Virus record (IMG/VR): IMGVR_UViG_3300009034_000002
Coordinates: 1 to 64,000 of that record
Strand: one strand, 5' to 3'
Origin: a virus
Length of the DNA stretch: 64,000 bases
In this document: positions 1 through 64,000 of the stretch, in pieces
Layout: each line of letters opens with the position of its first letter
Position numbering within the stretch: the first letter of the stretch is position 1
The notes under the pieces: model-generated
What the model was told of the DNA's origin: nothing
Seen by the model: the letters and a program-made list of their open reading frames with translations, nothing else
Databases searched by the model: none
Made by a program: the position numbers and the translations under genes

Positions 1-617
<617 letters not shown>

Positions 618-621
<4 letters not shown>

Positions 622-764
622 TTCGTTACCTCCTTTACAGGCTGCTTCCTTCTTAATATAATTTGTGTCTTACTATTTTTACAATTTTGATTAACACATA
701 ATTTCTTGCCAAATTGAGGATGAAATTCAAGTGTGAAATTCTCACAAGATTTACAATACTCCAT
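618..764 (-). CDS. Small zinc-ribbon-like protein, 48 aa
   Basis: A 48-residue ORF beginning MEYCKSCENF, with a CxxC near the N-terminus and CVNQNC at 23-28, a pattern suggesting one zinc site. GGGAGGT lies about 9 nt before the ATG, and the TGA overlaps the next ATG. A longer ORF in another frame over 653-865 lacks these signals and overlaps its neighbour badly, so I take this frame as the real gene. Function unknown; it may be a nucleic-acid or protein-binding ribbon. Confidence 0.65.
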
Positions 765-810
765 TTCAATAGCACCTCCCTTTCCCAATCATCGAATATC
801 TCATTTATCT

Positions 811-1173
811 TTACTTGTAACATAGGTACAATATAGCTATAACAGCTGCACCATACAGCATACAATGTATAACCCTTTGCAAGACAGGTCTAATATCTAT
901 GACTTGAGGCATACTACTATACCCATGTATCATAATACGCTCTTTCTTCATTAATCTATTAATCATTTCCCTCCATCCTAACTTTTTCTTTTTATCCATA
1001 TCCCCTACCCTCACTTGTAAAATTTTGCAATCTATCCACGGAGGAAACACGTCACAGGATTCTATAATCCTTCTTGCTTGCAATGATTTGCCTAAGAAGT
1101 CTGTAGATTTATAGGTCACAACAATATATTTACCTAAATCAAAAGTACTGCCTTTTCCATAAGTCTTGCACAT
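811..1173 (-). CDS. Hypothetical protein with C-terminal membrane segment
   Basis: Unrecognised 120-residue protein. The last 20 or so residues (MLYGAAVIAILYLCYK) are hydrophobic and would anchor it in a membrane with the N-terminus inside. The first 50 residues are a compact mixed region, followed by a lysine-rich stretch at DMDKKKK where an internal ATG also occurs. GGAGG precedes the chosen ATG. Function unknown. Confidence 0.6.
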   Translation of the reverse strand: MCKTYGKGSTFDLGKYIVVTYKSTDFLGKSLQARRIIESCDVFPPWIDCKILQVRVGDMDKKKKLGWREMINRLMKKERIMIHGYSSMPQVIDIRPVLQRVIHCMLYGAAVIAILYLCYK

Positions 1174-1197
1174 TAATTATAACCTCCAACTCAATAA

Positions 1198-1260
1198 TTA
1201 CTTATGCTTCCTTCTGCGGAGCCACTTTTTACGTTTACCCCTTGTCTTCCAAACTGGCAT
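1198..1260 (-). CDS. Possible 20-aa highly basic micropeptide
   Basis: A 20-codon ORF (MPVWKTRGKRKK, then WLRRRKHK) fills the gap between two genes. It has AGGTGAG just before the ATG. More than half the residues are K, R or H, so if made it would bind nucleic acid or acidic surfaces. The only support is the ribosome site and the neat fit into the gap, so this is tentative. Confidence 0.3.
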   Translation of the reverse strand: MPVWKTRGKRKKWLRRRKHK

Positions 1261-1268
1261 AATCTCAC

Positions 1269-1877
1269 CTAAATACGAAACATCCTTTTAGTTTTCTCAT
1301 AGTGATTCCTATCGCAATCTTGCTGAATTTCCGCGGCCCACTCCATATAACGCATTATATCCTCTCGCTCCCACTCGGAATATGATCTGCCCGAGTCGTC
1401 CTGTAAGGGAACAACCTTTTCAATTCTGTCTCTTGATATACGTGGTGGTTCTGATGGTCGGTGAACTCTACACCCAACAATCCTGTTCCTCATAATCCTC
1501 CACCACCTTTCCAACTCGTTGGATTCCTCATAATAATTCACATCACAATTCCACTGCATTTCTGCAGCGAGTATCATGTACTCCACCAAATCCTCTCGCT
1601 CCTGTTCAGAGTACACTCTACTCGAACAATCCTCAAACGGGATAGCGTTCTGCATCCTGTCCCTGGTCAAAACCGACGACTTCTCCGGAACGTTCTCCTT
1701 ACATTGGGCGCAAATTTTATCTAACTCATCATCGAGATTGCATTCACAACAGCTCCAAACATCATCCAATTTTCTTTTTCCGTAATGGCCTTGGCCTTCC
1801 GGGAGAGGCCTTGCATGAGTTACAGGACATATTTCACAACCTTGCCTTTTAATTATATCATACCATGTTTCTCTCAT
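1269..1877 (-). CDS. Cys-rich protein with internally duplicated C-terminal half
   Basis: Unrecognised 202-residue protein. Residues 1-70 contain GCEICP, CCEC and CAQC, consistent with one or two zinc ribbons. The rest is a tandem duplication of about 47 residues: copy 1 starts RDRMQNAIPFED and copy 2 starts RDRIEKVVPLQD, each followed by YSExEREDxxxYM, an AAE motif and a Cys-Asp-x-N-x-YE ending. The repeats have diverged to roughly half identity, so the duplication is not recent. Function unknown. Confidence 0.65.
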   Translation of the reverse strand: MRETWYDIIKRQGCEICPVTHARPLPEGQGHYGKRKLDDVWSCCECNLDDELDKICAQCKENVPEKSSVLTRDRMQNAIPFEDCSSRVYSEQEREDLVEYMILAAEMQWNCDVNYYEESNELERWWRIMRNRIVGCRVHRPSEPPRISRDRIEKVVPLQDDSGRSYSEWEREDIMRYMEWAAEIQQDCDRNHYEKTKRMFRI

Positions 1878-1908
1878 CTTGTTCTCCTTCTTACTAGGTA
1901 TAACTCTC

Positions 1909-2091
1909 TTACTCTACCTCCTTCAGTGCGCCATTGCCAACGCAAACAATCTTCTCAATATGAATTATTCTAATCTTCTCCTCGCCGTAAACCTGAACTC
2001 CAATACTATCTTTATAAAATCTTATTGCTAGTCCACCTTTGCCATCTTTCAACAAGACAGGCCCATTACTTTCTATTTCATCTACTTTCAT
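1909..2091 (-). CDS. Hypothetical small protein, 60 aa
   Basis: Unrecognised 60-residue protein of mostly alternating polar and hydrophobic residues (GGLAIRFYKDSIGVQVY, then KIRIIHIEKIVCV), predicting a small all-beta fold. It lies in the same direction and close spacing as its neighbours. No domain or catalytic motif is visible. Confidence 0.55.
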   Translation of the reverse strand: MKVDEIESNGPVLLKDGKGGLAIRFYKDSIGVQVYGEEKIRIIHIEKIVCVGNGALKEVE

Positions 2092-2102
2092 GCTATCCCC
2101 TT

Positions 2103-2278
2103 CTATTTATTGATATAGTTAATTTCTTCTAGTATCTCAATCTCTTCTAGCTTCTGTTCAACAAGCCAAATTACAAGTTCTTTCAAACTACAATATGATC
2201 TCGCTTACCTGACAAATCAATTGCTTGTTTGGCTCTCTTTAGCTCTTCTAAACGATCTTTTATTTGCCATCTCTCCAT
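2103..2278 (-). pseudogene. Frameshifted small coiled-coil ORF
   Basis: An ATG at 2278 opens a frame of 31 residues (MERWQIKDRLEELKRAKQA and on) that stops at 2183. The -1 frame continues with LKELVIWLVEQKLEEIEILE and ends at 2103. Both pieces are charged helix of the same composition, so this looks like one gene of about 58 residues broken by a single-base change. No ribosome site and no classic slippery heptamer is visible, so decay or a sequence error is likelier than programmed shifting. Confidence 0.35.
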
Positions 2279-2294
2279 CAGTTCAACAGCCCCA

Positions 2295-2558
2295 TTAATA
2301 AATTCTGCCTACAATTAGCTTATTCCACATAGCCCAAAACTTATCGCCAAATGACTTCTTTTTGGAATAGTACTGGCACTTTCCATCTCTATTATCTACC
2401 TCTGGGTCCAGCTGTCTGTACGTATTAGCAAATGAGTTATCAGGTACATGTAAGGAACACCATTCTATTACATAGTAACCACAATCTTCACAATACTTCT
2501 TACCTGGTTTCTTTATCTTCGGTAAGTGTCTAGGTTCCCATGCGCTTCCTTTTGCCAT
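2295..2558 (-). CDS. Hypothetical zinc-ribbon-like protein, 87 aa
   Basis: Unrecognised 87-residue protein with CEDCGYY near residues 23-29 and two later cysteines (WCSLHV and GKCQYY), a spacing that could hold zinc. The N-terminus is basic and the C-terminus ends in an amphipathic stretch (FWAMWNKLIVGRIY). A good AGGAGGTGA ribosome site lies just before the ATG. Function unknown. Confidence 0.6.
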   Translation of the reverse strand: MAKGSAWEPRHLPKIKKPGKKYCEDCGYYVIEWCSLHVPDNSFANTYRQLDPEVDNRDGKCQYYSKKKSFGDKFWAMWNKLIVGRIY

Positions 2559-2594
2559 TCTAATTCACCTCCTATTTTTCCAGATTTCAACACA

Positions 2595-2753
2595 TCAAAT
2601 ATGATAAGCAGGATATTCTCTCAAACTGCCATTATCAAACCAAACGAAGAGAGTTCCATAATCAAATGGCAGGGCTTTGATCCTAAAGTAATACTTTACT
2701 TTCTTCAATACAATAACCCTACCTACGTCTTTGGGTATTAGTATTAGTTCCAT
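2595..2753 (-). CDS. Hypothetical small protein, 52 aa
   Basis: A 52-residue ORF (MELILIPKDVGRVIVLKK and on) fills the gap between two genes. It has AAAGG just before the ATG. Alternating hydrophobic residues suggest a small beta-sheet protein. No family recognised. Confidence 0.5.
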   Translation of the reverse strand: MELILIPKDVGRVIVLKKVKYYFRIKALPFDYGTLFVWFDNGSLREYPAYHI

Positions 2754-2759
2754 ACCTTT

Positions 2760-3023
2760 CTACCTCTTTAGCCTTCTCCGTCTAAGAAAGGCTTTCTTTG
2801 CTTCTAGCTTCGTATCGCAAATTGGAGATAAGTGTCTCTCCGCCTCCTCGCCAATTTTTATATCAGGTTTTATACATAAAAGGTCACTACCTGGTCCAGT
2901 CCAGTAACCATACGCCCACTTGTATGGCAGCGGACCGCCTCCACATCTCCAAAAGACTGGCTTTACTTGTAATCCCTTTTTAGCTAATTGTGTAAACATA
3001 GCCTTACCTGTACATCTTTTCAT
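2760..3023 (-). CDS. Hypothetical basic protein
   Basis: Unrecognised protein of 87 residues from the ATG at 3023; a TTG four codons upstream (3035) gives 91 residues, and neither start has a clear ribosome site. It contains scattered cysteines (RCTGK, WRCGGG, LLCIK, PICDT) and ends in a run of arginines and lysines. It follows a 58-residue gene whose stop is 18 nt upstream of this ATG. Function unknown. Confidence 0.5.
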   Translation of the reverse strand: MKRCTGKAMFTQLAKKGLQVKPVFWRCGGGPLPYKWAYGYWTGPGSDLLCIKPDIKIGEEAERHLSPICDTKLEAKKAFLRRRRLKR

Positions 3024-3041
3024 AACCACAGTCAAATGGCT

Positions 3042-3218
3042 CTACAATGGCTTTACTTCATATGTTGTAAGTAAAAGTTCATCTTGTTCTGTAAGTCTAT
3101 TAACATTGATATCGGTTGGATGCCACCTTGTCAGGTGTTCCGCATGTTGCTTCGTGCCAGCTTCCACTAAATAAACTTTACAAATAGTGATTATCTCTCG
3201 GACTTTAAATTTTGGCAT
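3042..3218 (-). CDS. Hypothetical small protein, 58 aa
   Basis: A 58-residue ORF (MPKFKVREIITICKVYLVE and on) with GTGAGG about 8 nt before the ATG, ending in TAG. It overlaps the preceding 48-residue ORF by 14 nt in another frame. The N-terminal half looks like beta strands, then comes a His-rich helix (KQHAEHLTRWH). No family recognised. Confidence 0.5.
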   Translation of the reverse strand: MPKFKVREIITICKVYLVEAGTKQHAEHLTRWHPTDINVNRLTEQDELLLTTYEVKPL

Positions 3219-3351
3219 GATCTACCTCACTTTTTGTATATCCTTTTGTGCGCCCCTTCTTCTTAGTTGACTTCTCAAGGAGTTCACCTCTGTTCCACCA
3301 AAAGCCTCCTACAAAATATGTTCTCCAATAAGTTGGTTTCCGATTAATCAT
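3205..3351 (-). CDS. Hypothetical small basic protein, 48 aa
   Basis: A 48-residue ORF starting MINRKPTYWRTYFVGG with AGGAGGTG about 11 nt before the ATG. The N-terminus is aromatic-rich and the C-terminal half is lysine-rich (EKSTKKKGRTKGYTK). It fits the leftward row of small genes and overlaps the next one by 14 nt. Function unknown. Confidence 0.45.
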   Translation of the reverse strand: MINRKPTYWRTYFVGGFWWNRGELLEKSTKKKGRTKGYTKSEVDHAKI

Positions 3352-3371
3352 CTCTTTACTTTTCACCTCCT

Positions 3372-3704
3372 TTAATCAACGGTAAACAATAGAACCGTTA
3401 CATGTTCCACATCATTAAAATCTGGATACGCCCTTTTCATAGCGTGTAACAATCCCTTCATATTGCGGCAGGCTCGGTCATGCTCAACCGCTAGCCACTC
3501 AGAAGGAATAAGTATAAATGGTATAAGAGCTAAACCTACAACTTGCCCGGTTGCAATTCTATATGAGGGATGATCCTCATAGCCAGTTTTAAATATTTCT
3601 AATGTGTCATTAAGTCTAGCTTGTTTAAACCATTTATCCCCTCTCCTGACCGTCATATTTAGTCCTTCTCGCAACTCTGGGTTTATAAATAAAAGTTTCA
3701 TCAT
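3372..3704 (-). CDS. ASCH/PUA-like small protein
   Basis: A 110-residue protein whose order of features resembles phage ASCH-domain proteins: a short hydrophobic strand (KLLFINPEL), a basic loop NMTVRRGDKWF, then 'lead-in' residues before an aliphatic strand (GQVVGLALIPFIL). ASCH domains are beta-barrel RNA- or nucleotide-binding modules; no catalytic activity can be read here. The start is MM: GGGAGG is 3 nt from the first ATG and 6 nt from the second, so translation probably begins at 3701. The family call is tentative. Confidence 0.45.
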   Translation of the reverse strand: MMKLLFINPELREGLNMTVRRGDKWFKQARLNDTLEIFKTGYEDHPSYRIATGQVVGLALIPFILIPSEWLAVEHDRACRNMKGLLHAMKRAYPDFNDVEHVTVLLFTVD

Positions 3705-3737
3705 AAGCCTCCCATATTGTTTTTTTAAACTATCTCC

Positions 3738-4034
3738 CTATATCCATTCCTCTCCTCGATCTTCAAACTCCTTCTTACATTCTTGATAGCGTTTTAAACC
3801 CATTTCTTCAAGTTTGAAATAATCAAGTTTTAGATCTCTTGAAAGTCTATAACTTTGATGAATAATATCAGCTAATTCAGTTTCAATAAACTCTAAAGAA
3901 GCATCCAGCCTATCCGTTTGACGAATATATTGAGTAATAGCTCCTGCAAGATTGCCAAACTGTCTGGCCATTAAAGCAATTCTTAATAGAAGTTTTCTCT
4001 CGTCAATAATATTATTCACTTCCTTTATCTTCAA
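3738..4034 (-). CDS. All-helical protein, possibly MazG-like
   Basis: A 98-residue, almost wholly helical protein. The segment IETELADIIHQSYRLSRDL followed by LGLKRYQECKKEFEDRG resembles the second half of MazG-type NTP pyrophosphohydrolases, in which an E-x-x-D pair binds Mg2+. The usual upstream EExxE metal motif is not clear, so it could be an inactive relative or an unrelated helical bundle. It overlaps the preceding gene by 23 nt. Confidence 0.4.
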   Translation of the reverse strand: MKIKEVNNIIDERKLLLRIALMARQFGNLAGAITQYIRQTDRLDASLEFIETELADIIHQSYRLSRDLKLDYFKLEEMGLKRYQECKKEFEDRGEEWI

Positions 4035-4425
4035 TGACTATTTTCTTCACATCCCAAAAAGAAGTCAACCTTCCTAAATGAATCCACATTGGATCACATT
4101 CACACTTCTGGCAACCTTTTGGTTTTGGAATATGAACAATTCCCGACGTGAAGATTTCCTCAGAATCATAGCCTGGTAACGTAAGGACATAACCAATATC
4201 ACAATCCAGGTTCTCGTCAAAATCAGGGTCTTCCCATTCATACGTCCAAAAGATTTTAACTCTGGAACCAGGACCTACCTTTTCAGCGTCACATTCTGTT
4301 TTTGACCAATCTTCTTCAAAATCAACGGTATACTCTCGCCTAACTATTATGCCACAAGAAAACAAGACATCCTCTATGAGTTCCTTCATGTCTTTATTGT
4401 TACAAAAATTTGCAACCGGTTTCAT
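4012..4425 (-). CDS. Hypothetical protein, 137 aa
   Basis: Unrecognised acidic protein. Residues 25-80 alternate acidic and hydrophobic residues (VDFEEDWSKTECDAE, then KIFWTYEWEDPDFDEN), and a CQKCECDP cluster occurs near residue 103-109. The context is a leftward operon of small genes. No motif assigns a function. Confidence 0.55.
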   Translation of the reverse strand: MKPVANFCNNKDMKELIEDVLFSCGIIVRREYTVDFEEDWSKTECDAEKVGPGSRVKIFWTYEWEDPDFDENLDCDIGYVLTLPGYDSEEIFTSGIVHIPKPKGCQKCECDPMWIHLGRLTSFWDVKKIVIEDKGSE

Positions 4426-4468
4426 GACTTAGATTCCTCCTCTTCTGTCTAACATCATCAAGTATAAT

Positions 4469-4660
4469 CTATCTCACCCGACTCTTCCTAGAGATGTGGA
4501 TTTCCTTTAATCGATCATATAGTAATTCTAAACTGACTTTAGTATCAGAATCTTCCAATGTAGTCCAACCACGCACAGAATCTGCCCGATACAAAGCCAG
4601 GTGTGCCACTATACCTATGTAAAGAATTACCGCTACTCCTAAAATCCAAAGTTCAAACAT
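4469..4660 (-). CDS. Small membrane protein, 63 aa
   Basis: One strongly hydrophobic segment at residues 3-24 (LWILGVAVILYIGIVAHLAL) followed by a charged tail of about 38 residues ending in RKSRVR. This suggests a single-pass inner-membrane protein with the basic tail in the cytoplasm. It is followed by another small membrane ORF, a pairing common in phage early regions. Function unknown. Confidence 0.55.
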   Translation of the reverse strand: MFELWILGVAVILYIGIVAHLALYRADSVRGWTTLEDSDTKVSLELLYDRLKEIHISRKSRVR

Positions 4661-4680
4661 AAACTCTCCTTTATGGATTT

Positions 4681-4824
4681 TTAATTTATTTTTCGTATTA
4701 TTCGTATTATTCGTATTATCTTTTCTACAGTCAAAATAATAGCGCCGGCAACAGCAAAGGCAAATTTTTCATACCACGTCCATTCCGCATAGTCCTTGAG
4801 CACTCTACGGGCTTCATTTTTCAT
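4681..4824 (-). CDS. Small membrane protein, 47 aa, with R-I-I repeats
   Basis: A 47-residue ORF preceded by AAGGAGG 5 nt before the ATG. A hydrophobic segment FAFAVAGAIILTV follows an amphipathic N-terminus, and the C-terminus is three copies of IIR encoded by a 9-bp DNA repeat. It probably lies at or in the membrane. Function unknown. Confidence 0.5.
   Translation of the reverse strand: MKNEARRVLKDYAEWTWYEKFAFAVAGAIILTVEKIIRIIRIIRKIN
4694..4719 (+). repeat. 9-bp tandem repeat (CGTATTATT) x 2.9
   Basis: CGTATTATT occurs almost three times without interruption inside the 3' end of a 47-residue ORF. Its length is a multiple of three, so copy changes would keep the frame and only alter the number of Ile-Ile-Arg units. 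Confidence 0.85.
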
Positions 4825-4864
4825 AATACCTCCTTCAAGGATAGTTCTAAACTATCACTTTTAT

Positions 4865-5056
4865 TTAATCTAATGCCCAGTCGTTTTCTAACTCTGCTTT
4901 AGTAAGCACAAATCCTTTACGCGACACTTGTATAAGGATCTTGTCATTATGATAAATCCTTAATATACTTCCAAACTGACTTCCATACTTTGCTACATGC
5001 CATTCTAACGCACGTGGACTGGTCTCTTTACATTTTATATGACATCCTTCCCACAT
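4865..5056 (-). CDS. Hypothetical small protein, 63 aa
   Basis: Unrecognised 63-residue protein beginning MWEGCHIKCKETSPRALEWH. The middle looks like a beta hairpin (SILRIYHNDKILIQVSRKGF) and the end is acidic. The ATG follows GAAAGGAG. Nothing suggests a specific role. Confidence 0.5.
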   Translation of the reverse strand: MWEGCHIKCKETSPRALEWHVAKYGSQFGSILRIYHNDKILIQVSRKGFVLTKAELENDWALD

Positions 5057-5083
5057 TTAGCTTGGCTCCTTTCTATGTTCATT

Positions 5084-5329
5084 CTAGCTTCCATCTGGAC
5101 TAACTGAAGATCGTCGAAGTAGAAACTTCGGACATTCCCAAACAGGTAATGTTAAATCCTCTGCAAGACAAACAGCATAAACCAAATTGGCAATGCGGCA
5201 CTTCTTTTCTGGAACATCGTTTGGATCAAACCTAGCACAGCTATAGCATAAACAATGGGTTCTATGTTTGCCTTTGAGTTCCGTTCTTACCCAAACCTTC
5301 TTTCTGTGGTGTTCATACTCTTCAAACAT
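5084..5329 (-). CDS. Cys-rich hypothetical phage protein, 81 aa
   Basis: The protein has cysteines at HCLCYSCARF, KKCRIAN, AVCLAE and WECPKF. This spacing resembles small phage proteins annotated only as hypothetical, in which the cysteines probably bind zinc. GGAGG lies just before the ATG. It follows the amidotransferase gene by 9 nt. Confidence 0.6.
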   Translation of the reverse strand: MFEEYEHHRKKVWVRTELKGKHRTHCLCYSCARFDPNDVPEKKCRIANLVYAVCLAEDLTLPVWECPKFLLRRSSVSPDGS

Positions 5330-5338
5330 AATTACCTC

Positions 5339-6073
5339 CTATTTAGACTTTTTTTTCAAAAACATTTCCAGAGCAGCTTGTTTAATACATTTGGTATATC
5401 TCGACCACATACCTTCTTTCTTACAATAACTTCGTACTTTCTTGATGTTGTCATCCTTTACTAAATGATGCTCACATCCTATGCACTTCTTAATAATCCT
5501 TTTGTGTCGCCTAAGACTGGATTCCTTGCACATATTAACAAAGTTTTTGAATATTACCGAGCCGCATTTACTAAGTTCCGGATGAAACTGAACACCATAT
5601 ATGGGTAATGTTTCATGTTTTATGCCGGCAATTTGGCAACGATGTGTCTTGGCTATAATCATGAAACGTTTAGGCTTCGTCAAAATACTATCTCTATGAA
5701 ACATCCATACCACTTCGGTCTTATTCAGTTCTTTAAAGAGTGGAACGTGTACTATCATGGATACATCAACATAGCCATACTCAGCCCTTATTCCAACATG
5801 GCTGTGATGCATAACTGCAACCAATTGAGCACCTAAACAAATACCCAATACCGGAACATTTAATTTAAAAATTTTATGGTCAATCAAATGAGGTTGAACA
5901 CTTGGAATATCACCAAGACTACCGGACAGGATGAGTCCTGCAACGTGATGTGTATTTGACAAAGGTGCAACTGGGTCAACAATCATAGGTTTTCCGCCTG
6001 CATGAAAAACTCGTTCTGCTACTAATTGTGCATAAACATTTGCAAAGTTTAAGACCAAAATATGTTTCTGCAT
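5339..6073 (-). CDS. Class I glutamine amidotransferase (GuaA/GuaAA-like)
   Basis: Residues 1-185 form a triad glutamine amidotransferase: GLILSGS oxyanion-strand region, nucleophile elbow GICLGAQ with the catalytic Cys, and GVQFHPELS with catalytic His and Glu. The overall order matches the amidotransferase part of GMP synthase, which archaea encode as a separate subunit. No ATP-pyrophosphatase domain follows; instead there is a basic tail of about 60 residues with several cysteines and lysines. It would release ammonia from glutamine for a partner synthetase that is not identified here. It starts 13 nt after the MttB-like gene, so the two are probably co-expressed. The exact substrate is not readable. 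Confidence 0.82.
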   Translation of the reverse strand: MQKHILVLNFANVYAQLVAERVFHAGGKPMIVDPVAPLSNTHHVAGLILSGSLGDIPSVQPHLIDHKIFKLNVPVLGICLGAQLVAVMHHSHVGIRAEYGYVDVSMIVHVPLFKELNKTEVVWMFHRDSILTKPKRFMIIAKTHRCQIAGIKHETLPIYGVQFHPELSKCGSVIFKNFVNMCKESSLRRHKRIIKKCIGCEHHLVKDDNIKKVRSYCKKEGMWSRYTKCIKQAALEMFLKKKSK

Positions 6074-6086
6074 ACTAGGCCACCAA

Positions 6087-7271
6087 TTAAGACCAATCCC
6101 AACACATTATATTTTGAGTAGTATGGTAGTCTTCCATATAATTTGGATCACTGCCTTTCCTAATAATTACATCACATGCTTGTTTATCTTCGGGTATTAC
6201 AATCTCCCCTTCCTCTTTACCAAGTTTGTTCCTTTCCGCTTCGACATCTAAAACCAACTTTTGAAACGAAAAGAAATTTGTGTTGTGTGTAGTACCAAAA
6301 GCGTGTCGCATCATATGGAATCCAACATGTCGCAAGAAAGCCCTACACTTTATTCCCTCTTCAAGTGATTCGGAATTTAAGTATGGCTGATGAGTACTAC
6401 CTGCAGACTGCATAGCTGGAAGTTTGGTTACCTCCATATTTAGATGTGCCATCGCTGCATTCATCATTGCGTGCTGTATTGATCCAAACATCATATAATA
6501 ATTCTTCGTGGGACAAGGAAAACCATAGTGAATACAAGTTACCTCCGGGCAGACCGTCTGAGCGACAACAATCATAAACAAGACTTCGGCATGGCAAAGA
6601 GTGAGAAGGCCCTCTGGCGTCTGCGGTGCGTTTGTCCCAGACATAGGCATAGTACTTAAACCCAGGTTAGCACCTAATCTTGCACTCCTAACAATGCCGC
6701 CCATCTTTTCTGGGATTTCAGTCAGCGGTGACTCAACGCCACAAAAGATATGAACCCAATCCGGACTAACAAATTGACTTACCTCTTTATCACCCATCTC
6801 TGCCATCGAAATACCTTTCAGGAAGTCATTTGGCAGGTTATCATGCATTATTCGAGCCATTCTATACAGGTTACCATTTGGCACTCCAATTGGGGTATGG
6901 CTAAATTTAATTACATCGGTATTATTAGCAATATAATCTACCGCCCATTTTAGATCTGTATAAGTCGCTGGACGAACTTCCTGATTTATAAAATAACCTT
7001 CTTCATGTATAGCAGGCTTCTCTTCAATCAATTGTAATCGACCACCAAGCCCAAAGGAGTTTCTGCCCGGATCAACTTTCAGTTTCTTTGGCGCTCGGTC
7101 TATACATTCCTGCGTATAATCTTTCAGTATATGGATGTGCCCCGTTTTCTCATCGTAGCCGGCCATACCAGTACCTTCTAAGATAGTTCTAATGTCCTTT
7201 GAGAACAGTTTGAAGCCTGCCTCTTCAAGGACTTTCTTTGCGTTACTGTGAATCCTTTCGTACGTTTGCAC
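6087..7271 (-). CDS. MttB/MtgB-superfamily corrinoid methyltransferase homologue, without pyrrolysine
   Basis: A 394-residue protein matching the trimethylamine/glycine-betaine methyltransferase superfamily: N-terminal IHSNAKKVLEEAGFKLFS, the EVRPATYTDLKWAVDYI segment, the STMPMSGTNAPQTPEGLL barrel motif, and the late HAFGTTHNTNFFSFQKLVLDVEAE block. These TIM-barrel enzymes move a methyl group from a methylamine or betaine to a corrinoid protein. Pyrrolysine members have an in-frame amber codon; this frame has none and ends in TAA, so it belongs with the MtgB-type branch. It is shorter than typical members (about 470-500). It starts with GTG behind GGAG. No corrinoid protein is visible nearby, so activity may depend on the host or have changed. 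Confidence 0.82.
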   Translation of the reverse strand: MQTYERIHSNAKKVLEEAGFKLFSKDIRTILEGTGMAGYDEKTGHIHILKDYTQECIDRAPKKLKVDPGRNSFGLGGRLQLIEEKPAIHEEGYFINQEVRPATYTDLKWAVDYIANNTDVIKFSHTPIGVPNGNLYRMARIMHDNLPNDFLKGISMAEMGDKEVSQFVSPDWVHIFCGVESPLTEIPEKMGGIVRSARLGANLGLSTMPMSGTNAPQTPEGLLTLCHAEVLFMIVVAQTVCPEVTCIHYGFPCPTKNYYMMFGSIQHAMMNAAMAHLNMEVTKLPAMQSAGSTHQPYLNSESLEEGIKCRAFLRHVGFHMMRHAFGTTHNTNFFSFQKLVLDVEAERNKLGKEEGEIVIPEDKQACDVIIRKGSDPNYMEDYHTTQNIMCWDWS

Positions 7272-7275
7272 TTGG

Positions 7276-7428
7276 CTACTCCGCTAACGACTTACAAAGT
7301 GTTACGAACTCCTGTTTCGTCTTTACCTTCTTAACAACCTCTTCTAACCTGTCACCAACCCAAGCTTGTAGATAAGCCTTGTGTTTTACAAGTTCTTTTA
7401 TTTGTTTTGTGTCACAATGCTTTTCCAT
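7276..7428 (-). CDS. Small helical protein, 50 aa
   Basis: A lysine-rich helical protein (MEKHCDTKQIKELVKHKA and on). I chose the ATG at 7428 because GGAGGG lies 6 nt upstream; a longer frame reaches 7464 but overlaps the previous gene more deeply. It ends in TAG 4 nt before the GTG of the MttB-like gene. Function unknown. Confidence 0.5.
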   Translation of the reverse strand: MEKHCDTKQIKELVKHKAYLQAWVGDRLEEVVKKVKTKQEFVTLCKSLAE

Positions 7429-7765
7429 CTTTTCCCTCCATAAAGTTTTTAATTTCTTTAGCAATAATGTTAGCCTCTTCGTATGCCTGTTCGCCTTTTG
7501 ATCGGCTTTTCAAAAGAAACTTCACTGGTGACATAGCACAATCCGTCAACACAAGAACATCCCAGGTGAACCCAACATGGCAGGCATCACAATAATAAAG
7601 TAAAATGGGTAGATTATTAAGAAGATGAACATCCGCCCGAAAATAAATCGTAAAAGGTTTTACCCCATGGCCACGACAACTATTTTCTGTCTTTAGACCC
7701 GGGATTTCATTTATAGCATCACACAACCGGATACATTCGTTTTCCATATTATCATCATAATCCAT
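7412..7765 (-). CDS. Phage protein with NECIRLCDAIN / CRGHG motif
   Basis: A 117-residue protein with the sequence ENECIRLCDAINEIPGL followed by TENSCRGHG, a combination seen in small phage proteins of unknown function. The Cys and His residues could bind a metal. The related CCGHG proteins at 7755-8048 and 14266-14583 have a similar layout: a helix containing Cys, then S-C-x-G-H, then a beta strand. It overlaps the upstream gene by 11 nt. Function unknown. Confidence 0.6.
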   Translation of the reverse strand: MDYDDNMENECIRLCDAINEIPGLKTENSCRGHGVKPFTIYFRADVHLLNNLPILLYYCDACHVGFTWDVLVLTDCAMSPVKFLLKSRSKGEQAYEEANIIAKEIKNFMEGKDGKAL

Positions 7766-8048
7766 ACAGAAAGAACCACCCCTGTCCTTTAACGGAGTTA
7801 ATCATTTTATCAACTACCTTATCAACCTTTCTTGCAACCTTATAATCAGGACAAATTATAAGCTCCCTCCCATCCTCAAGTACGATATTTCCAGGACGTT
7901 TCCCATGGCCACAGCATGAAGCAACCGTCTTAATGCCTTTCCGATTCAAAGCTAATACCAATTCCGAAATACATCGATCCACATTATATAGCTTGCCTGA
8001 CGAACTTACTAATACAGTATCTCCCCATTTACACATTTCCGTAAACAC
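7755..8048 (-). CDS. CCGHG-motif phage protein
   Basis: A 97-residue protein with DRCISELVLALNRKGIKTV, ASCCGHGKRPGNI and LEDGRELIIC. It is a paralogue of the protein at 14266-14583, sharing the Cys-helix, CCGH and DGR elements in the same order. The conserved Cys-Cys-x-His suggests metal binding. It may be regulatory or an enzyme, but no reaction is known. Its end overlaps the next gene by 11 nt. Confidence 0.6.
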   Translation of the reverse strand: MFTEMCKWGDTVLVSSSGKLYNVDRCISELVLALNRKGIKTVASCCGHGKRPGNIVLEDGRELIICPDYKVARKVDKVVDKMINSVKGQGWFFLYGL

Positions 8049-8075
8049 CTGCCTCCTTTTAACTGGAACAAAGTT

Positions 8076-8837
8076 CTATATCTTGCTCAGAATCTCAACG
8101 CCGTTTTCTGTTATAGCAACACAATGCTCAAAATGAGCTGACAAATTGCTATCTTTGGTCACCACCGTCCAGCCATCGGAAAGTATCTCTACCTCGCTCG
8201 TGCCAACATTTGCCATGGGTTCAATAGCCAAAATCATTCCATACCTCAAACGTGGTCCGTGTCCGGGCTTACCAAAGTTTGGAATCTCGGGTGCTTCATG
8301 AAGTGACTTACCGATACCGTGGCCCACAAATTTTCTCACTACTGAAAATCCTTTAGACTCTATGTATTCCTGAATAGCAAATGATATGTCAGAAACTCTA
8401 TTGTTATCTACAGCCTTTTCGATACCTAAGTAAAGCGCCTGTTCGGTTGCCTCTATTAAAAGAGCAGTCTCTTTTGAAACTACACCCACCGGTACGGTAA
8501 TAGCGGCATCTCCAAAATATCCATCGTACAATACGCCAAAGTCAAGACTAATAATATCTCCATCTTTTAATATTCGTTTAGAAGGTATACCATGTACCAC
8601 CTCTTCGTTAACCGAAGTGCATAAACTATGAGAGTATCCCATGTAACCTTTAAATGCAGGAAACGCACTCATCTCCATGCAAAGCCTCTCACAACGATCA
8701 TTTAATTCTATTGTTGTAACACCGGGCTTTACTAAAGATTTAATTGCGTCCAGTATCTCTGCAACAATAGCATTACTTTTCCTCACCCTCTCAATCTCCG
8801 AAGGAGATTTTAAGATAATCAGTTTCTTGGTATCCAT
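8076..8837 (-). CDS. map: Methionine aminopeptidase, type I
   Basis: A complete 253-residue type I MetAP, the usual length for bacterial enzymes. The five metal ligands can be placed: Asp in ISLDFG, Asp in FGDAAI, His in VGHGIGKSLHEAP, Glu in AIEPMA and Glu in FEHCVAITENG. The substrate-side motif NEEVVHGIPS is present. It removes the initiator Met from nascent cytoplasmic proteins after deformylation. A phage copy could ensure maturation of abundant virion proteins late in infection, which is inference. No N-terminal zinc finger extension. Confidence 0.95.
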   Translation of the reverse strand: MDTKKLIILKSPSEIERVRKSNAIVAEILDAIKSLVKPGVTTIELNDRCERLCMEMSAFPAFKGYMGYSHSLCTSVNEEVVHGIPSKRILKDGDIISLDFGVLYDGYFGDAAITVPVGVVSKETALLIEATEQALYLGIEKAVDNNRVSDISFAIQEYIESKGFSVVRKFVGHGIGKSLHEAPEIPNFGKPGHGPRLRYGMILAIEPMANVGTSEVEILSDGWTVVTKDSNLSAHFEHCVAITENGVEILSKI

Positions 8838-8870
8838 AGGCTTATCACAACTCTTGTGTTATCTTTTTAC

Positions 8871-9068
8871 TTAAAAAACAAGCGATATCCAAACGGCTAT
8901 AAGTATTGCACACACATAATAAGTCAAAGTTCGAATGCTAACACCTTTTGGTTCCATTGGTTTGTACTGCTCTCCGCGTCTTCCATCACGGATAATATGT
9001 TTACCCTGAAACAATCTGGAATCATCTCCGTAAAGTCTATGGTTATAGTTTGGTCTTACTCTTCTCAT
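8871..9068 (-). CDS. Small single-pass membrane protein, 65 aa
   Basis: Residues 1-45 are basic and polar; residues 46-65 (LTYYVCAILIAVWISLVF) form a C-terminal hydrophobic anchor. The ATG overlaps the stop of the preceding 59-residue gene (ATGA), with GGAG 9 nt upstream. Function unknown. Confidence 0.55.
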   Translation of the reverse strand: MRRVRPNYNHRLYGDDSRLFQGKHIIRDGRRGEQYKPMEPKGVSIRTLTYYVCAILIAVWISLVF

Positions 9069-9244
9069 TTTCCGAGCTCCATGACCGTAATCCCTTTATC
9101 ATATAACTTATTATCCGCGTCAGTATGTACATTAAAATAATCATACAAAGCTAACTTTAGAGTTGATAGACTAAACCAACCCTGATGTGCGGAGTCATAA
9201 AATTTTTCTGCATCAACCAAAACTAAAAACGCTCTTGTTTTCAT
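9065..9244 (-). CDS. Hypothetical small protein, 59 aa
   Basis: A 59-residue ORF (MKTRAFLVLVDAEKFYDS and on). Its ATG overlaps the stop of the heptose nucleotidyltransferase gene (ATGA, with GGAG 8 nt before), and its own stop overlaps the next ATG in the same way, so three genes are translationally coupled. No recognised domain. Confidence 0.6.
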   Translation of the reverse strand: MKTRAFLVLVDAEKFYDSAHQGWFSLSTLKLALYDYFNVHTDADNKLYDKGITVMELGK

Positions 9245-9726
9245 TTTTGTTCTCCTTTAGAACAACTTTGTTCGATAATGCTAGTGGTGGAAGCTCCCTT
9301 TACATAATGTAAGCTTATAACCTCGCCGCCATGATTCTTAACAACGTCGGCTCCAATAATGTTCTCCACTGACCAGTCGCCACCTTTCACCAGCACATGA
9401 GGTACAAGCGACTCAACCACTCTCAGGGGATCCAATTCATCAAAAATTACCACACTGTCAACACATTGAAGTGCAGCCAATACCTCTGCCCGCTCATCTT
9501 GAGGAACCAAGGGTCTTCCCTCGCCTTTTATGGCTCTTGCGGAGCTATCACTATTTATGGCTACAATCAGATGATCACCACAGGTCTTAGCTTCTGCAAG
9601 ATATCGAACATGGCCTACATGTAAAATATCAAAGCAGCCATTGGTAAGAACGACGTGCTTTCCCTCACCCTTGAGTTGGACAACTAAACGTTTCAACTCT
9701 TCTAAGCTTTTAATCTTCTTTCTCAT
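9241..9726 (-). CDS. hldE2: D-beta-D-heptose 1-phosphate adenylyltransferase (HldE domain II)
   Basis: A 161-residue stand-alone nucleotidyltransferase that matches the C-terminal half of HldE/RfaE: TNGCFDILHVGHVRYL contains the HxGH active site, followed by INSDSS, GRPLVPQDERAEVLAAL, VLVKGGDW and the closing ASTTSII. It transfers AMP from ATP to heptose 1-phosphate, giving ADP-D,D-heptose, the donor for LPS core and some S-layer or virion glycans. The kinase partner is encoded at 17665-18618; in many bacteria the two domains are one protein. No GmhA isomerase or GmhB phosphatase is visible, so the host would have to supply those steps. Confidence 0.93.
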   Translation of the reverse strand: MRKKIKSLEELKRLVVQLKGEGKHVVLTNGCFDILHVGHVRYLAEAKTCGDHLIVAINSDSSARAIKGEGRPLVPQDERAEVLAALQCVDSVVIFDELDPLRVVESLVPHVLVKGGDWSVENIIGADVVKNHGGEVISLHYVKGASTTSIIEQSCSKGEQK

Positions 9727-9761
9727 AATCTGAACAATAACCTCTTACACTTTTCACACTT

Positions 9762-9926
9762 TTAAATTTTCCAAAACATGCGACGGCGTATTAGCCATTT
9801 CCATTTAGAAACTCGCATGCTAGTTCCTGGCTCAGTTGACCCACGTTGTCTCATTCTATAACGAATTGCAAGTCCTCTATCCTGTGTAAGTTTGTCCTGA
9901 CAAATGACGGTTCGATGAGTTGTAAT
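9762..9926 (-). CDS. Candidate 54-aa basic protein with ATT start
   Basis: An open frame ends at a TAA (9762) after 54 codons. It has an internal ATG (9854) without ribosome site. Upstream, GAGGAGG sits 7 nt before an in-frame ATT (9926), and no ATG, GTG or TTG lies between. From there the product is strongly basic (RGLAIRYRMRQRG, then VSKWKWLIRRRMFWKI). It overlaps the end of the preceding ORF. The ribosome site argues for the unusual start; a frameshift linking it to the 9877-10089 ORF is the alternative. Confidence 0.4.
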   Translation of the reverse strand: MTTHRTVICQDKLTQDRGLAIRYRMRQRGSTEPGTSMRVSKWKWLIRRRMFWKI

Positions 9927-10089
9927 TAGACTTCCTCCTCAGTATGCCTGTGGAAGAAGTTTTATTGTCAACCTTATACCAACAGAATAAAAGTAGTCGA
10001 CAAAGCCACCATTTCCACTTAGGCACAACATGATTATCAATGCAGTAAACAAAGTCATATCCAACAAATTCAGGTTCACCTAAGCTCAT
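9877..10089 (-). CDS. Hypothetical protein, 70 aa
   Basis: Unrecognised protein. Residues 1-45 include the aromatic and Cys-rich stretch KWKWWLCRLLLFCWYKV; the last 30 residues are serine- and asparagine-rich and overlap another open frame, so the true C-terminus is uncertain. Its ATG overlaps the upstream stop (ATGA) behind GGAGG. Function unknown. Confidence 0.5.
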   Translation of the reverse strand: MSLGEPEFVGYDFVYCIDNHVVPKWKWWLCRLLLFCWYKVDNKTSSTGILRRKSNYNSSNRHLSGQTYTG

Positions 10090-10343
10090 ATCTCATTTCC
10101 TCCATTTTTAGTGCTAGTGTGAGCGCTTTTTACAACGACCTTGTGATTCTTTATAAAGAAATGAATCACATCATTACATTTAGCACACTTAAAACTAATC
10201 CTTGTGAAGTCACCATTCATGTCACACGAGAATGGAATTAGAAAGCCTTTGCATGTAAATGGTGGCTTCCTCTCCACTATCCTCTCACAGACAGCATGAT
10301 AGTAGTAAGTGTTCTCAACACTTTTTATGGGTTTGAAGTACAT
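10086..10343 (-). CDS. Hypothetical zinc-ribbon-like protein, 85 aa
   Basis: Unrecognised protein with FKCAKCND near residues 53-60 and earlier single cysteines (VCERI, FTCKG, SCDMN), probably one zinc site. The stop codon overlaps the next gene's ATG. No function can be assigned. Confidence 0.55.
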   Translation of the reverse strand: MYFKPIKSVENTYYYHAVCERIVERKPPFTCKGFLIPFSCDMNGDFTRISFKCAKCNDVIHFFIKNHKVVVKSAHTSTKNGGNEI

Positions 10344-10373
10344 TTCTACATGCCTCCTTTATAATCAATGGTC

Positions 10374-10583
10374 TTATCTCAACTTTAGTTTAATAAGCCA
10401 GAACGGAACAACAATTGGCCACAGAAGAGGAATCAGTCCGAAGAATACAATTTTAAAACCTAACCTAAGATCGCCCGGACCAAGTGCTCCCCAGAGTATA
10501 TAAAACAATAACAAGCAGCCCAAGGTCACGCAAACTCCGATACCATAGACAATTCCGCCTAAGAACAGTAAAGTTTCAAACAT
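10374..10583 (-). CDS. Small two-pass membrane protein, 69 aa
   Basis: Two hydrophobic segments are clear: about residues 3-33 (LLFLGGIVYGIGVCVTLGCL and on) and 43-64 (FKIVFFGLIPLLWPIVVPF), joined by a short GALGPGDLRLG loop. The C-terminus KLKLR is basic, so it probably faces the cytoplasm. The size and hairpin topology fit holin-like proteins, but nothing else supports that and it lies in the early-type region. Confidence 0.55.
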   Translation of the reverse strand: MFETLLFLGGIVYGIGVCVTLGCLLLFYILWGALGPGDLRLGFKIVFFGLIPLLWPIVVPFWLIKLKLR

Positions 10584-10587
10584 TCCG

Positions 10588-10761
10588 TTAATTCTCCTTT
10601 CGTTTACGACGCGTTCTTTTATCTTTTGAAACAGACCGCCCGGTAGAGAAATCCTTCAATGCACTAAGATCAGCCTGACGATAAAGATAATTACTTGAAT
10701 TTATATCATCCCAAGTCAAATCCGTTGGACCTGGTTTTCTAACTATAAAGAATCTAATCAT
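10588..10761 (-). CDS. Hypothetical small basic protein, 57 aa
   Basis: A 57-residue ORF starting MIRFFIVRKPGPTDLTWDD and ending in a very basic tail (KDKRTRRKRKEN). Its ATG lies within the last codons of the radical SAM gene, with GGAGG about 9 nt upstream. Function unknown; the tail could bind nucleic acid. Confidence 0.5.
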   Translation of the reverse strand: MIRFFIVRKPGPTDLTWDDINSSNYLYRQADLSALKDFSTGRSVSKDKRTRRKRKEN

Positions 10762-11503
10762 GACCAACAGCCTCCTTTAGATCTATACTTAGTCTATCCA
10801 TGGTTACAAAGTACTCTCTTAAACAGTTGCCACAATGCCGACAGGCTGTTGTACCTAGTGCACCTTCCATCTTACCACATGAGTAAACCCATTTATTAAA
10901 CTTATATCTCGACATCACACGTTCCCATGCCTTGGTTGTAATTGCCCAATAAGAATTTAAAGTACGTTTACGGAATGTATAATTCCTTTTATGCCTAGCA
11001 GGAATAGTTTGAGTAAAGTAAGCCATAAAGGTAAGTATAATAGGTACTCCTAATATGCCGTAGTAGCTTACTACCATGTCAACTAAATGTAAATTCCAAG
11101 TATTAGTTCTTACTCTAACAAACATTAAGTTCTTTGGAGGAACAACATAGTAAGCTTCACTATCGGTCATCTCCCCCGGGTTAACTGTAAGAACTACAGG
11201 TGCATCAAACTTGTCAAGGAAAAGAGGGATTGCAGTATTGTAGAATTTTTGAGGAAAGTGTGAAACATCCTTCATTACAAGATGCATATTAACAGAACTA
11301 TCATTGCCATCATTCACTCTAACGACTCTATGTCCTACTTGTTCTAATGTTGGCATGTTAGGTAAGTTTTCTGTAAGTGGTTCAAGGTAAGATCGTCCTG
11401 ACTGAAAGAAACAATCTTCACACTTATTTGGACATGTTCCCTTTTGAGGAATACAACAAATAATTCCACTGTCTACAGTCTTTGGATTCACTTTATAAGC
11501 CAT
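10754..11503 (-). CDS. Radical SAM-like protein with extra C-terminal Cys cluster
   Basis: Residues near 24-31 read CPNKCEDC, the CxxxCxxC spacing that holds the 4Fe-4S cluster of radical SAM enzymes, followed by the aromatic FFQSGRSYLEP. Near the C-terminus a second cluster, CGKMEGALGTTACRHCGNC, supplies four cysteines as in enzymes with an auxiliary cluster. The 249-residue length and the alternating strands (APVVLTVNPG, LMFVRVRTN, VPIILTFMAYF) are compatible with a partial TIM barrel. Radical SAM enzymes generate a 5'-deoxyadenosyl radical; the substrate is unknown. It follows a Cys-rich 137-residue gene by 5 nt, which may be its partner. Confidence 0.7.
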   Translation of the reverse strand: MAYKVNPKTVDSGIICCIPQKGTCPNKCEDCFFQSGRSYLEPLTENLPNMPTLEQVGHRVVRVNDGNDSSVNMHLVMKDVSHFPQKFYNTAIPLFLDKFDAPVVLTVNPGEMTDSEAYYVVPPKNLMFVRVRTNTWNLHLVDMVVSYYGILGVPIILTFMAYFTQTIPARHKRNYTFRKRTLNSYWAITTKAWERVMSRYKFNKWVYSCGKMEGALGTTACRHCGNCLREYFVTMDRLSIDLKEAVGHD

Positions 11504-11508
11504 AGTTC

Positions 11509-11922
11509 TTAATACCTCCTCTTCTTACAACCTTTACACGGCTTCTTTTTCTGAGCGTCAACTGCGGAAACATCCTCAATCAGATCTTGTTTTTCTAGTT
11601 CCTGTATGGATTCCTGCCCATGGTTAAAAACATTAACAGTAGTAGACGCTTTTCTTATGCCTTCTACTACAGCTGATGTTATTAACTCACAAAGTTCTTC
11701 CTTTCCACATGCAAACTTATACTCAAACGTTCGACCCCCTGAAACATTGTAAGGCTTACTTGTAGGCGGTTGAGGCCGCGGATAATATTTTTGTAAATCA
11801 CATTTGCTACAAGCTTGGGTTTGTAAACAACATTGTCTTCGAAAGTATCCTAGCAACTTAGGTCTACTTTCCGAAAGACAGCTACCACTAACACCAAGAT
11901 AGATACAGTTAATTCTTCTCAT
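11509..11922 (-). CDS. Cys-rich hypothetical protein next to radical SAM gene
   Basis: A 137-residue protein with many cysteines: CIYLG and SCLSES near the N-terminus, QCCLQTQACSKC around 30-41, FACGKEELC in the middle, and a basic tail with CKGCKKRRY. The first half resembles a CxxC-rich cluster-binding region, the second half contains a helix and an acidic linker. It lies 5 nt before the radical SAM gene, so it may be a substrate, carrier or electron donor for it, or an unrelated zinc protein. Not recognised. Confidence 0.55.
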   Translation of the reverse strand: MRRINCIYLGVSGSCLSESRPKLLGYFRRQCCLQTQACSKCDLQKYYPRPQPPTSKPYNVSGGRTFEYKFACGKEELCELITSAVVEGIRKASTTVNVFNHGQESIQELEKQDLIEDVSAVDAQKKKPCKGCKKRRY

Positions 11923-12211
11923 CGATATTCACCCCCGTTGGATTTCTGTCAATTACTTTACTTACTACAACGGTCCTTCCAACATTTTCAAGTGGCATTA
12001 GAGGTAAGTTTATCAACAGGTTATCCTTATCTTCATCAATTACAATTACCTGTATGGCGTCTTCAAAACTCTTCGGTCCCCTACGGATCAACTTGGAGTA
12101 CCGAGGAACGAAAAATGAAACCATACCATCATTTACGGTTGATATGGAAACGGCGTACTCCTCTGGAAACTGACCGGAAGTAATTACACACCCTATCCAA
12201 CTTTTTCTCAT
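11909..12211 (-). CDS. Hypothetical protein, 100 aa
   Basis: The frame is open to 12361, but TAGGAGG lies 9 nt before the ATG at 12211 (MRKSWIGCVITSG) and a longer version would overlap the membrane-protein gene by more than 130 nt, so I use 12211. The product is mostly beta strand (AVSISTVNDGMVSFFVP, then IQVIVIDED). It overlaps the next gene by 14 nt. Function unknown. Confidence 0.55.
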   Translation of the reverse strand: MRKSWIGCVITSGQFPEEYAVSISTVNDGMVSFFVPRYSKLIRRGPKSFEDAIQVIVIDEDKDNLLINLPLMPLENVGRTVVVSKVIDRNPTGVNIDEKN

Positions 12212-12224
12212 ACAAAAAAACCTC

Positions 12225-12620
12225 CTAAGCGGGGGGACCGGAACTGTTGATACCCTCGAACGTATTGGATACTTTAAAGTTTGATCTTTCACCAATTCCA
12301 GGTTTAGACTCAAAAACTGACCTGACTTTCTTAACGACGGATCGGAACGCACATTTGCCAAGTGGAAGGAGTAACAACAACATAGTTACGCCTGTTATTA
12401 TCATGAAGTATTCAAGATACAACATGGTATAATAAACCTCCGCATGAGCATACACATAATCCGCGCCCGGATAAAACTTTGGAAGGTTCCAAAACCATGC
12501 TCCCCACTGAGATGCAGATACCCTTGCACCTGTAATGCCATAATGACAAAAGGGCGGGAAAATAGTGGCAGCAAAAAGTGGCGCTAAGTAAGCTAAAATA
12601 GCTAGTATTAATTTCTTCAC
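12225..12620 (-). CDS. Membrane protein, 131 aa
   Basis: An N-terminal hydrophobic segment (KLILAILAYLAPLFAATIF) could be a signal anchor. After a 40-residue aromatic loop, a second long hydrophobic segment (YFMIITGVTMLLLLLPLG) precedes a basic cytoplasmic tail. This suggests a two-pass inner-membrane protein with an external loop of about 45 residues. No family recognised. Confidence 0.6.
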   Translation of the reverse strand: MKKLILAILAYLAPLFAATIFPPFCHYGITGARVSASQWGAWFWNLPKFYPGADYVYAHAEVYYTMLYLEYFMIITGVTMLLLLLPLGKCAFRSVVKKVRSVFESKPGIGERSNFKVSNTFEGINSSGPPA

Positions 12621-12631
12621 TTCATCACCTC

Positions 12632-12901
12632 CTAAACAATTCCTTTATACCCTTCAGTAGCAAAGTACTTATGTTTAACTTTCCAAATTGCTTTAACTAG
12701 TTCATCACACGCAGGCTTGTTGGGACAGCCTTTACAGAAGTCGGGTGCCTTGCCAATGTAAAATTCTCCGGCCAAGCACTTCAACAACTTCTTAAGCTTA
12801 GTGCTCTGACTTGGCCTACGGGGCTTAAGAACTCTCTCAGCCGTCATACAAGCTTCTTCACATTCTTCAATTAGTTGCTCATCTAATAGCTCATCCATCA
12901 C
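12632..12901 (-). CDS. Hypothetical protein with GCPNKPAC cluster
   Basis: An 89-residue protein. An acidic N-terminus (MMDELLDEQLIEECEEAC) is followed by a basic helix and then FCKGCPNKPACDEL, which supplies three or four cysteines for a metal site. Unrecognised. Confidence 0.55.
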   Translation of the reverse strand: MMDELLDEQLIEECEEACMTAERVLKPRRPSQSTKLKKLLKCLAGEFYIGKAPDFCKGCPNKPACDELVKAIWKVKHKYFATEGYKGIV

Positions 12902-12942
12902 TTAATAGCCTTTTCCTTAATTAATTGAGTTGCCATCGTCAA

Positions 12943-13161
12943 TCATGGTTCCAACCTTCGAATGTGATCGGCAACGATATCAGCTAACTCATCAAACGAG
13001 ATGCCAAAGTGTACAGTCAAATCCTTAAAGGTCATCTCAAGACTATGAATGTGACCACATAGAACTTCGCCAAAATCGAAACTCCTACAGCCAATAACAG
13101 GTATTAAACAATTTCCATGTTCTTTTACAATTCTTTTTCTAAGTTTATCAACTCGTTTCAT
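12943..13161 (-). CDS. Hypothetical protein, 72 aa
   Basis: Unrecognised. The basic start KRVDKLRKRIVKEHG is followed by cysteines at NCLIPV, IGCRSF and VLCGHIHS, and by a helix ELADIVADHIRRLEP. It overlaps the upstream gene by 14 nt. Function unknown. Confidence 0.5.
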   Translation of the reverse strand: MKRVDKLRKRIVKEHGNCLIPVIGCRSFDFGEVLCGHIHSLEMTFKDLTVHFGISFDELADIVADHIRRLEP

Positions 13162-13429
13162 GTTTGATATCAGTTACATGCAACAAGGCATCACAGTAGA
13201 TTTTCTGCAACCTTATTTTAATTGGACAACCTTTCAAGTGTGTGTTGAAGTGAATGCAACACTTCAAAGTTTCAAGTGAATCAATGGTACGCCTTCCTTC
13301 ATAAACACTACAATTAAAGATTCTTCCAGCACCAATATGTGCTAAACATGTTGCACGCCCATGATCGTCTTGATATGTACCTGGCAATTCACAATACCAA
13401 CAGAATGCAGCTGCTATTTTGTTATCCAT
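13148..13429 (-). CDS. Cys/His-rich hypothetical protein
   Basis: A 93-residue protein from the ATG at 13429, chosen because AGGAGGAG lies just upstream; the frame is open for seven more codons. FCWYCEL gives a CxxC, and ATCLAHIG, NCSVYE, KCCIHFNTH and GCPIKI add more Cys and His, enough for two zinc sites. It overlaps the next gene by 14 nt. Not recognised. Confidence 0.5.
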   Translation of the reverse strand: MDNKIAAAFCWYCELPGTYQDDHGRATCLAHIGAGRIFNCSVYEGRRTIDSLETLKCCIHFNTHLKGCPIKIRLQKIYCDALLHVTDIKHETS

Positions 13430-13433
13430 ATAT

Positions 13434-13805
13434 TTACTCCTCCTTAGCATGCAGCCTTAACAATATATTTAAAAATTTAACGCCTTTAGCAAAGGAATAA
13501 GTGACAATATTACTTATTTCTTCAGCAAACTTGAGGTACTTATCATCCTTTTCATTAACGAAAATGATGAATTTTCCTTTAGCCTCCGCTCGGCTAATTT
13601 CAATACAAAGGCCATAGCCACCTGGATTTGACTTTTCCAAGTATGCAAATAAGATGTCACATTCATCAACACCCTTTAAATCCTTCCTGAAAAAATTACC
13701 TGATTGCCATGACCGAGGATCCAGAAAAATACAACCGGGAACAGCTGTCATAACAACATCTTGCCAATTTGAATGTAACCCGCCCGACAAGAAAACCTTT
13801 TTCAT
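13434..13805 (-). CDS. Nucleoside 2-deoxyribosyltransferase-like protein
   Basis: A 123-residue Rossmann-like protein with the family order: FLSGGLHSNWQ at the start, FLDPRSW, then CDILFAYLEKSNPGGYGLCIEISRA and a final KFIIFVNE strand. In the family the Asp of the CD-I element and the Glu in the EI helix form the active site that exchanges bases between deoxyribonucleosides or hydrolyses deoxynucleotides. Phage versions may act in nucleotide salvage or in removing particular nucleotides. It is about 20 residues shorter than bacterial enzymes. Substrate cannot be inferred. Confidence 0.65.
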   Translation of the reverse strand: MKKVFLSGGLHSNWQDVVMTAVPGCIFLDPRSWQSGNFFRKDLKGVDECDILFAYLEKSNPGGYGLCIEISRAEAKGKFIIFVNEKDDKYLKFAEEISNIVTYSFAKGVKFLNILLRLHAKEE

Positions 13806-13826
13806 TTGTAACCTCCCATACGTAGA

Positions 13827-14003
13827 TTAGTCTGACCTTCCGGCTTGGTTCAATGATTCTCCAATATAGGTAATTCCCAATAAATTAGCGGCCAAAGCTA
13901 CGGTTAGACTCCAAAACTGCCAACTACCCATACTCATAGTTCCCCACACGGTAGCAACAAGAACAGTAGACACGACAGTCAGCATTAAAGTTCCTGTGTT
14001 CAT
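13827..14003 (-). CDS. Small membrane protein, 58 aa
   Basis: The ATG at 14003 is chosen because GAGGAGG lies 6 nt upstream; an open frame runs back to 14042. Two hydrophobic stretches (LMLTVVSTVLVATVWG and FWSLTVALAANLLGITYI) suggest a two-pass protein with a very short loop. Function unknown. Confidence 0.5.
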   Translation of the reverse strand: MNTGTLMLTVVSTVLVATVWGTMSMGSWQFWSLTVALAANLLGITYIGESLNQAGRSD

Positions 14004-14017
14004 ATCAAACCTCCTCA

Positions 14018-14266
14018 TTAAATAGACAAAATTTGATCCCAAAAACTATCGGACTTTTCTCCAAGTAACTTTTGGACTTTCTCACAGATCTCTAAGATAT
14101 ACTCCTTTGGTACATCTTCCCCCCTAAGCATTTTCCACAGCATTAGGTCACCTCTTAATACCTTTGATGCTCTTAGGTCATCCGGATCTCCCGAACGTTC
14201 TGCCTTTGCAATAAACATTAAGAGCTGCTGACTTAACTGTACTCTAATTTTATATGGAATTTCCAT
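14018..14266 (-). CDS. Hypothetical helical protein, 82 aa
   Basis: Unrecognised protein, largely helical (RVQLSQQLLMFIAKAE and EDVPKEYILEICEKVQKLL). The first base of its ATG is also the last base of the preceding gene's stop. It precedes a small membrane protein. Function unknown. Confidence 0.5.
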   Translation of the reverse strand: MEIPYKIRVQLSQQLLMFIAKAERSGDPDDLRASKVLRGDLMLWKMLRGEDVPKEYILEICEKVQKLLGEKSDSFWDQILSI

Positions 14267-14583
14267 TACCTTTTCTCCTCCTTAACCCCTTGTAGTATAT
14301 ATTTGAGAATCGATGTGTCACACGTCTTTTCTTTATAATATACATCTGAAGTCTCTTTATCTAAAATAAGAAGTGTGCGTCCATCTTGCAACATTATATC
14401 TCCCTCCTGTACAAAGTGACCACAGCAAGAACCCCGCATGTCAATTCCAGATTTCTGCAAAGCACAAACAATATCTGCAATACAACTATCTACCTTTGCG
14501 TCCTTCCAACGGTCCTTACCGGTACATGACAAATCGGCTGGCACCTTAACTCTTACCGGTTTTATAGTTCCACACTTACACAT
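14266..14583 (-). CDS. CCGH-motif phage protein, paralogue of 7755-8048
   Basis: A 105-residue protein with DSCIADIVCALQKSGID, SCCGHF and LQDGRTLLILD, in the same order and spacing as the protein at 7755-8048. It has an extra N-terminal strand with CKCG. The shared Cys-helix and CCGH suggest a common metal site. Function unknown; the two copies lie 6 kb apart within the small-gene region. Confidence 0.6.
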   Translation of the reverse strand: MCKCGTIKPVRVKVPADLSCTGKDRWKDAKVDSCIADIVCALQKSGIDMRGSCCGHFVQEGDIMLQDGRTLLILDKETSDVYYKEKTCDTSILKYILQGVKEEKR

Positions 14584-14585
14584 GG

Positions 14586-14840
14586 CTACTCTAACCTCCT
14601 GGGGGTCACTTTCCTGGTTATTGAATCAAAGGTCATTTCATACTCCGGGATCGGACCGGAACCATTGTATTCCTCAAATTTGTTCCAGGTTGCAATATAA
14701 AACAACAAATCGTTCGGAAAACAAAAATGTAAAAATCTTTCAATAACTGAAATGCCATTTTCCTCCAATATCTTTTCAAGTTCGTTGCCGCTTCCGTGAG
14801 TCAGAAAACACATGGAAACCTTAAATTTGCCAATTTTCAT
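14586..14840 (-). CDS. Hypothetical protein, 84 aa
   Basis: Unrecognised. An alpha/beta N-terminal half (KVSMCFLTHGSG, then LEKILEENGISVIERF) is followed by a region rich in aromatic residues. It starts 15 nt after the preceding stop, and the next gene begins 2 nt after its stop. No motif seen. Confidence 0.5.
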   Translation of the reverse strand: MKIGKFKVSMCFLTHGSGNELEKILEENGISVIERFLHFCFPNDLLFYIATWNKFEEYNGSGPIPEYEMTFDSITRKVTPRRLE

Positions 14841-14854
14841 TTTACAACTCCTCT

Positions 14855-15127
14855 TTAGCTCTTCTCACGTTTGAGCAAATACTGTAACTTTGCAATACGT
14901 TTGAGCATACTGGTGAATTCTCTAATTACTTCCGGATAGTGCGTTATGAGTTCTGAAGCAATTCGACGTGCTTCACAAACGTTCTTGACATGATCAAGTG
15001 ACAAGGATTGTTCCTTGCTCGCCTTGAACCTTGCTAGTGTACAGGCAATAATTTTAATCAAAATTGGCTGATCTGACCAAAGTTCCGCATGATTTTTGTT
15101 AAGCACAATGGTGACACCTCTCTTCAA
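14855..15127 (-). CDS. Hypothetical helical protein, 90 aa
   Basis: A short N-terminal strand (GVTIVLNKNHAELW) is followed by helices (ILIKIIACTLARFKA, then IREFTSMLKRIAKLQYLL). The ATG overlaps the stop of the Cys-rich gene before it. Function unknown. Confidence 0.5.
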   Translation of the reverse strand: MKRGVTIVLNKNHAELWSDQPILIKIIACTLARFKASKEQSLSLDHVKNVCEARRIASELITHYPEVIREFTSMLKRIAKLQYLLKREKS

Positions 15128-15399
15128 CTTTTGTACAAATAGGCTTTCCTAGTACAGAAACAATGCTTTGAACATGAATAATAAATTTCCGTATCGGCAA
15201 AAAAGCTGTAAACGCCGCCTCGCCAGTTGAGTTTCCGCTTTAACACGGGACTACAATACGCATAGCATTCATTAAGACAACAAAAGCACCATTTTTCCCA
15301 TCGCCAGTGGAAGTTTTTTCCTATACACTGCTTAAATAAAGTTGGAAAGTACTTCCGTAAAACTCGTTGCCATTTTGGTGTGTAGCCACTACAACCCAT
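15124..15399 (-). CDS. Cys-rich hypothetical protein, 91 aa
   Basis: Eleven cysteines in 91 residues, mostly in two clusters: WCFCCLNECYAYC in the middle and YSCSKHCFC near the end. This spacing could hold two zinc ions. The N-terminus is basic and aromatic (KWQRVLRKYF). Its stop overlaps the next ATG. Unrecognised. Confidence 0.5.
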   Translation of the reverse strand: MGCSGYTPKWQRVLRKYFPTLFKQCIGKNFHWRWEKWCFCCLNECYAYCSPVLKRKLNWRGGVYSFFADTEIYYSCSKHCFCTRKAYLYKS

Positions 15400-15443
15400 A
15401 TGTTTACCTCCTTATTAACACTCTGAGACTTAAGACTTAACCA

Positions 15444-15695
15444 TTAATCAATACAAACAATACGACGACGTGATTCTTCAGCTTCCCTAACGCTTTCATT
15501 ATGTTTATGATGTTCATACATCCGATTAGTATGATCTTTTTCTTCCTTAAGTAAGTGTTTAAGTGCGCTTATTCTCTGTTCAAGTTGTAAACATCGTTTA
15601 TCTTTTTCTTCCTTAAGTAAGTGTTTAAGTTCTCTTATTCTCTGTTCAAGCTTTAAACAACGTTTACAATTACTGTCTTTCATATCCATTACCAC
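15444..15695 (-). CDS. Short coiled-coil protein with internal duplication
   Basis: An 83-residue protein made almost wholly of coiled coil. Two 22-residue units (KCLKLEQRIRELKHLLKEE-like, then CLQLEQRISALKHLLKEE) follow each other, encoded by a 66-bp tandem DNA repeat. Each unit starts with Cys, which could cross-link partners. Its ATG overlaps the end of the upstream glycosyltransferase gene by 7 nt. A structural or assembly role is possible; nothing more can be said. Confidence 0.55.
   Translation of the reverse strand: MVMDMKDSNCKRCLKLEQRIRELKHLLKEEKDKRCLQLEQRISALKHLLKEEKDHTNRMYEHHKHNESVREAEESRRRIVCID
15535..15666 (+). repeat. 66-bp tandem duplication (2 copies)
   Basis: Two 66-bp copies start at 15535 and 15601 with TCTTTTTCTTCCTTAAGTAA and differ at only a few positions, so this is a recent in-frame duplication of 22 codons within the coiled-coil gene. 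Confidence 0.9.
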
Positions 15696-16924
15696 CTTTC
15701 TAATAAGTAAGACTTTTCTTTCTCAAAGATTAAACATTCATCTTCAACAAACTCTTCCACCTGCTGAACTGACATACGACAAGTAGCATTAACGAAATGT
15801 AAGGTTTTTCCTAAGTACAACGGAATGAGCGAATTAGTAATATCTGTACGACTCATTAAGTCTTTCTTGTAAGCAATGGCAAAATCAAACAATATTTTTG
15901 CCCACAAGGTTGTTGGGAAATTAAAACGCTTAAGAAGCCCCTTTATCTTTAATAACTCATTATAATTGTTGGAATCAATCACCGTCGACCAAGTGTTCTC
16001 GAAATCGGCAAACCCTTGAACAAACTTCTTGAGTAAAATTTCCTTATCTACCTTCACAACAGGGGGCCGTTCAATTTGGCCAAGTCCAAAACCAAAGATG
16101 GGCGTTGGCTTACTGGATTTAACCTGTTTCCAAACGTCCTCAAAGTGAGTCATTAAATTAAAAAGCGTTCCTACCACCTCTTGGAACATAGCGCCTAAAT
16201 GCAAGCCTGGATCCTTTGTATTATGAATCTTTGGTCTGCCTAAGAAAGTTTGACAAACTTTTGCCCCTTTGTTAATAGCTAATGTGGTCATCCAAATATC
16301 AATTCCAAACTTTGAAACTCTTTCATTCCAACATCCCACCGAATGATCATCCAATCGGCACTCATTTACAAAGGCTTTAACAAGGTTCCCTGAGAAACCG
16401 AAGTCGCCAGCAATAGGTTGTCTGACTCTCATTCCATATAACATTCGAGTTAACGGATAAGCAAGGTTATTTGTAATTGTGCCATCATACTTATGTCTAA
16501 CATAAATTGGTATAACATAATCAAAACCGGAAAATAGTGGTCCACCTAAGTATTGTATCCACCTGGGCATAATGCTCATTAGATCTGCATCAATCACAAT
16601 TACAGCCTTAGCCTGTAACATATGTGCTTGAAAAAATAAGTTCTTCAGATTTATTCCTTTACCTTTAACCCCGGACTTTGTTGATAGATAAATCTTGGGG
16701 GTCTTTGTAGCTACTTTCAAGAACACGTCCTTAGTATTATCAAGCGAACAGTTATCACAGTTAATAATAACAGCAGATTTGTCACCAAAGAATCTAACTA
16801 GGCCATCATCCACTCGTTTGGTTGGAAACCCTATTTTGTCAGCCTCATTAAATGAAGGTATGCCAACAACCAACTCAGCACATTCAATACCACTTGGATT
16901 TTCAATGTAATCCATATCATTCAT
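15689..16924 (-). CDS. GT-A glycosyltransferase, glucosylglycerate-synthase-like
   Basis: A 411-residue soluble GT-A enzyme. Visible elements are GIPSFNEADKIG, IINCDNCSLDNT, the metal-binding VIDADLMSI and the highly characteristic RHKYDGTITNNLAYPL followed by VRQPIAGDFGFS. These last motifs are typical of glucosyl-/mannosylglycerate synthase relatives, which join a sugar nucleotide to glycerate or 3-phosphoglycerate to make compatible solutes or polysaccharide precursors. The C-terminal 150 residues are helical. It is separated from the main island by the hldE1-rnhB segment. The acceptor is not readable; a role in glycan priming or osmolyte production is inference. Confidence 0.75.
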   Translation of the reverse strand: MNDMDYIENPSGIECAELVVGIPSFNEADKIGFPTKRVDDGLVRFFGDKSAVIINCDNCSLDNTKDVFLKVATKTPKIYLSTKSGVKGKGINLKNLFFQAHMLQAKAVIVIDADLMSIMPRWIQYLGGPLFSGFDYVIPIYVRHKYDGTITNNLAYPLTRMLYGMRVRQPIAGDFGFSGNLVKAFVNECRLDDHSVGCWNERVSKFGIDIWMTTLAINKGAKVCQTFLGRPKIHNTKDPGLHLGAMFQEVVGTLFNLMTHFEDVWKQVKSSKPTPIFGFGLGQIERPPVVKVDKEILLKKFVQGFADFENTWSTVIDSNNYNELLKIKGLLKRFNFPTTLWAKILFDFAIAYKKDLMSRTDITNSLIPLYLGKTLHFVNATCRMSVQQVEEFVEDECLIFEKEKSYLLERW

Positions 16925-16940
16925 GTCAGTTCACCTCAAC

Positions 16941-17093
16941 TTAAAGGAACCATTTAATAAATTTAACCGCATAGTAAAAAATACAGCAACAGGTTACAAA
17001 AGCGGCAGAAAGAAGACAAACAAACTTAAAGACCAATCGTGGATCCGATTTACATAACTCTTTATATCTTCTTTCCTCCTCAGACTTTTTCAC
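16941..17093 (-). CDS. Small membrane protein, 50 aa, GTG start
   Basis: A 50-codon frame starting with GTG just after the preceding stop. A charged N-terminus (KKSEEERRYKELCKS) precedes one transmembrane segment (FKFVCLLSAAFVTCCCIFYY) and a short basic tail. The ribosome site (AGGAA) is weak. It fills the gap before the glycosyltransferase gene. Function unknown. Confidence 0.4.
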   Translation of the reverse strand: MKKSEEERRYKELCKSDPRLVFKFVCLLSAAFVTCCCIFYYAVKFIKWFL

Positions 17094-17096
17094 TTC

Positions 17097-17327
17097 CTAT
17101 GGTACCTTCCAAACGCTTGTGTCAATACAATGTGCACCATACTCAATCAAGTTCATTACAAAAATTTGACATAGCCAACTATCGTCACAATGTTTACACT
17201 TCTCTAAGCCAATTAAATCTTCCGATTCTATCATATATTTGACGCACTCAGTAAAGCAATCTTTTTTTTCCAAAAACGACTCCAGGCCTTGCTTCAAACA
17301 ATATCTTCTAAATTCCTTACCTTCCAT
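17097..17327 (-). CDS. Cys-rich hypothetical protein, 76 aa
   Basis: Unrecognised helical protein with seven cysteines, including KCKHCDDSWLC, suggesting one zinc site. It ends in TAG 3 nt before the next GTG start. Function unknown. Confidence 0.5.
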   Translation of the reverse strand: MEGKEFRRYCLKQGLESFLEKKDCFTECVKYMIESEDLIGLEKCKHCDDSWLCQIFVMNLIEYGAHCIDTSVWKVP

Positions 17328-17362
17328 ATGTCACACACCCCCGTCTGACAAAGTGAAATGAC

Positions 17363-17608
17363 CTACCAGCCATGAAATTCCTCCAAAGGGTTGTCACGTT
17401 TAAACTCTTTCCCTTTGGTATGAGACTTTTTCTTAAGCACTACTAAGATACAATAATTGATACTACCACAAGATAACATACATCTGTCGAAACGTAAAGC
17501 CACAATATTCCAATCACTTTTTAATTTAGCCAATTCAGACGCTGCAATACCCGGTACTGTAGATTCAATTATACGTATATCATCAAAAGCAAAACCGTCA
17601 CTGGACAT
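17363..17608 (-). CDS. Hypothetical protein, 81 aa
   Basis: The start at 17608 (MSSDGFAFDD) has GGGGG 6 nt upstream; an open frame extends to 17638. The product is mixed alpha/beta with a lysine-rich C-terminus. It lies between hldE1 and a Cys-rich gene. Not recognised. Confidence 0.5.
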   Translation of the reverse strand: MSSDGFAFDDIRIIESTVPGIAASELAKLKSDWNIVALRFDRCMLSCGSINYCILVVLKKKSHTKGKEFKRDNPLEEFHGW

Positions 17609-17664
17609 AAAGAACCCCCTGATTATACTAATATGCAAATAAAAAAACTTGACTGAATAGACAA

Positions 17665-18618
17665 TTAACCTACGGGTTTGAATCGTTGGTGCTCTAATGC
17701 TTCCTCTAATTCATTTTGAAACACAACAGACGTCATACCTTTCAATACCGCCAAACTACCAGCCACAACTGCAATCTTAGTGGCATCACTTAAACTCTTT
17801 CCTGAGCCAATACTCAAAGCTAATGCAGCAACAACAACATCACCTGCGCCACAAACGTTTGTAACCTCACTTGTAATAGATGGAAAATGTTTCGGATTGA
17901 AATTTGATTTCTCATGTAGATACAAACCATCCGCATTTGCCTTGACAATAACAGCATCTAAACCCAACATTTCAATCAGAGCTTTCGGATTTGAAAACCC
18001 TTCAGAACAGGCAACAGTCAACTCTTTCCGATTCGGTGTCAACAAGTTAGCATTGGCATATTTGCTAAACTCAACTTTAGGGTCCACAATTACAAAATTG
18101 TTATTTCGTCTTGCACGCGTTGATGTATTAAAGCAGACATCTCTTGTGACTACGCCTTTGGCATAATCCGACACAACTACAATACCATCATTTATCATGT
18201 AATCCTCAACGCGTTGCAACATTTGTTCCTCTTCCGCTTCGGTCAGTACGCCGGGACTCTCTTGATCAACACGGAGCAGTTGTTGCTGACGTGCTACAAA
18301 TCTTAACTTACGGGTGGTCTTTCTGGTTGGACTGATAACACATCGGTCTACAATTTCACCATCATTTAGTAAACCTTTTAAAAGTTCTCCGTCGTCATCC
18401 GGACCCCTTAATCCAATCAGTTCAACTGACTCCGCACCAAGAGATATTAAATTTGCAGCAACATTTGCAGCTCCACCTAACATATAAAGTTGTGACTTTT
18501 CCCGGAAGACGGGCACCGGCGCTTCGGGAGAAATTCGATTCACTAATCCAAACGCCCAATGATCCAACATACAATCTCCAAGACACAACACTTTAATATT
18601 TTTCCTAAACAAACTCAT
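17665..18618 (-). CDS. hldE1: D-glycero-beta-D-manno-heptose 7-phosphate kinase (HldE domain I)
   Basis: A 317-residue PfkB-family kinase matching the N-terminal half of HldE/RfaE: GDCMLDHWAFG, RISPEAPVPVF, LGGAANVAANL, VVVSDYAKGVV and the catalytic loop VCGAGDVVVAA with the Asp base (the family usually has T-G-A-G-D). It phosphorylates heptose 7-phosphate at C1, giving the bisphosphate that is later converted to ADP-heptose. The adenylyltransferase partner is encoded at 9241-9726. It lies 14 nt after rnhB in the same operon. A phage copy suggests boosted or altered ADP-heptose supply for the nearby glycosyltransferases. Full length; no defect seen. Confidence 0.92.
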   Translation of the reverse strand: MSLFRKNIKVLCLGDCMLDHWAFGLVNRISPEAPVPVFREKSQLYMLGGAANVAANLISLGAESVELIGLRGPDDDGELLKGLLNDGEIVDRCVISPTRKTTRKLRFVARQQQLLRVDQESPGVLTEAEEEQMLQRVEDYMINDGIVVVSDYAKGVVTRDVCFNTSTRARRNNNFVIVDPKVEFSKYANANLLTPNRKELTVACSEGFSNPKALIEMLGLDAVIVKANADGLYLHEKSNFNPKHFPSITSEVTNVCGAGDVVVAALALSIGSGKSLSDATKIAVVAGSLAVLKGMTSVVFQNELEEALEHQRFKPVG

Positions 18619-18632
18619 AACTTATACCTCCC

Positions 18633-19262
18633 TTATCCTCTATAACCAAGTTTCTTTAACGTTTTCCAACTCTTACGCACAAAGTAGGGTAAAGGCTTAC
18701 CCATGTTTATTTGATCCTGTAGCCACGTCCTAGTCAATGGACTGGAAGGATAACCAGAGCCAAAGTCACCATAACGTTTATGTAGGTTTTCAACAATTGA
18801 ATCGCGCGTTGTCTTTGCAAGGATAGAAGCGGCAGAAACAACAGGATACGTGTTATCAGCGTTACTTTCAGCAACAATTTCCACATCAATATCAGACGGA
18901 AATAAAGATTCAAGCACGATCTTAAACCTTTTCGGATTGCCAGGAGCATCGATAAAGACTTTATCGGGTCTTAAAAAATAAATTATGCTTGACATAATCT
19001 GGGCTTCAAGTAAGTCCAACTGATGTTGTCTTACGAAATTATCAATCACAACAGGCCACACTGGTAGTATAATACTACCATCAGCAATCAATTCAATTTC
19101 TCCCCGCAAACTAGTTCTTCGTTTACGTGATAGTCGTTTTGAATCCCGGACGCCAAGTTTAACTAACTTTGATTCATCTTTAATATTTAAAAATACTCCA
19201 GACACGACTAACGGACCCAATACTGGACCACGTCCCGCTTCATCAATACCGCATATAATCAT
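18633..19262 (-). CDS. rnhB: Ribonuclease HII, archaeal-type
   Basis: A 209-residue RNase HII. The first catalytic acidic pair lies in GIDEAGRGPVLGPLVVSG, followed by LGVRDSKRLS, a third Asp in FIDAPGN, and YPVVSAASILAKTTRD. It cleaves RNA in RNA-DNA hybrids and at single ribonucleotides, for example when primers are removed. The motifs GDFGSGYPSSPLT and FVRKSWKTL near the end are the pattern of archaeal enzymes rather than the usual bacterial RnhB, so the gene was probably acquired from another lineage. It overlaps the upstream gene by 4 nt (ATGA). Confidence 0.92.
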   Translation of the reverse strand: MIICGIDEAGRGPVLGPLVVSGVFLNIKDESKLVKLGVRDSKRLSRKRRTSLRGEIELIADGSIILPVWPVVIDNFVRQHQLDLLEAQIMSSIIYFLRPDKVFIDAPGNPKRFKIVLESLFPSDIDVEIVAESNADNTYPVVSAASILAKTTRDSIVENLHKRYGDFGSGYPSSPLTRTWLQDQINMGKPLPYFVRKSWKTLKKLGYRG

Positions 19263-19612
19263 TTTTGGTGTCCTTTCTTGTACCTATCAGGTACTTTTCT
19301 TTCAGAAATGCCCCGATTAATTTTTGCACAAAAGTTATTATAAGTATCCTTATAAACCCACGCGTCATCAAATCCATACATTTCTAAGAAAGATTTCACC
19401 TTATTGTAGTTTGAACACATTACCTTCCAGAAAAATTGAACATGTTTGGGAGGTACTTTGTCAAACCAGGCATAAATACTTAAGTTACCTTGTGAAGCAA
19501 ACCGGACGGAATCTTCAAATTGAGCAAACTTAAAATACTTTACTTTTGCCCATTTAGAACATTTACTATCTGGTTTAGTTGTAATAATGTTTGAATCTTC
19601 TTTATCAGTCAT
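19259..19612 (-). CDS. Hypothetical protein, 117 aa
   Basis: Unrecognised, aromatic-rich protein (KYFKFAQFEDSVRFASQG, YAWFDKVPP, WVYKDTYNNF). Its stop overlaps the start of rnhB. It may be a small alpha/beta protein; no motif was found. Confidence 0.55.
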   Translation of the reverse strand: MTDKEDSNIITTKPDSKCSKWAKVKYFKFAQFEDSVRFASQGNLSIYAWFDKVPPKHVQFFWKVMCSNYNKVKSFLEMYGFDDAWVYKDTYNNFCAKINRGISERKVPDRYKKGHQK

Positions 19613-19662
19613 AAAATTAACCTTATAATTTCAGGGACTTCAAACTTGGAAAGTTTATACAC

Positions 19663-19890
19663 TTAGCCCCTACCCGTCACTTGCCTATTTGGTAAACCGG
19701 GTGACAAGACCGAAATAAGACGTTTCTGGAAGTACAACACTGATAACAACACAGAAATTATCATGTCGTCTTTGTCAAAATCCTGCCCACCTGAACAAAC
19801 ATGCTGCATAGCTTCCTCATATTCAGCATTCATTAATCTCCCACATCGCCAGCATCTAACCTTCTGTGTTGAAAAGCTTTTGGGTGCCAT
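19663..19890 (-). CDS. Zinc-ribbon-like small protein, 75 aa
   Basis: The N-terminus has VRCWRCGRLM (CxxC) and, about 17 residues later, MQHVCSG, a zinc-ribbon-like arrangement. A hydrophobic segment (MIISVLLSVLYF) follows, then a basic tail. GGAGG precedes the ATG. Function unknown. Confidence 0.5.
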   Translation of the reverse strand: MAPKSFSTQKVRCWRCGRLMNAEYEEAMQHVCSGGQDFDKDDMIISVLLSVLYFQKRLISVLSPGLPNRQVTGRG

Positions 19891-19921
19891 AAACTTATCC
19901 TCCTTATGTGCAAACCTTTTT

Positions 19922-22210
19922 CTATGCTTCCATCAGTCTTGACAATTGATCAATCAACATTTTAAGTGACGTCCTCAGAGGGTGTCCCTCTGGCAACATG
20001 TCAATTGTAACTTCGAAGTATTGTCTACTTAACCTTAAGTAATAAAAGCCCAGCTCTTTGGCGGGGGCGTAAAATTGAGACTCCAAGCCTAATGCTTTCT
20101 TTAATAACTTCTCCGCTTCCGGGTCAAGCGAATTTTGTTCAATTAAATGTACGGCCATGGAAAACCAAGGACGTGGATCCTTGGGAGACTTTTCGGCCAT
20201 TTTCTGATACATGGACCAATAGTGATCAAGTTTCTTCCCAACGTCCACCTTCGGCTTGAGATATCCAAAATGATCCACCACCGTTCTTGATCGATGCACA
20301 TCCAAATTCAACTTATGCGCGCAGTAGTCAACTGTTTCATGAACGTGGCCAGTATATTCCATCTTTTGTGGATTCCTCATGAGCCTAATTGTTTCCGAAA
20401 AGGATGGCTTACTTGCTTGAGGTATCCAATTGTGTACACTGAAACAGAAACAATCTACGTGTGGATTATCCAATTGTCGATTCAATATTCTTAAATCGTG
20501 TATCCGTTCGTCGATATCAAGATGCTGAAACCATGGAGTTGAAACCTCCTTAAGAATTTTATTACGACAAACGTCAAAGCCATCATCAATTGATCCAGTT
20601 AAAATCCTTACATTGTATAATTGTGCTAACTCGATGGAGCCATCTGTACTTCCCGTATCTAACAGAATAACTTCGTCAAAGAAAGCAGACGCAATTTTTA
20701 AATATTCATCAAGGATGCCAACTTCATTTTTCATTACCGATCCAACAGTACATTGAGCATCTTCCGAGAAGTGTGAAATTTTAACATCTGTATCAATCAA
20801 GAACTTGTAATCTTTATCTCCCGCCAACATTGGATCAGGATTTGGATCGAGCTTTGTATAAAAGTCAAATTTCTTCCTCCTCATTTCCTCGGTCAAGTAT
20901 CCAAAATGTTTAATTCTAATTGAACTTTGTGCATGATACTCAATAGGATAATAAGGCACATTTCCTACGTGTATCTTTGTATTCTTGTGACCTCGGTCCT
21001 TCCACCAATCAATTTTACATCCTTTATACACTTTACAAATACGAGGCATATCTGCAAAACCAAAGTGCTTATCGGTTCGATAGTTATTTTCATCATTCCA
21101 CATTGTATAATACTGTAACCTTAAACAAAGCGTCTCCGGCGAAAGTTTCCTTAACATCTGTTCAATATACATTCGGTCAACCTTATCCTCAGGAATTTCA
21201 TCTGCATCTATCGACCATAACCAATTGCAACTATGCTGAATAGTAGCCAAATCAACCAAATCCTGCCGTTGATCAAGTTCATCTTTCCTTTCCTTATCCT
21301 TATAGTAGATAATATTATCATATCTCCGGAGGACCAAGGTGATATCTAATGGAGAATCATCATCCAAGATAAATATCCAATCTCCAATTTGTGACATCTT
21401 TTTAATCGATTTGTCAAACAACTTCAACTCATCTTGGTCTTCAATCCTGACGCGGTACATAACACCTAATACTAAAGGTTCTTCTTTAACCTTCTGTCTC
21501 CAACGTTTTAAAAACGGAATTCTTGAACTACCACCAATCATATCCCACTGTGGTGGCAATGCCACACCGCGCCTAAACACATATCCATCGGAACATACGT
21601 AGGAATGGAAACCAGCAAGGTATAAACGTAAAATGAAATCCACATCCTCAACACCTTCATAAAGTTCTTCAACGAAACCGTTAACAGCATCAAAAGCTGA
21701 CTTCTTAACAAACATACAAAAACTGGTTAAGTAACCCACTTCCCAAAAACGAGGAAAGCCCTTTGAATGTAGCTTGTCCTGAACCGATTGCACATTATCT
21801 GCAGTTGCACCTCTCAAATCAAGTCGTTGCTGACCAGGTACGTTGTTGCACAACGGTCCTATTGCTCCAACGGGAGCACGTAGCTGCAAACCGACGTCTT
21901 CAATAGCCATTTCCAATTGTTCAACAATGCCGCTAGGAAGTACAATATCATCAGCAAGAAACAAAATGTATTCGCCTTGTGCCTCTTTCGCACCGGCATT
22001 ACAAGCTCCAGCCCTATTAAGGTTGGTTGCTTTTATAACCTTACCATCCGGAAGTGTGCTTACAAGTGTTTCAATAACCTTAACATTGTCAGGAGTACAA
22101 TCAGCACAAACTACAATAACCTCCGCGGATGTAGACTTTAAACTCTCCAAACACTGAGTTAAGTGTGAAACGTTGTTACATGTTGGAACTACAATCGACG
22201 TTTGATTCAT
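19922..22210 (-). CDS. Multidomain glycosyltransferase (two or three GT-A domains plus TPR-like tail)
   Basis: A 762-residue fusion. Residues 1-215 are a family 2 domain (SIVVPTCNN, NRAGACNAGA, LFLADDIVLP, EGVEDVDFILRL). Residues about 235-470 form a second GT-A-like domain with WIFILDDDSP and SIDADEIPED. Residues about 485-640 resemble SunS/LgtF-type enzymes (GSVMKNEVGILDEYL, LLDTGSTDGS, HLDIDERI). The last 90 residues are helical and TPR-like. Such fusions build short glycans by successive transfers in the cytoplasm. It is the last large gene of the glycan island. Sugar donors and acceptor are unknown. Confidence 0.85.
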   Translation of the reverse strand: MNQTSIVVPTCNNVSHLTQCLESLKSTSAEVIVVCADCTPDNVKVIETLVSTLPDGKVIKATNLNRAGACNAGAKEAQGEYILFLADDIVLPSGIVEQLEMAIEDVGLQLRAPVGAIGPLCNNVPGQQRLDLRGATADNVQSVQDKLHSKGFPRFWEVGYLTSFCMFVKKSAFDAVNGFVEELYEGVEDVDFILRLYLAGFHSYVCSDGYVFRRGVALPPQWDMIGGSSRIPFLKRWRQKVKEEPLVLGVMYRVRIEDQDELKLFDKSIKKMSQIGDWIFILDDDSPLDITLVLRRYDNIIYYKDKERKDELDQRQDLVDLATIQHSCNWLWSIDADEIPEDKVDRMYIEQMLRKLSPETLCLRLQYYTMWNDENNYRTDKHFGFADMPRICKVYKGCKIDWWKDRGHKNTKIHVGNVPYYPIEYHAQSSIRIKHFGYLTEEMRRKKFDFYTKLDPNPDPMLAGDKDYKFLIDTDVKISHFSEDAQCTVGSVMKNEVGILDEYLKIASAFFDEVILLDTGSTDGSIELAQLYNVRILTGSIDDGFDVCRNKILKEVSTPWFQHLDIDERIHDLRILNRQLDNPHVDCFCFSVHNWIPQASKPSFSETIRLMRNPQKMEYTGHVHETVDYCAHKLNLDVHRSRTVVDHFGYLKPKVDVGKKLDHYWSMYQKMAEKSPKDPRPWFSMAVHLIEQNSLDPEAEKLLKKALGLESQFYAPAKELGFYYLRLSRQYFEVTIDMLPEGHPLRTSLKMLIDQLSRLMEA

Positions 22211-22222
22211 ATTACATCCCCC

Positions 22223-22465
22223 TTAGTCTTGATAGTCCGTAGGGTGTTCTATAACTTCCAACACCACACGTTTCTTGAAAATTTTCATGATTTGTTTTTC
22301 GGGATTTCTAGCCGCCCAACTGCCAAGAGTACTTAACGAGTCGAATACATAGTAACACTGTTCCGAACCTGAACACTTATAGTATACCAAGTACTCCCAT
22401 GTACTCAGGGGCCAGAAAACAAACATCCAGCATAGAAGTAAAGAGATTAAAAGGTTCTTAATCAT
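22223..22465 (-). CDS. Hypothetical membrane or exported protein, 80 aa
   Basis: The N-terminus (MIKNLLISLLLCWMFVFWPL) is a signal peptide or anchor. The following 60 residues contain two cysteines (YKCSGSEQCYY) that could form a disulfide outside the cytoplasm, and a basic region. It sits between the DUF4031 gene and the large glycosyltransferase gene. Not recognised. Confidence 0.5.
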   Translation of the reverse strand: MIKNLLISLLLCWMFVFWPLSTWEYLVYYKCSGSEQCYYVFDSLSTLGSWAARNPEKQIMKIFKKRVVLEVIEHPTDYQD

Positions 22466-22479
22466 TTTTTCCTCCTTGT

Positions 22480-22707
22480 CTATAGGTTCTTTGCTTTTTT
22501 GATCACTTCGTAAAGTTCTTTTCTTGTGGAAATCATCTGTGGATGTTCTGCCAAGACCAATTTAACCATCTTGCCAAACACATCGTAATGTGGAATTCTT
22601 TTTGCTTGAAACCACACTCGTTTCAAACCAACACGTTGTGCAAACGCATGTAACTCGTTTAAACTTTCATCAGATAAAAGGTGGATACCATCAAAATAAA
22701 TTGACAT
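22480..22707 (-). CDS. DUF4031 family protein
   Basis: About 75 residues that match the small DUF4031 family: IYFDGIHLLSDESLNELHAF, then GLKRVWFQAKRIPHYDVF and a final helix with a VLAEHP segment. The family's function is unknown; it is common in phages and bacteria. I use the ATG at 22707 because conserved sequence starts there; a GTG at 22722 is also in frame. No good ribosome site is seen and the gene follows a promoter-like region. Confidence 0.75.
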   Translation of the reverse strand: MSIYFDGIHLLSDESLNELHAFAQRVGLKRVWFQAKRIPHYDVFGKMVKLVLAEHPQMISTRKELYEVIKKAKNL

Positions 22708-22722
22708 ATATTGTATTGTCAC

Positions 22723-22858
22723 TAACTTATTAGTAGTTTATACTTGGATTATGTACCCTAAATTAGTACTGTAGTGGAATTTAAACTAGTTTTTTTAGTC
22801 TACCTTTATGGTAGAGTTAATTTTAACACTCTATAGCTAGTTTAAACTCTTCTGATAA
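22723..22858. repeat. Nested inverted repeats in 145-nt gap
   Basis: The gap contains several short inverted repeats: CTAGTTTAAAC against CTAGTTTAAAT about 50 nt apart, GAGTTAA with TTAACACTC, and TCTACC-TTTAT-GGTAGA. They could form hairpins that end the upstream transcript or serve as a regulator site. No strong U-run follows on the minus strand. Confidence 0.4.
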
Positions 22859-22867
22859 ATTTGTCAA
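22839..22867 (-). promoter_or_regulatory. Candidate sigma70-type promoter
   Basis: TTGACA (22862-22867) is separated by 17 nt from TAAACT (22839-22844), on the minus strand, right after a methyltransferase stop codon and in one of the few non-coding gaps (145 nt). It would transcribe the DUF4031 gene, the large glycosyltransferase and the genes beyond. Confidence 0.45.
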
Positions 22868-23452
22868 TTACTTTTTACAACATAATTTGGAAAATGCCAA
22901 TAACTTCCTTTTGTAAACGTAGCGTGTACCTCCATCGTGCCACAGCTGATAGTCTAATTTGAAAGTTGGAGAACCAAATACCGAAACTGCGTATGAAAAC
23001 TCAACATCATTCATATCTACTAAAAGAATTCCATCCATTTCCAAACGTTCTTCGACCATCCCTTTCAAGAACGAATCGACAAACAAACCTTTTACCAATC
23101 CTAATATTAAGATCACATTGAATGTATAATGTTCAAAATTGCAATCTTCAATTCGGCCGACATTAATCCTTACTGAACTATCCAAAAGTGCTGAGTAACT
23201 ACATATAAATTGTTTTGCCGCGGTTTTTGATACATCGTTGTACATATAAAGTTTGACGTCAGATTTAATAAGTGGAAGTATTGCCCCGGTACCTCCGGCA
23301 ACATCCAAAACACGTAAAGGCTTTTTACAAACCCTGTTAATGAAAAAGTGGCACAAGTTAAACTTAATAGTAACAAAATCTGTTTTCAAATAGTCATATG
23401 CACCTCCAGACCACATCCTCTCCTGTGCCTTTACGTCACGCCACATTTTCAT
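22868..23452 (-). CDS. Class I SAM-dependent methyltransferase
   Basis: A 194-residue Rossmann methyltransferase: VLDVAGGTGAILPLI is motif I, MYNDVSKTA the acidic loop after strand 2, and ILLVDMNDVEF a later strand. It probably methylates a sugar or nucleotide-sugar, given its place in a row of glycosyltransferase and methyltransferase genes. Its ATG overlaps the stop of the upstream methyltransferase (ATGA). Substrate unknown. Confidence 0.75.
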   Translation of the reverse strand: MKMWRDVKAQERMWSGGAYDYLKTDFVTIKFNLCHFFINRVCKKPLRVLDVAGGTGAILPLIKSDVKLYMYNDVSKTAAKQFICSYSALLDSSVRINVGRIEDCNFEHYTFNVILILGLVKGLFVDSFLKGMVEERLEMDGILLVDMNDVEFSYAVSVFGSPTFKLDYQLWHDGGTRYVYKRKLLAFSKLCCKK

Positions 23453-24132
23453 TTTAATTTCCTTATAAGTGAGAAACCTGCTTTCCCCGGAAAACGTATT
23501 ATATCATAACAATTTAAAGCCTTACGTAGTTGATGTACCAACCGCGGTTCGTGATACTGATCATCTTGAGCTGTATCATGAACCAAGATGAAACCACCTG
23601 GTTTTACAAACTTACCAATTTTTTTAAAATCAAACTCCACATCATCTTTTTTATCAGAACCATCAATAAAAAGTAAATCAATTTCTGGCGGAGCTTTACA
23701 CAGTTCACTTTTTTTAAAGAACTCCCGGTTTGTAAGTTTGTAATGTGTAATCCAATTTGTATTTAAGCCAACAGACTCAAACCGCTCCTTAACCTTGTGA
23801 GGATCAGACCAACAATCACTGCGGTGATAAGATGGATCAACGAAGTGGACACGGCCAACGTTGTTGTCTCTTGCAGCTAAAGCTAAGCACATTGGAACAA
23901 ATCCAAAGCCACTACCAATACAAACAATCACTCGTGGTTTGTAAATTCGTACGATTCCGTAATAAAAATAGCCGTATCCCAAATTGTCAGTGTCACATTC
24001 ATAACCCGGCTTCTCCGTTTCGGTTAATTGATTATATCTATATTTAGGTACACCCGTCTGATGGCAAAACGGACCACCAATATCCAAAAGTTTTAAACAC
24101 GCCTCTTTGTCAAACAATTTCATATTTATCAC
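23449..24132 (-). CDS. Class I SAM-dependent methyltransferase (Methyltransf_24-like)
   Basis: A 227-residue enzyme with VCIGSGFGFVPM as motif I, HFVDPSYH at the end of strand 2, LLFIDGSDKKDD and GFILVHDTAQDD. This FIDG...VHD layout is typical of sugar O-methyltransferases encoded in glycan clusters. The next gene is also a methyltransferase and overlaps by 4 nt. Likely cytoplasmic; acceptor unknown. Confidence 0.8.
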   Translation of the reverse strand: MINMKLFDKEACLKLLDIGGPFCHQTGVPKYRYNQLTETEKPGYECDTDNLGYGYFYYGIVRIYKPRVIVCIGSGFGFVPMCLALAARDNNVGRVHFVDPSYHRSDCWSDPHKVKERFESVGLNTNWITHYKLTNREFFKKSELCKAPPEIDLLFIDGSDKKDDVEFDFKKIGKFVKPGGFILVHDTAQDDQYHEPRLVHQLRKALNCYDIIRFPGKAGFSLIRKLK

Positions 24133-24138
24133 CTTGAC

Positions 24139-25062
24139 TTACACAGGTAAAATCTCCGACTTTTTCAAAATACGAACCTTTGTTTTCCTTCCCTTCTTCT
24201 TCTTTTTCTTTTTTACGCCATTTTCAAACGCAATCCCAACAACGGGTTTGGGTTCCTTCGATATTTTTTTAGCTGTTTCAACATAATCAACACAATTAAC
24301 ATAATCAGTATAGAAAGTTTCTGGAATCCTATCAACAGACCCCCAAATAGGGTACTTAATATGATAGTCCTTCCACTGATCTTTTTTCCACTTTAACATA
24401 TTTGAGGCTAATTGTGCATGTTTGCTACGTGGCGTAGTTCGGGGATGCCACATGTGAAACAAATCACACTTCGAAATACATTGAAAAGGCCAGCCCCAAG
24501 CTCGTAGTTTTGACCAGAGTCCATTATCCTCGCCACCCCAACCTTCAAAGATTTCAGGAAAACCTTGAACCTCAACGAAAACCTGTCTTGGAACAACTAT
24601 AACACCGCCAGCCGCACTACCCGGAGTAGGTATCTTAAATTTACTGGTCCTAGAACAATTCTTTGTATCAAAGTAAATTTTATTCTCGCTTTGTGACCAG
24701 ACATAAATCTGACTCCATCCCGCTTTTGGAACCGTTGTTTCGCGAACCTTTGATATATAGTTTGTTGGAAAAATCAAATCTGCATCTGCAAGTACCAACC
24801 ATTCCCTATTGGCAAGAAGTTGAACAGCAACGTTAAAGGCCCATCCTCGGTTAAATAAGCCCGTTGACTTTACAAACTTATATCTAAAGGTGGTACAACC
24901 TTGTGGAATTGGAACATTATGTAACTCACGTTTTGGACCAATTTCAAGCAAACAAAATTGTGCCCAGTCATTACCTGTAAAATGTAAACTGTCAATTGAT
25001 GCCTTCAACAAAGGTAACCGAGTTTCATGATGTTGATAAATCATTACGAATGACATATCCAT
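24139..25062 (-). CDS. Glycosyltransferase, GT7-like C-terminal domain
   Basis: A 307-residue GT-A enzyme with IYQHHETRLPLL, FNRGWAFNVAV, the metal motif ADADLIFPTNYI, AAGGVIVVP and EGWGGEDNGLW. The GWGGED element is the hallmark of the galactosyltransferase 7 C-terminal domain, which binds the acceptor. It is a paralogue of the protein at 29285-29995 with an added basic tail including a run of seven lysines. Donor and acceptor are unknown. Confidence 0.82.
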   Translation of the reverse strand: MDMSFVMIYQHHETRLPLLKASIDSLHFTGNDWAQFCLLEIGPKRELHNVPIPQGCTTFRYKFVKSTGLFNRGWAFNVAVQLLANREWLVLADADLIFPTNYISKVRETTVPKAGWSQIYVWSQSENKIYFDTKNCSRTSKFKIPTPGSAAGGVIVVPRQVFVEVQGFPEIFEGWGGEDNGLWSKLRAWGWPFQCISKCDLFHMWHPRTTPRSKHAQLASNMLKWKKDQWKDYHIKYPIWGSVDRIPETFYTDYVNCVDYVETAKKISKEPKPVVGIAFENGVKKKKKKKGRKTKVRILKKSEILPV

Positions 25063-25077
25063 AAAAAATCCACCTCC

Positions 25078-26172
25078 TTATAATTGGCGACCTTGTGATT
25101 CCTCAATGTTTAAATCTGAAATAGTACCTAAAAGATGATTAGTAAATTTGGTTATAAATGATACGTGGAAATCATGTTTAATTTCAAACATTGGATCTCT
25201 TCCGATGACTTTACAAATTTCGTTTAGAAACTGTTTTGCACGTACTTCCATTGAATGATACTTATGGATAAATTCCATTCCATTTAATACAATTCGTTCA
25301 CGCTCTTTATCATGTGCTAACCACCATTCAACCTGCTCGGCAATATTCCTAACATCAAGACAAACCATATTCTCCTGAGGATCAAATCCAAGTATTCTTA
25401 ACTCCGGAAACCAATCACCAATTAATAACGTATTACACGCCGGAATCTCAAAGTACTTTAAAACTGGATAATGTAATTTACTTCCGGTTGTGGTACAAAT
25501 CTTCGAGGAACTTAACAATTTTGCATACTGTCTACCTCTATAACTATTTGATCCGCGTTTACTTGGGTCCTCAGAAGGTCTGTCAACTGTATAAAAGTAC
25601 GATTTACCCTGGAGATATCTAATAATTTGTTGTCGCATGGGGTAGTAAACCGGACTAGCAACCCCTGTATGTAGAACCTCTATACTTTTCCCTAGGCCGT
25701 AATCTTTAAATACGTCCATGTCTACAGCGTGAGGCAACCAGAAACACTTATGTCCCTTGCAAATAGTAGGATGGAAGGTTTGTAATGGAAGTTTGTACCT
25801 ATGGAACACAACATCAAAATTAAACTCCTTTATCATCTCCACCTGCCACTTGACAATAGGCCCATGTAAATCCTCAAGTAGTACACCTTTTGGACATCTG
25901 ATTTCATCCCAGCCGTCATTTATAAATCCAAAGAGGGCATCAGTAAACACAAAATCAAATTCCTCTTTCGAACTTCTCAAATACGACAGCATTGTTTGTT
26001 TACGCCTTATATTTCCAGACATTGCCTGCCGACTAAACTGGCCAGCTTCTAAACCTTCCGTGGACTGTCGAATACATATCACATCAGTCAACCTTGACGC
26101 AGCATTTTGGAAGGCATCAAAGTGTTGTGCAACACGTGAACTTCTATCAATCGTAAGCCAAAGAATCTTCAT
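25078..26172 (-). CDS. GT-B glycosyltransferase, CgeB-like
   Basis: A 364-residue protein starting with KILWLTIDRSSRV. The C-terminal half has YAKLLSSSKICTTTGS, YPVLKYFEIPACNTLLIGDW and a closing HKYHSMEVRAKQFL, the layout of family 1/4-type glycosyltransferases related to the spore protein CgeB. Such enzymes use a nucleotide sugar bound in the C-terminal Rossmann lobe. It is part of the co-directional glycan island. Specificity unknown. Confidence 0.75.
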   Translation of the reverse strand: MKILWLTIDRSSRVAQHFDAFQNAASRLTDVICIRQSTEGLEAGQFSRQAMSGNIRRKQTMLSYLRSSKEEFDFVFTDALFGFINDGWDEIRCPKGVLLEDLHGPIVKWQVEMIKEFNFDVVFHRYKLPLQTFHPTICKGHKCFWLPHAVDMDVFKDYGLGKSIEVLHTGVASPVYYPMRQQIIRYLQGKSYFYTVDRPSEDPSKRGSNSYRGRQYAKLLSSSKICTTTGSKLHYPVLKYFEIPACNTLLIGDWFPELRILGFDPQENMVCLDVRNIAEQVEWWLAHDKERERIVLNGMEFIHKYHSMEVRAKQFLNEICKVIGRDPMFEIKHDFHVSFITKFTNHLLGTISDLNIEESQGRQL

Positions 26173-26176
26173 TCAA

Positions 26177-26608
26177 CTACTTCCAACAATTACAAATTTT
26201 TGTATCCATATTGTTAAAGTTCCAGCCTCTTCTCATTCCCAACGTAAAGCCAAAAAATAGTGGTAGATAAACATACCATATAGGATATGCCAAAAACGAA
26301 GACAAATTAACTAACGTCAAGCCAAGGGTGTACTCATAGCCCATGAAGTGTTCCCACTTCCCATTTATTGTGTTCTTTGTAAGCGGGAACGGTAACCCAA
26401 CTCCACACCAACGTTTAATATGATGTAATATACATCCTACACCCAGCAATAAAGATGTTACAGACACAATTATCCTCCAAGCAGGGAAGTCAGCAACAAA
26501 AATGTTGGAAAATGTTGCTAGTATCATGCCAAGTAAAATAAAGCTTGCAGAAGTAATCAACTTGGCCTTTGATGTTGATTCCAAATACTTTAATAAAGCT
26601 GATTTCAT
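26177..26608 (-). CDS. Membrane protein in glycan island, 143 aa
   Basis: Hydrophobic segments occur near residues 17-37 (LITSASFILLGMILATFSNI), 44-64 and 98-125 (SSFLAYPIWYVYLPLFFGF), so three or four transmembrane helices are likely. It is placed between two glycosyltransferase genes with 4-9 nt spacing, which suggests a role with them, such as anchoring or lipid-linked sugar transfer. No family recognised. Confidence 0.6.
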   Translation of the reverse strand: MKSALLKYLESTSKAKLITSASFILLGMILATFSNIFVADFPAWRIIVSVTSLLLGVGCILHHIKRWCGVGLPFPLTKNTINGKWEHFMGYEYTLGLTLVNLSSFLAYPIWYVYLPLFFGFTLGMRRGWNFNNMDTKICNCWK

Positions 26609-26617
26609 CTCTTCCTC

Positions 26618-27430
26618 CTAATTTGGTGGGAAACCCCACTTTTGTATAAAATAGTCACGACTACGTTGAGTAATATTTCTGTTGTACCGCGTCTTCATAT
26701 ACTCAGGAGGGCCGCCGCCATCATTCCAAGCATTTAATTGTGGAATTGACAAAATTGCACTTTTCCAACGAGCCTCTTTCATTTGAAGACAAAAATCAAA
26801 ATCGCCCCATCCAATATAGTAATTCTGGTCAAGTTCGCAGGTATCAAAAACTTCACGCCTCGTCAACTTTGTGGCTGATCCCATCGTGACTACATAATCT
26901 AATGGCCCTTTAATTGATCTACTGACAAGTCTGCCGTTAAATAAATTACATGCCATAGGTGTTGGAGTACAACTTAACGAAACAGCCCCGAGCTCCTTAT
27001 GCTGTTCCAACAATGTTACTAACGCTTCCAAGCCTCCACGTGGTACAATCATATCACTATCAAGTGTCCATACATACGGAGTATCAAACTTTGTCAACGC
27101 CCTTTCAACAATATCATGTCGTGGTTTACCGGTACCAAGATTACCCATTGTAAATTGAATGTCACAAACGTGAAATTTTTGACCTAGATCCACAATTCGA
27201 TCTTTATATTTCTCATCTAGACATTCTCGGCCCTGAACTCGCAAACACAAATTTATAGGAATTTCAACGGCGGAAAGCGTTTTACCCAACGTCCTTACAA
27301 GTTTTTCGGGCCTTAACCAGGATAACATTGCAATCGTTACAAAAGGTGTCTTTGTTGAAAGTACCCTATCAAGTACTTCAACGTTAAACCCATCCCACAA
27401 GCCAGACAAGTATTTCGTTAGCTCATCCAT
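26618..27430 (-). CDS. Family 2 glycosyltransferase
   Basis: A 270-residue GT-A enzyme: FVTIAMLSWLRPEKLVRTL opens the fold, GTGKPRHDIVERAL leads to the metal-binding WTLDSDMIVPRGG, and GWGDFDFCLQMKEARW resembles the late G-x-E/G-D-x-D acceptor-side motif. It transfers a sugar from a nucleotide donor in the cytoplasm. It lies directly next to a methyltransferase gene (no gap). Confidence 0.8.
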   Translation of the reverse strand: MDELTKYLSGLWDGFNVEVLDRVLSTKTPFVTIAMLSWLRPEKLVRTLGKTLSAVEIPINLCLRVQGRECLDEKYKDRIVDLGQKFHVCDIQFTMGNLGTGKPRHDIVERALTKFDTPYVWTLDSDMIVPRGGLEALVTLLEQHKELGAVSLSCTPTPMACNLFNGRLVSRSIKGPLDYVVTMGSATKLTRREVFDTCELDQNYYIGWGDFDFCLQMKEARWKSAILSIPQLNAWNDGGGPPEYMKTRYNRNITQRSRDYFIQKWGFPPN

Positions 27431-28042
27431 CTACCGCTTCCTCCATATACCAAGTCTTTGAAACTCAAGCCGGTCATGACCTAACTCTCTTATTTGTTCC
27501 CAAGTTGAAGGAATACTAAAATTGGAAAAGTTGCGTACTATAAAGTGTCCTCGTTCAGAGCCGACGTACTCGTTATTGGAACGTAAAAATGACAACGCTA
27601 TGCCTCTCGATGAGCCGTTAAACAACCAATAAAGAAACCTTTGGCACAATTCATCTTCCACAATGTGAAATATAACATCGAAGCAGAGAAACATGTCAAA
27701 ACGTGTATTAATATCAGACTTCACAAGGTCTGAGATCTTCATACCTACAAAATTTATATCGGGAAACTTTACCTTACACATAGAAATGATTTCCTCGGAG
27801 CCATCCAAACCCGAATAACTAAACTCCCGATCTTTAAACGTTTTACAAGAAGAAATCACTGACAAGTCACCACAGCCTATGTCAAGTAGTGTTTTGAAAC
27901 CAATTGTGTCCCACGCAATCCTCAGCGCGTTGCACTTTTGTTCAGCCCACTGACCGAAGGAACCCCAACCACAATGACCATCCCGCTTATATCTTTGAGT
28001 CCAATACCTCAAGGCTTCATTTTCATTTTTTATCTTTTGCAT
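27431..28042 (-). CDS. Class I SAM-dependent methyltransferase
   Basis: A 203-residue methyltransferase: TLLDIGCGDLSVIS is motif I, SGLDGSEEII the strand 2 region and FDMFLCFDVIFHIVED motif IV with the usual C-F-D-V-x-x-H arrangement of small-molecule methyltransferases. It overlaps the upstream glycosyltransferase gene by 20 nt. A sugar methylation role is inferred from context. Confidence 0.8.
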   Translation of the reverse strand: MQKIKNENEALRYWTQRYKRDGHCGWGSFGQWAEQKCNALRIAWDTIGFKTLLDIGCGDLSVISSCKTFKDREFSYSGLDGSEEIISMCKVKFPDINFVGMKISDLVKSDINTRFDMFLCFDVIFHIVEDELCQRFLYWLFNGSSRGIALSFLRSNNEYVGSERGHFIVRNFSNFSIPSTWEQIRELGHDRLEFQRLGIWRKR

Positions 28043-28757
28043 ATGGGAACCTTGAAAACACTCGTTTGCACAACTTTGTTAAAATTGAATTTGGATATCG
28101 TAAAAGCCAGCTTTCATCAATATGTAACCGATGTGTCATATTTCCAAAATAATGGATTGAAAAGGAGTTTGGGAACACGTCGCCATCGTTTAGCAAAATT
28201 GGAATACCCCTTGTCTTTAAATTTTGTGAATTTTGTCCGCAGGAAAAGGGATGAAAAACTTCCTTTGGATGTGTTAATCCCAATCCATATCTTTTACAGG
28301 CATTGGTAAAGACATTGACGTTGTTCCACCCTGGCTTCCAATTTGCAATACACTCTTTAAATATGAGGTGGCCCTTAGGGGCTTTAATTATGCCTATAGC
28401 AAACATTCCCTCCTCGTCTTCTGAGTCCCTTGAAATTATCCATTCCATATTAGGGAAAGCTTTTAAAGCAATTAGATCGGTATCACAATATAAACCGCCA
28501 CACTCATACAAAAATGTAAACTGCCATAAGTCAGATAGTGTTCTAACATTACCACCACGTTGCAAGAAGCTGTCATCAACTATTGTGTGTGCATCAACAA
28601 TTTCAACACCCTCATTATCATCGATCCAATACTTACTTTCTGGCGTTTGACCAGACAACCAAACCTTTACACCATGGCCCGCCACTAAGTGACTCAAGAT
28701 TGAAAGGCGATTTAAAAATTGAAAATCATCTCCATGCCAGAAAAAGTTGACTATCAT
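28023..28757 (-). CDS. DXD-motif glycosyltransferase (Gly_transf_sug type)
   Basis: A 244-residue enzyme from the ATG at 28757, which overlaps the upstream stop (ATGA) behind GGAGGA; an open frame runs further to 28811. It begins IVNFFWHGDDFQFLNRLS and contains RTLSDLWQFTFLYECGGLY then CDTDLIALKAF, the DXD motif of capsule and LPS sugar transferases that bind Mn2+ and a nucleotide sugar. The rest fits the family. Specificity unknown. Confidence 0.82.
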   Translation of the reverse strand: MIVNFFWHGDDFQFLNRLSILSHLVAGHGVKVWLSGQTPESKYWIDDNEGVEIVDAHTIVDDSFLQRGGNVRTLSDLWQFTFLYECGGLYCDTDLIALKAFPNMEWIISRDSEDEEGMFAIGIIKAPKGHLIFKECIANWKPGWNNVNVFTNACKRYGLGLTHPKEVFHPFSCGQNSQNLKTRGIPILLNDGDVFPNSFSIHYFGNMTHRLHIDESWLLRYPNSILTKLCKRVFSRFPYAKDKK

Positions 28758-29269
28758 ACTTCCTCCAAACATAACTGCTTCTTTGACTTCCTTATCAACG
28801 ACAGACCGCATTGTGGACCGGGTAACGTTACTATTTCAAACATGACCCTGTACTTAGGATTCACCCTTATTTCCCAAGCAGCTTCCCAAGCGTTTGAACA
28901 TCGATCATCCTGTAACATAAATTCGGACATAGGGCAGGTGTCGTGTATTGCAATTAATCCACTACCCTCCCTAACAAACCTTGAAAAATTGTCAAAGTCC
29001 ATCAAAACTTGTTCCTTCCGGTGATCCGCATCGATAAATAGGAAATCAATGGGATCCGACCAAACTTCGGCAAATTTATCAGTACTCATTTTGTACATTT
29101 CGACGTGAGGTAAGTCTACAATATTTGAATGCTTTATATCAACCGCAACCGCCCTTTCTACGAGAGGTGCAATTCGGTTGAAGGTCACGCCTCCAAGGAT
29201 ACCAAGCTCCACGTAGGTATGCGGTTTCTGAATCTTAACAAGTAATTCTAAGAAAGCGGTATATTCCAA
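28754..29269 (-). CDS. Class I SAM-dependent methyltransferase (Methyltransf_24-like)
   Basis: A 171-residue enzyme with YVELGILGGVTFNRI (motif I), AVAVDIKHSN, FLFIDADHRKEQVLMDF and LIAIHDTCPMSEF. It belongs to the same broad family as the protein at 23449-24132. Its stop overlaps the next ATG. It is the second gene of the island in transcription order. Acceptor unknown. Confidence 0.8.
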   Translation of the reverse strand: MEYTAFLELLVKIQKPHTYVELGILGGVTFNRIAPLVERAVAVDIKHSNIVDLPHVEMYKMSTDKFAEVWSDPIDFLFIDADHRKEQVLMDFDNFSRFVREGSGLIAIHDTCPMSEFMLQDDRCSNAWEAAWEIRVNPKYRVMFEIVTLPGPQCGLSLIRKSKKQLCLEEV

Positions 29270-29284
29270 ATGTGACCTCCAATG

Positions 29285-29995
29285 TCACTTGGGCACGGAA
29301 CCCCAATCCTTGATAAAATCCAACCAAATTGACTTTGGCCACGCCGACATCTTAAATGCATCATATCTATTTGACGCTTTTGGCCCCGTTTCCGGATGCC
29401 AAAGGTGCCAAAGTTCGGAGTTTATAAATTTGAAAGGGTAACCGAACGACTGCAACTTCCACCAGAAAAGGTTGTCTTCACCACCCCATCCTTCGAACAT
29501 CTCTGGGAACCCTTTAATTTCATAATAAACTTCCCTTGGAATTATACTAACCCCGCCACATGCACTTCTAGGCATAGGCATCCAAGTGTAATCCCCGTTA
29601 CCAAGTTGACCAGAAGTAAGATATTCTTCAGTTTCCTTCCTTGTTAAACAATGAAGTTTCCTCCAACCGATAACAGGATAATCAATCTGTTTGACCACTT
29701 CAAGCCAATCGCGTGGAAATATCAAATCGGCGTCAGATAGAATGAGTTGTGCGCCGTTAGACAATTGAGTAACGCCTACATTCATTAGCCAACCTCTATT
29801 AAACGCCCGAGTCGTCGGGATAAACAAATACTTAAATCGTTTAATGAAATCAAACTCAAAAATTGTTTGAGTTTCGCCAACTTCAACTATACATAACTCA
29901 AGCTCATCAAGTGGTAGTGTCTTCAACATTGCTATTAGTAGTGGTAGACGTTTTGGATGATGTTGATATGGTACTACAAATGAATATTTTAGCAT
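29285..29995 (-). CDS. Glycosyltransferase, GT7-like, paralogue of 24139-25062
   Basis: A 236-residue GT-A enzyme: VPYQHHPKRLPLLIAML, RAFNRGWLMNVGVTQL, the metal motif LSDADLIFPRDWL, ACGGVSIIPREVYYE and EGWGGEDNLFWWKL. Order and motifs match the protein at 24139-25062, but the basic tail is absent. It is the first gene of the island after the tail-fibre and holin-like genes, 9 nt from the latter. Sugar specificity is unknown. Confidence 0.82.
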   Translation of the reverse strand: MLKYSFVVPYQHHPKRLPLLIAMLKTLPLDELELCIVEVGETQTIFEFDFIKRFKYLFIPTTRAFNRGWLMNVGVTQLSNGAQLILSDADLIFPRDWLEVVKQIDYPVIGWRKLHCLTRKETEEYLTSGQLGNGDYTWMPMPRSACGGVSIIPREVYYEIKGFPEMFEGWGGEDNLFWWKLQSFGYPFKFINSELWHLWHPETGPKASNRYDAFKMSAWPKSIWLDFIKDWGSVPK

Positions 29996-30004
29996 AATAC
30001 TGCC

Positions 30005-30382
30005 TTAATGTATAAGTTCTGTAATATATGCAACAGACTTGGAAAACGTTCCGTTGGTTGCAACACTAACCAAAAGTGAAACAACGCCCATTATAACGGC
30101 AATAACAATACCAACTTTCAACCGCTTTGAAATATCCTTCTTATCATTTATCCAATCGCAAATGACTTTTTGTTTCGTTTCCAACCTTGCAATTGTTTCA
30201 CCATGCTTTCCAACAATGTCATTACAATGATCAAACTTTTTGAATAACCGATGTTGAATTCGAGCGGTGTCCTTCGTGAAGGTAGTATAAGCCTTAAGAT
30301 GTGCAACCAGCTTTTCTTCAAGCCTAGCAGCAATTATCTTTGTCTCCATAATTTCTTTAAGAATCTTTTCTGAATTATCCAT
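30005..30382 (-). CDS. Holin-like protein with coiled coil and one membrane helix
   Basis: A 125-residue protein. Residues 1-85 are helical coiled coil (ARLEEKLVAHLKAY and ETIARLETKQKVIC), then a basic stretch KKDISKRLK leads into one transmembrane helix (VGIVIAVIMGVVSLLVSVA). This topology resembles XhlA-type lysis accessory proteins and other phage membrane proteins encoded after tail fibres. No endolysin is adjacent. Lysis function is an inference from position and shape. Confidence 0.5.
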   Translation of the reverse strand: MDNSEKILKEIMETKIIAARLEEKLVAHLKAYTTFTKDTARIQHRLFKKFDHCNDIVGKHGETIARLETKQKVICDWINDKKDISKRLKVGIVIAVIMGVVSLLVSVATNGTFSKSVAYITELIH

Positions 30383-30397
30383 TCAAGCACCTCCCCA

Positions 30398-31381
30398 TTA
30401 AGGCCACAACATTCCTCCAACAGAAACTGAGAAACCACCTTTCTTCTTTATATCATAATAAGCTAAAAGATCCTTTATCTTCCAAACAGTATACCAAGCC
30501 TCTGAAGCACTCCAAGCACCCCAGGTTGGTTCTGGGTCAATAAACTTCCGTGCATACACCCAATCCAATTTGAAATCACTTGCGTCATTTTCTGTTCCAA
30601 CAAATGTCAAATACTTAGCATCTGCAATCGCCGAACCATGAGATTTACTTATCACTTCAGCACCGGCCATTGTTAAAATTTTCCAGGTATAATTAGTTGT
30701 TGTGTTTATCCATTTAACAATGTACCAAGTACTCAAACTAAGATTAAAACCTGTGTTACCATTCCAATATATTTCTGGACTGAAGATACCATAGTCGTAA
30801 CCTGTCGGAGAACCGCCACTAAATGCTGTTGTTAGATATAACCGATTCCGGTATCTACTAGGATGTTGATACTTTGCTTCAACAATAAAAGGCTCCACTA
30901 CGTTCATTGCATCTTTTGTGGCAATTTCAGCGTCACTCCCTGATCTATCAAGTGTTACAATACTCCCAGCTACAGATACCAATCCGGAAGGAGTCCACTT
31001 CGTCAAATCTAAACTAACACCTTCGAAGTCATCAAAGAATCGAAACGTAGCATCTCCATTACTTTCACTAACTGCTCCACTTTTACGATAGTACATATAA
31101 ATTTTGGCAGTTCCAGGTGAAATAGGTATACTCGGGGCCTCAATCCAAACTTTAATTGGATCGGCGGCTTTGTCTTCTATCCAGAAGTCAATTTCCGTGG
31201 CTCCGTCTGCGGAAGTAAAGGCAATATCCTCAGGGAAATTAAAACACTCCCCATCACAATGAACATCACCGCCAGCGGATGCGCCGACCTCTAGTAACAT
31301 TTGATAGTTTGAAACAGGGTCTGTTACACTCCCGGTAATATTAACGTTTTTTCGATAAGAGTAATCTGTTAGCCAATTCAT
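30398..31381 (-). CDS. DUF2341/lectin-like adhesin protein
   Basis: A 327-residue protein. Residues 1-115 match DUF2341: RKNVNITGSV, YQMLLEVGAS, PEDIAFTSADGATEIDFWIE, KVWIEAPSI and AKIYMYYRKSGA. Then FRFFDDFEG opens a concanavalin-like beta sandwich (VEAKYQHPSRYRN, YIVKWINTTTNYTW) to about residue 275. Such pairs occur in proteins that bind surfaces or sugars, and the position after the tail-tip genes suggests a tail fibre or receptor-binding part. No signal peptide. Confidence 0.7.
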   Translation of the reverse strand: MNWLTDYSYRKNVNITGSVTDPVSNYQMLLEVGASAGGDVHCDGECFNFPEDIAFTSADGATEIDFWIEDKAADPIKVWIEAPSIPISPGTAKIYMYYRKSGAVSESNGDATFRFFDDFEGVSLDLTKWTPSGLVSVAGSIVTLDRSGSDAEIATKDAMNVVEPFIVEAKYQHPSRYRNRLYLTTAFSGGSPTGYDYGIFSPEIYWNGNTGFNLSLSTWYIVKWINTTTNYTWKILTMAGAEVISKSHGSAIADAKYLTFVGTENDASDFKLDWVYARKFIDPEPTWGAWSASEAWYTVWKIKDLLAYYDIKKKGGFSVSVGGMLWP

Positions 31382-31384
31382 CTC

Positions 31385-32338
31385 TTAACTTATCCTTTGT
31401 CCCCAAACTTTATATGTAATTGATAGCCACTTAAACCTAAAGGCGTTGTCGCACTGAGCATTATCATTCCTTAAGTGCATTTGAATGGACTTACCTACAT
31501 CAGCTGCAGCAAACAATGTTTGTCCAGTAAACTTTTGAATTATATAATCATCGGCCGTGCCACTGTCAAGTTGAACATCCAAGGTAACCGTACTGTGTGC
31601 CTGGTCTTGAACATCATCATCACCGTAAGCTTTATATCCCAGAATCAAACGGTTGTCGCCCGTCATAGTAGGGGCAACGCCACACACCACTATATCCACA
31701 GTACCTCCATCATAATTCTCCGGAAGCATGAACTCCATCCAATCATCATGTTTATCGGAACCAGCGGGGAACTCAAGATAGACAGTTGATTCATTAGTAC
31801 CTTCAGTTTCAACCTTCGTTGGCTTGTTTGTATCAATTTGTAATGCAGAAGCGGCAAGTAACTGTATGGTCTGGTCAACTTTCGAACCAGTTAATTCAAT
31901 CCCGCCAACAGGTAAAATGTAAGCTTCAGTGGCAGTTTTTGCAAAGCAAGCAATTTGTGCAAAGTCGGAGGGTTTTGCAGATGTTAAACCGCCCGGTGTT
32001 ATGTCCGAAATATAATACCACATGCCAGGAATTAAACCTGAAAGACCAGTCATCCTACCCGCAATTTGACCATAACCAGTATTGCCAACTGTCACATCGT
32101 CTCGAACAATTCCGAACGCGGGCATCGTTGAAGCTGAATCTGACTTTGCTTTGTATGCCTTTTGGTCTGTAGTTTTAATGTAAAACCACTCATGCTGATC
32201 CAAATCTTCGCCCGCGGTAAAAGGGATACAAGTCGGAAGTTCATTTACCAACTTTGCAAGTAGATCGTTGAACACAGGACACCAATTACGAAGACCAGTG
32301 TCTATTTCCTCGAATCCATATGGTGGTAAAAAAACCAT
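31385..32338 (-). CDS. Putative tail fibre/baseplate-associated protein
   Basis: A 317-residue protein. The middle part (FTAGEDLDQHEWFYIKT, KSDSASTMPAFGIV, GLIPGMWYYISDITPGGLT and AYILPVGGIELTG) is the small beta domain often found in phage tail and decoration proteins. The last 150 residues form a beta-rich domain (WMEFMLPENYDGGTVDIVV and on). It follows the large tip protein by 27 nt. Receptor binding is possible; not proven. Confidence 0.6.
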   Translation of the reverse strand: MVFLPPYGFEEIDTGLRNWCPVFNDLLAKLVNELPTCIPFTAGEDLDQHEWFYIKTTDQKAYKAKSDSASTMPAFGIVRDDVTVGNTGYGQIAGRMTGLSGLIPGMWYYISDITPGGLTSAKPSDFAQIACFAKTATEAYILPVGGIELTGSKVDQTIQLLAASALQIDTNKPTKVETEGTNESTVYLEFPAGSDKHDDWMEFMLPENYDGGTVDIVVCGVAPTMTGDNRLILGYKAYGDDDVQDQAHSTVTLDVQLDSGTADDYIIQKFTGQTLFAAADVGKSIQMHLRNDNAQCDNAFRFKWLSITYKVWGQRIS

Positions 32339-32365
32339 TACCTAACACCTCCTATTTACTAAATT

Positions 32366-34759
32366 TTATATTTTTTGAGCAAGGAATTCAACATAAGGTC
32401 CGGTATAAGTGCCAACTTGATAAATACGTAATTTGAATGATACGGTCAAGCCGTCTGTCACTCTATCAGCATTAAGATAAGTCCATGTAGGATCGGTCGT
32501 GTAGTATGTATTTTTCACGACATTACCTACCGTAAGTGCTTCAATTTTAAATTGAGTAATCTCCCTTTCATTTTCATTACACGCTCTTGTACAAGAAAAG
32601 TCTAAACCAGCACCGCCAATCCTCGTTGTCTCACGCCAATTAAATGTTAAATCAGGACTACCTGAAAAGGTATTATCATATCCTTGACTACCAATTTGAA
32701 TATTCTGTACCGGTAATGGTGAATACTTAAGAGCTTGGTAGTTCAACGTTTTAGTATCAATATGATCGTTATCAGGTTGTGGAAATCCACTATACATATG
32801 ATAAGGTAAAATTTCAATATCAAGTGTACATGGCGCAAGTGATTCCGGATCTAACAAAGTGGCCTCGGCAAATATTCCAAGAAACTGAACACTCTTACCT
32901 GTGGAATGAGCAGAATTTGTTGTCCATTCACGCCCTCTAATCAAATTGGTAAATTCATAACGATCGGAAAAAACTGTAACATCTTTACAATAAATAATTT
33001 CGCCGTCAATCCATAAAGCCAGTGAGCCCGAATACCAGCCCCACTTATTGGTTGAAGTAATTTCAATAGTATCAATGTTCCTAAGTACGGTAATAGTAGT
33101 TGTAGTATCAACTAAACCTGGACTCTGGGGAAGATCAAACTTTAAAGTACCCAACACATTAGGAGGTAGATATTGTTGCTCGCTAAGTAAAATGTCATTG
33201 TAGTAAACGCCTGGAGCAATAGAGGCCAACTGTGGGTTAATATCTGACTTTTCAATTGCAAGTTGAATACCTCTCAAGTAACCCTCCCAGACCTCAACGG
33301 GAACGTAATCAGTCACGAATACATCAGCATATTTAGGTATTTCAGGAGCTACAAAATCGGCTACACCAGTTGAGTAAATTTCTTCAACTAATTGTAAATC
33401 CAGTACATCTTCTTCATGTTTAAGTTCAATGATTCTAAAATTGCGATTAATGTTCATAGTAGTGTATTGAACGGTCACCACTTGTCCCTTACGTACATCC
33501 AACTTATCGGTCTTCAAACGCAATATGCCACGCGGACAACTAATTTCAAACAGTACCCGAGGAGCAATCTTTTTGATTGTATCAAGGTCGGTGGACAAGC
33601 CAAACTGTATTCGTTGTATCCTTTCCGTTCCAGCAAGTTCATATGCAGCAGGGTCATCAAGATAGTAAGCCACTCTATCATAACGTTTTTCAGCACTGTC
33701 GTATTCAATTATCAATGAAGTATAAGTTTTCATGTATGTTGGCCGACTTATTTGTACACTCCCGGCCACAATTCTACTGTTAGGAATTGTATCCGATGCA
33801 GCTTCTTCACGTTTTATGCCCATTGAGTATTTACCATCGGAAGTCAATTCTGAATAACCGCCAATAAAATCCAAAAGTAACTTAATTGCATCTAACAGAT
33901 TTGCAGCACCTTCTCTGAGTGTTAATGAACAACCTAAACCTTCGGAACCTATAGTTTGGGCAACAGTTGTGATACCTGACGTGTCGACTTTGGTAACATC
34001 TAATCCAATTAACCTCTCATTTGTAACCACATCATAAATAATTTCAACAGGATTAGCATGTCTTCCAATTACATGTGAAACGCCATAAAGAAGTTGTGGG
34101 TACTTTTGTACAACCATAGTTATTGGACCCGGCGTCGTTTGTGCCGATAAATCCTGTCTATGTGCAAAATAACAAATATTTCTATAGGCAGGCGTCTCAG
34201 CTGTGTGCATTGCATCCAGGAGTGAATCAACAGTTTGTGTTTGTGTACCCCAATAGAAAGTACCCTGTCTAATCCCTTTGATCCAATCGTCACCAACATC
34301 CCACTTTGGTGAAGGTTTTGTGGTCTCGGCAGGAGGGATTTCTCCTGCATCCAAAATTGGCTCTTTAACCCAGTCAGCTAAATCGGGAAGTGTAAGTGCT
34401 ACGCCAGAGCGTTTATAATTCACAGCCTTATCCGATTGACCAAATCGTAGCCATACTAATTTGTCTACAGGTCCAAGGCACACCATTGCAGCCATATCAA
34501 TGGTATATGTATGCCAAACATACACCGGTCCCTTCTTACCTTTTGGTCTTCTTACATGTTCTTCAGTTCGAAAGTTTCCCATTTCCAAGTACAAAGGTTG
34601 TACCAGTTGCTCGCCCCAAATTACTGGTATTGGTGTACCGTAATTAACCTTCGAAAACTTAAATTCCGCAGGTTCAAAGGTAGTCTTCTGTCTCCTTCTG
34701 CCAATAAGGTTTGTCAGCATACTGACGCCAAACATTATTATTGGGAACCATGCAACCAC
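32366..34759 (-). CDS. Large tail tip protein (gpJ/GTA-type)
   Basis: A 797-residue protein. It starts with a membrane-like segment (VAWFPIIMFGVSMLTNLIG) often seen in tip proteins, then FKFSKVNYGTPIPVIWGEQLVQP, the entry to the conserved phage tail protein domain, VYVWHTYTIDMAAMVCLGP, and a middle 'hub' region. It corresponds to the last gene of the gene-transfer-agent tip module (order DUF2460-like, DUF2163, NlpC/P60, large tip). It probably forms the tip that contacts the host and carries the fibres. The exact domain limits were not computed. Confidence 0.75.
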   Translation of the reverse strand: MVAWFPIIMFGVSMLTNLIGRRRQKTTFEPAEFKFSKVNYGTPIPVIWGEQLVQPLYLEMGNFRTEEHVRRPKGKKGPVYVWHTYTIDMAAMVCLGPVDKLVWLRFGQSDKAVNYKRSGVALTLPDLADWVKEPILDAGEIPPAETTKPSPKWDVGDDWIKGIRQGTFYWGTQTQTVDSLLDAMHTAETPAYRNICYFAHRQDLSAQTTPGPITMVVQKYPQLLYGVSHVIGRHANPVEIIYDVVTNERLIGLDVTKVDTSGITTVAQTIGSEGLGCSLTLREGAANLLDAIKLLLDFIGGYSELTSDGKYSMGIKREEAASDTIPNSRIVAGSVQISRPTYMKTYTSLIIEYDSAEKRYDRVAYYLDDPAAYELAGTERIQRIQFGLSTDLDTIKKIAPRVLFEISCPRGILRLKTDKLDVRKGQVVTVQYTTMNINRNFRIIELKHEEDVLDLQLVEEIYSTGVADFVAPEIPKYADVFVTDYVPVEVWEGYLRGIQLAIEKSDINPQLASIAPGVYYNDILLSEQQYLPPNVLGTLKFDLPQSPGLVDTTTTITVLRNIDTIEITSTNKWGWYSGSLALWIDGEIIYCKDVTVFSDRYEFTNLIRGREWTTNSAHSTGKSVQFLGIFAEATLLDPESLAPCTLDIEILPYHMYSGFPQPDNDHIDTKTLNYQALKYSPLPVQNIQIGSQGYDNTFSGSPDLTFNWRETTRIGGAGLDFSCTRACNENEREITQFKIEALTVGNVVKNTYYTTDPTWTYLNADRVTDGLTVSFKLRIYQVGTYTGPYVEFLAQKI

Positions 34760-35185
34760 TTATATTCCTCCAACCCTTAAATAGTACCTAATTCTGTCTT
34801 TATGGTCTTGTGTGAATACCGACGTATGACAACCAGCACCAAACGAACAAGAAAAGAGTTCATCTTTGTCAAGCAGTATTGCAAAAGTCACTCTACTTCT
34901 CTTGCCTCTGCCGAAGATAAAGACGCAAAGGTCGCCTGGTTCAGGGGTATCAACAAAGGTCAAATCATAATGTTCTAATACCCATTTACTAGCTTCCTCA
35001 GGCGTTCTGTTCAAAATTTCATCAAAACTAGGGTGTTTCAGTTCCGGTTTGACTACCTTGAAGATCTCAATTACAACGTTGCCACAATCTCCGCCAACGC
35101 CCTTTTTACATTGGCCAAACCAAAATGGAGTACCCTTCCAGGATTCCGCTTCCATTCTAATTTTCTGAAGATTGCCCTCAGTCAT
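34760..35185 (-). CDS. NlpC/P60-family tail peptidase
   Basis: A 141-residue protein with SWKGTPFWFGQCKKGVGGDCGNVVIEI, whose Cys in GGDCGN is the catalytic nucleophile of NlpC/P60 enzymes, and a later strand with TFAILLDKDELFSC; the His of the triad would be in CHTSV. It cleaves peptidoglycan cross-links so the tail can pass. It is directly joined to the tip gene and preceded by DUF2163, the order found in Rhodobacter GTA and related phages. Confidence 0.8.
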   Translation of the reverse strand: MTEGNLQKIRMEAESWKGTPFWFGQCKKGVGGDCGNVVIEIFKVVKPELKHPSFDEILNRTPEEASKWVLEHYDLTFVDTPEPGDLCVFIFGRGKRSRVTFAILLDKDELFSCSFGAGCHTSVFTQDHKDRIRYYLRVGGI

Positions 35186-36013
35186 TTACTTCTTTTTGCC
35201 CTCCTTCATGTAGCTCTCTCTTCCTACAAATACTTGGTCCTCGTAGGGCGCCCAGGGGAAACCGATAAAGTTATCTGCGTTGCTAAACTTATTTTTACAT
35301 GTATCGATTTTCTTATCACAACCGGCATAAAACACAATGCCATCGCCAACCTCAACAGAAATAAACGGCCAAAACAATGTGATCTTACCCGAATTATCCT
35401 GACTAACAATCATACGAGCCTCGCCTCGGTCAGCAACTTTGGCAAAGCCATACTTAAACCAATCCGTTGTAGAATACCAAGGGTCAGGAACTTGGATTCC
35501 TTTTCCTGCCAGTGTTATTGTTAACTCCTTCTTGTTTGTATCAATCCAACTTACAACTCCAGAAACAAAATAGTCAGCCCTACTAAGCGCACAACGGGTA
35601 CTGAACAATCGTAAGGTACAATTTGGTGTGGCAACGTGACCGACAACAGATAGTGCTCTTTCTGCCGTTTCAGCCAACACACTTACCGAAACGTCTAAAT
35701 CATCAGCCGTTACTTCGGAAACAACACCTCTGAACAAATCTTCTTCCGTCGCTGCATACGGATCAACAAGCTTAACCTCTACATCAAATTTGTTGCCAAA
35801 AAAGTGGATAGCGTAATCCGATAAAAACTGTACAAACTTTCTTTGACATTTAAACGAGAATTCATCCCGGTCTTCCAACTCACTTAACTCCAGTGCACCA
35901 AGATCAATCTTAACTGGTTCGTAAGTTATAGCACCTACCGTAACCTGGATATTGGTATTAATTATGGCCTTTACTTCACTTCCATATCTAAATATGATTC
36001 CAAAGACTTTCAT
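35186..36013 (-). CDS. DUF2163 tail protein (BR0599-like)
   Basis: A 275-residue protein. Residues 1-80 hold a beta region (VGAITYEPVKIDLG) and the second half has CTLRLFSTRCALSRADYFVSG, the Cys-rich segment of the DUF2163/BR0599 family, then VSVEVGDGIVFYAGCDKKIDTC. GTA and siphovirus genomes encode this protein between the tip baseplate protein and the NlpC/P60 gene; it helps form the tail tip. Stop and start of neighbours are adjacent. Confidence 0.72.
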   Translation of the reverse strand: MKVFGIIFRYGSEVKAIINTNIQVTVGAITYEPVKIDLGALELSELEDRDEFSFKCQRKFVQFLSDYAIHFFGNKFDVEVKLVDPYAATEEDLFRGVVSEVTADDLDVSVSVLAETAERALSVVGHVATPNCTLRLFSTRCALSRADYFVSGVVSWIDTNKKELTITLAGKGIQVPDPWYSTTDWFKYGFAKVADRGEARMIVSQDNSGKITLFWPFISVEVGDGIVFYAGCDKKIDTCKNKFSNADNFIGFPWAPYEDQVFVGRESYMKEGKKK

Positions 36014-37866
36014 TAGTTTTCAATTAACCTCGCAATTATATTACAAACAGGAGATAACTTGAAATCAAGTTCCAATGTGTCTTCCACAAAGTACCCTGAC
36101 ACTTTAAAATGAATCTGTAAACTACTCGTCACCGCTTTTGTTAATCCAGCGGAAAGTTGTAGTCTCAAGTAAGTTGTGAAATCTGATACATTGGTAACGG
36201 TCACCACTTGTTGCGTCCTTCTATCATGTTGGATTATTAATGTTGGATAGGTAGACCAAACATCCTTGTACCATGTTGGAGTGACATCAAGGAACGTACT
36301 TCCAATAAGAGCATTAGAATGTACACGCAACTCACCGCGCCATGTACAAAACTTTACAGTGCCACCATGCACAGAAGTAAAAAATGCATTTCTAATATTC
36401 CTCCAACTATTTACATCTATAAGTTGAAACTCAAGTTCAGAAATTACAGGTGGCCTTAATCTATAAGTAACTTGAGATGAAATACCATACTCTTTTCCCT
36501 TTCTCCTCACTGTAGACATTAGACCGCCGCCAGTTCTTGGACCAGTGGCTATAATATTTGAAATATCCACTTCGCTAGCAGGTTGTGTAAAGGACGTTAC
36601 AACATTCTCTAAACAGTCAATTTCAAGAACGTCTACTGTGCCAACAAGTGTAGGAAGTTGTTTTACAGTAGCAAAAGTACTAATTGCAGGTATAATCCAT
36701 GTGTCAGATTGGACATAGCTCTTATCTAACCTCCTAGCAAGTGTAATCTTATTTCCCAAAATTGAAAAAATTCGTCTCACTTCCCATCGACGCAATCTGC
36801 GTTCCCACACTGCAACGAGATTTTCAACCTCAAATTCCGTAATATCATCCACATCAATTTCAAGTGCATAACTAGGATCGGTAGTTGGATTTGCATACAG
36901 TGGCCAGATTGGCACTATTACAGCCTTGACTGCTGTATCAATAAATGTATTAAAATCCTGACGTCCCTCGACGGCATCACAGACGGTATAAGAGATTTGT
37001 CGAACCGGACGTGCAGTGTGTAGGAATCTCTTTGTAGTTCCATCCGCAAGTAATCTTCGCTTTGTTTGTGCAGCGTATTTAATCTTTAGTCGAGTGGATG
37101 GAATGTTATATAACAGCCAATGAAGGAAAACTGAAAAAACCGCGGTACATGTAAGAGTTTTGGTAACCGGAGAAAACGGCGCCGGTGGAGTCACGCCTGC
37201 ATCCATCGTTTCGCTGACTTCAACTCCTTCCGGAAGTACAACAGTAGGAATTAAGGCAAACTCTTCCGATGGAGCAAGTGTGTAAGGAAGTGCCGGAATT
37301 TGCATATTAAAGATCGTTCCCTGAGTAGCAGCAGTCCAACTTACAGATTCGTCATATCGATTTATCAAGTATGACTGTTCTTGATCACCCATTATGGCAT
37401 ATCCAAAGTCAACTAAAGCGGGAACAATGTAAATTCCCCAATAGTAAAACGAAACCGGTCGTCTTTCCAACACTCCACCCCAGGTGTACATGTAATAAGA
37501 GGGATTGGCCCAAGCAAACGGTCCACACGGTGGACAATCACAAAACCGGAAGTCGTTGGTATGTCTAAAACAAACAATCACACCTTTATCTAGGCCTCTT
37601 CCAGTCATAACATTTGAGCCAGGATCCATAAACCAAGAGAAGTCCACACCTGTTGGAGGCCCAAGTTTTGCATTGACTTCCCCTTCATCAACATCATCCC
37701 AAAGTGGTATCCACCAATCAGGATGTGCAAAGATACCAAGTTTTGAAACAATACTGTAGCCGGCTTGTAATACAACACGAATAGCATCAAGGATAGCATA
37801 ATCCGCTTCGAAATCCTTACGAATCGTTACTATAGCATAGTTTGCTTGTAGTTCCTTGTTAGCCAT
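36013..37866 (-). CDS. Large tail tip-associated protein in the GTA g12 position
   Basis: A 617-residue protein. Its place just before DUF2163 is that of DUF2460 in GTA-type tails, and the C-terminal third (FFTSVHGGTVKFCTWRGE, LDVTPTWYKDVW and the closing TLELDFKLSPVC) looks like such a distal tail module. The first 300 residues include a Cys cluster (RFCDCPPCGPFAW) and beta-rich segments. I did not recognise the full family. A role in the tail tip is inferred from position. Confidence 0.6.
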   Translation of the reverse strand: MANKELQANYAIVTIRKDFEADYAILDAIRVVLQAGYSIVSKLGIFAHPDWWIPLWDDVDEGEVNAKLGPPTGVDFSWFMDPGSNVMTGRGLDKGVIVCFRHTNDFRFCDCPPCGPFAWANPSYYMYTWGGVLERRPVSFYYWGIYIVPALVDFGYAIMGDQEQSYLINRYDESVSWTAATQGTIFNMQIPALPYTLAPSEEFALIPTVVLPEGVEVSETMDAGVTPPAPFSPVTKTLTCTAVFSVFLHWLLYNIPSTRLKIKYAAQTKRRLLADGTTKRFLHTARPVRQISYTVCDAVEGRQDFNTFIDTAVKAVIVPIWPLYANPTTDPSYALEIDVDDITEFEVENLVAVWERRLRRWEVRRIFSILGNKITLARRLDKSYVQSDTWIIPAISTFATVKQLPTLVGTVDVLEIDCLENVVTSFTQPASEVDISNIIATGPRTGGGLMSTVRRKGKEYGISSQVTYRLRPPVISELEFQLIDVNSWRNIRNAFFTSVHGGTVKFCTWRGELRVHSNALIGSTFLDVTPTWYKDVWSTYPTLIIQHDRRTQQVVTVTNVSDFTTYLRLQLSAGLTKAVTSSLQIHFKVSGYFVEDTLELDFKLSPVCNIIARLIEN

Positions 37867-37886
37867 GTATAAAGAAAATCTCCAAT

Positions 37887-38591
37887 TTATGCATTTTCAA
37901 ATGCTAACTTGAAGTAGTCTGATGGATATCCTGCACCGGCAGCTGTCACAACTCTCTTAATCCAAATTGCGGCAAACTCATCCGGACCTAAAGTTCCACA
38001 ATCCAATACATCACCATGTACTTTCGAACTTGGCTGTACAAAGGTACACTGATCAATACCTGCAACTTTACCCGCGGCAGTTGCATTGGTTGTGCCTAAG
38101 TAATTTGATGCAAGATACAGAAGTGTAACACCAATAATACTTTGTATTTTAACAGCATCGCCTTCAACGTCATCGGTAGAATTAAAAATTTTCTCGCCCT
38201 TGGCAAGTTCGGTTATGAAATCAGTACCATTTCCAATTACAACCGTGGAGCCATTTTGGAAATTCAATAAGCCCGTCAATTGAACAGGCTCGCTTGTTGT
38301 ACTTTTTGTTCCACCTCTCAGGATCGAAATTTCATCATTTGGAGCCGGCGTAAATTCTGAAATCCAACACTTTACGTTGGACCACGTAGCCGACGGGTTC
38401 TTATTTGCGATATAAATTTTACGATATTCAGTATCACCAGCTTGACGTTCAGCATCACTTACATCATCAAAAACGTTTTCGTCAATACCACTTGTAATCT
38501 CATCAGACCAGTCAATTCCGCCACCGTGAGTATCACCTTCCGGCCAGACTACACACTCGTAAAATTTTAATAAACTAGGATCAACAGGCAT
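37887..38591 (-). CDS. Hypothetical structural protein, 234 aa
   Basis: Unrecognised. It starts MPVDPSLLKFYECVVWPEGD and has beta-rich segments (SATWSNVKCWISEFTP and TVVIGNGTDFITELA). The last 50 residues are DUF-like with CTFVQPSSKVHGDVLDCGTL. Its position between the two paralogous 'STGES' proteins and the tip module suggests a virion component. It ends with AFENA. Confidence 0.5.
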   Translation of the reverse strand: MPVDPSLLKFYECVVWPEGDTHGGGIDWSDEITSGIDENVFDDVSDAERQAGDTEYRKIYIANKNPSATWSNVKCWISEFTPAPNDEISILRGGTKSTTSEPVQLTGLLNFQNGSTVVIGNGTDFITELAKGEKIFNSTDDVEGDAVKIQSIIGVTLLYLASNYLGTTNATAAGKVAGIDQCTFVQPSSKVHGDVLDCGTLGPDEFAAIWIKRVVTAAGAGYPSDYFKLAFENA

Positions 38592-38602
38592 CTTACACCT
38601 CC

Positions 38603-39517
38603 TTATTCATAATTCCTTATAATATACCACCGTGAATACTCATCCGTCAAGGCATCAGGAAAAGCAATATACGCTTTTGTATCAATGGTCACAATATCTT
38701 CAGCACTTAAACCCTTACCTTGCGTTTTCCATATCCACTTATAAGCACCTCTCATTCCATGTGGCTTCTCTTCGCCCAACATTAGTGGAAAGAGTGTATA
38801 CTTATCGTTAACATTTCTTTCAAAATAATTACAATATGGCATAAACCACACCGAACCCCTTCCCGAACTTGGCTCATCTTCATTGACATAATACCTCCGG
38901 CCAAACTTCCAAGCGGTACCGTCATACAAGCACTGAGGTCCACCCACACTAGTATTAGACCCAAAAGCAATCTGTTCGCTCGAGAACGCATAAGAAGCAG
39001 GCTGGTCACGTTTTCCAGAGCCATCAACTAACATTGGATAGGGATCTTGGGTTCTCAACGCAAACCTTCTAATTAGTCCGGCATAGAATGCAGGATATGA
39101 AGATACAACTCTTATCACGGCAATAATTACATCTTTATCACCAAAGAACCAATATTTCATATTGCTATCGTGGAGACCAGCGTAAGGTACATTTACATAT
39201 GCACCGTTGACTACAGATGGAATAAATGAAATCGCTCCAGGTTGATCTTCAAATCCGTTCCCAGCCAAGTAACCGGTATATCCATTAACTTGGATCCCAC
39301 AAATATCTGTATTGCCTGTCAAATACTTCGTTATACCAAGATAAATTTCTTCCTGAGCAGATTCACCAGTAGAATAGTATATTACATACTCTTGACCATT
39401 GGTTCCAGTTCCAACTTTCTTCTGCGTCCACCCAACCGTGGTGTTAATAAATGTCTTCAACTTTGTAAATAAATCACCCAAATCTGTTGCAGTTGAAGCT
39501 TCTTTTTTAAAAGCCAT
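38603..39517 (-). CDS. Virion-associated protein, paralogue of 39530-40480
   Basis: A 304-residue protein sharing with its neighbour TDLGDLFTKLKTFI, GWTQKK, YYSTGESAQEEIYLGI, CGIQVNGYTGY, FEDQPGAISF, YWFFGDKDVIIAVIRV and RTQDPYPM. These similarities cover about 160 residues, so the two arose by duplication. Many tailed phages have such tandem copies downstream of the tape measure, as minor tail or fibre proteins. No enzymatic motif. Confidence 0.6.
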   Translation of the reverse strand: MAFKKEASTATDLGDLFTKLKTFINTTVGWTQKKVGTGTNGQEYVIYYSTGESAQEEIYLGITKYLTGNTDICGIQVNGYTGYLAGNGFEDQPGAISFIPSVVNGAYVNVPYAGLHDSNMKYWFFGDKDVIIAVIRVVSSYPAFYAGLIRRFALRTQDPYPMLVDGSGKRDQPASYAFSSEQIAFGSNTSVGGPQCLYDGTAWKFGRRYYVNEDEPSSGRGSVWFMPYCNYFERNVNDKYTLFPLMLGEEKPHGMRGAYKWIWKTQGKGLSAEDIVTIDTKAYIAFPDALTDEYSRWYIIRNYE

Positions 39518-39529
39518 CTCAATCCTCCT

Positions 39530-40480
39530 TTAAGGTTCCTTTACAGCAACCCCTCCATTGTAGACAACGGGACGATGATCAGGAAAAGCTCTGTAGAAAT
39601 CGCCCCAAACTTCAATTTGTTGAGCTGGTGCTAGACCATAAGTACTCACACTATATATATATTTTAATGAGCCTCTAATTTCTGCGTTTACATCTGCAAT
39701 AACTATGGGACTTAAGATGTAACCACCCGATCGTGAATTAGGCTGATTTTCCAACAAATTTATTTCATATAATCCAAAGCACCCAGACTGTATTGGATAA
39801 TAGTTTATCAACGCATTTGAGCCCATACCTTGTAGCCAACCATCGTTAGTGTGCTTCCGGATAAAGTAAGCACTTTTCTTACCGCCATAGGTAGGCCAAC
39901 CACTTATAGCAAAGTATGGACAAGGTCGTGCCCAACCGGTTCCACCAAAGTCATAATATGCAGATAAACTGGGGCCATATAAATGATTCATACCCAAACC
40001 GATCATTGGATATGGATCACTATCCAAGTAACTTGAAAACTTACCAAGATAGAATGGCATGTGGTAAGTACTAACCTTAACGAAACCCATAATTACATCT
40101 TTACTACCAAACAGCCAATACGATAAACTTAAAGTCTTTGCTAACCGGATAGCCGGGAGAAAGTAAGAATTGGCATTTGGACTACACTCAAAACAGAAAG
40201 CACCTGGTTGATCAATAAAATCCTTCCCAACATCAATACCTGTATAACAGTTAAATTCTAAACCACAATGATTGTCATCATTATAATACTCATGGACTCC
40301 AATATATAAATTTTCGGCAGCCGATTCGCCTGTTGAGTGAAAACACGAATATGATCCACCCGCCGTTGGATCAACTCCGGAGTGTTGCTGCGTCCATCCA
40401 CATGTAAGAATAAATGCAACAAGAGCTGCATACAAATCATCTAAATTGGTCACCGTCCCGTACGACTTTTGATATGACAT
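39530..40480 (-). CDS. Virion-associated protein, paralogue of 38603-39517
   Basis: A 316-residue protein with TNLDDLYAALVAFI, GWTQQH, FHSTGESAAENLYIGVHEY, CGLEFNCYTGI, FIDQPGAFCF, YWLFGSKDVIMGFVKV and SDPYPMIG, aligned with the neighbouring gene over the first half. The second half differs more, which would fit different ligands. It lies right after the tape measure gene. Probably a minor tail or fibre component. Confidence 0.6.
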   Translation of the reverse strand: MSYQKSYGTVTNLDDLYAALVAFILTCGWTQQHSGVDPTAGGSYSCFHSTGESAAENLYIGVHEYYNDDNHCGLEFNCYTGIDVGKDFIDQPGAFCFECSPNANSYFLPAIRLAKTLSLSYWLFGSKDVIMGFVKVSTYHMPFYLGKFSSYLDSDPYPMIGLGMNHLYGPSLSAYYDFGGTGWARPCPYFAISGWPTYGGKKSAYFIRKHTNDGWLQGMGSNALINYYPIQSGCFGLYEINLLENQPNSRSGGYILSPIVIADVNAEIRGSLKYIYSVSTYGLAPAQQIEVWGDFYRAFPDHRPVVYNGGVAVKEP

Positions 40481-40500
40481 CTTACTTAAAACCTCCTTCT

Positions 40501-43500
40501 TTAAATCATTCTACGTACTAACTTCTTTCCAATATTGTTAGCAACGATTTCACCGTATTTTTTTGATCCGAAATATTGATCAAGTTGTTGTTCATCAAAA
40601 ATATTCACAACAGTTAACTTTGGAGGTTCAACTCCTCTACCTGGCACTATCCCACCTTCTTGGAAGAATTGGCCTAATGGCGATAGCTGCGTTGATACAG
40701 ATTGTAGATTTGATACATAACCACCAAGTTGTCTTGAGATGAATTCAGATACAGGCATTAAGCCCTGATTAAGGGAACTTAGAAACGCTAAGCCATACTT
40801 TCTTACCGCCCGAGACTGTAATACATACTCGCCTTCATGTAATATTGCAGGTACTTCGCCACCTCTTTGGAAACCTTTTGCACCTGTGAGGCCTTTAAAT
40901 AATCCCCCAAAGACACCGCCAACCAAATTCTGAAGTAACTGAAGTATGGATCCTAAGCCTCCGCCCGCGGTTCCACCAAGTGTACCTAAAATGTTGCCAA
41001 AGAAACCTTTTTGTGCACCTTTTGGTTCGCCAATAATGCCCTTAAACAATGAACCAAACAACGTTTCCATGCCACGTAATGGGAACCCAAGCCCCTTACC
41101 AAGCAAGCCTGCTCCACCACCTAACAAAGTTGGCAAGAGCGACACAAGTCCACCAAGTTGAAACCTTGATACATATCCACCTTTAGCGCCTCCAAATAAG
41201 CCTTTTAACCCACCAGCTATTTGTTCAAATCCACCTTTCATGAAGCTACCTAACTGCTGTATTCCGCCAAATGCTTTTGTTATAAGTCCATATAAGAAAT
41301 TAAATGGTCCCATCATTGACGACCATTGTTTCTGTCTCAACCCAAGTGTTGCAGCCTCTTTAAATTCTTCGGGTGCCTTCTGCCATACCGGAGGAGCTTG
41401 TTCACCTCCAGAGGTAGTTCCCGTTCCAAACATGCCGCCAACACCTTTAAGTAATCCCATTGCTGGTCCAACAAATTTCAAAGCGGTCAATACGCCGCCT
41501 ATCCAGAAACTAGGAGAGCCAATTGTCTTGAAAAGATGTACTAACTGTGACGAGCCTGTTTTTGCAATTAAGCCGCCGTGTTCAAGTCCACCAATTGCTT
41601 GTAAGAAGGCTGTAGGCGCACCACCAAGGCCGCCACCACCTTTTCCGCCGCCTAACATTGCACCGAGTCCCCAACCTTTTAAACCGCCTCCAAGTTTTCC
41701 AGCCCAATCTAATAACTTACCCCACCACATAGGTGTAAAACCTTTCTTTGCAAACAACACTCCACCAAGTTTTTCTAATAAACCTTCTGGACCAAGTGCA
41801 CCTCCCGCGAAGAGTGGCAAAAGTGCGCCCAATACGGGTCCACCAAGTTGATACTTTCTGACTGAACCGCCTACTTGATGCCGTAATGGAACCAAGCCCG
41901 AATTTAGCGAATCAAAGAACGACTTACCATACTTACTAACGGCCTGTTTCTTCATAACAAATTCGCCTGCATGTACAATTGCTGGTACCGCACCACCTTT
42001 TTGGAAACCAAATAAACCTTTGACCGCACCAAACAATCCCCCTAATTTGCCTAATCCGCCTAATATTTTACCGCCCAACCATTGTGAAGACAGCCAAGTT
42101 TCCCGACCTAACCATTTGAACCCGCCGGTAATTTCACCGGGTATTCTTTGTAAAAAACCTAACGTTCTTGACCAAAGTCCAGGTCCCGCAGCCCCAACGG
42201 GTGCCACACCAGGAGCCACACCAGGAGCCACACCAGGAACACCGGTCACAACACCAGAGACGCCGGGACGGTACCCAGCAGCAGCAAGCTTCTTTGCAAT
42301 ATTAAGTTTAATATAATCAAGAGTTAGGCCTTGAACTTGCTTCCTTTCCTCTTTCACCGTTGCAACAGTATCTTTCATGAAGTCAAGACCCAGGGCTTCT
42401 AATGCCTTTGTAACAGCCCAACGCGTTGCAATGGTAACCAATGCCTTTACAAATTCAAATTTGAAGCGTTTTATAATATCACGCCATCTTAATTCAAAGT
42501 TTTCACCATACACGATCCACCTAGCAACCGCATCTCCTACTTCTGAGGTTAGATCATTCCACACTTGTGATATCAGTTCACCAGCTTTAACTGCAAAGTC
42601 TTGAACTGCTGCCCAAGCGCCACGGGAATAATCAACCATCCAATCAGATGACGTCTTGACTTTCGCCATTAAGATATCCCAGAAACTGTGCTGTGACTTC
42701 ATGCCCGCTTCAGCTTCTTTAACAATGTTTTCCCACATTTCCTTCTGGACTGAAACAACCGCTTCAGAGTAAGCACGATGATATTGTTGCGACGTTCTAC
42801 TAAGTTTCAGTTCGTGAACCAAATAGTCATCAATTTGTTTCATCCGAGCTTGGAAATACTCTTTGTTATACTTTCCACTTAACCTTAATCTTTCAACTTC
42901 CTCTTCAAGCATCTTCTTCCAAGATTCTCGTAATCTTACATAAACGGCTTCGCCTAATTTCACAAGTCCTTCTACTTCTTCCGCGTGTTCTCTTACTTTT
43001 TCATTAGTACTTGCAAGATCTGCTTGATGTGCCCTCAGCCAAACGCCCGCTGCTTCTAACGAGCCCATTAAATCGTCCTCAGAACCTACAAATCCAATAT
43101 TTGCTTCCGTCAATGCAGCAACAACTTTCCTTGCGCGTTCTTGAGCGTTTCCATAAACTAAAGTTGCTTCGCCAACGTCCACCAACCTTTTATCAACTTC
43201 CAGCAATGTTTCCTCGAGCGCAAACTGTTTCTCCAACCACTCTAATGTAGACAGACCCGTGTCTTTTAAAGTCTTGTTATAGTTCCGTGTTTCTGTTGTC
43301 ACGATTACAAGTCGGTTGATTAATTCTGTAAGTACCTTTTGCTGGGCTTCTGTAAGTTTGTTCCAATCGATATGAGTTTGAATTAACTCTTTTATTCTTT
43401 CCGGCGTGGTTTTAATGGAAATGTTTAAATCATCAATTATCGTCCTCAACGTTGAGTCTGACTTCCTCATTTTGTCTATCCATTCAGTTGCATGCTCCTG

Positions 43501-46500
43501 CGCTGCAACTAAATCCTTAAGTTTATCATCTTCGTCCTTAAGGGCTTTAACCACTTCAATTTTCCAGTCAACCAATTCCATATGTTTCGAAATCAATTCA
43601 TCTAAACCTTTTATATTCTTATCCTGAGAAGCAGTGTAGTTGTCCAAACTGCTACTTAATAAATCGATCCAGAATAGCAGTTTTGCAGCAACTTCACCGC
43701 CTGTTTCCCTTGCCACATTGAGTTTGTCTTGTAACTGAACTTGAGTCATACTTTTTACTTCAAGTTCTGGATATAACTGATGAACTACAAATCGAAGTAC
43801 TCTCAAATACCCTTCCAATGCAGACTTTTGTCTCTTCTTAGCTTCAACATCCTTATCTCCAGCTGCCAAAAGTTTGTCAAAGAACGACGCTTCCTTATCT
43901 TGAATGGCTATCACGGCCTTTGACAGGTTAATTCTTTTGGTATTTGCATCGGTAAAGGCTTTCACATCTGCGTCGGTTGCTGCAACTTTTTCATCAATCA
44001 ACTCGGTATACAAATCGGTGGATCTCTGTTCCCAATAGTCACGAGCCTTAATCATTTCTTCTAACGTGGCCGTTCCCATTGCATATCTTAATTCAAACCT
44101 TTCCATATCAGACAACAGACCTTCAAATGTGTCCCCCGTTCTCTTTGCCATCTTTTCGGCTGCGTCGCCAACATCTCCCGTCCCAGTTTTCACTATATTT
44201 TTAATCCGTGACCAAGAGTCCTTATGAATTGCATGAATGTCAACCAATGTATCAGCAACGCTATCGGCAAATTCCTCATATCGTTTTGCGGTCTCCTTAT
44301 GAGCTTCGCCAATTATTGGAAGCAAACCAATCAACTCGTGATACATTTGCATAAGTTTTGCCATTCCCCACGAAACCAAAGCAATAGCGCCAGCAAACGC
44401 GGTCAAAGCAATGATTGTTGCTTCAATAGCAACGTTTAAAACCCCGACTAATACAAGACCCGCAGTTCCAAAGGCCCGTGAAAGTAAACTTACAAGGTTT
44501 GCGTGTTCTTTTAGCCAATTGTTGACAACAGCCAAAACACGTGAAAATACATTAAAACGTTGTTCCAACTTGGATACTGCTTCTACAAGGAGGTAAATTA
44601 AAATTAGAGGCCAAACTCGTTGTAGGACGAGAAATGCAGTACGTAACGCTCTGGTAGCACCAGCTAAGGTAAACAACGACCCGGCAGCCATAACAGCAGA
44701 CACAGCCATTCGACCTAGCCACATTCCAAAGCCCTTAAGCGCGGCGATTGTAGTTGCCAATATTGCACGCAATATAACCAATGACTCAACAACTAAAACT
44801 TTCAAAAACCGTCCAAGTATAACAACAGCTCCGCCAGTGCCTCGAGCCGTCTTTCCAAGTTTGAACAACAAGAGGTACAAAGGAAACGATACTTTCGACA
44901 CCCACTGCATAGTCCGAGCCAAATACTTGTATACACCAGATAAGTGAGCGGTAGAGGCCAATGAAAGTACCATGGCCTTGTTTAATGCAGTAAGTAATAT
45001 TGTAAGACCCTGAATTGAAATCCGGACTGAAATTACCGTTGCGGCCAATACCAATAACTTCCCTATCCATGTAAGCGTCAAACCAGTTATAAATACCATA
45101 ACGCCAGCTAATGCTGTCACCTGTTGACCTAAGAATAATGTCGCCTGTGCTTTTGTATATAACAGTTTAATAACAGGTTCTAAACCCCGCTTTATATACT
45201 CACCCAGTTGTTTTTGGTAAACGAATGTTAAAACTTGAATTCGCCGTAGCGTACCACCATAGGAATCCATAAATTTATTTACTTGTTCAACACGAGGTCC
45301 CAACACTTCAAATGTAGAACTAAGTCTTGCCATTGTTAACGCTTGTCGTTGCTGAATAGGGTTCATTTCGTCGGTTACTTTTAACAGGCCTTTTGATTCA
45401 AGAGCGTCCTTTCTTACTTCAATACCATAACGTCTTGCTGCACGAACGTTACCGGAAATTGCGGCCTCTAACGATTGTGCTACCTCAGTCACAGAACGAC
45501 CTTCTGCAGCAAACGATAAAATTCCTTCCACAAATTCCATAACTTGTTCTTCAGCAACGCCCATAACGCCCAAGAAGTCAACAATAGGACTAATAGCATG
45601 AATTACTGTAGGTGGTAAAATTCCAAATTGAACAGATAACTCATCCACAGCCTTCGTCCACTGTGCTGTAGTCCAAATAGCTTTTGCGTTAACTGTTCTA
45701 TAAACCTCAATTGCTGCAACTAATAAATATGCGGATCTTTCCATTTCGACAGAAGCATGAACCCACCTGCCCGCAGCCTGGACCAAACCTATTCCAATGG
45801 CTTCAATTAATCTACCAACACCAGCAAATAACCGTGCCCAAACAAGTTCAACAAGGATTGCAGACGTTGTAACTCTTCTCAGTGCTGGAACCATTCCTCT
45901 GTTAAGCGCTTGTGATGCTTGTCCCGTAGCTGCAGTAAATCCTTTCAAACCCGTTGACACTTTTGCCGTTGCAGAACCAGCACCTGCCATTGCTCTTCCA
46001 ACTCTACCGCTAACTCCAGCAAGGTCTTGCATTACGGCAGAACCTGTGATTGTAGCCCGGCGTAAACCTTTAATGCCAACGCCAAATCTATCTAGTATGC
46101 CACCGGCATGGTAGAGGCCACGTGAAAGCATTGAAAAGACGCCAACACCGCCCGATACCGTTCCAAAGAACCTGGCAAAGCCACGTGAAATACTAGCGGT
46201 ACTGGTCAGTACCAAACCAAAGACTTTTGCAAGTTTTAAACCTGTTTCGCCAAGTGTGCCCGTTCCCAACATTAAATCGCGAACCATTAGTTTTGCTGTT
46301 GCCATGACGGGGGCCAGCTTTGCAACAACAGCTGTATATGTCGCAGTATTCCTAATAGCAGATGCAATTCCGACGCCCACACCGGCAAAGGCAATTCCTA
46401 CGGCTTTAACAATACCTATGGTGTTCATCCAAACAGCATTAAGAGCACTTGAAGACCTCGCGGTAGCTCTGAAAGCTCTACCAACCGAAGCGCCGGCGAT

Positions 46501-47013
46501 TCCAATTTCCATAAAAGCAGGTATCAATCTCCGATATAAAATTTGTGATTGCACTACTATCGTACGACCAAGGACGGTAAATGCCTCGCGGAGTTCCGCT
46601 GTTTGTTTATATCCTGATCTTACATGACGACCCATGACAACAATAGCTTTAACAAAATCGGTGCCAACGACTTTACTGACATCCCTAACAGCTACTCCCA
46701 TCAGTCCAACTTGAGTCACGAATGTTTTGGTAAGTTTACCTACTTCGGGTGCTAGTCTTTTTATGGTGGAATGTATATCACGCCAATGTCTAACAACAAG
46801 GGCCAAGCCTGCGGCCGCTGTGGTAACCTTTACAATGGTGCCAATATAGCTTTTTGTAGCTTGTACGGCGCGATCAGTTTCCAATTGTGCTTGTTTAAAC
46901 GTAGCCTGGATCTTCGGCTGCAACTGGGCACATTGAGTCTCAACTTTCTGCAAACCTTGACGGATCTGACTAAGATCCCATTCTACAGAAATACTATAAG
47001 TTTCTAGTGGAAT
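40501..47013 (-). CDS. Tail tape measure protein
   Basis: The large helical and hydrophobic protein sets tail length. Long stretches are predicted helix with membrane-like regions around 600-900, a coiled-coil middle and a glycine-rich C-terminus (GLGGAPTAFL, GGGGLG-like). Two copies of F-Q-[KR]-GG-x-VPAI-x-H-x-GE near the end are typical of tape measure C-termini. The first ATG/TTG in frame is TTG at 46953, but GGAGG lies 9 nt before an in-frame ATT (47011-47013) with no stop between; starting there adds 20 residues (PLETYSISVEWDLSQIRQG). I take that ATT as start, giving 2,170 residues. It follows DUF3326 with a 1-nt gap. Confidence 0.88.
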   Translation of the reverse strand: MPLETYSISVEWDLSQIRQGLQKVETQCAQLQPKIQATFKQAQLETDRAVQATKSYIGTIVKVTTAAAGLALVVRHWRDIHSTIKRLAPEVGKLTKTFVTQVGLMGVAVRDVSKVVGTDFVKAIVVMGRHVRSGYKQTAELREAFTVLGRTIVVQSQILYRRLIPAFMEIGIAGASVGRAFRATARSSSALNAVWMNTIGIVKAVGIAFAGVGVGIASAIRNTATYTAVVAKLAPVMATAKLMVRDLMLGTGTLGETGLKLAKVFGLVLTSTASISRGFARFFGTVSGGVGVFSMLSRGLYHAGGILDRFGVGIKGLRRATITGSAVMQDLAGVSGRVGRAMAGAGSATAKVSTGLKGFTAATGQASQALNRGMVPALRRVTTSAILVELVWARLFAGVGRLIEAIGIGLVQAAGRWVHASVEMERSAYLLVAAIEVYRTVNAKAIWTTAQWTKAVDELSVQFGILPPTVIHAISPIVDFLGVMGVAEEQVMEFVEGILSFAAEGRSVTEVAQSLEAAISGNVRAARRYGIEVRKDALESKGLLKVTDEMNPIQQRQALTMARLSSTFEVLGPRVEQVNKFMDSYGGTLRRIQVLTFVYQKQLGEYIKRGLEPVIKLLYTKAQATLFLGQQVTALAGVMVFITGLTLTWIGKLLVLAATVISVRISIQGLTILLTALNKAMVLSLASTAHLSGVYKYLARTMQWVSKVSFPLYLLLFKLGKTARGTGGAVVILGRFLKVLVVESLVILRAILATTIAALKGFGMWLGRMAVSAVMAAGSLFTLAGATRALRTAFLVLQRVWPLILIYLLVEAVSKLEQRFNVFSRVLAVVNNWLKEHANLVSLLSRAFGTAGLVLVGVLNVAIEATIIALTAFAGAIALVSWGMAKLMQMYHELIGLLPIIGEAHKETAKRYEEFADSVADTLVDIHAIHKDSWSRIKNIVKTGTGDVGDAAEKMAKRTGDTFEGLLSDMERFELRYAMGTATLEEMIKARDYWEQRSTDLYTELIDEKVAATDADVKAFTDANTKRINLSKAVIAIQDKEASFFDKLLAAGDKDVEAKKRQKSALEGYLRVLRFVVHQLYPELEVKSMTQVQLQDKLNVARETGGEVAAKLLFWIDLLSSSLDNYTASQDKNIKGLDELISKHMELVDWKIEVVKALKDEDDKLKDLVAAQEHATEWIDKMRKSDSTLRTIIDDLNISIKTTPERIKELIQTHIDWNKLTEAQQKVLTELINRLVIVTTETRNYNKTLKDTGLSTLEWLEKQFALEETLLEVDKRLVDVGEATLVYGNAQERARKVVAALTEANIGFVGSEDDLMGSLEAAGVWLRAHQADLASTNEKVREHAEEVEGLVKLGEAVYVRLRESWKKMLEEEVERLRLSGKYNKEYFQARMKQIDDYLVHELKLSRTSQQYHRAYSEAVVSVQKEMWENIVKEAEAGMKSQHSFWDILMAKVKTSSDWMVDYSRGAWAAVQDFAVKAGELISQVWNDLTSEVGDAVARWIVYGENFELRWRDIIKRFKFEFVKALVTIATRWAVTKALEALGLDFMKDTVATVKEERKQVQGLTLDYIKLNIAKKLAAAGYRPGVSGVVTGVPGVAPGVAPGVAPVGAAGPGLWSRTLGFLQRIPGEITGGFKWLGRETWLSSQWLGGKILGGLGKLGGLFGAVKGLFGFQKGGAVPAIVHAGEFVMKKQAVSKYGKSFFDSLNSGLVPLRHQVGGSVRKYQLGGPVLGALLPLFAGGALGPEGLLEKLGGVLFAKKGFTPMWWGKLLDWAGKLGGGLKGWGLGAMLGGGKGGGGLGGAPTAFLQAIGGLEHGGLIAKTGSSQLVHLFKTIGSPSFWIGGVLTALKFVGPAMGLLKGVGGMFGTGTTSGGEQAPPVWQKAPEEFKEAATLGLRQKQWSSMMGPFNFLYGLITKAFGGIQQLGSFMKGGFEQIAGGLKGLFGGAKGGYVSRFQLGGLVSLLPTLLGGGAGLLGKGLGFPLRGMETLFGSLFKGIIGEPKGAQKGFFGNILGTLGGTAGGGLGSILQLLQNLVGGVFGGLFKGLTGAKGFQRGGEVPAILHEGEYVLQSRAVRKYGLAFLSSLNQGLMPVSEFISRQLGGYVSNLQSVSTQLSPLGQFFQEGGIVPGRGVEPPKLTVVNIFDEQQLDQYFGSKKYGEIVANNIGKKLVRRMI
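42203..42238 (+). repeat. 12-bp tandem repeat (GCCACACCAGGA) x 3
   Basis: Three perfect 12-bp copies inside the tape measure gene encode a proline-rich G-V-A-P repeat. The unit is in frame, so copy changes would alter linker length only. Confidence 0.85.
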
Positions 47014-47014
47014 A

Positions 47015-48301
47015 TTACTTCACCTCCGTGGTTACACGAGTATAACAAATTGGTCTACGGACCGATTGTGTCGTCACCCCGGCTTTAAGTGCTTGTATTA
47101 CTCCCGCAGCTTCTATGTAAGTATTCACTACAAAGAGTTTACCATCTTTAAATGGCAGATCTTCTAAAGTATTCTTCATTAAATTCTTATTCTCTTTAAC
47201 AGCAATCACCGGAATACCTTGTTCAAGACAAGCCAATGTTGGTAGTCCAACGCATCCATAAGGAATAACTAAACATGAAATATCCTCTACACTGAGACCA
47301 AATTTGTGATTCACTATCCTTGGACTCCGGTATAAACCTCTTAGTATACAATGTAAATAAGTAATTGATGACGATTCCGGAGCCTTACGTGGCTCAACAA
47401 TGCCCACTTCTAATTCCATAACTTCCCTTGATGCCATCATCGGAGCGTGAGCACACGGAATTTGATAAACTTCAGCTATACTATGCGTCAGCATCGCTTC
47501 AATTCCGCCCCATGGGTTAACCATATCATTTTCGTCATTAAAGTATTCCTTGTGAAAATGTTCAGGAACTTGAATGAAAGTTGACAAGCCAACAGCATCA
47601 TATTGAGCTTTATATTTATCTATTATTTTAAATAGTCTTTCCAAATGATTCACGGTACCAATAGCCCTCCCTGATTTAGCATATAACGATGCCATTTCCA
47701 TAATATTTTCCATGTGCACAACATCACAATCTAAACCTAAGGTCACACGCGCTGAAGAAACGGCATTAACTATCTCATTGTTAAAAAAGTTGTCAGGGTG
47801 TTTATCAGCTAGCATAAGAACCCTGTTTGATCTCACTTTCTGTAAACCTAACTGTCCCATTAACAGCCTAGTAATTATACTCCCTTCAACATATAATCCA
47901 TTTTCCGGTAACGTGTTAATATCAGAAGCATTTACTACGTTAGGATGTGTAATTAGTGCATCACACGAACTTGCCATCAACCTCGCAACCGCGTTTCCAT
48001 CTCCACAATGTCCACCAAGTTCTGCCCCAATACCGGTTGGTATCAAAAGGACGGTTGTAAACTTGTCCGTATGCTCATATTCACGTTGACGGAAGTTGAA
48101 AATTGAACCCAAAGCAAGATCGTAGCCACTACCAGCAGGATCAAGAAAGTCTACTTCACAGTTATGCCCTGCCGGGAAAGTTTCAGTAATAACAAAACGG
48201 ATAGGTTGTGCACGAATGGATTCAAGACGCAATGCGTTAACGGACCCATTAAGTTCCAACTTACCCGTTGGTAAAAAGATTTCCTTCGTATATACCCTCA
48301 T
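47015..48301 (-). CDS. DUF3326 family protein
   Basis: A 428-residue protein whose centre carries the DUF3326 signature: LLIPTGIGAELGGHCGDGNA, ALITHPNVVNAS, ENGLYVEGSI and, near the end, GCVGLPTLACLEQGIPVIAVKEN. The family occurs in cyanobacteria, plants and other bacteria; its reaction is unknown. The fold resembles a Rossmann-like phosphorylase or lyase, which is inference. Its ATG overlaps the stop of the SpeD-like gene (ATGA), so the pair is translationally coupled, and the tape measure gene begins 1 nt after it. Metabolic-looking genes at this point in a tail operon are unusual. Confidence 0.85.
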   Translation of the reverse strand: MRVYTKEIFLPTGKLELNGSVNALRLESIRAQPIRFVITETFPAGHNCEVDFLDPAGSGYDLALGSIFNFRQREYEHTDKFTTVLLIPTGIGAELGGHCGDGNAVARLMASSCDALITHPNVVNASDINTLPENGLYVEGSIITRLLMGQLGLQKVRSNRVLMLADKHPDNFFNNEIVNAVSSARVTLGLDCDVVHMENIMEMASLYAKSGRAIGTVNHLERLFKIIDKYKAQYDAVGLSTFIQVPEHFHKEYFNDENDMVNPWGGIEAMLTHSIAEVYQIPCAHAPMMASREVMELEVGIVEPRKAPESSSITYLHCILRGLYRSPRIVNHKFGLSVEDISCLVIPYGCVGLPTLACLEQGIPVIAVKENKNLMKNTLEDLPFKDGKLFVVNTYIEAAGVIQALKAGVTTQSVRRPICYTRVTTEVK

Positions 48302-48669
48302 AGTCTCTCAATTACATGCTTAGAAATCACTTTGCCTCCAAACCATCCAACAGAAAGTTCTGTGGCAACATCTGCATCAAACACGCCGCATGCAAATATA
48401 TTCAAATAAACTCTCTTTAAAGTTTCCAGAGTATGAATTGTAACGTTACTAGTTGTAATAAACTGTACAGCAGTCACACCTCTTAAATGTGGAGGAGAAG
48501 TCTTGTACTCCTCCGGTTGACCATGATAATCCCACCAAACCAATTTTTCCCTTACCATATTTATTTGGTCACAAAGTGCTTTGAAGTAAGCTTTAATGCA
48601 CTTCCTGTTAAAGGTTGCTGGATTACAACCGTGTAAATCAAGAATTAACTCCATGCCGTAAGTTTTCAT
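48298..48669 (-). CDS. S-adenosylmethionine decarboxylase (SpeD/SpeH)-like protein
   Basis: About 123 residues from the ATG at 48669, preceded by GGGGG 6 nt upstream; an open frame continues to 48732. MELILDLHGCNPATF matches the SpeD N-terminus, and SNVTIHTLET with FACGVFDAD matches the core. Ser74, His79 and Cys94 have the same spacing (5 and 15) as the pyruvoyl Ser, His and Cys of SpeD, so self-cleavage is plausible. Residues around the Ser differ (Thr before, Asn after, instead of Glu and His), so the substrate may not be S-adenosylmethionine. SpeD makes decarboxylated SAM for spermidine; phage and bacterial relatives are known with ornithine or arginine specificity. Confidence 0.72.
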   Translation of the reverse strand: MKTYGMELILDLHGCNPATFNRKCIKAYFKALCDQINMVREKLVWWDYHGQPEEYKTSPPHLRGVTAVQFITTSNVTIHTLETLKRVYLNIFACGVFDADVATELSVGWFGGKVISKHVIERL

Positions 48670-48747
48670 CTCGAACCCCCCACTAATTGAGCTCCGTTTC
48701 ATATCTCCTTCCCAACTGTGCAACAGCAACATTTTACTTCCAACATC

Positions 48748-48783
48748 AAATAGAGAGAGGTAATTAAAAACCTCTCTCTATTT
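48748..48783 (-). terminator. Stem-loop after tail chaperone gene
   Basis: AAATAGAGAGAGG and CCTCTCTCTATTT form a perfect 13-bp stem with a 10-nt AT-rich loop. On the minus strand it starts at the stop codon of the chaperone fusion and ends before the SpeD-like gene. Only a weak U-run follows, so it may be a terminator, a processing site or an mRNA-stabilising structure. Confidence 0.65.
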
Positions 48784-49508
48784 GTCTTTTTTCTTTGATA
48801 CGCCAACGGTCTCCATCAAGCCTTTCTTACTAAGTGAATCGAGTGTTCGTTCAACATCGTATTGCTTACGTGGTTGAGTACTTGGTACACCTTTCAACTT
48901 TTGACCATGTAAGCTTGCTTCAAATTCGCGGTCTAGCCGTAACCTTCTTGTAGCAGCTTCCATCAGAAACTTTAATTGATCAAGTGGTAAATCAAGTATC
49001 TGATCAACCGACCAACCGTAATTATTGGCAAAGAAGTCAACTACTTCTGAGAGGCTGGTTTCACCGCGATATTGAACTTGGCCTTTATCAACTCGCCATA
49101 CGTCTTGAAGAAAGGGACTAGAATTTCAATTAAATCCTCCAGTACCACGTTTTCTTCAACCCACTTTTCATCCTTATCCAAAATTAAACCACCAATTTCC
49201 ACAATTGCATCTGGAACCTCAGTTAGAATATCCGGTAGAACGGTAACAACATCTTTCCAGGTGAAAGCATCAATATTGATGTCTTTAACCTCTTTTAAAT
49301 CTTTTAACGTCTGTCCAACTTTCTTGATAATCTGAATTTGCTTCTTCAGTCCAGGCTTCTTAATAGCAATAGTGTCACCGTTGTCAAGTGTAAAGTCGTT
49401 CCCGAAGAAAGCCTGTTGTTCAGCCGACTCCTTAGGAGTTGGTTTAGCAGCTACCTCAGTTTTTACCTCTGGCTTTGGAGTTACTTCCTCCTTTTTCTTT
49501 TCGGTCAT
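48778..49508 (-). CDS. Tail assembly chaperone GT, -1 frameshift product
   Basis: The 155-residue frame at 49041-49508 can shift by -1 at CCCTTTC (49116-49110, read C-CCT-TTC) into a frame open from there to 48778. The fusion has 133 residues before and 110 after the site, 243 in all. The extension reads VQYRGETSLSEVVDFF, NNYGWSVDQILDLPLDQLKF and a basic tail, as in the T domains of gpGT proteins. The -1 frame is closed by TGA four codons upstream of the heptamer, as expected for a programmed site. Lambda-type phages need a fixed G:GT ratio to fold the tape measure. The long gene between this and the tape measure is occupied by the SpeD/DUF3326 pair. Confidence 0.8.
49041..49508 (-). CDS. Tail assembly chaperone G
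   Basis: A 155-residue protein with a lysine/glutamate-rich start (TEKKKEEVTPKPEVK) followed by FTLDNGDTIAIKKPGLKKQIQI and a helical domain (WKDVVTVLPDILTEVPDAIV). It is encoded between the major tail protein and the tape measure, the place of lambda gpG. The stop TAG lies 70 nt after the slippery heptamer. GAGGAGG precedes the ATG. Confidence 0.8.
   Translation of the reverse strand: MTEKKKEEVTPKPEVKTEVAAKPTPKESAEQQAFFGNDFTLDNGDTIAIKKPGLKKQIQIIKKVGQTLKDLKEVKDINIDAFTWKDVVTVLPDILTEVPDAIVEIGGLILDKDEKWVEENVVLEDLIEILVPFFKTYGELIKAKFNIAVKPASQK
49110..49116 (-). promoter_or_regulatory. -1 ribosomal slippery heptamer C-CCT-TTC
   Basis: CCCTTTC on the minus strand, in the zero frame GTC-CCT-TTC, fits X-XXY-YYZ. 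After slipping the tRNAs re-pair on CCC-TTT and the ribosome reads the T extension of the tail chaperone. Confidence 0.72.
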
Positions 49509-49571
49509 GATAAAACCTCCTCATAGAATTTTGTCCCGCGTGTTTGTTTTAAAAAACTGGTCAGAATCATA

Positions 49572-49594
49572 AATGTCAAATCCCACTTGACATT
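49572..49594. promoter_or_regulatory. Inverted repeat containing TTGACA before chaperone gene
   Basis: AATGTCAA and TTGACATT are perfect 8-bp arms around TCCCACT. On the minus strand the right-hand copy supplies TTGACA, but the expected -10 region 17 nt away is only TTTTTT, so promoter function is weakly supported. It could be a regulator site or a hairpin. Confidence 0.3.
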
Positions 49595-49599
49595 CCCCC

Positions 49600-49983
49600 T
49601 TAATGTTTATCTTTTATCTCACTCTTTTTATAGTACCACACTTCAGTGCCACATAAACGACCCCCCGAATAAATAGTCTTTATTTCCACAACCACAATAT
49701 CTTTCCGGCTTACAAATGCTTGAACTCTTCCGGTAAACTTTTTTGGTATTTCAAGTAAACCCATGGAAAAAATCTCAAGATGTGGAACGCCTTCAACATG
49801 ACCGGAAATTTCGTTCTTAGAGGTTGTTAATGTAGTTACAGGTTCAGAACAGGCAAAAAATAGTATAAGAACTAAACATATCGAAGCGGTTAAAATAATA
49901 CTTGATTTAAGAGATGATTTAAGAAGGGAAGCGTTAAGGCGGGGAAGTTTGTCTTTGTTTATGTTAAACCGTTGAAACGTCAT
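49600..49983 (-). CDS. Putative lipoprotein/exported protein between tail genes
   Basis: A 127-residue protein. A basic N-terminus (about 27 residues) precedes a hydrophobic stretch SIILTASICLVLILFFACSEP that resembles a lipobox (FFAC, not the perfect LxxC type). The exported part would be about 80 residues. It is encoded between the major tail protein and the chaperone. Proteins of this type elsewhere include superinfection-exclusion lipoproteins; that function is inference. Ribosome site moderate. Confidence 0.5.
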   Translation of the reverse strand: MTFQRFNINKDKLPRLNASLLKSSLKSSIILTASICLVLILFFACSEPVTTLTTSKNEISGHVEGVPHLEIFSMGLLEIPKKFTGRVQAFVSRKDIVVVEIKTIYSGGRLCGTEVWYYKKSEIKDKH

Positions 49984-50002
49984 AGCACTTCATTCTTTCC
50001 TT

Positions 50003-50614
50003 TTAACTAGGTGTATATCTGGTTATTCTAAAGATGTCTTTCCCACTTGGTAAAGCTGCACAATCCCAGTTCACAGTTGCAGTTAGCGCTCTAAACACGA
50101 ATGGGAACTCAGAAAGATCGTCACCAAAGGTAACTGTAAGTTCCGCTGCACCCTGCGCTCTCCATATCCTAATAGCAATTGTGTGTCCAGCAGGTGTTTC
50201 GTGCACAAACAGTACGCCAACTTCATCGATGTCCAATGCGCCACCAAAGTCAAATGTTTCAGGCGGACCTGAATCTTGTATACCAGAGCCAAGCACGTAC
50301 TTTAAATTAGTCAGATTCCATTCAATTCCTGTTACGGTTAACTGAACGGATTCCATAGTAACGTACTGTTTAACTAGCGTTCTAGGAGAACCTTGAAAGA
50401 CTTCAAGTCTCTCTCTGGTAATTGCAAATTCAGCACCAGATCTTACTGCACCAACATCAAAGAAGTCACCATAAGAGCCACCAGCATCGCCTTTAATAGG
50501 TAATGTTGGGGAACCTTCACTTGGGCAAGGTAACTTGTCAGCTGGGCAAAGAAGCAGTACACCAGGACCGAAACTAAAGTTGTCCGTATCGTATACCGGC
50601 ATGTTCCAGGGCAT
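50003..50614 (-). CDS. Major tail (tube) protein
   Basis: A 203-residue mixed beta protein: VLLLCPADKLPCPSEG at the start, FFDVGAVRSGAEFAITRERLEVFQG, QYVTMESVQLTVTGIEWN, AIRIWRAQGAAELTVTFGDD and FRALTATVNWDCAALPSGK. This DVG..G-x-E-F-x-x-x-R-E and final A-L-T-A pattern is typical of siphovirus tail tube proteins. It lies between the head-tail genes and the chaperone, as expected. GAGGAGGTGA precedes the ATG. Confidence 0.75.
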   Translation of the reverse strand: MPWNMPVYDTDNFSFGPGVLLLCPADKLPCPSEGSPTLPIKGDAGGSYGDFFDVGAVRSGAEFAITRERLEVFQGSPRTLVKQYVTMESVQLTVTGIEWNLTNLKYVLGSGIQDSGPPETFDFGGALDIDEVGVLFVHETPAGHTIAIRIWRAQGAAELTVTFGDDLSEFPFVFRALTATVNWDCAALPSGKDIFRITRYTPS

Positions 50615-50675
50615 TCGTTTTCACCTCCTCTTCGTTTATTTTATTCTATTCAATCCTTAATGCTCACTTGTTCAC

Positions 50676-51713
50676 TTAGTCTGGCAAAACAAGTGATTTG
50701 AATATGCGGTCATATACACCTACAACAGCGATCCCGTTGTCAACGCCAACTATTACGCGTATCTCTTTAACTGTTGGAATAGTCCAGTCAAAATTTGTCA
50801 CATCAGACCATGTTAGTCCAAAGTCGGTTGATCGTTTTAGCGTGCTGCCATAACCACCAGCAAGCACAACGCCAAAATCAAGATAAGAAAGAGCGTAAAA
50901 TCCACCTTCACCTACCGTAACACCAAGATCGGTCCATGTTGTTCCATAGTCGATTGATCTCAATAATTTGATCGGATTTATTGTGGCAGCGATAACAATT
51001 CCACCTTCCACATACGTAAGCGCGTATATACGTTGTACTCCAGCTTGTTGACCAAGATCGGTCCAAGTCGCACCGTAGTCGGTTGATCTCAGAATCTTGC
51101 CATTGAAACCCGTTCCGGCCAAAGTGATGCCATTCCCGAGATAACAAAATGAAAAGATCTGAGTCTCGCCTGCTTGTTGACCAAGATCGGTCCAGGTCTT
51201 GCCATAGTCGGTTGACCTCAAGATTCTACCGCTCATTGTTTCACCGGTTCCAGCTAAGGCGATTCCTTTCTCAAGATAAGCAAGTGACGTAATGGGTTCC
51301 GCGACAGGTGAGCCAAGATCGGTCCAAGTCGCACCGTAGTCGGTTGACCTTAGAATTTTGCCTGGGCCTTTACATCCCGCCAGCACAATACCATGCTCAC
51401 AATAGGTCATTGAATCTGCTCCCACTGGTCCAGCTTGTTGACCAAGATTTGTCCACGTTTGGCCATAGTCGGTTGACCTAAAGATCAGTCCCCCACCTAT
51501 ACCGGCAAGTACGACGCCTTTAGTACAATACGCAAGCGATATTATAAGATTGGTTGAAGATAAAACCCCACAATCCTTATATGCCTTACCTGCTAGAGCC
51601 CTATGGATCCAAGCTTCTCTAATCTCGACAAACAAGTTGCCAAGCTTGTAACCCCAAGGTGACTGCCAATCCATATTTAAACATTCTATAATACGTCTTG
51701 GAAGTTTTCTCAT
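50676..51713 (-). CDS. Asp-box (BNR) beta-propeller protein
   Basis: A 345-residue protein. After about 50 residues it contains about seven copies of an Asp-box-like unit (ILRSTDYGATWTDLGQQAG and variants, with S-T-D-Y-G-x-T-W), giving a beta propeller as in sialidases and photosystem assembly factors. No sialidase catalytic arginines can be assigned. The gene sits directly upstream of the major tail protein. It may decorate the tail or bind glycans. The DNA repeats (period about 120-130 bp) are strongly similar, so recombination could change copy number. Confidence 0.7.
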   Translation of the reverse strand: MRKLPRRIIECLNMDWQSPWGYKLGNLFVEIREAWIHRALAGKAYKDCGVLSSTNLIISLAYCTKGVVLAGIGGGLIFRSTDYGQTWTNLGQQAGPVGADSMTYCEHGIVLAGCKGPGKILRSTDYGATWTDLGSPVAEPITSLAYLEKGIALAGTGETMSGRILRSTDYGKTWTDLGQQAGETQIFSFCYLGNGITLAGTGFNGKILRSTDYGATWTDLGQQAGVQRIYALTYVEGGIVIAATINPIKLLRSIDYGTTWTDLGVTVGEGGFYALSYLDFGVVLAGGYGSTLKRSTDFGLTWSDVTNFDWTIPTVKEIRVIVGVDNGIAVVGVYDRIFKSLVLPD

Positions 51714-51739
51714 CTAAATTAGTACTCTCCACTTATAGT

Positions 51740-51943
51740 CTAAAATCCAAATTTCTTATCTTTCCAAAACTCTAACCGTTCGAGAAGCATCTGATTAGAA
51801 GGTGACTTTAACAAGGCACGGGTTATTCTCCGGATTTTGTTTCTGGCAGTTCTAACCTCCTGTCTTCGGTACTTGCCAGTTTGGAGATTGTGCTCTTGCT
51901 GTCTTTCCTTCTTAGAGCCTCTCTTCCTATGTTGTCTAGTCAT
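51740..51943 (-). CDS. Small basic protein, 67 aa
   Basis: A highly basic protein (TRQHRKRGSKKERQQEHN and KYRRQEVRTARNKIRRITR) with a helical C-terminus. The charge suggests nucleic-acid binding or a role as an assembly cofactor. It lies before the Asp-box gene. Not recognised. Confidence 0.5.
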   Translation of the reverse strand: MTRQHRKRGSKKERQQEHNLQTGKYRRQEVRTARNKIRRITRALLKSPSNQMLLERLEFWKDKKFGF

Positions 51944-51986
51944 TACGCCATCATAACTAGACCTCCTATTGAGTTAGAATTTTCCT

Positions 51987-52115
51987 TTAAATAAAAGGTA
52001 TTATATCTCTAATAAAATCTTTCAAATAAGTCAAAGTTCGTTTTACGAATGCGGGATCCGTAATAAGTATCCAAATAACAACGCCAACTCCAAGTGTACA
52101 AGCTACTAATTCCAT
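51987..52115 (-). CDS. Small membrane protein, 42 aa
   Basis: From the ATG at 52115 the frame encodes MELVACTLGVGVVIWILI and a helical tail of about 22 residues, a single-pass membrane protein. A longer open frame (to 52268) overlaps the KWCTIHH gene and is probably a shadow there. No clear ribosome site. Function unknown. Confidence 0.4.
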   Translation of the reverse strand: MELVACTLGVGVVIWILITDPAFVKRTLTYLKDFIRDIIPFI

Positions 52116-52125
52116 TAGAAGTTGT

Positions 52126-52284
52126 TTAGCCTTTCTTTTTTCCTTTGGCAGCCCAAATAGCTTTATGTTGAGCCAATGCCTTTTTATAAGTTGGGAAACA
52201 GGCAATAACTGTACCTTTCTTTGGCCCACGGTGATGAATTGTACACCATTTATTACCGCGCTTCTCAATCTTACGGCCTAACAT
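52126..52284 (-). CDS. Small KWCTIHH-type phage protein, 52 aa
   Basis: The product reads MLGRKIEKRGNKWCTIHH, then GTVIACFPTYKKALAQHKAI and a lysine-rich tail. This K-W-C...H...CFPT..KA..QHKAI pattern is found in small phage proteins of unknown function, and the conserved Cys and His may bind a metal. The ATG at 52284 has only weak support; the frame is open to an ATT at 52314 behind AGGTGA. Confidence 0.55.
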   Translation of the reverse strand: MLGRKIEKRGNKWCTIHHRGPKKGTVIACFPTYKKALAQHKAIWAAKGKKKG

Positions 52285-52349
52285 CTCGCCAACGGCGAGT
52301 GATAACTTAATAGCAATTCACCTAAGTTGTTTCTTTAATTGTTCATCCA

Positions 52350-52532
52350 TTATTCTTTCTTTTCCTTAAACTCCTTTGGAACCTCATCGGTTTCATAAAC
52401 ACAAGTTTCCAAAATTGTAAACATCTTCTTCTTATTCACTTCTAACTTACAAAGGTTACATTCCATAATGGGAGTACGAAGAATCTCCTTCATAAGCTTG
52501 ATGTTATTGTCTGAAATTAGCAAAAATTTCAT
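52350..52532 (-). CDS. Hypothetical small protein, 60 aa
   Basis: An unrecognised 60-residue protein (KFLLISDNNIKLMKEIL, then CNLCKLEVNKKKMF), with a CxxC and an acidic C-terminus. It lies in the run of small genes between the tail terminator and the Asp-box gene. Function unknown. Confidence 0.5.
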   Translation of the reverse strand: MKFLLISDNNIKLMKEILRTPIMECNLCKLEVNKKKMFTILETCVYETDEVPKEFKEKKE

Positions 52533-52573
52533 CTTCTATACCTATTTTGATCTTGCCATCTTACGGACCTCTT

Positions 52574-52837
52574 TTATAAAACTTCCAGAGGCGTTTCCGG
52601 TTGAGGCTGACCATTCGCTATGGTGTTGGTTGCGCCACAATTGCGACAAACTCTTGATACAACACCGTTGAGAACGGACACATACAAGTCCTTGTATTTT
52701 ATGCGAAGTACCTTCTTCTCACGGTCCGTAAATCCCAAAATGGCCCTGCACTCCCTACAACGCCATACCTGATCTTCAGGTAAGAGTGACTGTCCTTTTG
52801 ACTTCTTTGTAGCCTTTCCAAAGTCTTGCTTTTTCAC
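52574..52837 (-). CDS. Com-like zinc ribbon protein
   Basis: An 87-residue protein, GTG start behind AAGGAGG. After a lysine-rich N-terminus it has WRCRECRAILGF, then VSRVCRNCGATNT: two CxxC pairs about 38 residues apart, the pattern of a zinc ribbon like phage Mu Com, which regulates translation of an adjacent gene. Here it lies between tail genes and may bind mRNA or act in assembly. The C-terminus is proline-rich. Confidence 0.55.
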   Translation of the reverse strand: MKKQDFGKATKKSKGQSLLPEDQVWRCRECRAILGFTDREKKVLRIKYKDLYVSVLNGVVSRVCRNCGATNTIANGQPQPETPLEVL

Positions 52838-52838
52838 A

Positions 52839-52994
52839 TTAGACCTCCTTAACAGTCAGTTTATACTTCCGTCCATTCAGAACAGAAAAATTCTCCTTAC
52901 GCCGAAACTAAAAGTCCTAGCTAAATAAATTATATGAAATCTTCCCTATAAAGTCATCACCATTAAACACCTTTATGTACTCTTCTTGACGCAC
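52839..52994 (-). pseudogene. Short ORF interrupted by two amber codons
   Basis: In one frame, a GTG (52994) inside the end of the tail terminator gene, with GAAGG just before, leads through VRQEEYIKVFNGDDFIGKIS, then TAG, two codons, a second TAG, and FRRKENFSVLNGRKYKLTVK to a TAA at 52839. The whole is 52 codons and both parts look protein-like. TAG also ends normal genes here, so this is probably a decayed gene, though amber readthrough is possible. Confidence 0.35.
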
Positions 52995-53350
52995 TGCGCC
53001 TTCACATCCAAAATGGTATAGTAAGCACTTAGTTCTGCGTCAAACAAATTTGGTCCAGGTCCTTTCACGTCCTTACAAACAAGGTTAACAACCGAATTTT
53101 CGTACCTCCGTTGATGAAGAGTGGTGTGTACTTCCTCAGCTAAACTGAACAATTCATCAGGACTAGAATGCCAAATCCAAACACGAAGTACTCCCGAAAT
53201 ATAATCATACTCGCGTTCCCTTGGCATGTACTTAACGGTTATTACAGGCACATCAGGATCTTCAAATTCACTGACCTCTCCAACCCGGGTGGGCACCAAA
53301 GTTGCATTTGTTAGTTCTTTAACAGCTATTGACAATAACTCATTTATCAT
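52973..53350 (-). CDS. Tail terminator/completion protein
   Basis: A 125-residue protein with helix INELLSIAVKELTNATL, VTVKYMPREREYDYISGVLRVWIWHSS, SLAEEVHTTLHQRRYENS and ELSAYYTILDVKA. The order and size fit siphovirus tail-terminator proteins (lambda gpU-like fold), which cap the tail tube at its head end. Its position after the gp10-like gene supports this. The family cannot be fixed by eye. Confidence 0.6.
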   Translation of the reverse strand: MINELLSIAVKELTNATLVPTRVGEVSEFEDPDVPVITVKYMPREREYDYISGVLRVWIWHSSPDELFSLAEEVHTTLHQRRYENSVVNLVCKDVKGPGPNLFDAELSAYYTILDVKAQCVKKST

Positions 53351-53361
53351 GTCGAAAACCT

Positions 53362-53691
53362 TTACCTCTTATGTTTAGCGCCGAGCTCACTTTCAATGAT
53401 TTTTTCTATATCATCTTCAACTAAAATCAATGCTCGAGTTATAAAATCGTTAGAAGACATCTTCCGCGTTCCAAATACAACATATCCAACGTAGTGTACT
53501 TTGTCTTCATCCACTCCAATACGGGTGATGAGTTTAGAACCGTCTTGGACCGTCTCCCTCTCAACCTTTTTACGCATGTAACCCGAATCCACAGGGCACT
53601 CTTCTTCCATTTTCAACTCCAACATACCTGTTGCCTTCTCTGTAGCTTTTAACAACCTTTTAATTACCGCCTTTTCAAACTTCTTAAACAT
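53362..53691 (-). CDS. HK97 gp10-like head-tail protein
   Basis: A 109-residue protein with AVIKRLLKATEKATGMLELKMEEECPVDSGYM at the start and YVGYVVFGTRKMSSNDFITRAL near the end. This PVDSG..., G-T and F-x-x-x-A-L pattern is typical of HK97 gp10-type proteins that connect head and tail. The neighbours are the stopper and the tail terminator. A neck role is likely. Confidence 0.75.
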   Translation of the reverse strand: MFKKFEKAVIKRLLKATEKATGMLELKMEEECPVDSGYMRKKVERETVQDGSKLITRIGVDEDKVHYVGYVVFGTRKMSSNDFITRALILVEDDIEKIIESELGAKHKR

Positions 53692-53703
53692 ATCTAACCA
53701 CTA

Positions 53704-54270
53704 TTATATATTATGAATTCCGGATTTAACTATAAGGACCTTTGTTTCATAATGATGCACTCCGTTTTTATCAAATCCCATATTAACCACCGACGCGGAA
53801 TACATCTCCCCTTCAAACTCAATCACATCACCCGGTAATATCTCATCCCTAGACATTATAACTCCATCTGCGGGAATAAACTCTCCTGCTTGTGTTAATA
53901 TACGAGCCTTGTCTGACTTATAGAAAAATACCTTAATACTGTCAAAAACTTTCTGACTATCCGGCTTTGTATGTCCTAGTCGATCAGCAGCTAAGATAGT
54001 CACAGTTAAACCACCAGTTACAACTTCATCAATATTGTCAAAATCCTTCGCTCCAAGTCTGGAGCCAGCTTTAGAAAAAACGAAGTCTTCCGTAACGGTA
54101 GCCCCAACGTTTTTAACTGTAATGGTGCCAGCACCAGAGGCTTTTACGGATAGTAACTTACTTTCCGAAAAGGTTATGCCAAGTGGCGAAGCGCCATCTC
54201 CGGCGGGGCCGTAGGCTTGACTTGCGTCTCTATATACATCAATAGTATGCTTTAACCAAGCATCAAACAT
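53704..54270 (-). CDS. Putative head-closure (stopper) protein
   Basis: A 188-residue protein starting MFDAWLKHTIDVYRDA. Later parts are beta-rich (GVIMSRDEILPGDVIEFEGEMYSASVV). Stoppers of SPP1 gp16 type begin with a similar hydrophobic helix and end in a small beta domain around a 'D-x-I-x-F-x-G-x-x-Y' motif as seen here. The context (between connector and gp10) fits. The assignment is by pattern and order only. Confidence 0.55.
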   Translation of the reverse strand: MFDAWLKHTIDVYRDASQAYGPAGDGASPLGITFSESKLLSVKASGAGTITVKNVGATVTEDFVFSKAGSRLGAKDFDNIDEVVTGGLTVTILAADRLGHTKPDSQKVFDSIKVFFYKSDKARILTQAGEFIPADGVIMSRDEILPGDVIEFEGEMYSASVVNMGFDKNGVHHYETKVLIVKSGIHNI

Positions 54271-54285
54271 GTTGTCCTACCAAAT

Positions 54286-54343
54286 TAGTTTGTGATAAGT
54301 GCGCTTAGTTAGCGTCATAACGCTATACATTATGGACAAACTA
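54286..54343. repeat. Nested stem-loop between two head genes
   Basis: An inner hairpin TAGCGT-CATA-ACGCTA (54310-54325) lies inside an outer pair TAGTTTGT (54286-54293) and ACAAACTA (54336-54343). The stop codon of the Cys-repeat gene is within it. No U-run, so terminator function is uncertain. Confidence 0.5.
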
Positions 54344-54629
54344 GTTGATTGATATAACCACTTAGCTCTATTTCGGTCAACAGTGGACATGTGTGTTTGT
54401 CCATCAGTTCAATTTCAGCTGCATCAAGATCCGTACAGTTTTGGATCTTTGTGCCAAGTTTAACATGAGAACATGGTCCACAAGTACAATTGTCTAGTAA
54501 CTCAACCTGTCTGTTAGTTAAACCCCCGCCAGTTCCAACATTCAAAAGGTTGCCCATCTTACAATCTGAAAACACAGGACAACATCCAATATTTAAGAGT
54601 TCCTTTTCACGATCAGTAAGCGTTAACAT
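54330..54629 (-). CDS. Three-repeat CP...LG protein, shares repeat with Kelch protein
   Basis: A 99-residue protein made of three diverged repeats of about 33 residues: LTDREKELLNIGCCPVFSDC with KMGNLL, LTNRQVELLDNC with KLGTKI, and AAEIELMDKHTCPLL with ELSGYI. The same unit occurs at the C-terminus of the 779-residue Kelch-like protein (LTDAERELLNQGTCPLATEC with QLGDMI). The many cysteines could form disulfides or bind zinc. It lies between connector and stopper genes. Function unknown; a shared docking domain is an inference. Confidence 0.65.
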   Translation of the reverse strand: MLTLTDREKELLNIGCCPVFSDCKMGNLLNVGTGGGLTNRQVELLDNCTCGPCSHVKLGTKIQNCTDLDAAEIELMDKHTCPLLTEIELSGYINQLVCP

Positions 54630-54645
54630 CTAATTTACCGCCCCC

Positions 54646-55455
54646 TTAAATTACCTTCCTATAATATTTGAGGATTGTCAAAACCTCTTGTTCTTGTTCC
54701 TTAACGCTTTGAAGACTGTACGAATAACTCAAAATTCTTTCAGAAGATAATCCCTCATTCTTCTTCTTGTTCCACAACATAGCCCCAATCTTTAAACAAC
54801 TTATTCTCAAATCCTCCGGTAACGCAGTAAATCCAGCCTGATAGGTAATGTCAATTGGCGTTGCTTCGTTGGTTAGTGACGATTCAAATGAAACTAAACC
54901 AGTAGCCGGATCATACCATTCTACCTCAAAGACAGTTTCCGTAACCCTATGTTTCACTGTTGGCGTGGTAACAATTGGATAGTTCTGAAGAAAGAAGTGT
55001 TTATGCGGACCTAATAGCTGAACTTCTGAATATGATTCAATATTAAACCTTCGCTTGCAAAAGGAACTTACAAAATCGGTCACGCCCTGTGTCAAAATAT
55101 TTAGTATATACTCATTCCCGGAAACTGAAATCCCAATCCAATCTGCAAGTTCTTGGTTGTCAATATATCTCAGGTCATATGGATATTCAATTACCTTGAA
55201 GGATTTTGAACTGTTAGCAAAGACTTGATTGCCAGCTTTCAATCCACTGGCAATAGTGAAGAAGTTATAGCCAACTTTAAATTCAACAGGAGATGTATCA
55301 ACCTGTGCTGTATATTCTGTTGCAGTAATTTTGGTAAGCGAAACCGTGCAAACTAGAGTGCGGGCAATATCAAAAACAGTAGCAAATGGACTTGAGGGTT
55401 CGTTTAGGAAAGAGAAATCAAGTAGGATATTTTGTCCCTTAACAACTTGTCGCAT
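54646..55455 (-). CDS. Head-tail connector (gp6/adaptor-like) protein
   Basis: A 269-residue protein. The first 100 residues form an Ig-like beta domain (ITATEYTAQVDTSP and YNFFTIASGLKAG), followed by an adaptor domain: YIDNQELADWIGISV, NILTQGVTDFVSSFC, EVQLLGPHKHFFLQNYPIV, ITYQAGFTALPEDLRISCLKI and a last helix. This second part matches HK97 gp6-like head-tail connectors, which form the ring under the portal. Position after the capsid gene supports it. Confidence 0.7.
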   Translation of the reverse strand: MRQVVKGQNILLDFSFLNEPSSPFATVFDIARTLVCTVSLTKITATEYTAQVDTSPVEFKVGYNFFTIASGLKAGNQVFANSSKSFKVIEYPYDLRYIDNQELADWIGISVSGNEYILNILTQGVTDFVSSFCKRRFNIESYSEVQLLGPHKHFFLQNYPIVTTPTVKHRVTETVFEVEWYDPATGLVSFESSLTNEATPIDITYQAGFTALPEDLRISCLKIGAMLWNKKKNEGLSSERILSYSYSLQSVKEQEQEVLTILKYYRKVI

Positions 55456-55479
55456 ATCTCCGATCCCCTATCAAACAAA

Positions 55480-55695
55480 CTACTCTCCTAATTTTCTGGC
55501 CTGTTCCCAAACCTTTTCAATTTGATCATCTGGGACTTCTCTTAAGAATTTATATCCAATTAATTGAAGGTTCTTAACTGATTGTTCGTTTTTACAAACA
55601 GCAATACCGTTTAAGACCGGAACCCTTTCAAAATAACAATCTTCTTCAAACTCACCAATCAGTTTATGCTGTGTAAAACCTAGCACATAAGCCAT
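55480..55695 (-). CDS. Small head-associated protein, 71 aa
   Basis: A 71-residue protein (VLGFTQHKLIGEFEEDCYF, then LIGYKFLREVPDDQIEKVW) encoded between capsid and connector genes. Ribosome site GGAGG is good. Small proteins here can be decoration or assembly factors. No family recognised. Confidence 0.55.
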   Translation of the reverse strand: MAYVLGFTQHKLIGEFEEDCYFERVPVLNGIAVCKNEQSVKNLQLIGYKFLREVPDDQIEKVWEQARKLGE

Positions 55696-55740
55696 AATAA
55701 TTTGACCTCCTTGGACCTTAATATAGCCTTAATAGACACT

Positions 55741-55788
55741 AAAAGCCGGGACGCCCCGGAATATCTTTTATCTTTCTTTGAAAAAAAA
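55741..55788 (-). terminator. Terminator behind the major capsid gene
   Basis: On the minus strand a run of eight T (55788-55781) comes first and is followed by a GC-rich hairpin CCGGG-GCGT-CCCGG (55759-55746) with CTTTT behind it. A terminator downstream of the capsid gene would make the capsid the most abundant message. The hairpin plus CTTTT is the better supported element. Confidence 0.65.
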
Positions 55789-55828
55789 CCCAGCCTCAAA
55801 AGACTTCATCCATAAGGTAATTTTACAA

Positions 55829-56800
55829 TTAGGCAATCTTTACGTTGATTATCCTAACAACAGCCTGAGGATCTCGGCTAACCATAGTTTCATCACAGAA
55901 GATGTCAAATGCATCAAACTGTGAAGAAGTCTTAGCCAATGGCTGTACTGTTAGTTTAGTCAACTCACCAACAAAGACCTTTGTAGTGTCAATCACAAAA
56001 AGCACAGTTGTGTCTCCACCAGTCATGCCTGTAATGTTGGTTCCATTGGAAGTCAACACATTAGAAATGTTGCTGGACACATAGATAGGCACGTCATTGT
56101 AGGCAGGAAGTTTGAAACCTCCTTTAACCTCCGTAACGTTCACCCACCTCTGCAGTGATTGTAACAACCCAATGATCGATCTGCGACAAGACTTAGAGCA
56201 AATGACCATATCAGGATTGCCTCCCCGCAAAGTGTCAATGGCTTCGTCCAACTTTGCTCTTGTCAGAGCAACACCGCCCATGTCTATGGTAAGACCGGCA
56301 AGTGCATTTAAGCCGTCAAATGCCTTTGCGTTCTTTGCTGGTTCACTGGCGTTGGTGTAGTTACCCCAAATGTAAGCATAATCCTCCTTGTCCTTAAACT
56401 CCATGGTCTTGTTCTCAATTACCTGAGCAAGCAAGTTACCGAAAGTCTGGCCTACGGCCTGAGCCTTTCTTGTAACCTTACCCTGGCAACCAATTGTTCT
56501 GTATGGAAAAGCATACTGATCATAAGAACCAGTACTTTCCTCCAAATCTTCGATGTCGTTAACAAATACACACGGGGTTTCGGATGGAGTCTTTCTTACG
56601 AGGTACCAAGCATCACCGCTACCGGGTCTCCTTGGAAGGTTAACTCTCAACGGATTAAGATACTCAACTAATTCAGTTACAACACGATCAATCTGTGGCT
56701 GCATTTTGGCGAAATGACCAGACAGGCCTTCACCAGTTGCTGGCCAATCAGGCATCTTAACCGCACGGATGACCTCTCTCAAGTTCTCTTTTGGATCCAC
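55829..56800 (-). CDS. Major capsid protein, HK97 fold
   Basis: A 323-residue protein with GTG start behind GGAGG. Features fit an HK97-type capsid: long N-terminal helix region (LREVIRAVKMPDW), RRPGSGDAWYLVRKTP, AQAVGQTFGNLLAQVIENKTMEF, the spine helix with YAYIWGNYTN, LDEAIDTLRGGNPDMVICSK, PAYNDVPIYVSSNI and TKVFVGELTKLTVQP. No separate delta domain is visible because the scaffold part is in the protease gene. A terminator follows the gene. Confidence 0.85.
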   Translation of the reverse strand: MDPKENLREVIRAVKMPDWPATGEGLSGHFAKMQPQIDRVVTELVEYLNPLRVNLPRRPGSGDAWYLVRKTPSETPCVFVNDIEDLEESTGSYDQYAFPYRTIGCQGKVTRKAQAVGQTFGNLLAQVIENKTMEFKDKEDYAYIWGNYTNASEPAKNAKAFDGLNALAGLTIDMGGVALTRAKLDEAIDTLRGGNPDMVICSKSCRRSIIGLLQSLQRWVNVTEVKGGFKLPAYNDVPIYVSSNISNVLTSNGTNITGMTGGDTTVLFVIDTTKVFVGELTKLTVQPLAKTSSQFDAFDIFCDETMVSRDPQAVVRIINVKIA

Positions 56801-56855
56801 TCAAAATCACCTCCTTCTATAGAAAATATTATGACCAAACGGTCTTCAAAAAAAA

Positions 56856-58553
56856 TTACTTAATCACCTGACAGAGCCTATTAAGCTTCTCAATCGGATT
56901 CATCTTCTGATAGTCAGCATCGTCTTCCAACCTAGGGATTTCCTCTTCCTTTTCAACAAAAACACCTCGTTTAACAATGCCTTCAGAAAGAGTCTTGAGT
57001 AACCCAGCAACTTCATCCCACTGAGTAGTCAATCTTTCGATTTCATCAGCAACCCAGCCTCTTAGAGAATCGATATCCTCTTTCTTTGCTAGATCATCTG
57101 GGATGGCTTCAATTACTTCCTCTTCCTTAGGTTCCTCAGTCTTTTCCTCTTCCTTAGGTTCCTCTACTTTTTCCTCTTCCTTAGGTTCCTCTACTTTTTC
57201 CTCTTCCTTAGGTTCCTCAGCTTCACGTTTCTTTTCAGGAGCAGGATATGGATACTCACCAGCCAAAAGCGCGGACACCTTTTCTTTAATTTTCTGAATT
57301 ATAGATTTTGCCTCTTCAGAGCCAACAACCTTAAGTAACCCATCAACCATTTTGATTATACCCTTTAGCTGTTCCACTGTAGAAGCCTGTCTGTCAACTG
57401 CTTCAATCTTTTCTTCTTCCTTAGGTTCCTCGACTTCCTCGACTGGGATTGCACTAATACCAAGCGCGTCTAGCTTGTCATTAAGAGCTTTCACCTGCTC
57501 AATCAATTCAGATGTTGATAAATCAATTTTCTCCTCCTTGGGTTCCTCGACTTTTTCCTCTTCCTTAGGTTCCTCGACTTTTTCCTCTTCCTTAGGTTCC
57601 TCGACTTTTTCCTCTTCAGGCTCGGTTATCCTCTTTACCTTTTTCCACTCTTTAGCACACTCTGTCATGGATGTACCTTTTCCCATACACTCAGACATAA
57701 ACTTTTGATAATCAGTCTTGGCTTGTGCAATAACTTCGTCAAGTCCTTCAAGAGGTTCTTCGCGCTCGACTTTTTCCTCTTCCTTAGGTTCCTCGACTTT
57801 TTCCTCTTCCTTAGGTTCCTCGCGTTCGATTACTTCCTCTTCTTTAGGCTCCTCAGTCTTTTCCTCTTCCTTCTTAGGTTCCTCTACTTTTTCCTCTTCC
57901 TTAGGTTCCTCAAGGGATTTCGACTTTTGGAGTACCTCCTTGACTTTCTTCACTTCCAAATCACCTCCTTCTTCAATAAGATCAAAATCTTCAACGAGAT
58001 CCAACAATTCCTCTAATTGAGCATCTCGTTCAATCCACCAATCTATAATATCAGCCTGCCAAACACCAGGCACAGACACTAATGAACATTCTAACAGCAA
58101 CAGTTTTGAAGCAACAGTAATCTGTTTGTTATATTCCTTACTCCACTTTGACTTCCTGTCAAGAATTTTACCACGGATTGAAAATTTAGAAATGACTCCT
58201 TCAGTGACCTTCTCCCAAATTTCCATCTCCGCGCATGAAATAAGAGCCTTAACCCACAAGCCTTTTTCTCGAGCCTCAACTTCAATAACTCTGCCAATTG
58301 GTCTATCCGGATTGTGATTGAATAGCAATGTAGGACGATTTAACAGATCTTGAGCAGCTTCCTCCAGAGCCTCTTTCGTAATAATAATATCGTCAACCCC
58401 AAGATCAACAGTTGTCGCGAATCCTGACACAAACCACTTCGGCTTCTTTTCATCATCAGGCTCCGCTTGTCTCTCAATTATATCAATTGGAAAAGTAAAA
58501 CACTTTTCTCCATTACAAATCAGTTCAAAATCGTTTAACTGATCCAAAGACAT
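56856..58553 (-). CDS. Prohead protease fused to acidic repeat/scaffold region
   Basis: A 565-residue protein. Residues 1-190 are an S78/HK97-type prohead protease: KWFVSGFATTVDLGVDD, TLLFNHNPDRPIGRVIE with the catalytic His, and GVISKFSIRGKIL with the catalytic Ser. The remainder is low-complexity, with many 9-residue units EEPKEEEKV, interspersed with coiled coil (SELIEQVKALNDKLDAL) and a C-terminal helix. This arrangement resembles protease-scaffold fusions that hold capsid proteins during assembly and are then cut. AAGGAGG touches the ATG; a TTG two codons later (58547) is at the better distance. Confidence 0.82.
   Translation of the reverse strand: MSLDQLNDFELICNGEKCFTFPIDIIERQAEPDDEKKPKWFVSGFATTVDLGVDDIIITKEALEEAAQDLLNRPTLLFNHNPDRPIGRVIEVEAREKGLWVKALISCAEMEIWEKVTEGVISKFSIRGKILDRKSKWSKEYNKQITVASKLLLLECSLVSVPGVWQADIIDWWIERDAQLEELLDLVEDFDLIEEGGDLEVKKVKEVLQKSKSLEEPKEEEKVEEPKKEEEKTEEPKEEEVIEREEPKEEEKVEEPKEEEKVEREEPLEGLDEVIAQAKTDYQKFMSECMGKGTSMTECAKEWKKVKRITEPEEEKVEEPKEEEKVEEPKEEEKVEEPKEEKIDLSTSELIEQVKALNDKLDALGISAIPVEEVEEPKEEEKIEAVDRQASTVEQLKGIIKMVDGLLKVVGSEEAKSIIQKIKEKVSALLAGEYPYPAPEKKREAEEPKEEEKVEEPKEEEKVEEPKEEEKTEEPKEEEVIEAIPDDLAKKEDIDSLRGWVADEIERLTTQWDEVAGLLKTLSEGIVKRGVFVEKEEEIPRLEDDADYQKMNPIEKLNRLCQVIK
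57097..57915 (+). repeat. 27-bp tandem repeats encoding EEPKEEEKV units
   Basis: The 27-bp unit around CTTTTTCCTCTTCCTTAGGT recurs in three blocks (about 57097-57222, 57410-57626, 57766-57915) inside the protease/scaffold gene. Copies are nearly identical and in frame, so the repeat number can change by slippage or recombination. Confidence 0.85.
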
Positions 58554-58578
58554 ACCTCCTTAATAAAAAGACAAATGC

Positions 58579-58590
58579 GGCGTTTACGCC
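58579..58590. promoter_or_regulatory. Short inverted repeat between promoter and protease gene
   Basis: GGCGT-TT-ACGCC lies in the leader between the promoter and the ribosome site of the prohead protease gene. It could form a small hairpin or be a regulator site. Confidence 0.4.
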
Positions 58591-58602
58591 ACCTTGTTTT
58601 CT

Positions 58603-58631
58603 ATTTTAACACCTTGCAGGGCACCTGTCAA
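58603..58631 (-). promoter_or_regulatory. Sigma70-type promoter for the head operon
   Basis: On the minus strand TTGACA (58631-58626) and TAAAAT (58608-58603) are separated by 17 nt, and TG lies in the extended -10 position (TGTTAAAAT). It lies in a 109-nt gap upstream of the prohead protease and would start the head and tail transcript. This is the best promoter match in the window. Confidence 0.75.
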
Positions 58632-58662
58632 CCCCAAAACAACACCATAACTCCTTTTAGGA

Positions 58663-58872
58663 CTACAAAAGGCCTCTGTTCCTCATTACCGCGGTGAAAA
58701 CATCGGGCCACCAATCTCGATTGAAGTTCGCTTTCCCGTTGCAGGATCTACAGATCGTAATTAGATTGGTTGGAACACAATACATTGGATTATTGGGGCC
58801 TTTTATCTTGTCAGACCTTTTACGTTTGTGTTCTTCAGTTTGTCTGTAACCTTTACGTGACAATTTGTAACA
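58663..58872 (-). pseudogene. HNH homing endonuclease remnant
   Basis: The frame has a NUMOD3-like DNA-binding element (KGYRQTEEHKRKRSDKIKG, NNPMY) followed directly by NLITICRSCNGKANFNRDWW, the last part of an HNH nuclease domain. The first conserved His-His region that normally lies between the two is missing, and no ATG begins the frame; a TTG further upstream overlaps the phosphoesterase gene. It looks like a decayed, internally deleted homing endonuclease. Confidence 0.65.
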
Positions 58873-58874
58873 CC

Positions 58875-60167
58875 CTAAACGCTTTGTTCGCCAAGTGTTA
58901 AATCTGCGTTGTACTGGTATCGAATGTCTTCTTTCCCGATATTTACGAACTTCAAATTTATTGGGAACCGCCAAGAAACACCTACTCTCTTGTGGATGCC
59001 CATGAACACCTGCTTCGGCTCTGCAGATGTAAACATTTTACCGAGGGAGTATTCGTTTCCACCGATGAAAGACCCGTTAATGATCTTTTCCCCTTTCACT
59101 CGATCGAGAAATGCGGTATTGTGAAAGTGGCCCATTGCGACATACTCGAAGAACTCACCTTGACTAGCCAGCAGCTCCGATAAACGATGCACAGCCCTAT
59201 CGATCCCGTACCACGGAATCCCTGCCCAACCTCTGATGTTATCTCCATGCAATATTAAAAACTTATGTCCATTAATTTCGCGTACACGGTAGAAACACTT
59301 CGGAAGATCAAACTTAACGTTTGATTGATCTTTTAGAGCCAATGTTAACATTTGGTACAAGACATGGTCCCAGTTCACATATTGATTCTTATAACGTATC
59401 TCCTTTGTCATCCTCCCGTGATTACCAACCACGCCAACAAACTCAACCTCTTCGAAGTTTGCAGCCATATCTCTAATGAACTGTGAAATGACAGTTGCGC
59501 CACCAAGACACCATTCCATTACAGTTGTGTGTGAAGATTCAATTAACTCATTGTGAATTGTTCCACAGACAAAATCTCCTAAACCTAAAATCCACAGTTT
59601 AGGAAGGTTGTAGTTCTTCAGATGTGTTCGTTTCAATTTTATTATGGTGTCTGCCAAAAACTGCAATCGTCGAACGAACTCACCAAAGTTGTAGTTGTTA
59701 ATTCCGCCCACCTGTTCAAAACTGACGTCTTCACCAATATGAGGGTCGCCAAAGAGTAGTACCGAATGTTCCATTTCAACTGTCCTATCAACCGTTTGTA
59801 TCGGAACGTATGGAGCAACCGGTAACACTTTCATACCATCACGTAACGTTTCCGTAATTCGATCCTGCAGTGCCAGACGTTTAAATGCTTCCCTCAACTT
59901 TCTACGTGTTTGAACTAAATCTGCATTCAGCCGGAAGATTTCCGCCTCGAAGTCAATAGATGTTGAATCGTTAGTAGTAGGATGAATAAAGGTTGACTTT
60001 GCCTTAGCGCGTTTAAACTCATTTAGATTAATTAGCCATATTCCCGGCTTCTCCGGATCCTGTTGCATACTAACGTTATGTCGTTTTGCATACCTGACGA
60101 TACTACTCTGATTAGCATAAGGATACAGCTCCATTAGTTGTTTTGAAGTTACCCAAATTGGTTCCAT
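58875..60167 (-). CDS. Calcineurin-like metallophosphoesterase with N-terminal HTH-like domain
   Basis: A 430-residue protein. Residues 1-55 resemble a small helix-turn-helix domain (VTSKQLMELYPYANQSSI). The catalytic part has LFGDPHIGED (D-x-H), LGLGDFVCG (GD), VGVVGNHGR (GNH), LILHGDN and AMGHFHN, the five metal-binding motifs of the family in order. Related large-phage proteins are phosphodiesterases or nucleases of unknown substrate, and SbcD/Mre11 nucleases share the fold. No cap or partner ATPase gene is seen. It lies before an HNH remnant. Cytoplasmic. Confidence 0.8.
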   Translation of the reverse strand: MEPIWVTSKQLMELYPYANQSSIVRYAKRHNVSMQQDPEKPGIWLINLNEFKRAKAKSTFIHPTTNDSTSIDFEAEIFRLNADLVQTRRKLREAFKRLALQDRITETLRDGMKVLPVAPYVPIQTVDRTVEMEHSVLLFGDPHIGEDVSFEQVGGINNYNFGEFVRRLQFLADTIIKLKRTHLKNYNLPKLWILGLGDFVCGTIHNELIESSHTTVMEWCLGGATVISQFIRDMAANFEEVEFVGVVGNHGRMTKEIRYKNQYVNWDHVLYQMLTLALKDQSNVKFDLPKCFYRVREINGHKFLILHGDNIRGWAGIPWYGIDRAVHRLSELLASQGEFFEYVAMGHFHNTAFLDRVKGEKIINGSFIGGNEYSLGKMFTSAEPKQVFMGIHKRVGVSWRFPINLKFVNIGKEDIRYQYNADLTLGEQSV

Positions 60168-60261
60168 TTGGTACCTCCTATTTGGTTATTTTTGCGAAAC
60201 GGTTTATTACACAGAATTTGTAAGTTTCCAATATATATAGAATTAAAATCATCACAATGGT

Positions 60262-60306
60262 AATAACGGAATGGCGGATCATTTACTGTTTCCACCATTC
60301 CGTATT
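60262..60306 (-). terminator. Stem-loop after the Kelch-like gene
   Basis: AATAACGGAATGG (60262-60274) and CCATTCCGTATT (60295-60306) pair over 12 bases with one bulge, with a 20-nt loop. It comes 14 nt after the Kelch stop on the minus strand. The U-run is poor; it may be a terminator or protective hairpin. Confidence 0.55.
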
Positions 60307-60320
60307 AATTAAATCTTAAC

Positions 60321-62660
60321 TTAATCACCAATACATTCTTCAATCATATCGCCTAATTGACATTCTGTAGCAAGAGGACATGTACCTTGATTAAGCAATT
60401 CTCTCTCTGCATCGGTAAGTTTAACTTTATTTTTGATTTTCTGCCCAAGTTTCATGTTGGCAACTACCGGACAACTACCACAATCGAGTTCTAAAGCAGA
60501 AGCATCTTTCAATTCGGCATCTCCATCCAGCATATCATCAACCACTAACATATTAGCAATTGGGCAACCTGTCATTTTATCCTTTTTCTTGTGTGCACCT
60601 GCTTTCTTAAAATCAGGAACAAAATCATATTCCTGACTGATTTCGTCCACGACAGGTGTAGAACCGGGTTCGAATGTACACTCCAACTTAAGCCAACGTC
60701 CAATTCGTCTCACATCAACGGGGAAAGTTTCGTGGTAACCGTCTTTTGGTGTCCACTGTACTTTATCAAAGTTCTTCTGTAATTGCGTTGTCTTAACTCT
60801 AACCTTGAGATTGGAATTGCCTCGTTCCGTACCAGTCACATTTAGAGTACCCCAACGAGTATATGGTTTATCCGCTTTAAATTCAACGGTCCAAGTACCG
60901 GTATTGAAGTTACCTTCTTCAGTAATTGGCTGATAGTTTGCACCTAAGCCGTAATGCCATCCGCCAAAGCTTAAACCAGCGCCCTGAATCCCAGCACCAG
61001 CTAGTTGGTATCTAGATACATTTAAGTCGCCAATGTACAACCACGAAGTACCATCAAATTCCTCCGTCCAATAATGATACTTCGCAAGATATTCATATCC
61101 TCCGAAAGCTAGACCTGCATTTTGAGTGCCACAACCGGCTAAGTACGCACGAGCAGCAATTAAATTACCTCCAGCCGACCAAGAAGTTCCGTCATACGTC
61201 TCCGTAGTATTCAAAATTTGAATAGCGATGTCGTCCCAACCACCAAAGCTTAAGCCTGCATTCTGAGTTCCGCAACCAGCTAGCCCATATCGAAATTTAT
61301 TAAGGTTGTTGCTAGCAGTCCATACCGCACCATCATATTCTTCAGTGAAACCAACACGTGCGGATACATAACCACCAAAGCTCAAACCTGCATTTTGTAC
61401 ACCGCAACCCGCGAGGGTCCAACGAGCTGTATTAAGATTGCCCCCTAAAGACCAATTTGTACCATCATATTCTTCTGCGGGCTGGGCCGGCGCACCAATA
61501 GAATATCCGCCAAAAGCCAAGCCTGCATTCTGAGTTCCGCAACCAGCACAAGCTTCCCGAGCAACGTTTAAATTCCCGCCAGGCAACCAACCTGTTCCGT
61601 CATACTCTTCAGTTGTTACGGAACGACCAGTACTTTCGACGCCACCAAAACTCAAACCTGCATTTTGTAGGCCACAGCCAGCAAGGCCTCGACGAGCTGT
61701 ATTAAGGTTGCCTCCTAAAGTCCAAACGTGCATTCCTCTTAAACTACCTGCTAAAATTGGTTCCAGACCGGTATGAGGAGCATATTCTTCAGTTGTTCCT
61801 AAAATATTCAGTGTCGCATCATCGTGACCACCAAAGGATAAACCAGCTTGTGTGGTACCGCACCCGGCTAAAGATGAACGTGCAACATTGAGATTGACCG
61901 AGCTGGTCCAACTTGCGCCGTCATATTCCTCCGTGGTTCCCATCGGGCCATAACCACCAAAGGAGAGACCGGCATTTTGTGTGCCACAGCCAGCTAATCT
62001 GTTTCGAGCAGTATTCAAACTTCCACCAAGAGACCAGGTTGCGCCATCGTATTCTTCCGTTGTTGCCAACCATGATCCACCAAAACTAAGCCCCGCGTTC
62101 TGACTACCGCAACCGGCTAATGAGTCACGTGGTTGATTTAGGCTGCCACCAACGGTCCAAGTTGCGCCGTTATATTCCTCCGTGGCTCCCGACAAAGTGG
62201 CGCCATCCCAACCGCCAAAGGAAAGACCTGCACTTTGAGTTCCAGCTCCAGCTAGATATCCACGGCCAGTATTGAGATTACCACCTAGTGACCATACTGA
62301 GCCGTCGTATTCCTCGGATAATGGGGAAATGCCGTTTGTATATCCGCCAAAGGAAAGACCAGCGACTTGGGTGCCACAACCGGCTAGAAACCTTTTTTTG
62401 TTGTTTAAGTTACCGCCTACAGCCCAAGAAGCTCCATTATATTCTTCCGTGTCCTTCACAAGAGTATATGCTGGGTATTCTCCACCAAAGGAGAGACCGG
62501 CATTTTGTGTGCCACATCCTGCGAGCCACTTACGCGCTTTATTCAAATTGCCACCAAGTGTCCAACCACCAACTATGTAACCAGTAGCTTTAAAATCAAG
62601 GTTATTTAAAACACCCTCATTAAAGTCTTCAATTTCTGTCCAAGTTTTTGTTTGAATCAT
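60321..62660 (-). CDS. Twelve-repeat Kelch-like protein with C-terminal CP...LG repeats
   Basis: A 779-residue protein. Twelve units of about 42-55 residues each contain N-L-N-x-x-R, LAGCGTQNAGLSFGG and E-E-Y-D-G-x-x-W, a Kelch/galactose-oxidase-like pattern. A linker (about 20 residues) after repeat 6 suggests two six-bladed propellers. Then comes a beta domain of about 90 residues (PYTRWGTLNVTGTERG and on) and two to three copies of the Cys repeat found in the 54330-54629 protein. It could be a receptor- or glycan-binding virion protein, but it might also be cytoplasmic; no signal peptide is present. Confidence 0.7.
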   Translation of the reverse strand: MIQTKTWTEIEDFNEGVLNNLDFKATGYIVGGWTLGGNLNKARKWLAGCGTQNAGLSFGGEYPAYTLVKDTEEYNGASWAVGGNLNNKKRFLAGCGTQVAGLSFGGYTNGISPLSEEYDGSVWSLGGNLNTGRGYLAGAGTQSAGLSFGGWDGATLSGATEEYNGATWTVGGSLNQPRDSLAGCGSQNAGLSFGGSWLATTEEYDGATWSLGGSLNTARNRLAGCGTQNAGLSFGGYGPMGTTEEYDGASWTSSVNLNVARSSLAGCGTTQAGLSFGGHDDATLNILGTTEEYAPHTGLEPILAGSLRGMHVWTLGGNLNTARRGLAGCGLQNAGLSFGGVESTGRSVTTEEYDGTGWLPGGNLNVAREACAGCGTQNAGLAFGGYSIGAPAQPAEEYDGTNWSLGGNLNTARWTLAGCGVQNAGLSFGGYVSARVGFTEEYDGAVWTASNNLNKFRYGLAGCGTQNAGLSFGGWDDIAIQILNTTETYDGTSWSAGGNLIAARAYLAGCGTQNAGLAFGGYEYLAKYHYWTEEFDGTSWLYIGDLNVSRYQLAGAGIQGAGLSFGGWHYGLGANYQPITEEGNFNTGTWTVEFKADKPYTRWGTLNVTGTERGNSNLKVRVKTTQLQKNFDKVQWTPKDGYHETFPVDVRRIGRWLKLECTFEPGSTPVVDEISQEYDFVPDFKKAGAHKKKDKMTGCPIANMLVVDDMLDGDAELKDASALELDCGSCPVVANMKLGQKIKNKVKLTDAERELLNQGTCPLATECQLGDMIEECIGD

Positions 62661-62809
62661 ATCTTAAATCACCTCCTTTTCAAAACGATTTATGCAAATT
62701 ATAAGTTTCTTGACGTTTTAACCGCAGTCATATGCGTTGGCATCTTAATGAACATACCTTTCAATGTTTTCATCGTGTTTAACAAATTGTCAATTAAACC
62801 TTTTATCAA

Positions 62810-63226
62810 TTAAGTTGGATCAACAACCTCTTCCGAAGGAAAACGGCTATCCACACCAATATGATCTGTAATACTGAACACCGGTACAGTTACTGGGTCG
62901 CCAGTTTCAGGATCCGTTCCTTCATGTTCGGGCATTAATGCCTTACCAAGTGTGTCAGCATCAGCTTGTGAGATATGAGTTACATAACCGGCTCCTTCAT
63001 TCTTCACCCAGTAAGCCAAATCGACTTCATCACCAGCAATTAAACAAACCGTCCTTAAATCGGCTCCGTCCCCATAAGTTTCAACCAAGTCGTACTTATG
63101 AGCAATAAACGCGAAGTCAATATCGGGATAGTGCATATTGGGCCATTTTGTGTATGGCCTGTAACCACGTAATATATCCGTTTCAATTACCGGAACAATC
63201 TGTAAACACTTTACTATTCGTGCCAT
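62810..63226 (-). CDS. Hypothetical protein, 138 aa
   Basis: Unrecognised. Several strands (VKCLQIVPVIETDIL, DIDFAFIAHKYDLV, RTVCLIAGDEVDLAYWV) suggest a mixed alpha/beta fold. The C-terminus is acidic (PEHEGTDPETGDPVTV). It lies between the UDP-sulfoquinovose synthase and Kelch genes. A role in the virion is possible from its place near structural genes but not shown. Confidence 0.5.
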   Translation of the reverse strand: MARIVKCLQIVPVIETDILRGYRPYTKWPNMHYPDIDFAFIAHKYDLVETYGDGADLRTVCLIAGDEVDLAYWVKNEGAGYVTHISQADADTLGKALMPEHEGTDPETGDPVTVPVFSITDHIGVDSRFPSEEVVDPT

Positions 63227-63322
63227 CTTAACACCTCCTCCTATTATGCGTAGTATACATTCAATTATATTTTAGAATTGAACCCTTAACTTTACAAATA
63301 TTAAAATCCCAAAGGAACGTAC

Positions 63323-64000
63323 TTATTTCAAACGTTTACACTTTTCCCTTTGTCCAGACCAACGAATATCTGGAACAAGTACATACCTCTTTTCTTCGAT
63401 CCGATCTTTATATTTAATTAAATCCTTAAACATTCTTTTTAATTCATTTCTTATATCATGACTTGGCTTATAACCAAGGTCAAGTAAATGTTGATGATCG
63501 GGATTATAATAATGTTCTTCAAGTTCAATTCTTGGATTTTCAATATTCCAAATCTTACAATCTAAATCAAACTTGTTACCAACTTCTTTAACAATTTCAG
63601 CCAGTTGGTAAATTGAATATAATTCCTCAAATTGATTAAATGTTCTATATTCGCCCTTCTTTGGAGGATTTTCAAGCGCAAGGGTTAAACATTGCATTGA
63701 ATCACGTAGAGGTAAGAAGCCACGCGTCTGATGACCTTTGCCATAAGGTGTTAATTCATGCCCGATCACGGCCTGGGCAACAAATCTATTAATAGCTGTT
63801 CCGAAGCATTGGTCCACGTCAAATCGTGTTAGTAGCCGTTCATCATCTCCCATTTCATCAATTCGTGTTCCATATACTACACCTTGCATAATATCTGTAG
63901 ATCGTAGATTCCAAAATTTACAAGCCATTATGATATTGTGGGTATCATGAACTTTAGTCTGATGGTACCAACTCCCAGCTTGTCTCGGAAAGATAAGTGT
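63323..64000 (-). CDS. sqdB: UDP-sulfoquinovose synthase (SQD1/SqdB-like), C-terminal part, cut by edge
   Basis: The 225 visible residues match the SQD1 family. The first visible part contains the catalytic YHQTK (Y-x-x-x-K), then THNIIMACKFWNLRSTDI, QGVVYGT, LTRFDVDQCFGTAINRF, TPYGKGHQTRGF, EYRTFNQFEE, NPRIELEEHYYN and a helical C-terminus with DRIEEKRYVLVP. The N-terminal NAD-binding part lies beyond 64000. The enzyme makes UDP-6-sulfoquinovose from UDP-glucose and sulfite, the donor of sulfolipid headgroups and of rare bacterial glycans. The last conserved blocks match strongly. Its presence in a phage and proximity to a virion gene cluster are unusual. I set the limit at the edge because the frame is open through it. 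Confidence 0.9.
   Translation of the reverse strand, partial: TLIFPRQAGSWYHQTKVHDTHNIIMACKFWNLRSTDIMQGVVYGTRIDEMGDDERLLTRFDVDQCFGTAINRFVAQAVIGHELTPYGKGHQTRGFLPLRDSMQCLTLALENPPKKGEYRTFNQFEELYSIYQLAEIVKEVGNKFDLDCKIWNIENPRIELEEHYYNPDHQHLLDLGYKPSHDIRNELKRMFKDLIKYKDRIEEKRYVLVPDIRWSGQREKCKRLK

Follow-up and report, generated by a model that had tools for sequence, protein, structure and literature searches.

A SpeD-like gene for a probable pyruvoyl decarboxylase and a DUF3326 gene form a recurrent pair in uncultivated phages

Why a gene for a relative of the pyruvoyl decarboxylases and a gene for a DUF3326 protein should adjoin each other among phage tail genes, and what their products might do together, is the question raised by a stretch of DNA of 64,000 nucleotides (the window), which is part of the virus record IMGVR_UViG_3300009034_000002 of 173,109 bases. 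A longer record of 241,415 bases represents the same phage, with 99.998% identity across the 118.8 kb aligned between the parts compared. The two genes share the minus strand. The SpeD-like open frame covers 48298-48732, and Met22 of this frame, which has a G-rich stretch upstream, is the likely start, giving a 123-residue product (48298-48669) that is assigned as a SpeD-family (AdoMet_dc) pyruvoyl decarboxylase proenzyme from profile matches and conserved catalytic residues. The DUF3326 gene (47015-48301) encodes 428 residues, comprising an N-terminal extension (1-81) and the PF11805 region (82-414), and it begins inside the stop of the SpeD-like gene through an ATGA overlap at 48298-48301, minus strand, exactly where a preliminary description of this DNA had placed it.

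The same description located the pair between a tail chaperone and the tape measure, and this arrangement is borne out, with a weak match on the chaperone side. A tail tape-measure protein of 2150 residues (40501-46953, minus; PHROG matches, best 1.8e-8) is encoded downstream, and a tail-assembly-chaperone-like protein (49041-49508, minus; PHROG 1442, E 0.012) upstream, with a 61-residue frame without family match (48778-48963, minus) between the chaperone and SpeD. Farther upstream are matches to neck, head-tail adaptor, major head and head-protease proteins. The head maturation protease (56856-58553) bears a long Glu/Lys/Pro-rich repeat insert, and a 779-residue protein (60321-62660) with repeats around AGCGTQNAGLSFGG has no Pfam match at E 0.001. 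The location of the pair beside structural genes, in the window and in some other phages, suggests late expression; the tail-operon location is not general, and the pair is found elsewhere in other phages.

The SpeD-like protein is, on its profile scores, a true member of the AdoMet_dc family (PF02675, E 1.1e-12, 48.6 bits, above the curated cut-off of 25), and it also matches PHROG 3125 (E 1.7e-14). In a 48-row profile match, Ser74, His79 and Cys94 of the window protein align with Ser63, His68 and Cys83 of the Thermotoga AdoMet decarboxylase (AdoMetDC), for which roles in self-processing and catalysis are given in the available text of PMC10407285. All three are kept in 57/57 SpeD homologues by column counts, and the SpeD spacing noticed from the window alone is right. 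The change that had been noticed next to the Ser is also real, the residue preceding Ser74 being Thr in place of the Glu of Thermotoga. This Thr is found in 41 of 49 DUF3326-linked SpeDs vs 18 of 19 DUF3326-less ones (non-identical sequences) and is therefore not peculiar to the linked proteins. Among the 57 homologues, this Thr (T73) is kept in 50 and Q69 in 56. When the single SpeD-like protein was compared with PDB by phmmer, the best match was to immunoglobulin Fc chains (E 0.004) and AdoMetDC was absent from the best 60 of 171 matches; the Fc hit was taken as a chance short-stretch match, because the 48-row SpeD profile finds AdoMetDC instead. In one locus (L083:4122-5975), a SpeD domain lies within a 617-residue frame directly upstream of DUF3326, a possible fusion.

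Membership in AdoMet_dc would agree with an ordinary AdoMetDC that feeds a host spermidine synthase, with DUF3326 as a helper, and the diverged SpeD of phage phiN3 is a proven true AdoMetDC according to the available text of PMC9992855; we nevertheless regard this account as quite unlikely. The Trp-Pro-Glu that follows the His in Thermotoga is replaced, and three residues after the His, where Thermotoga has Pro, 35 of the 46 rows (of 48) that fit strict spacing carry Asp and two carry Pro. The score of 28.2 bits against the AdoMetDC equivalog TIGR03330 (cut-off 75.65) is a weak argument, since phiN3 SpeD likewise falls below (28.9). According to the available text of PMC10407285, four central-region residues (Gln, Thr, Phe and Tyr) mark SpeD proteins that decarboxylate ornithine, and true AdoMetDC has a conserved Pro; Q69 and T73 may be the first two of the four, the only ones matched, a tentative placement given that this text states no positions. 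The phiN3 protein has the Gln, and has neither Trp-Pro-Glu after the His nor Pro at the Thermotoga place, so an AdoMet substrate is compatible with the window protein as far as sequence goes. Taken together, the residue pattern favours a loss of AdoMet activity in this family, and some SpeD proteins of phages have been described as active on ornithine or arginine (PMC9992855, available text).

As for the second gene, the DUF3326 protein gives a nearly full-length match to PF11805 (E 2.2e-84, 283.8 bits, cut-off 25), with residues 82-414 covering profile positions 1-336 of 337. The N-terminal extension (residues 1-81 in the window protein) has no family match and is shared by 17 full-length rows and one cut row (L076) out of 65, the short form being without it. 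AlphaFold (AF2) models of the long form (pLDDT 91.4, pTM 0.92) and of the short form (pLDDT 94.4, pTM 0.90) suggest two Rossmann-like domains and an enzyme-like protein. Fifty alignment columns are at least 93% identical, 22 of them polar with many Asn, Asp and Glu and one His, a pattern as in an active site, to judge from the alignment; the window protein deviates at four conserved positions (Thr130, Met197, Arg321 and Thr394). PDB sequence searches with a single DUF3326 protein and with a profile found nothing (best E 0.46 and 0.58), NCBIfam gave no match, and neither model reached E 0.001 against PDB in Foldseek, nor did the long-form model against a viral structure library. In VIA, the models matched lumazine synthases and one half of the GT-B glycosyltransferase fold best, with Z of at most 6.4 and 8.5; in the GT-B rows only one half superposes (132 residues at rmsd 3.3 in one model, 123 residues at rmsd 3.6 in the other), at Z near background.

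Transcarbamylases (aspartate, ornithine, N-succinylornithine and putrescine) made up 40 of the best 50 Foldseek matches of the short-form model (E 0.003-0.015); attractive in view of the presumed ornithine substrate, they were nevertheless rejected, on TM-scores of 0.14-0.24 and rmsd of 13-22, with none among the best 50 VIA matches. Carbamoyltransferases (ATCase/OTCase/PTCase) carry the carbamoyl-phosphate motifs STRTR, HPxQ and HCLP, and each of these patterns was found in 0 of 65 DUF3326 sequences, which speaks against membership in that group. A Nitrospinota match (L003), considered as a cellular relative, says little: the gene is partial, a stop codon close to where the contig ends breaks its frame, and DUF3326 occurs in 1/77 Nitrospinota genomes. 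In the literature search, DUF3326 was named in a review of cyanobacterial ferredoxins, where the passage mentions a fed3-DUF650-DUF3326 cluster without a function (PMC4284462), and in a potato expression study, whose passage likewise gives none; DUF3326 accessions appeared in no paper found.

The preliminary description had called for a survey of DUF3326 neighbours, and had allowed that the two genes might occur together nowhere else or that the SpeD-like protein might prove unrelated to SpeD; instead, the genes co-occur in many phage contigs and the protein belongs to the family. Using two DUF3326 peptide patterns only, derived from two SpeD-linked proteins (those of the window and L022), 73 DUF3326 loci were collected from IMG/VR. 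A SpeD homologue lies within 1.8 kb in 57/73, a count reached in the first round with an HMM built from the window and L022 SpeD proteins, and unchanged when the HMM had been re-trained three times on the loci. SpeD precedes DUF3326 in 56 of the 57 pairs and comes second in one (L053). The spacing is -4 to +7 bases in 46/56 SpeD-first pairs, with DUF3326 taken to begin at the possible start closest to the end of SpeD, a choice biased towards short gaps, and 17/56, the window counted, have the 4-base overlap. Wider gaps occur in the other 10, several of which hold an intervening gene such as HNH, GIY-YIG, GNAT or DHO_dh-like. Some loci are near-copies, and for a comparison of distances 50 pairs were kept, near-copies and one fragment being dropped; SpeD and DUF3326 distances co-vary modestly (Mantel r 0.23, with 16/2000 shuffles as high).

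Neighbours beyond SpeD vary widely among the DUF3326 loci. In a scan of 73 of the 86 listed flanking proteins, few matched phage families, the commonest in Pfam being terminase (4), portal families (3 and 2), and tail and MuF (2 each). Such differing surroundings mean that the pair behaves as a cassette common to many phages, beside structural genes in some of them. The varying contexts and the HNH, GIY-YIG and GNAT genes that enter between the two could also be read as a sign of two unrelated genes hitchhiking as neutral cargo without a shared function, which we consider very improbable in view of the frequency of co-occurrence, the repeated 4-base overlaps and the second family of pyruvoyl decarboxylases found in SpeD-less loci (below). 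The pairing is not chance, and the occurrence of the same adjoining genes in many uncultivated phages makes the pair look like a real, undescribed metabolic unit and not an accident of one genome. Among 50,697 GenBank phage records, tblastn at E 0.001 matched the window SpeD in 10 and a Microcystis phage SpeD in 29, which are lower bounds for SpeD in phages; with two queries, DUF3326 was not found in these records, nor in 72,556 plasmid records. The cassette may have escaped notice for want of DUF3326 matches in that GenBank phage set.

The reverse relation is looser. A first SpeD scan gave DUF3326 in 13/17 loci, one of them a fragment, and 4/17 without it. In a wider profile search, with 80 loci kept of 94 confirmed, DUF3326 was present in 55/80, while 25/80 were without it within the DNA searched, four of these 25 ending at most 500 bases from SpeD; both fractions are biased upward, as both SpeD profiles were built from DUF3326-linked SpeD proteins. 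The decarboxylase is thus able to occur alone, which DUF3326 rarely does.

The 16/73 DUF3326 loci without a close SpeD show what may take its place. In nine of the 16, a gene of the phosphatidylserine-decarboxylase (PSD) family (PF02666) adjoins DUF3326, vs 0/32 SpeD-bearing records searched (of 57) that contain this family (Fisher p 7e-6; 4e-6 without near-copies). The value becomes 1.3e-4 if L033 is counted as SpeD-bearing: its record (G085) encodes at 10382-10603, on the other strand and 2.4 kb from DUF3326, a SpeD of a second subtype, whose site reads Thr-Ser-His, the adjoining partner of this DUF3326 being PSD. Eight of the nine PSD-type partners belong to a single subfamily, the exception being that of L027, which is of a different type. 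The C-terminal Gly-Ser site is kept in all eight phage PSD-family sequences aligned, and the three partners tested score far below the PSD equivalog cut-offs, so their substrate may differ from phosphatidylserine. A search with a PSD profile gave DUF3326 in 8/11 loci. Genes of the DUF3326-linked PSD subfamily were also seen without DUF3326 in the DNA searched (L198 and L199:4001-4801; L204:3872-4795); in L198, the gene is followed on the opposite strand by an N-formylglutamate-amidohydrolase-like gene.

SpeD and PSD have unrelated folds and a common pyruvoyl chemistry. The simplest account of the swap is that DUF3326 depends on a decarboxylation, and we propose that it needs the decarboxylated product and not SpeD itself, which would let a PSD-family enzyme stand in. 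The swap also weighs against the AdoMetDC account, as PSD-family enzymes are not known to use AdoMet. In a quick, unrooted DUF3326 tree, the window falls in an 18-row group (SH-aLRT 99) whose partners are PSD in nine, SpeD in six, OCD in two and none in one, so partners have changed within one DUF3326 lineage. Here OCD denotes a relative of ornithine cyclodeaminase/alanine dehydrogenase, not a decarboxylase, which lies upstream of DUF3326 in the same gene order in L024, L076 and L093, on contigs that are fragments of 10.6, 6.8 and 5.5 kb. L087 ends at a contig edge, its near-copies L086 and L088 having SpeD, and the whole records of L039, L057 and L092 are without SpeD, PSD and OCD families.

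These last loci bear on the order of the two reactions. DUF3326 might act first, releasing or making an amino acid (ornithine or a relative) which the partner enzyme consumes; every partner type, the OCD relatives included, would then use an alpha-amino acid or a compound containing one, and DUF3326 is partnerless in 3/73 loci (L039, L057 and L092) plus the cut L087, while SpeD stands alone in 25/80. We judge this order unlikely, as OCD is perhaps an extra gene rather than a substitute, given that its contigs are fragments and that the OCD-family gene of the window phage lies far from the pair, and as DUF3326 showed no recognisable motif of a hydrolase or a transferase.

The preferred reading is a mobile two-enzyme cassette whose decarboxylase would supply DUF3326 with an amine, perhaps putrescine made from ornithine; we advance it tentatively, at somewhat less than an even chance. 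The SpeD-like proenzyme would cleave itself before Ser74, converting the Ser into the pyruvoyl group, as its conserved catalytic residues imply. Its predicted substrate is a basic amino acid, most likely L-ornithine (yielding putrescine) and secondarily L-arginine (yielding agmatine). DUF3326 would use the resulting amine or act at the same small-molecule node, and the overlapping reading frames may keep the two products in step. An amine made late might, speculatively, serve in condensing packaged DNA. In a wider version, DUF3326, which cyanobacteria and plants have as well, would be a novel amine-metabolic enzyme that needs an amino acid just decarboxylated for its reaction, and phages would pair it with any available pyruvoyl decarboxylase, SpeD- or PSD-type, to give an undescribed amine or derivative; this is possible, with the chances clearly against it.

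Other genes of the same phages give a polyamine or arginine/ornithine role modest circumstantial support along with some results against it, and such a role is, as in the preliminary description, one that we infer. A PSD gene and an agmatinase-like gene (163 bits, cut-off 174) lie near DUF3326 in L037. The phage of the window also encodes an OCD-family protein (G000 168975-169964, L012:8975-9964, minus), though one that comes closest to archaeal alanine dehydrogenase (368 bits against a cut-off of 409). Both are circumstantial support for an amine role. On the other hand, among 48 DUF3326-bearing records (of the 73 loci), many of them fragments, the spermidine-synthase family was found in one, by a weak match, the arginase family in one and the deoxyhypusine/homospermidine synthase family in none. 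A link of spermidine synthase to the pair was thus tried and proved weak. The window phage also encodes a QueD-type 6-carboxytetrahydropterin synthase (G000 165026-165436, L012:5026-5436, minus; TIGR03367 91.7 bits, cut-off 89.25).

Sugar-related genes of this phage enter into another proposal, in which the product is not a free polyamine: the substrate of the decarboxylase would be an amino acid linked to a sugar, nucleotide, lipid or DNA base, a conjugate that DUF3326 makes or attaches. The substrate of classical PSD is a large conjugate, a domain of DUF3326 is similar to the nucleotide-sugar half of GT-B at the Z values given above, close to what models with no clear match attain, and the window phage carries UDP-sulfoquinovose synthase and glycosyltransferase genes. 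We find the proposal improbable, however, since the GT-B resemblance is about at the stated background level of the tool and, SpeD aside, any gene cluster next to the pair is shared by a few loci at most. The UDP-sulfoquinovose synthase gene (window 63323-64000, running to 64507 of the record, L007:3323-4507, minus) scores 557.8 bits against NF041015 (cut-off 575); the frame just upstream of it looks by eye like UDP-glucose dehydrogenase, and the glycosyltransferase-family genes are at 19922-22210 and 15689-16924.

Co-occurrence, adjacency, conservation of catalytic residues and partner replacement are established. The idea of an undescribed two-enzyme module is strengthened by the co-occurrence and the replacement of partners, and is narrowed on the SpeD side, which is less new, as this half belongs to a kind already published (PMC9992855 and PMC10407285, available text). 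The DUF3326 partnership and the decarboxylase-family swap appear new and were not found described in the literature searched. For the DUF3326 proteins of cyanobacteria and potato, the passages of the papers found name no reaction, and the frequent pairing with pyruvoyl decarboxylases, together with the family swap, offers a concrete handle on the role of DUF3326. Phage amine metabolism would be extended thereby from single genes to a transferable two-enzyme unit.

Among known systems, SpeDC and SpeDA are SpeD homologues of bacteria, archaea and phages that decarboxylate L-ornithine or L-arginine (PMC10407285 and PMC9992855, available text). The window SpeD resembles them in its class 1b size, in its Ser/His/Cys spacing, tentatively in the Gln and Thr of its central motif, and in occurring in phages that mostly lack a spermidine synthase gene, but their neighbours, as described in these texts, include speB, speY, speE and hss, with DUF3326 not among them. 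With AdoMet decarboxylases of class 1b (Thermotoga, Bacillus and phage phiN3), it shares family and catalytic triad, while other residues take the place of the Glu that precedes the Ser and of the Trp-Pro-Glu that follows the His in the Thermotoga enzyme; it lies below the equivalog cut-off, as phiN3 does. The DUF3326-linked phage PSD resembles the PSD family (PF02666) in being of the pyruvoyl type with a C-terminal Gly-Ser site; unlike classical PSD, its gene adjoins DUF3326 where SpeD is missing, and the three proteins tested are below the equivalog cut-offs. Finally, the window DUF3326 is like its cyanobacterial and plant counterparts in matching PF11805 over its full length, whereas, in comparison with the cyanobacterial fed3-DUF650-DUF3326 cluster as presented in the available passage of PMC4284462, the partner observed in the phage contigs of this survey is a decarboxylase-family gene.
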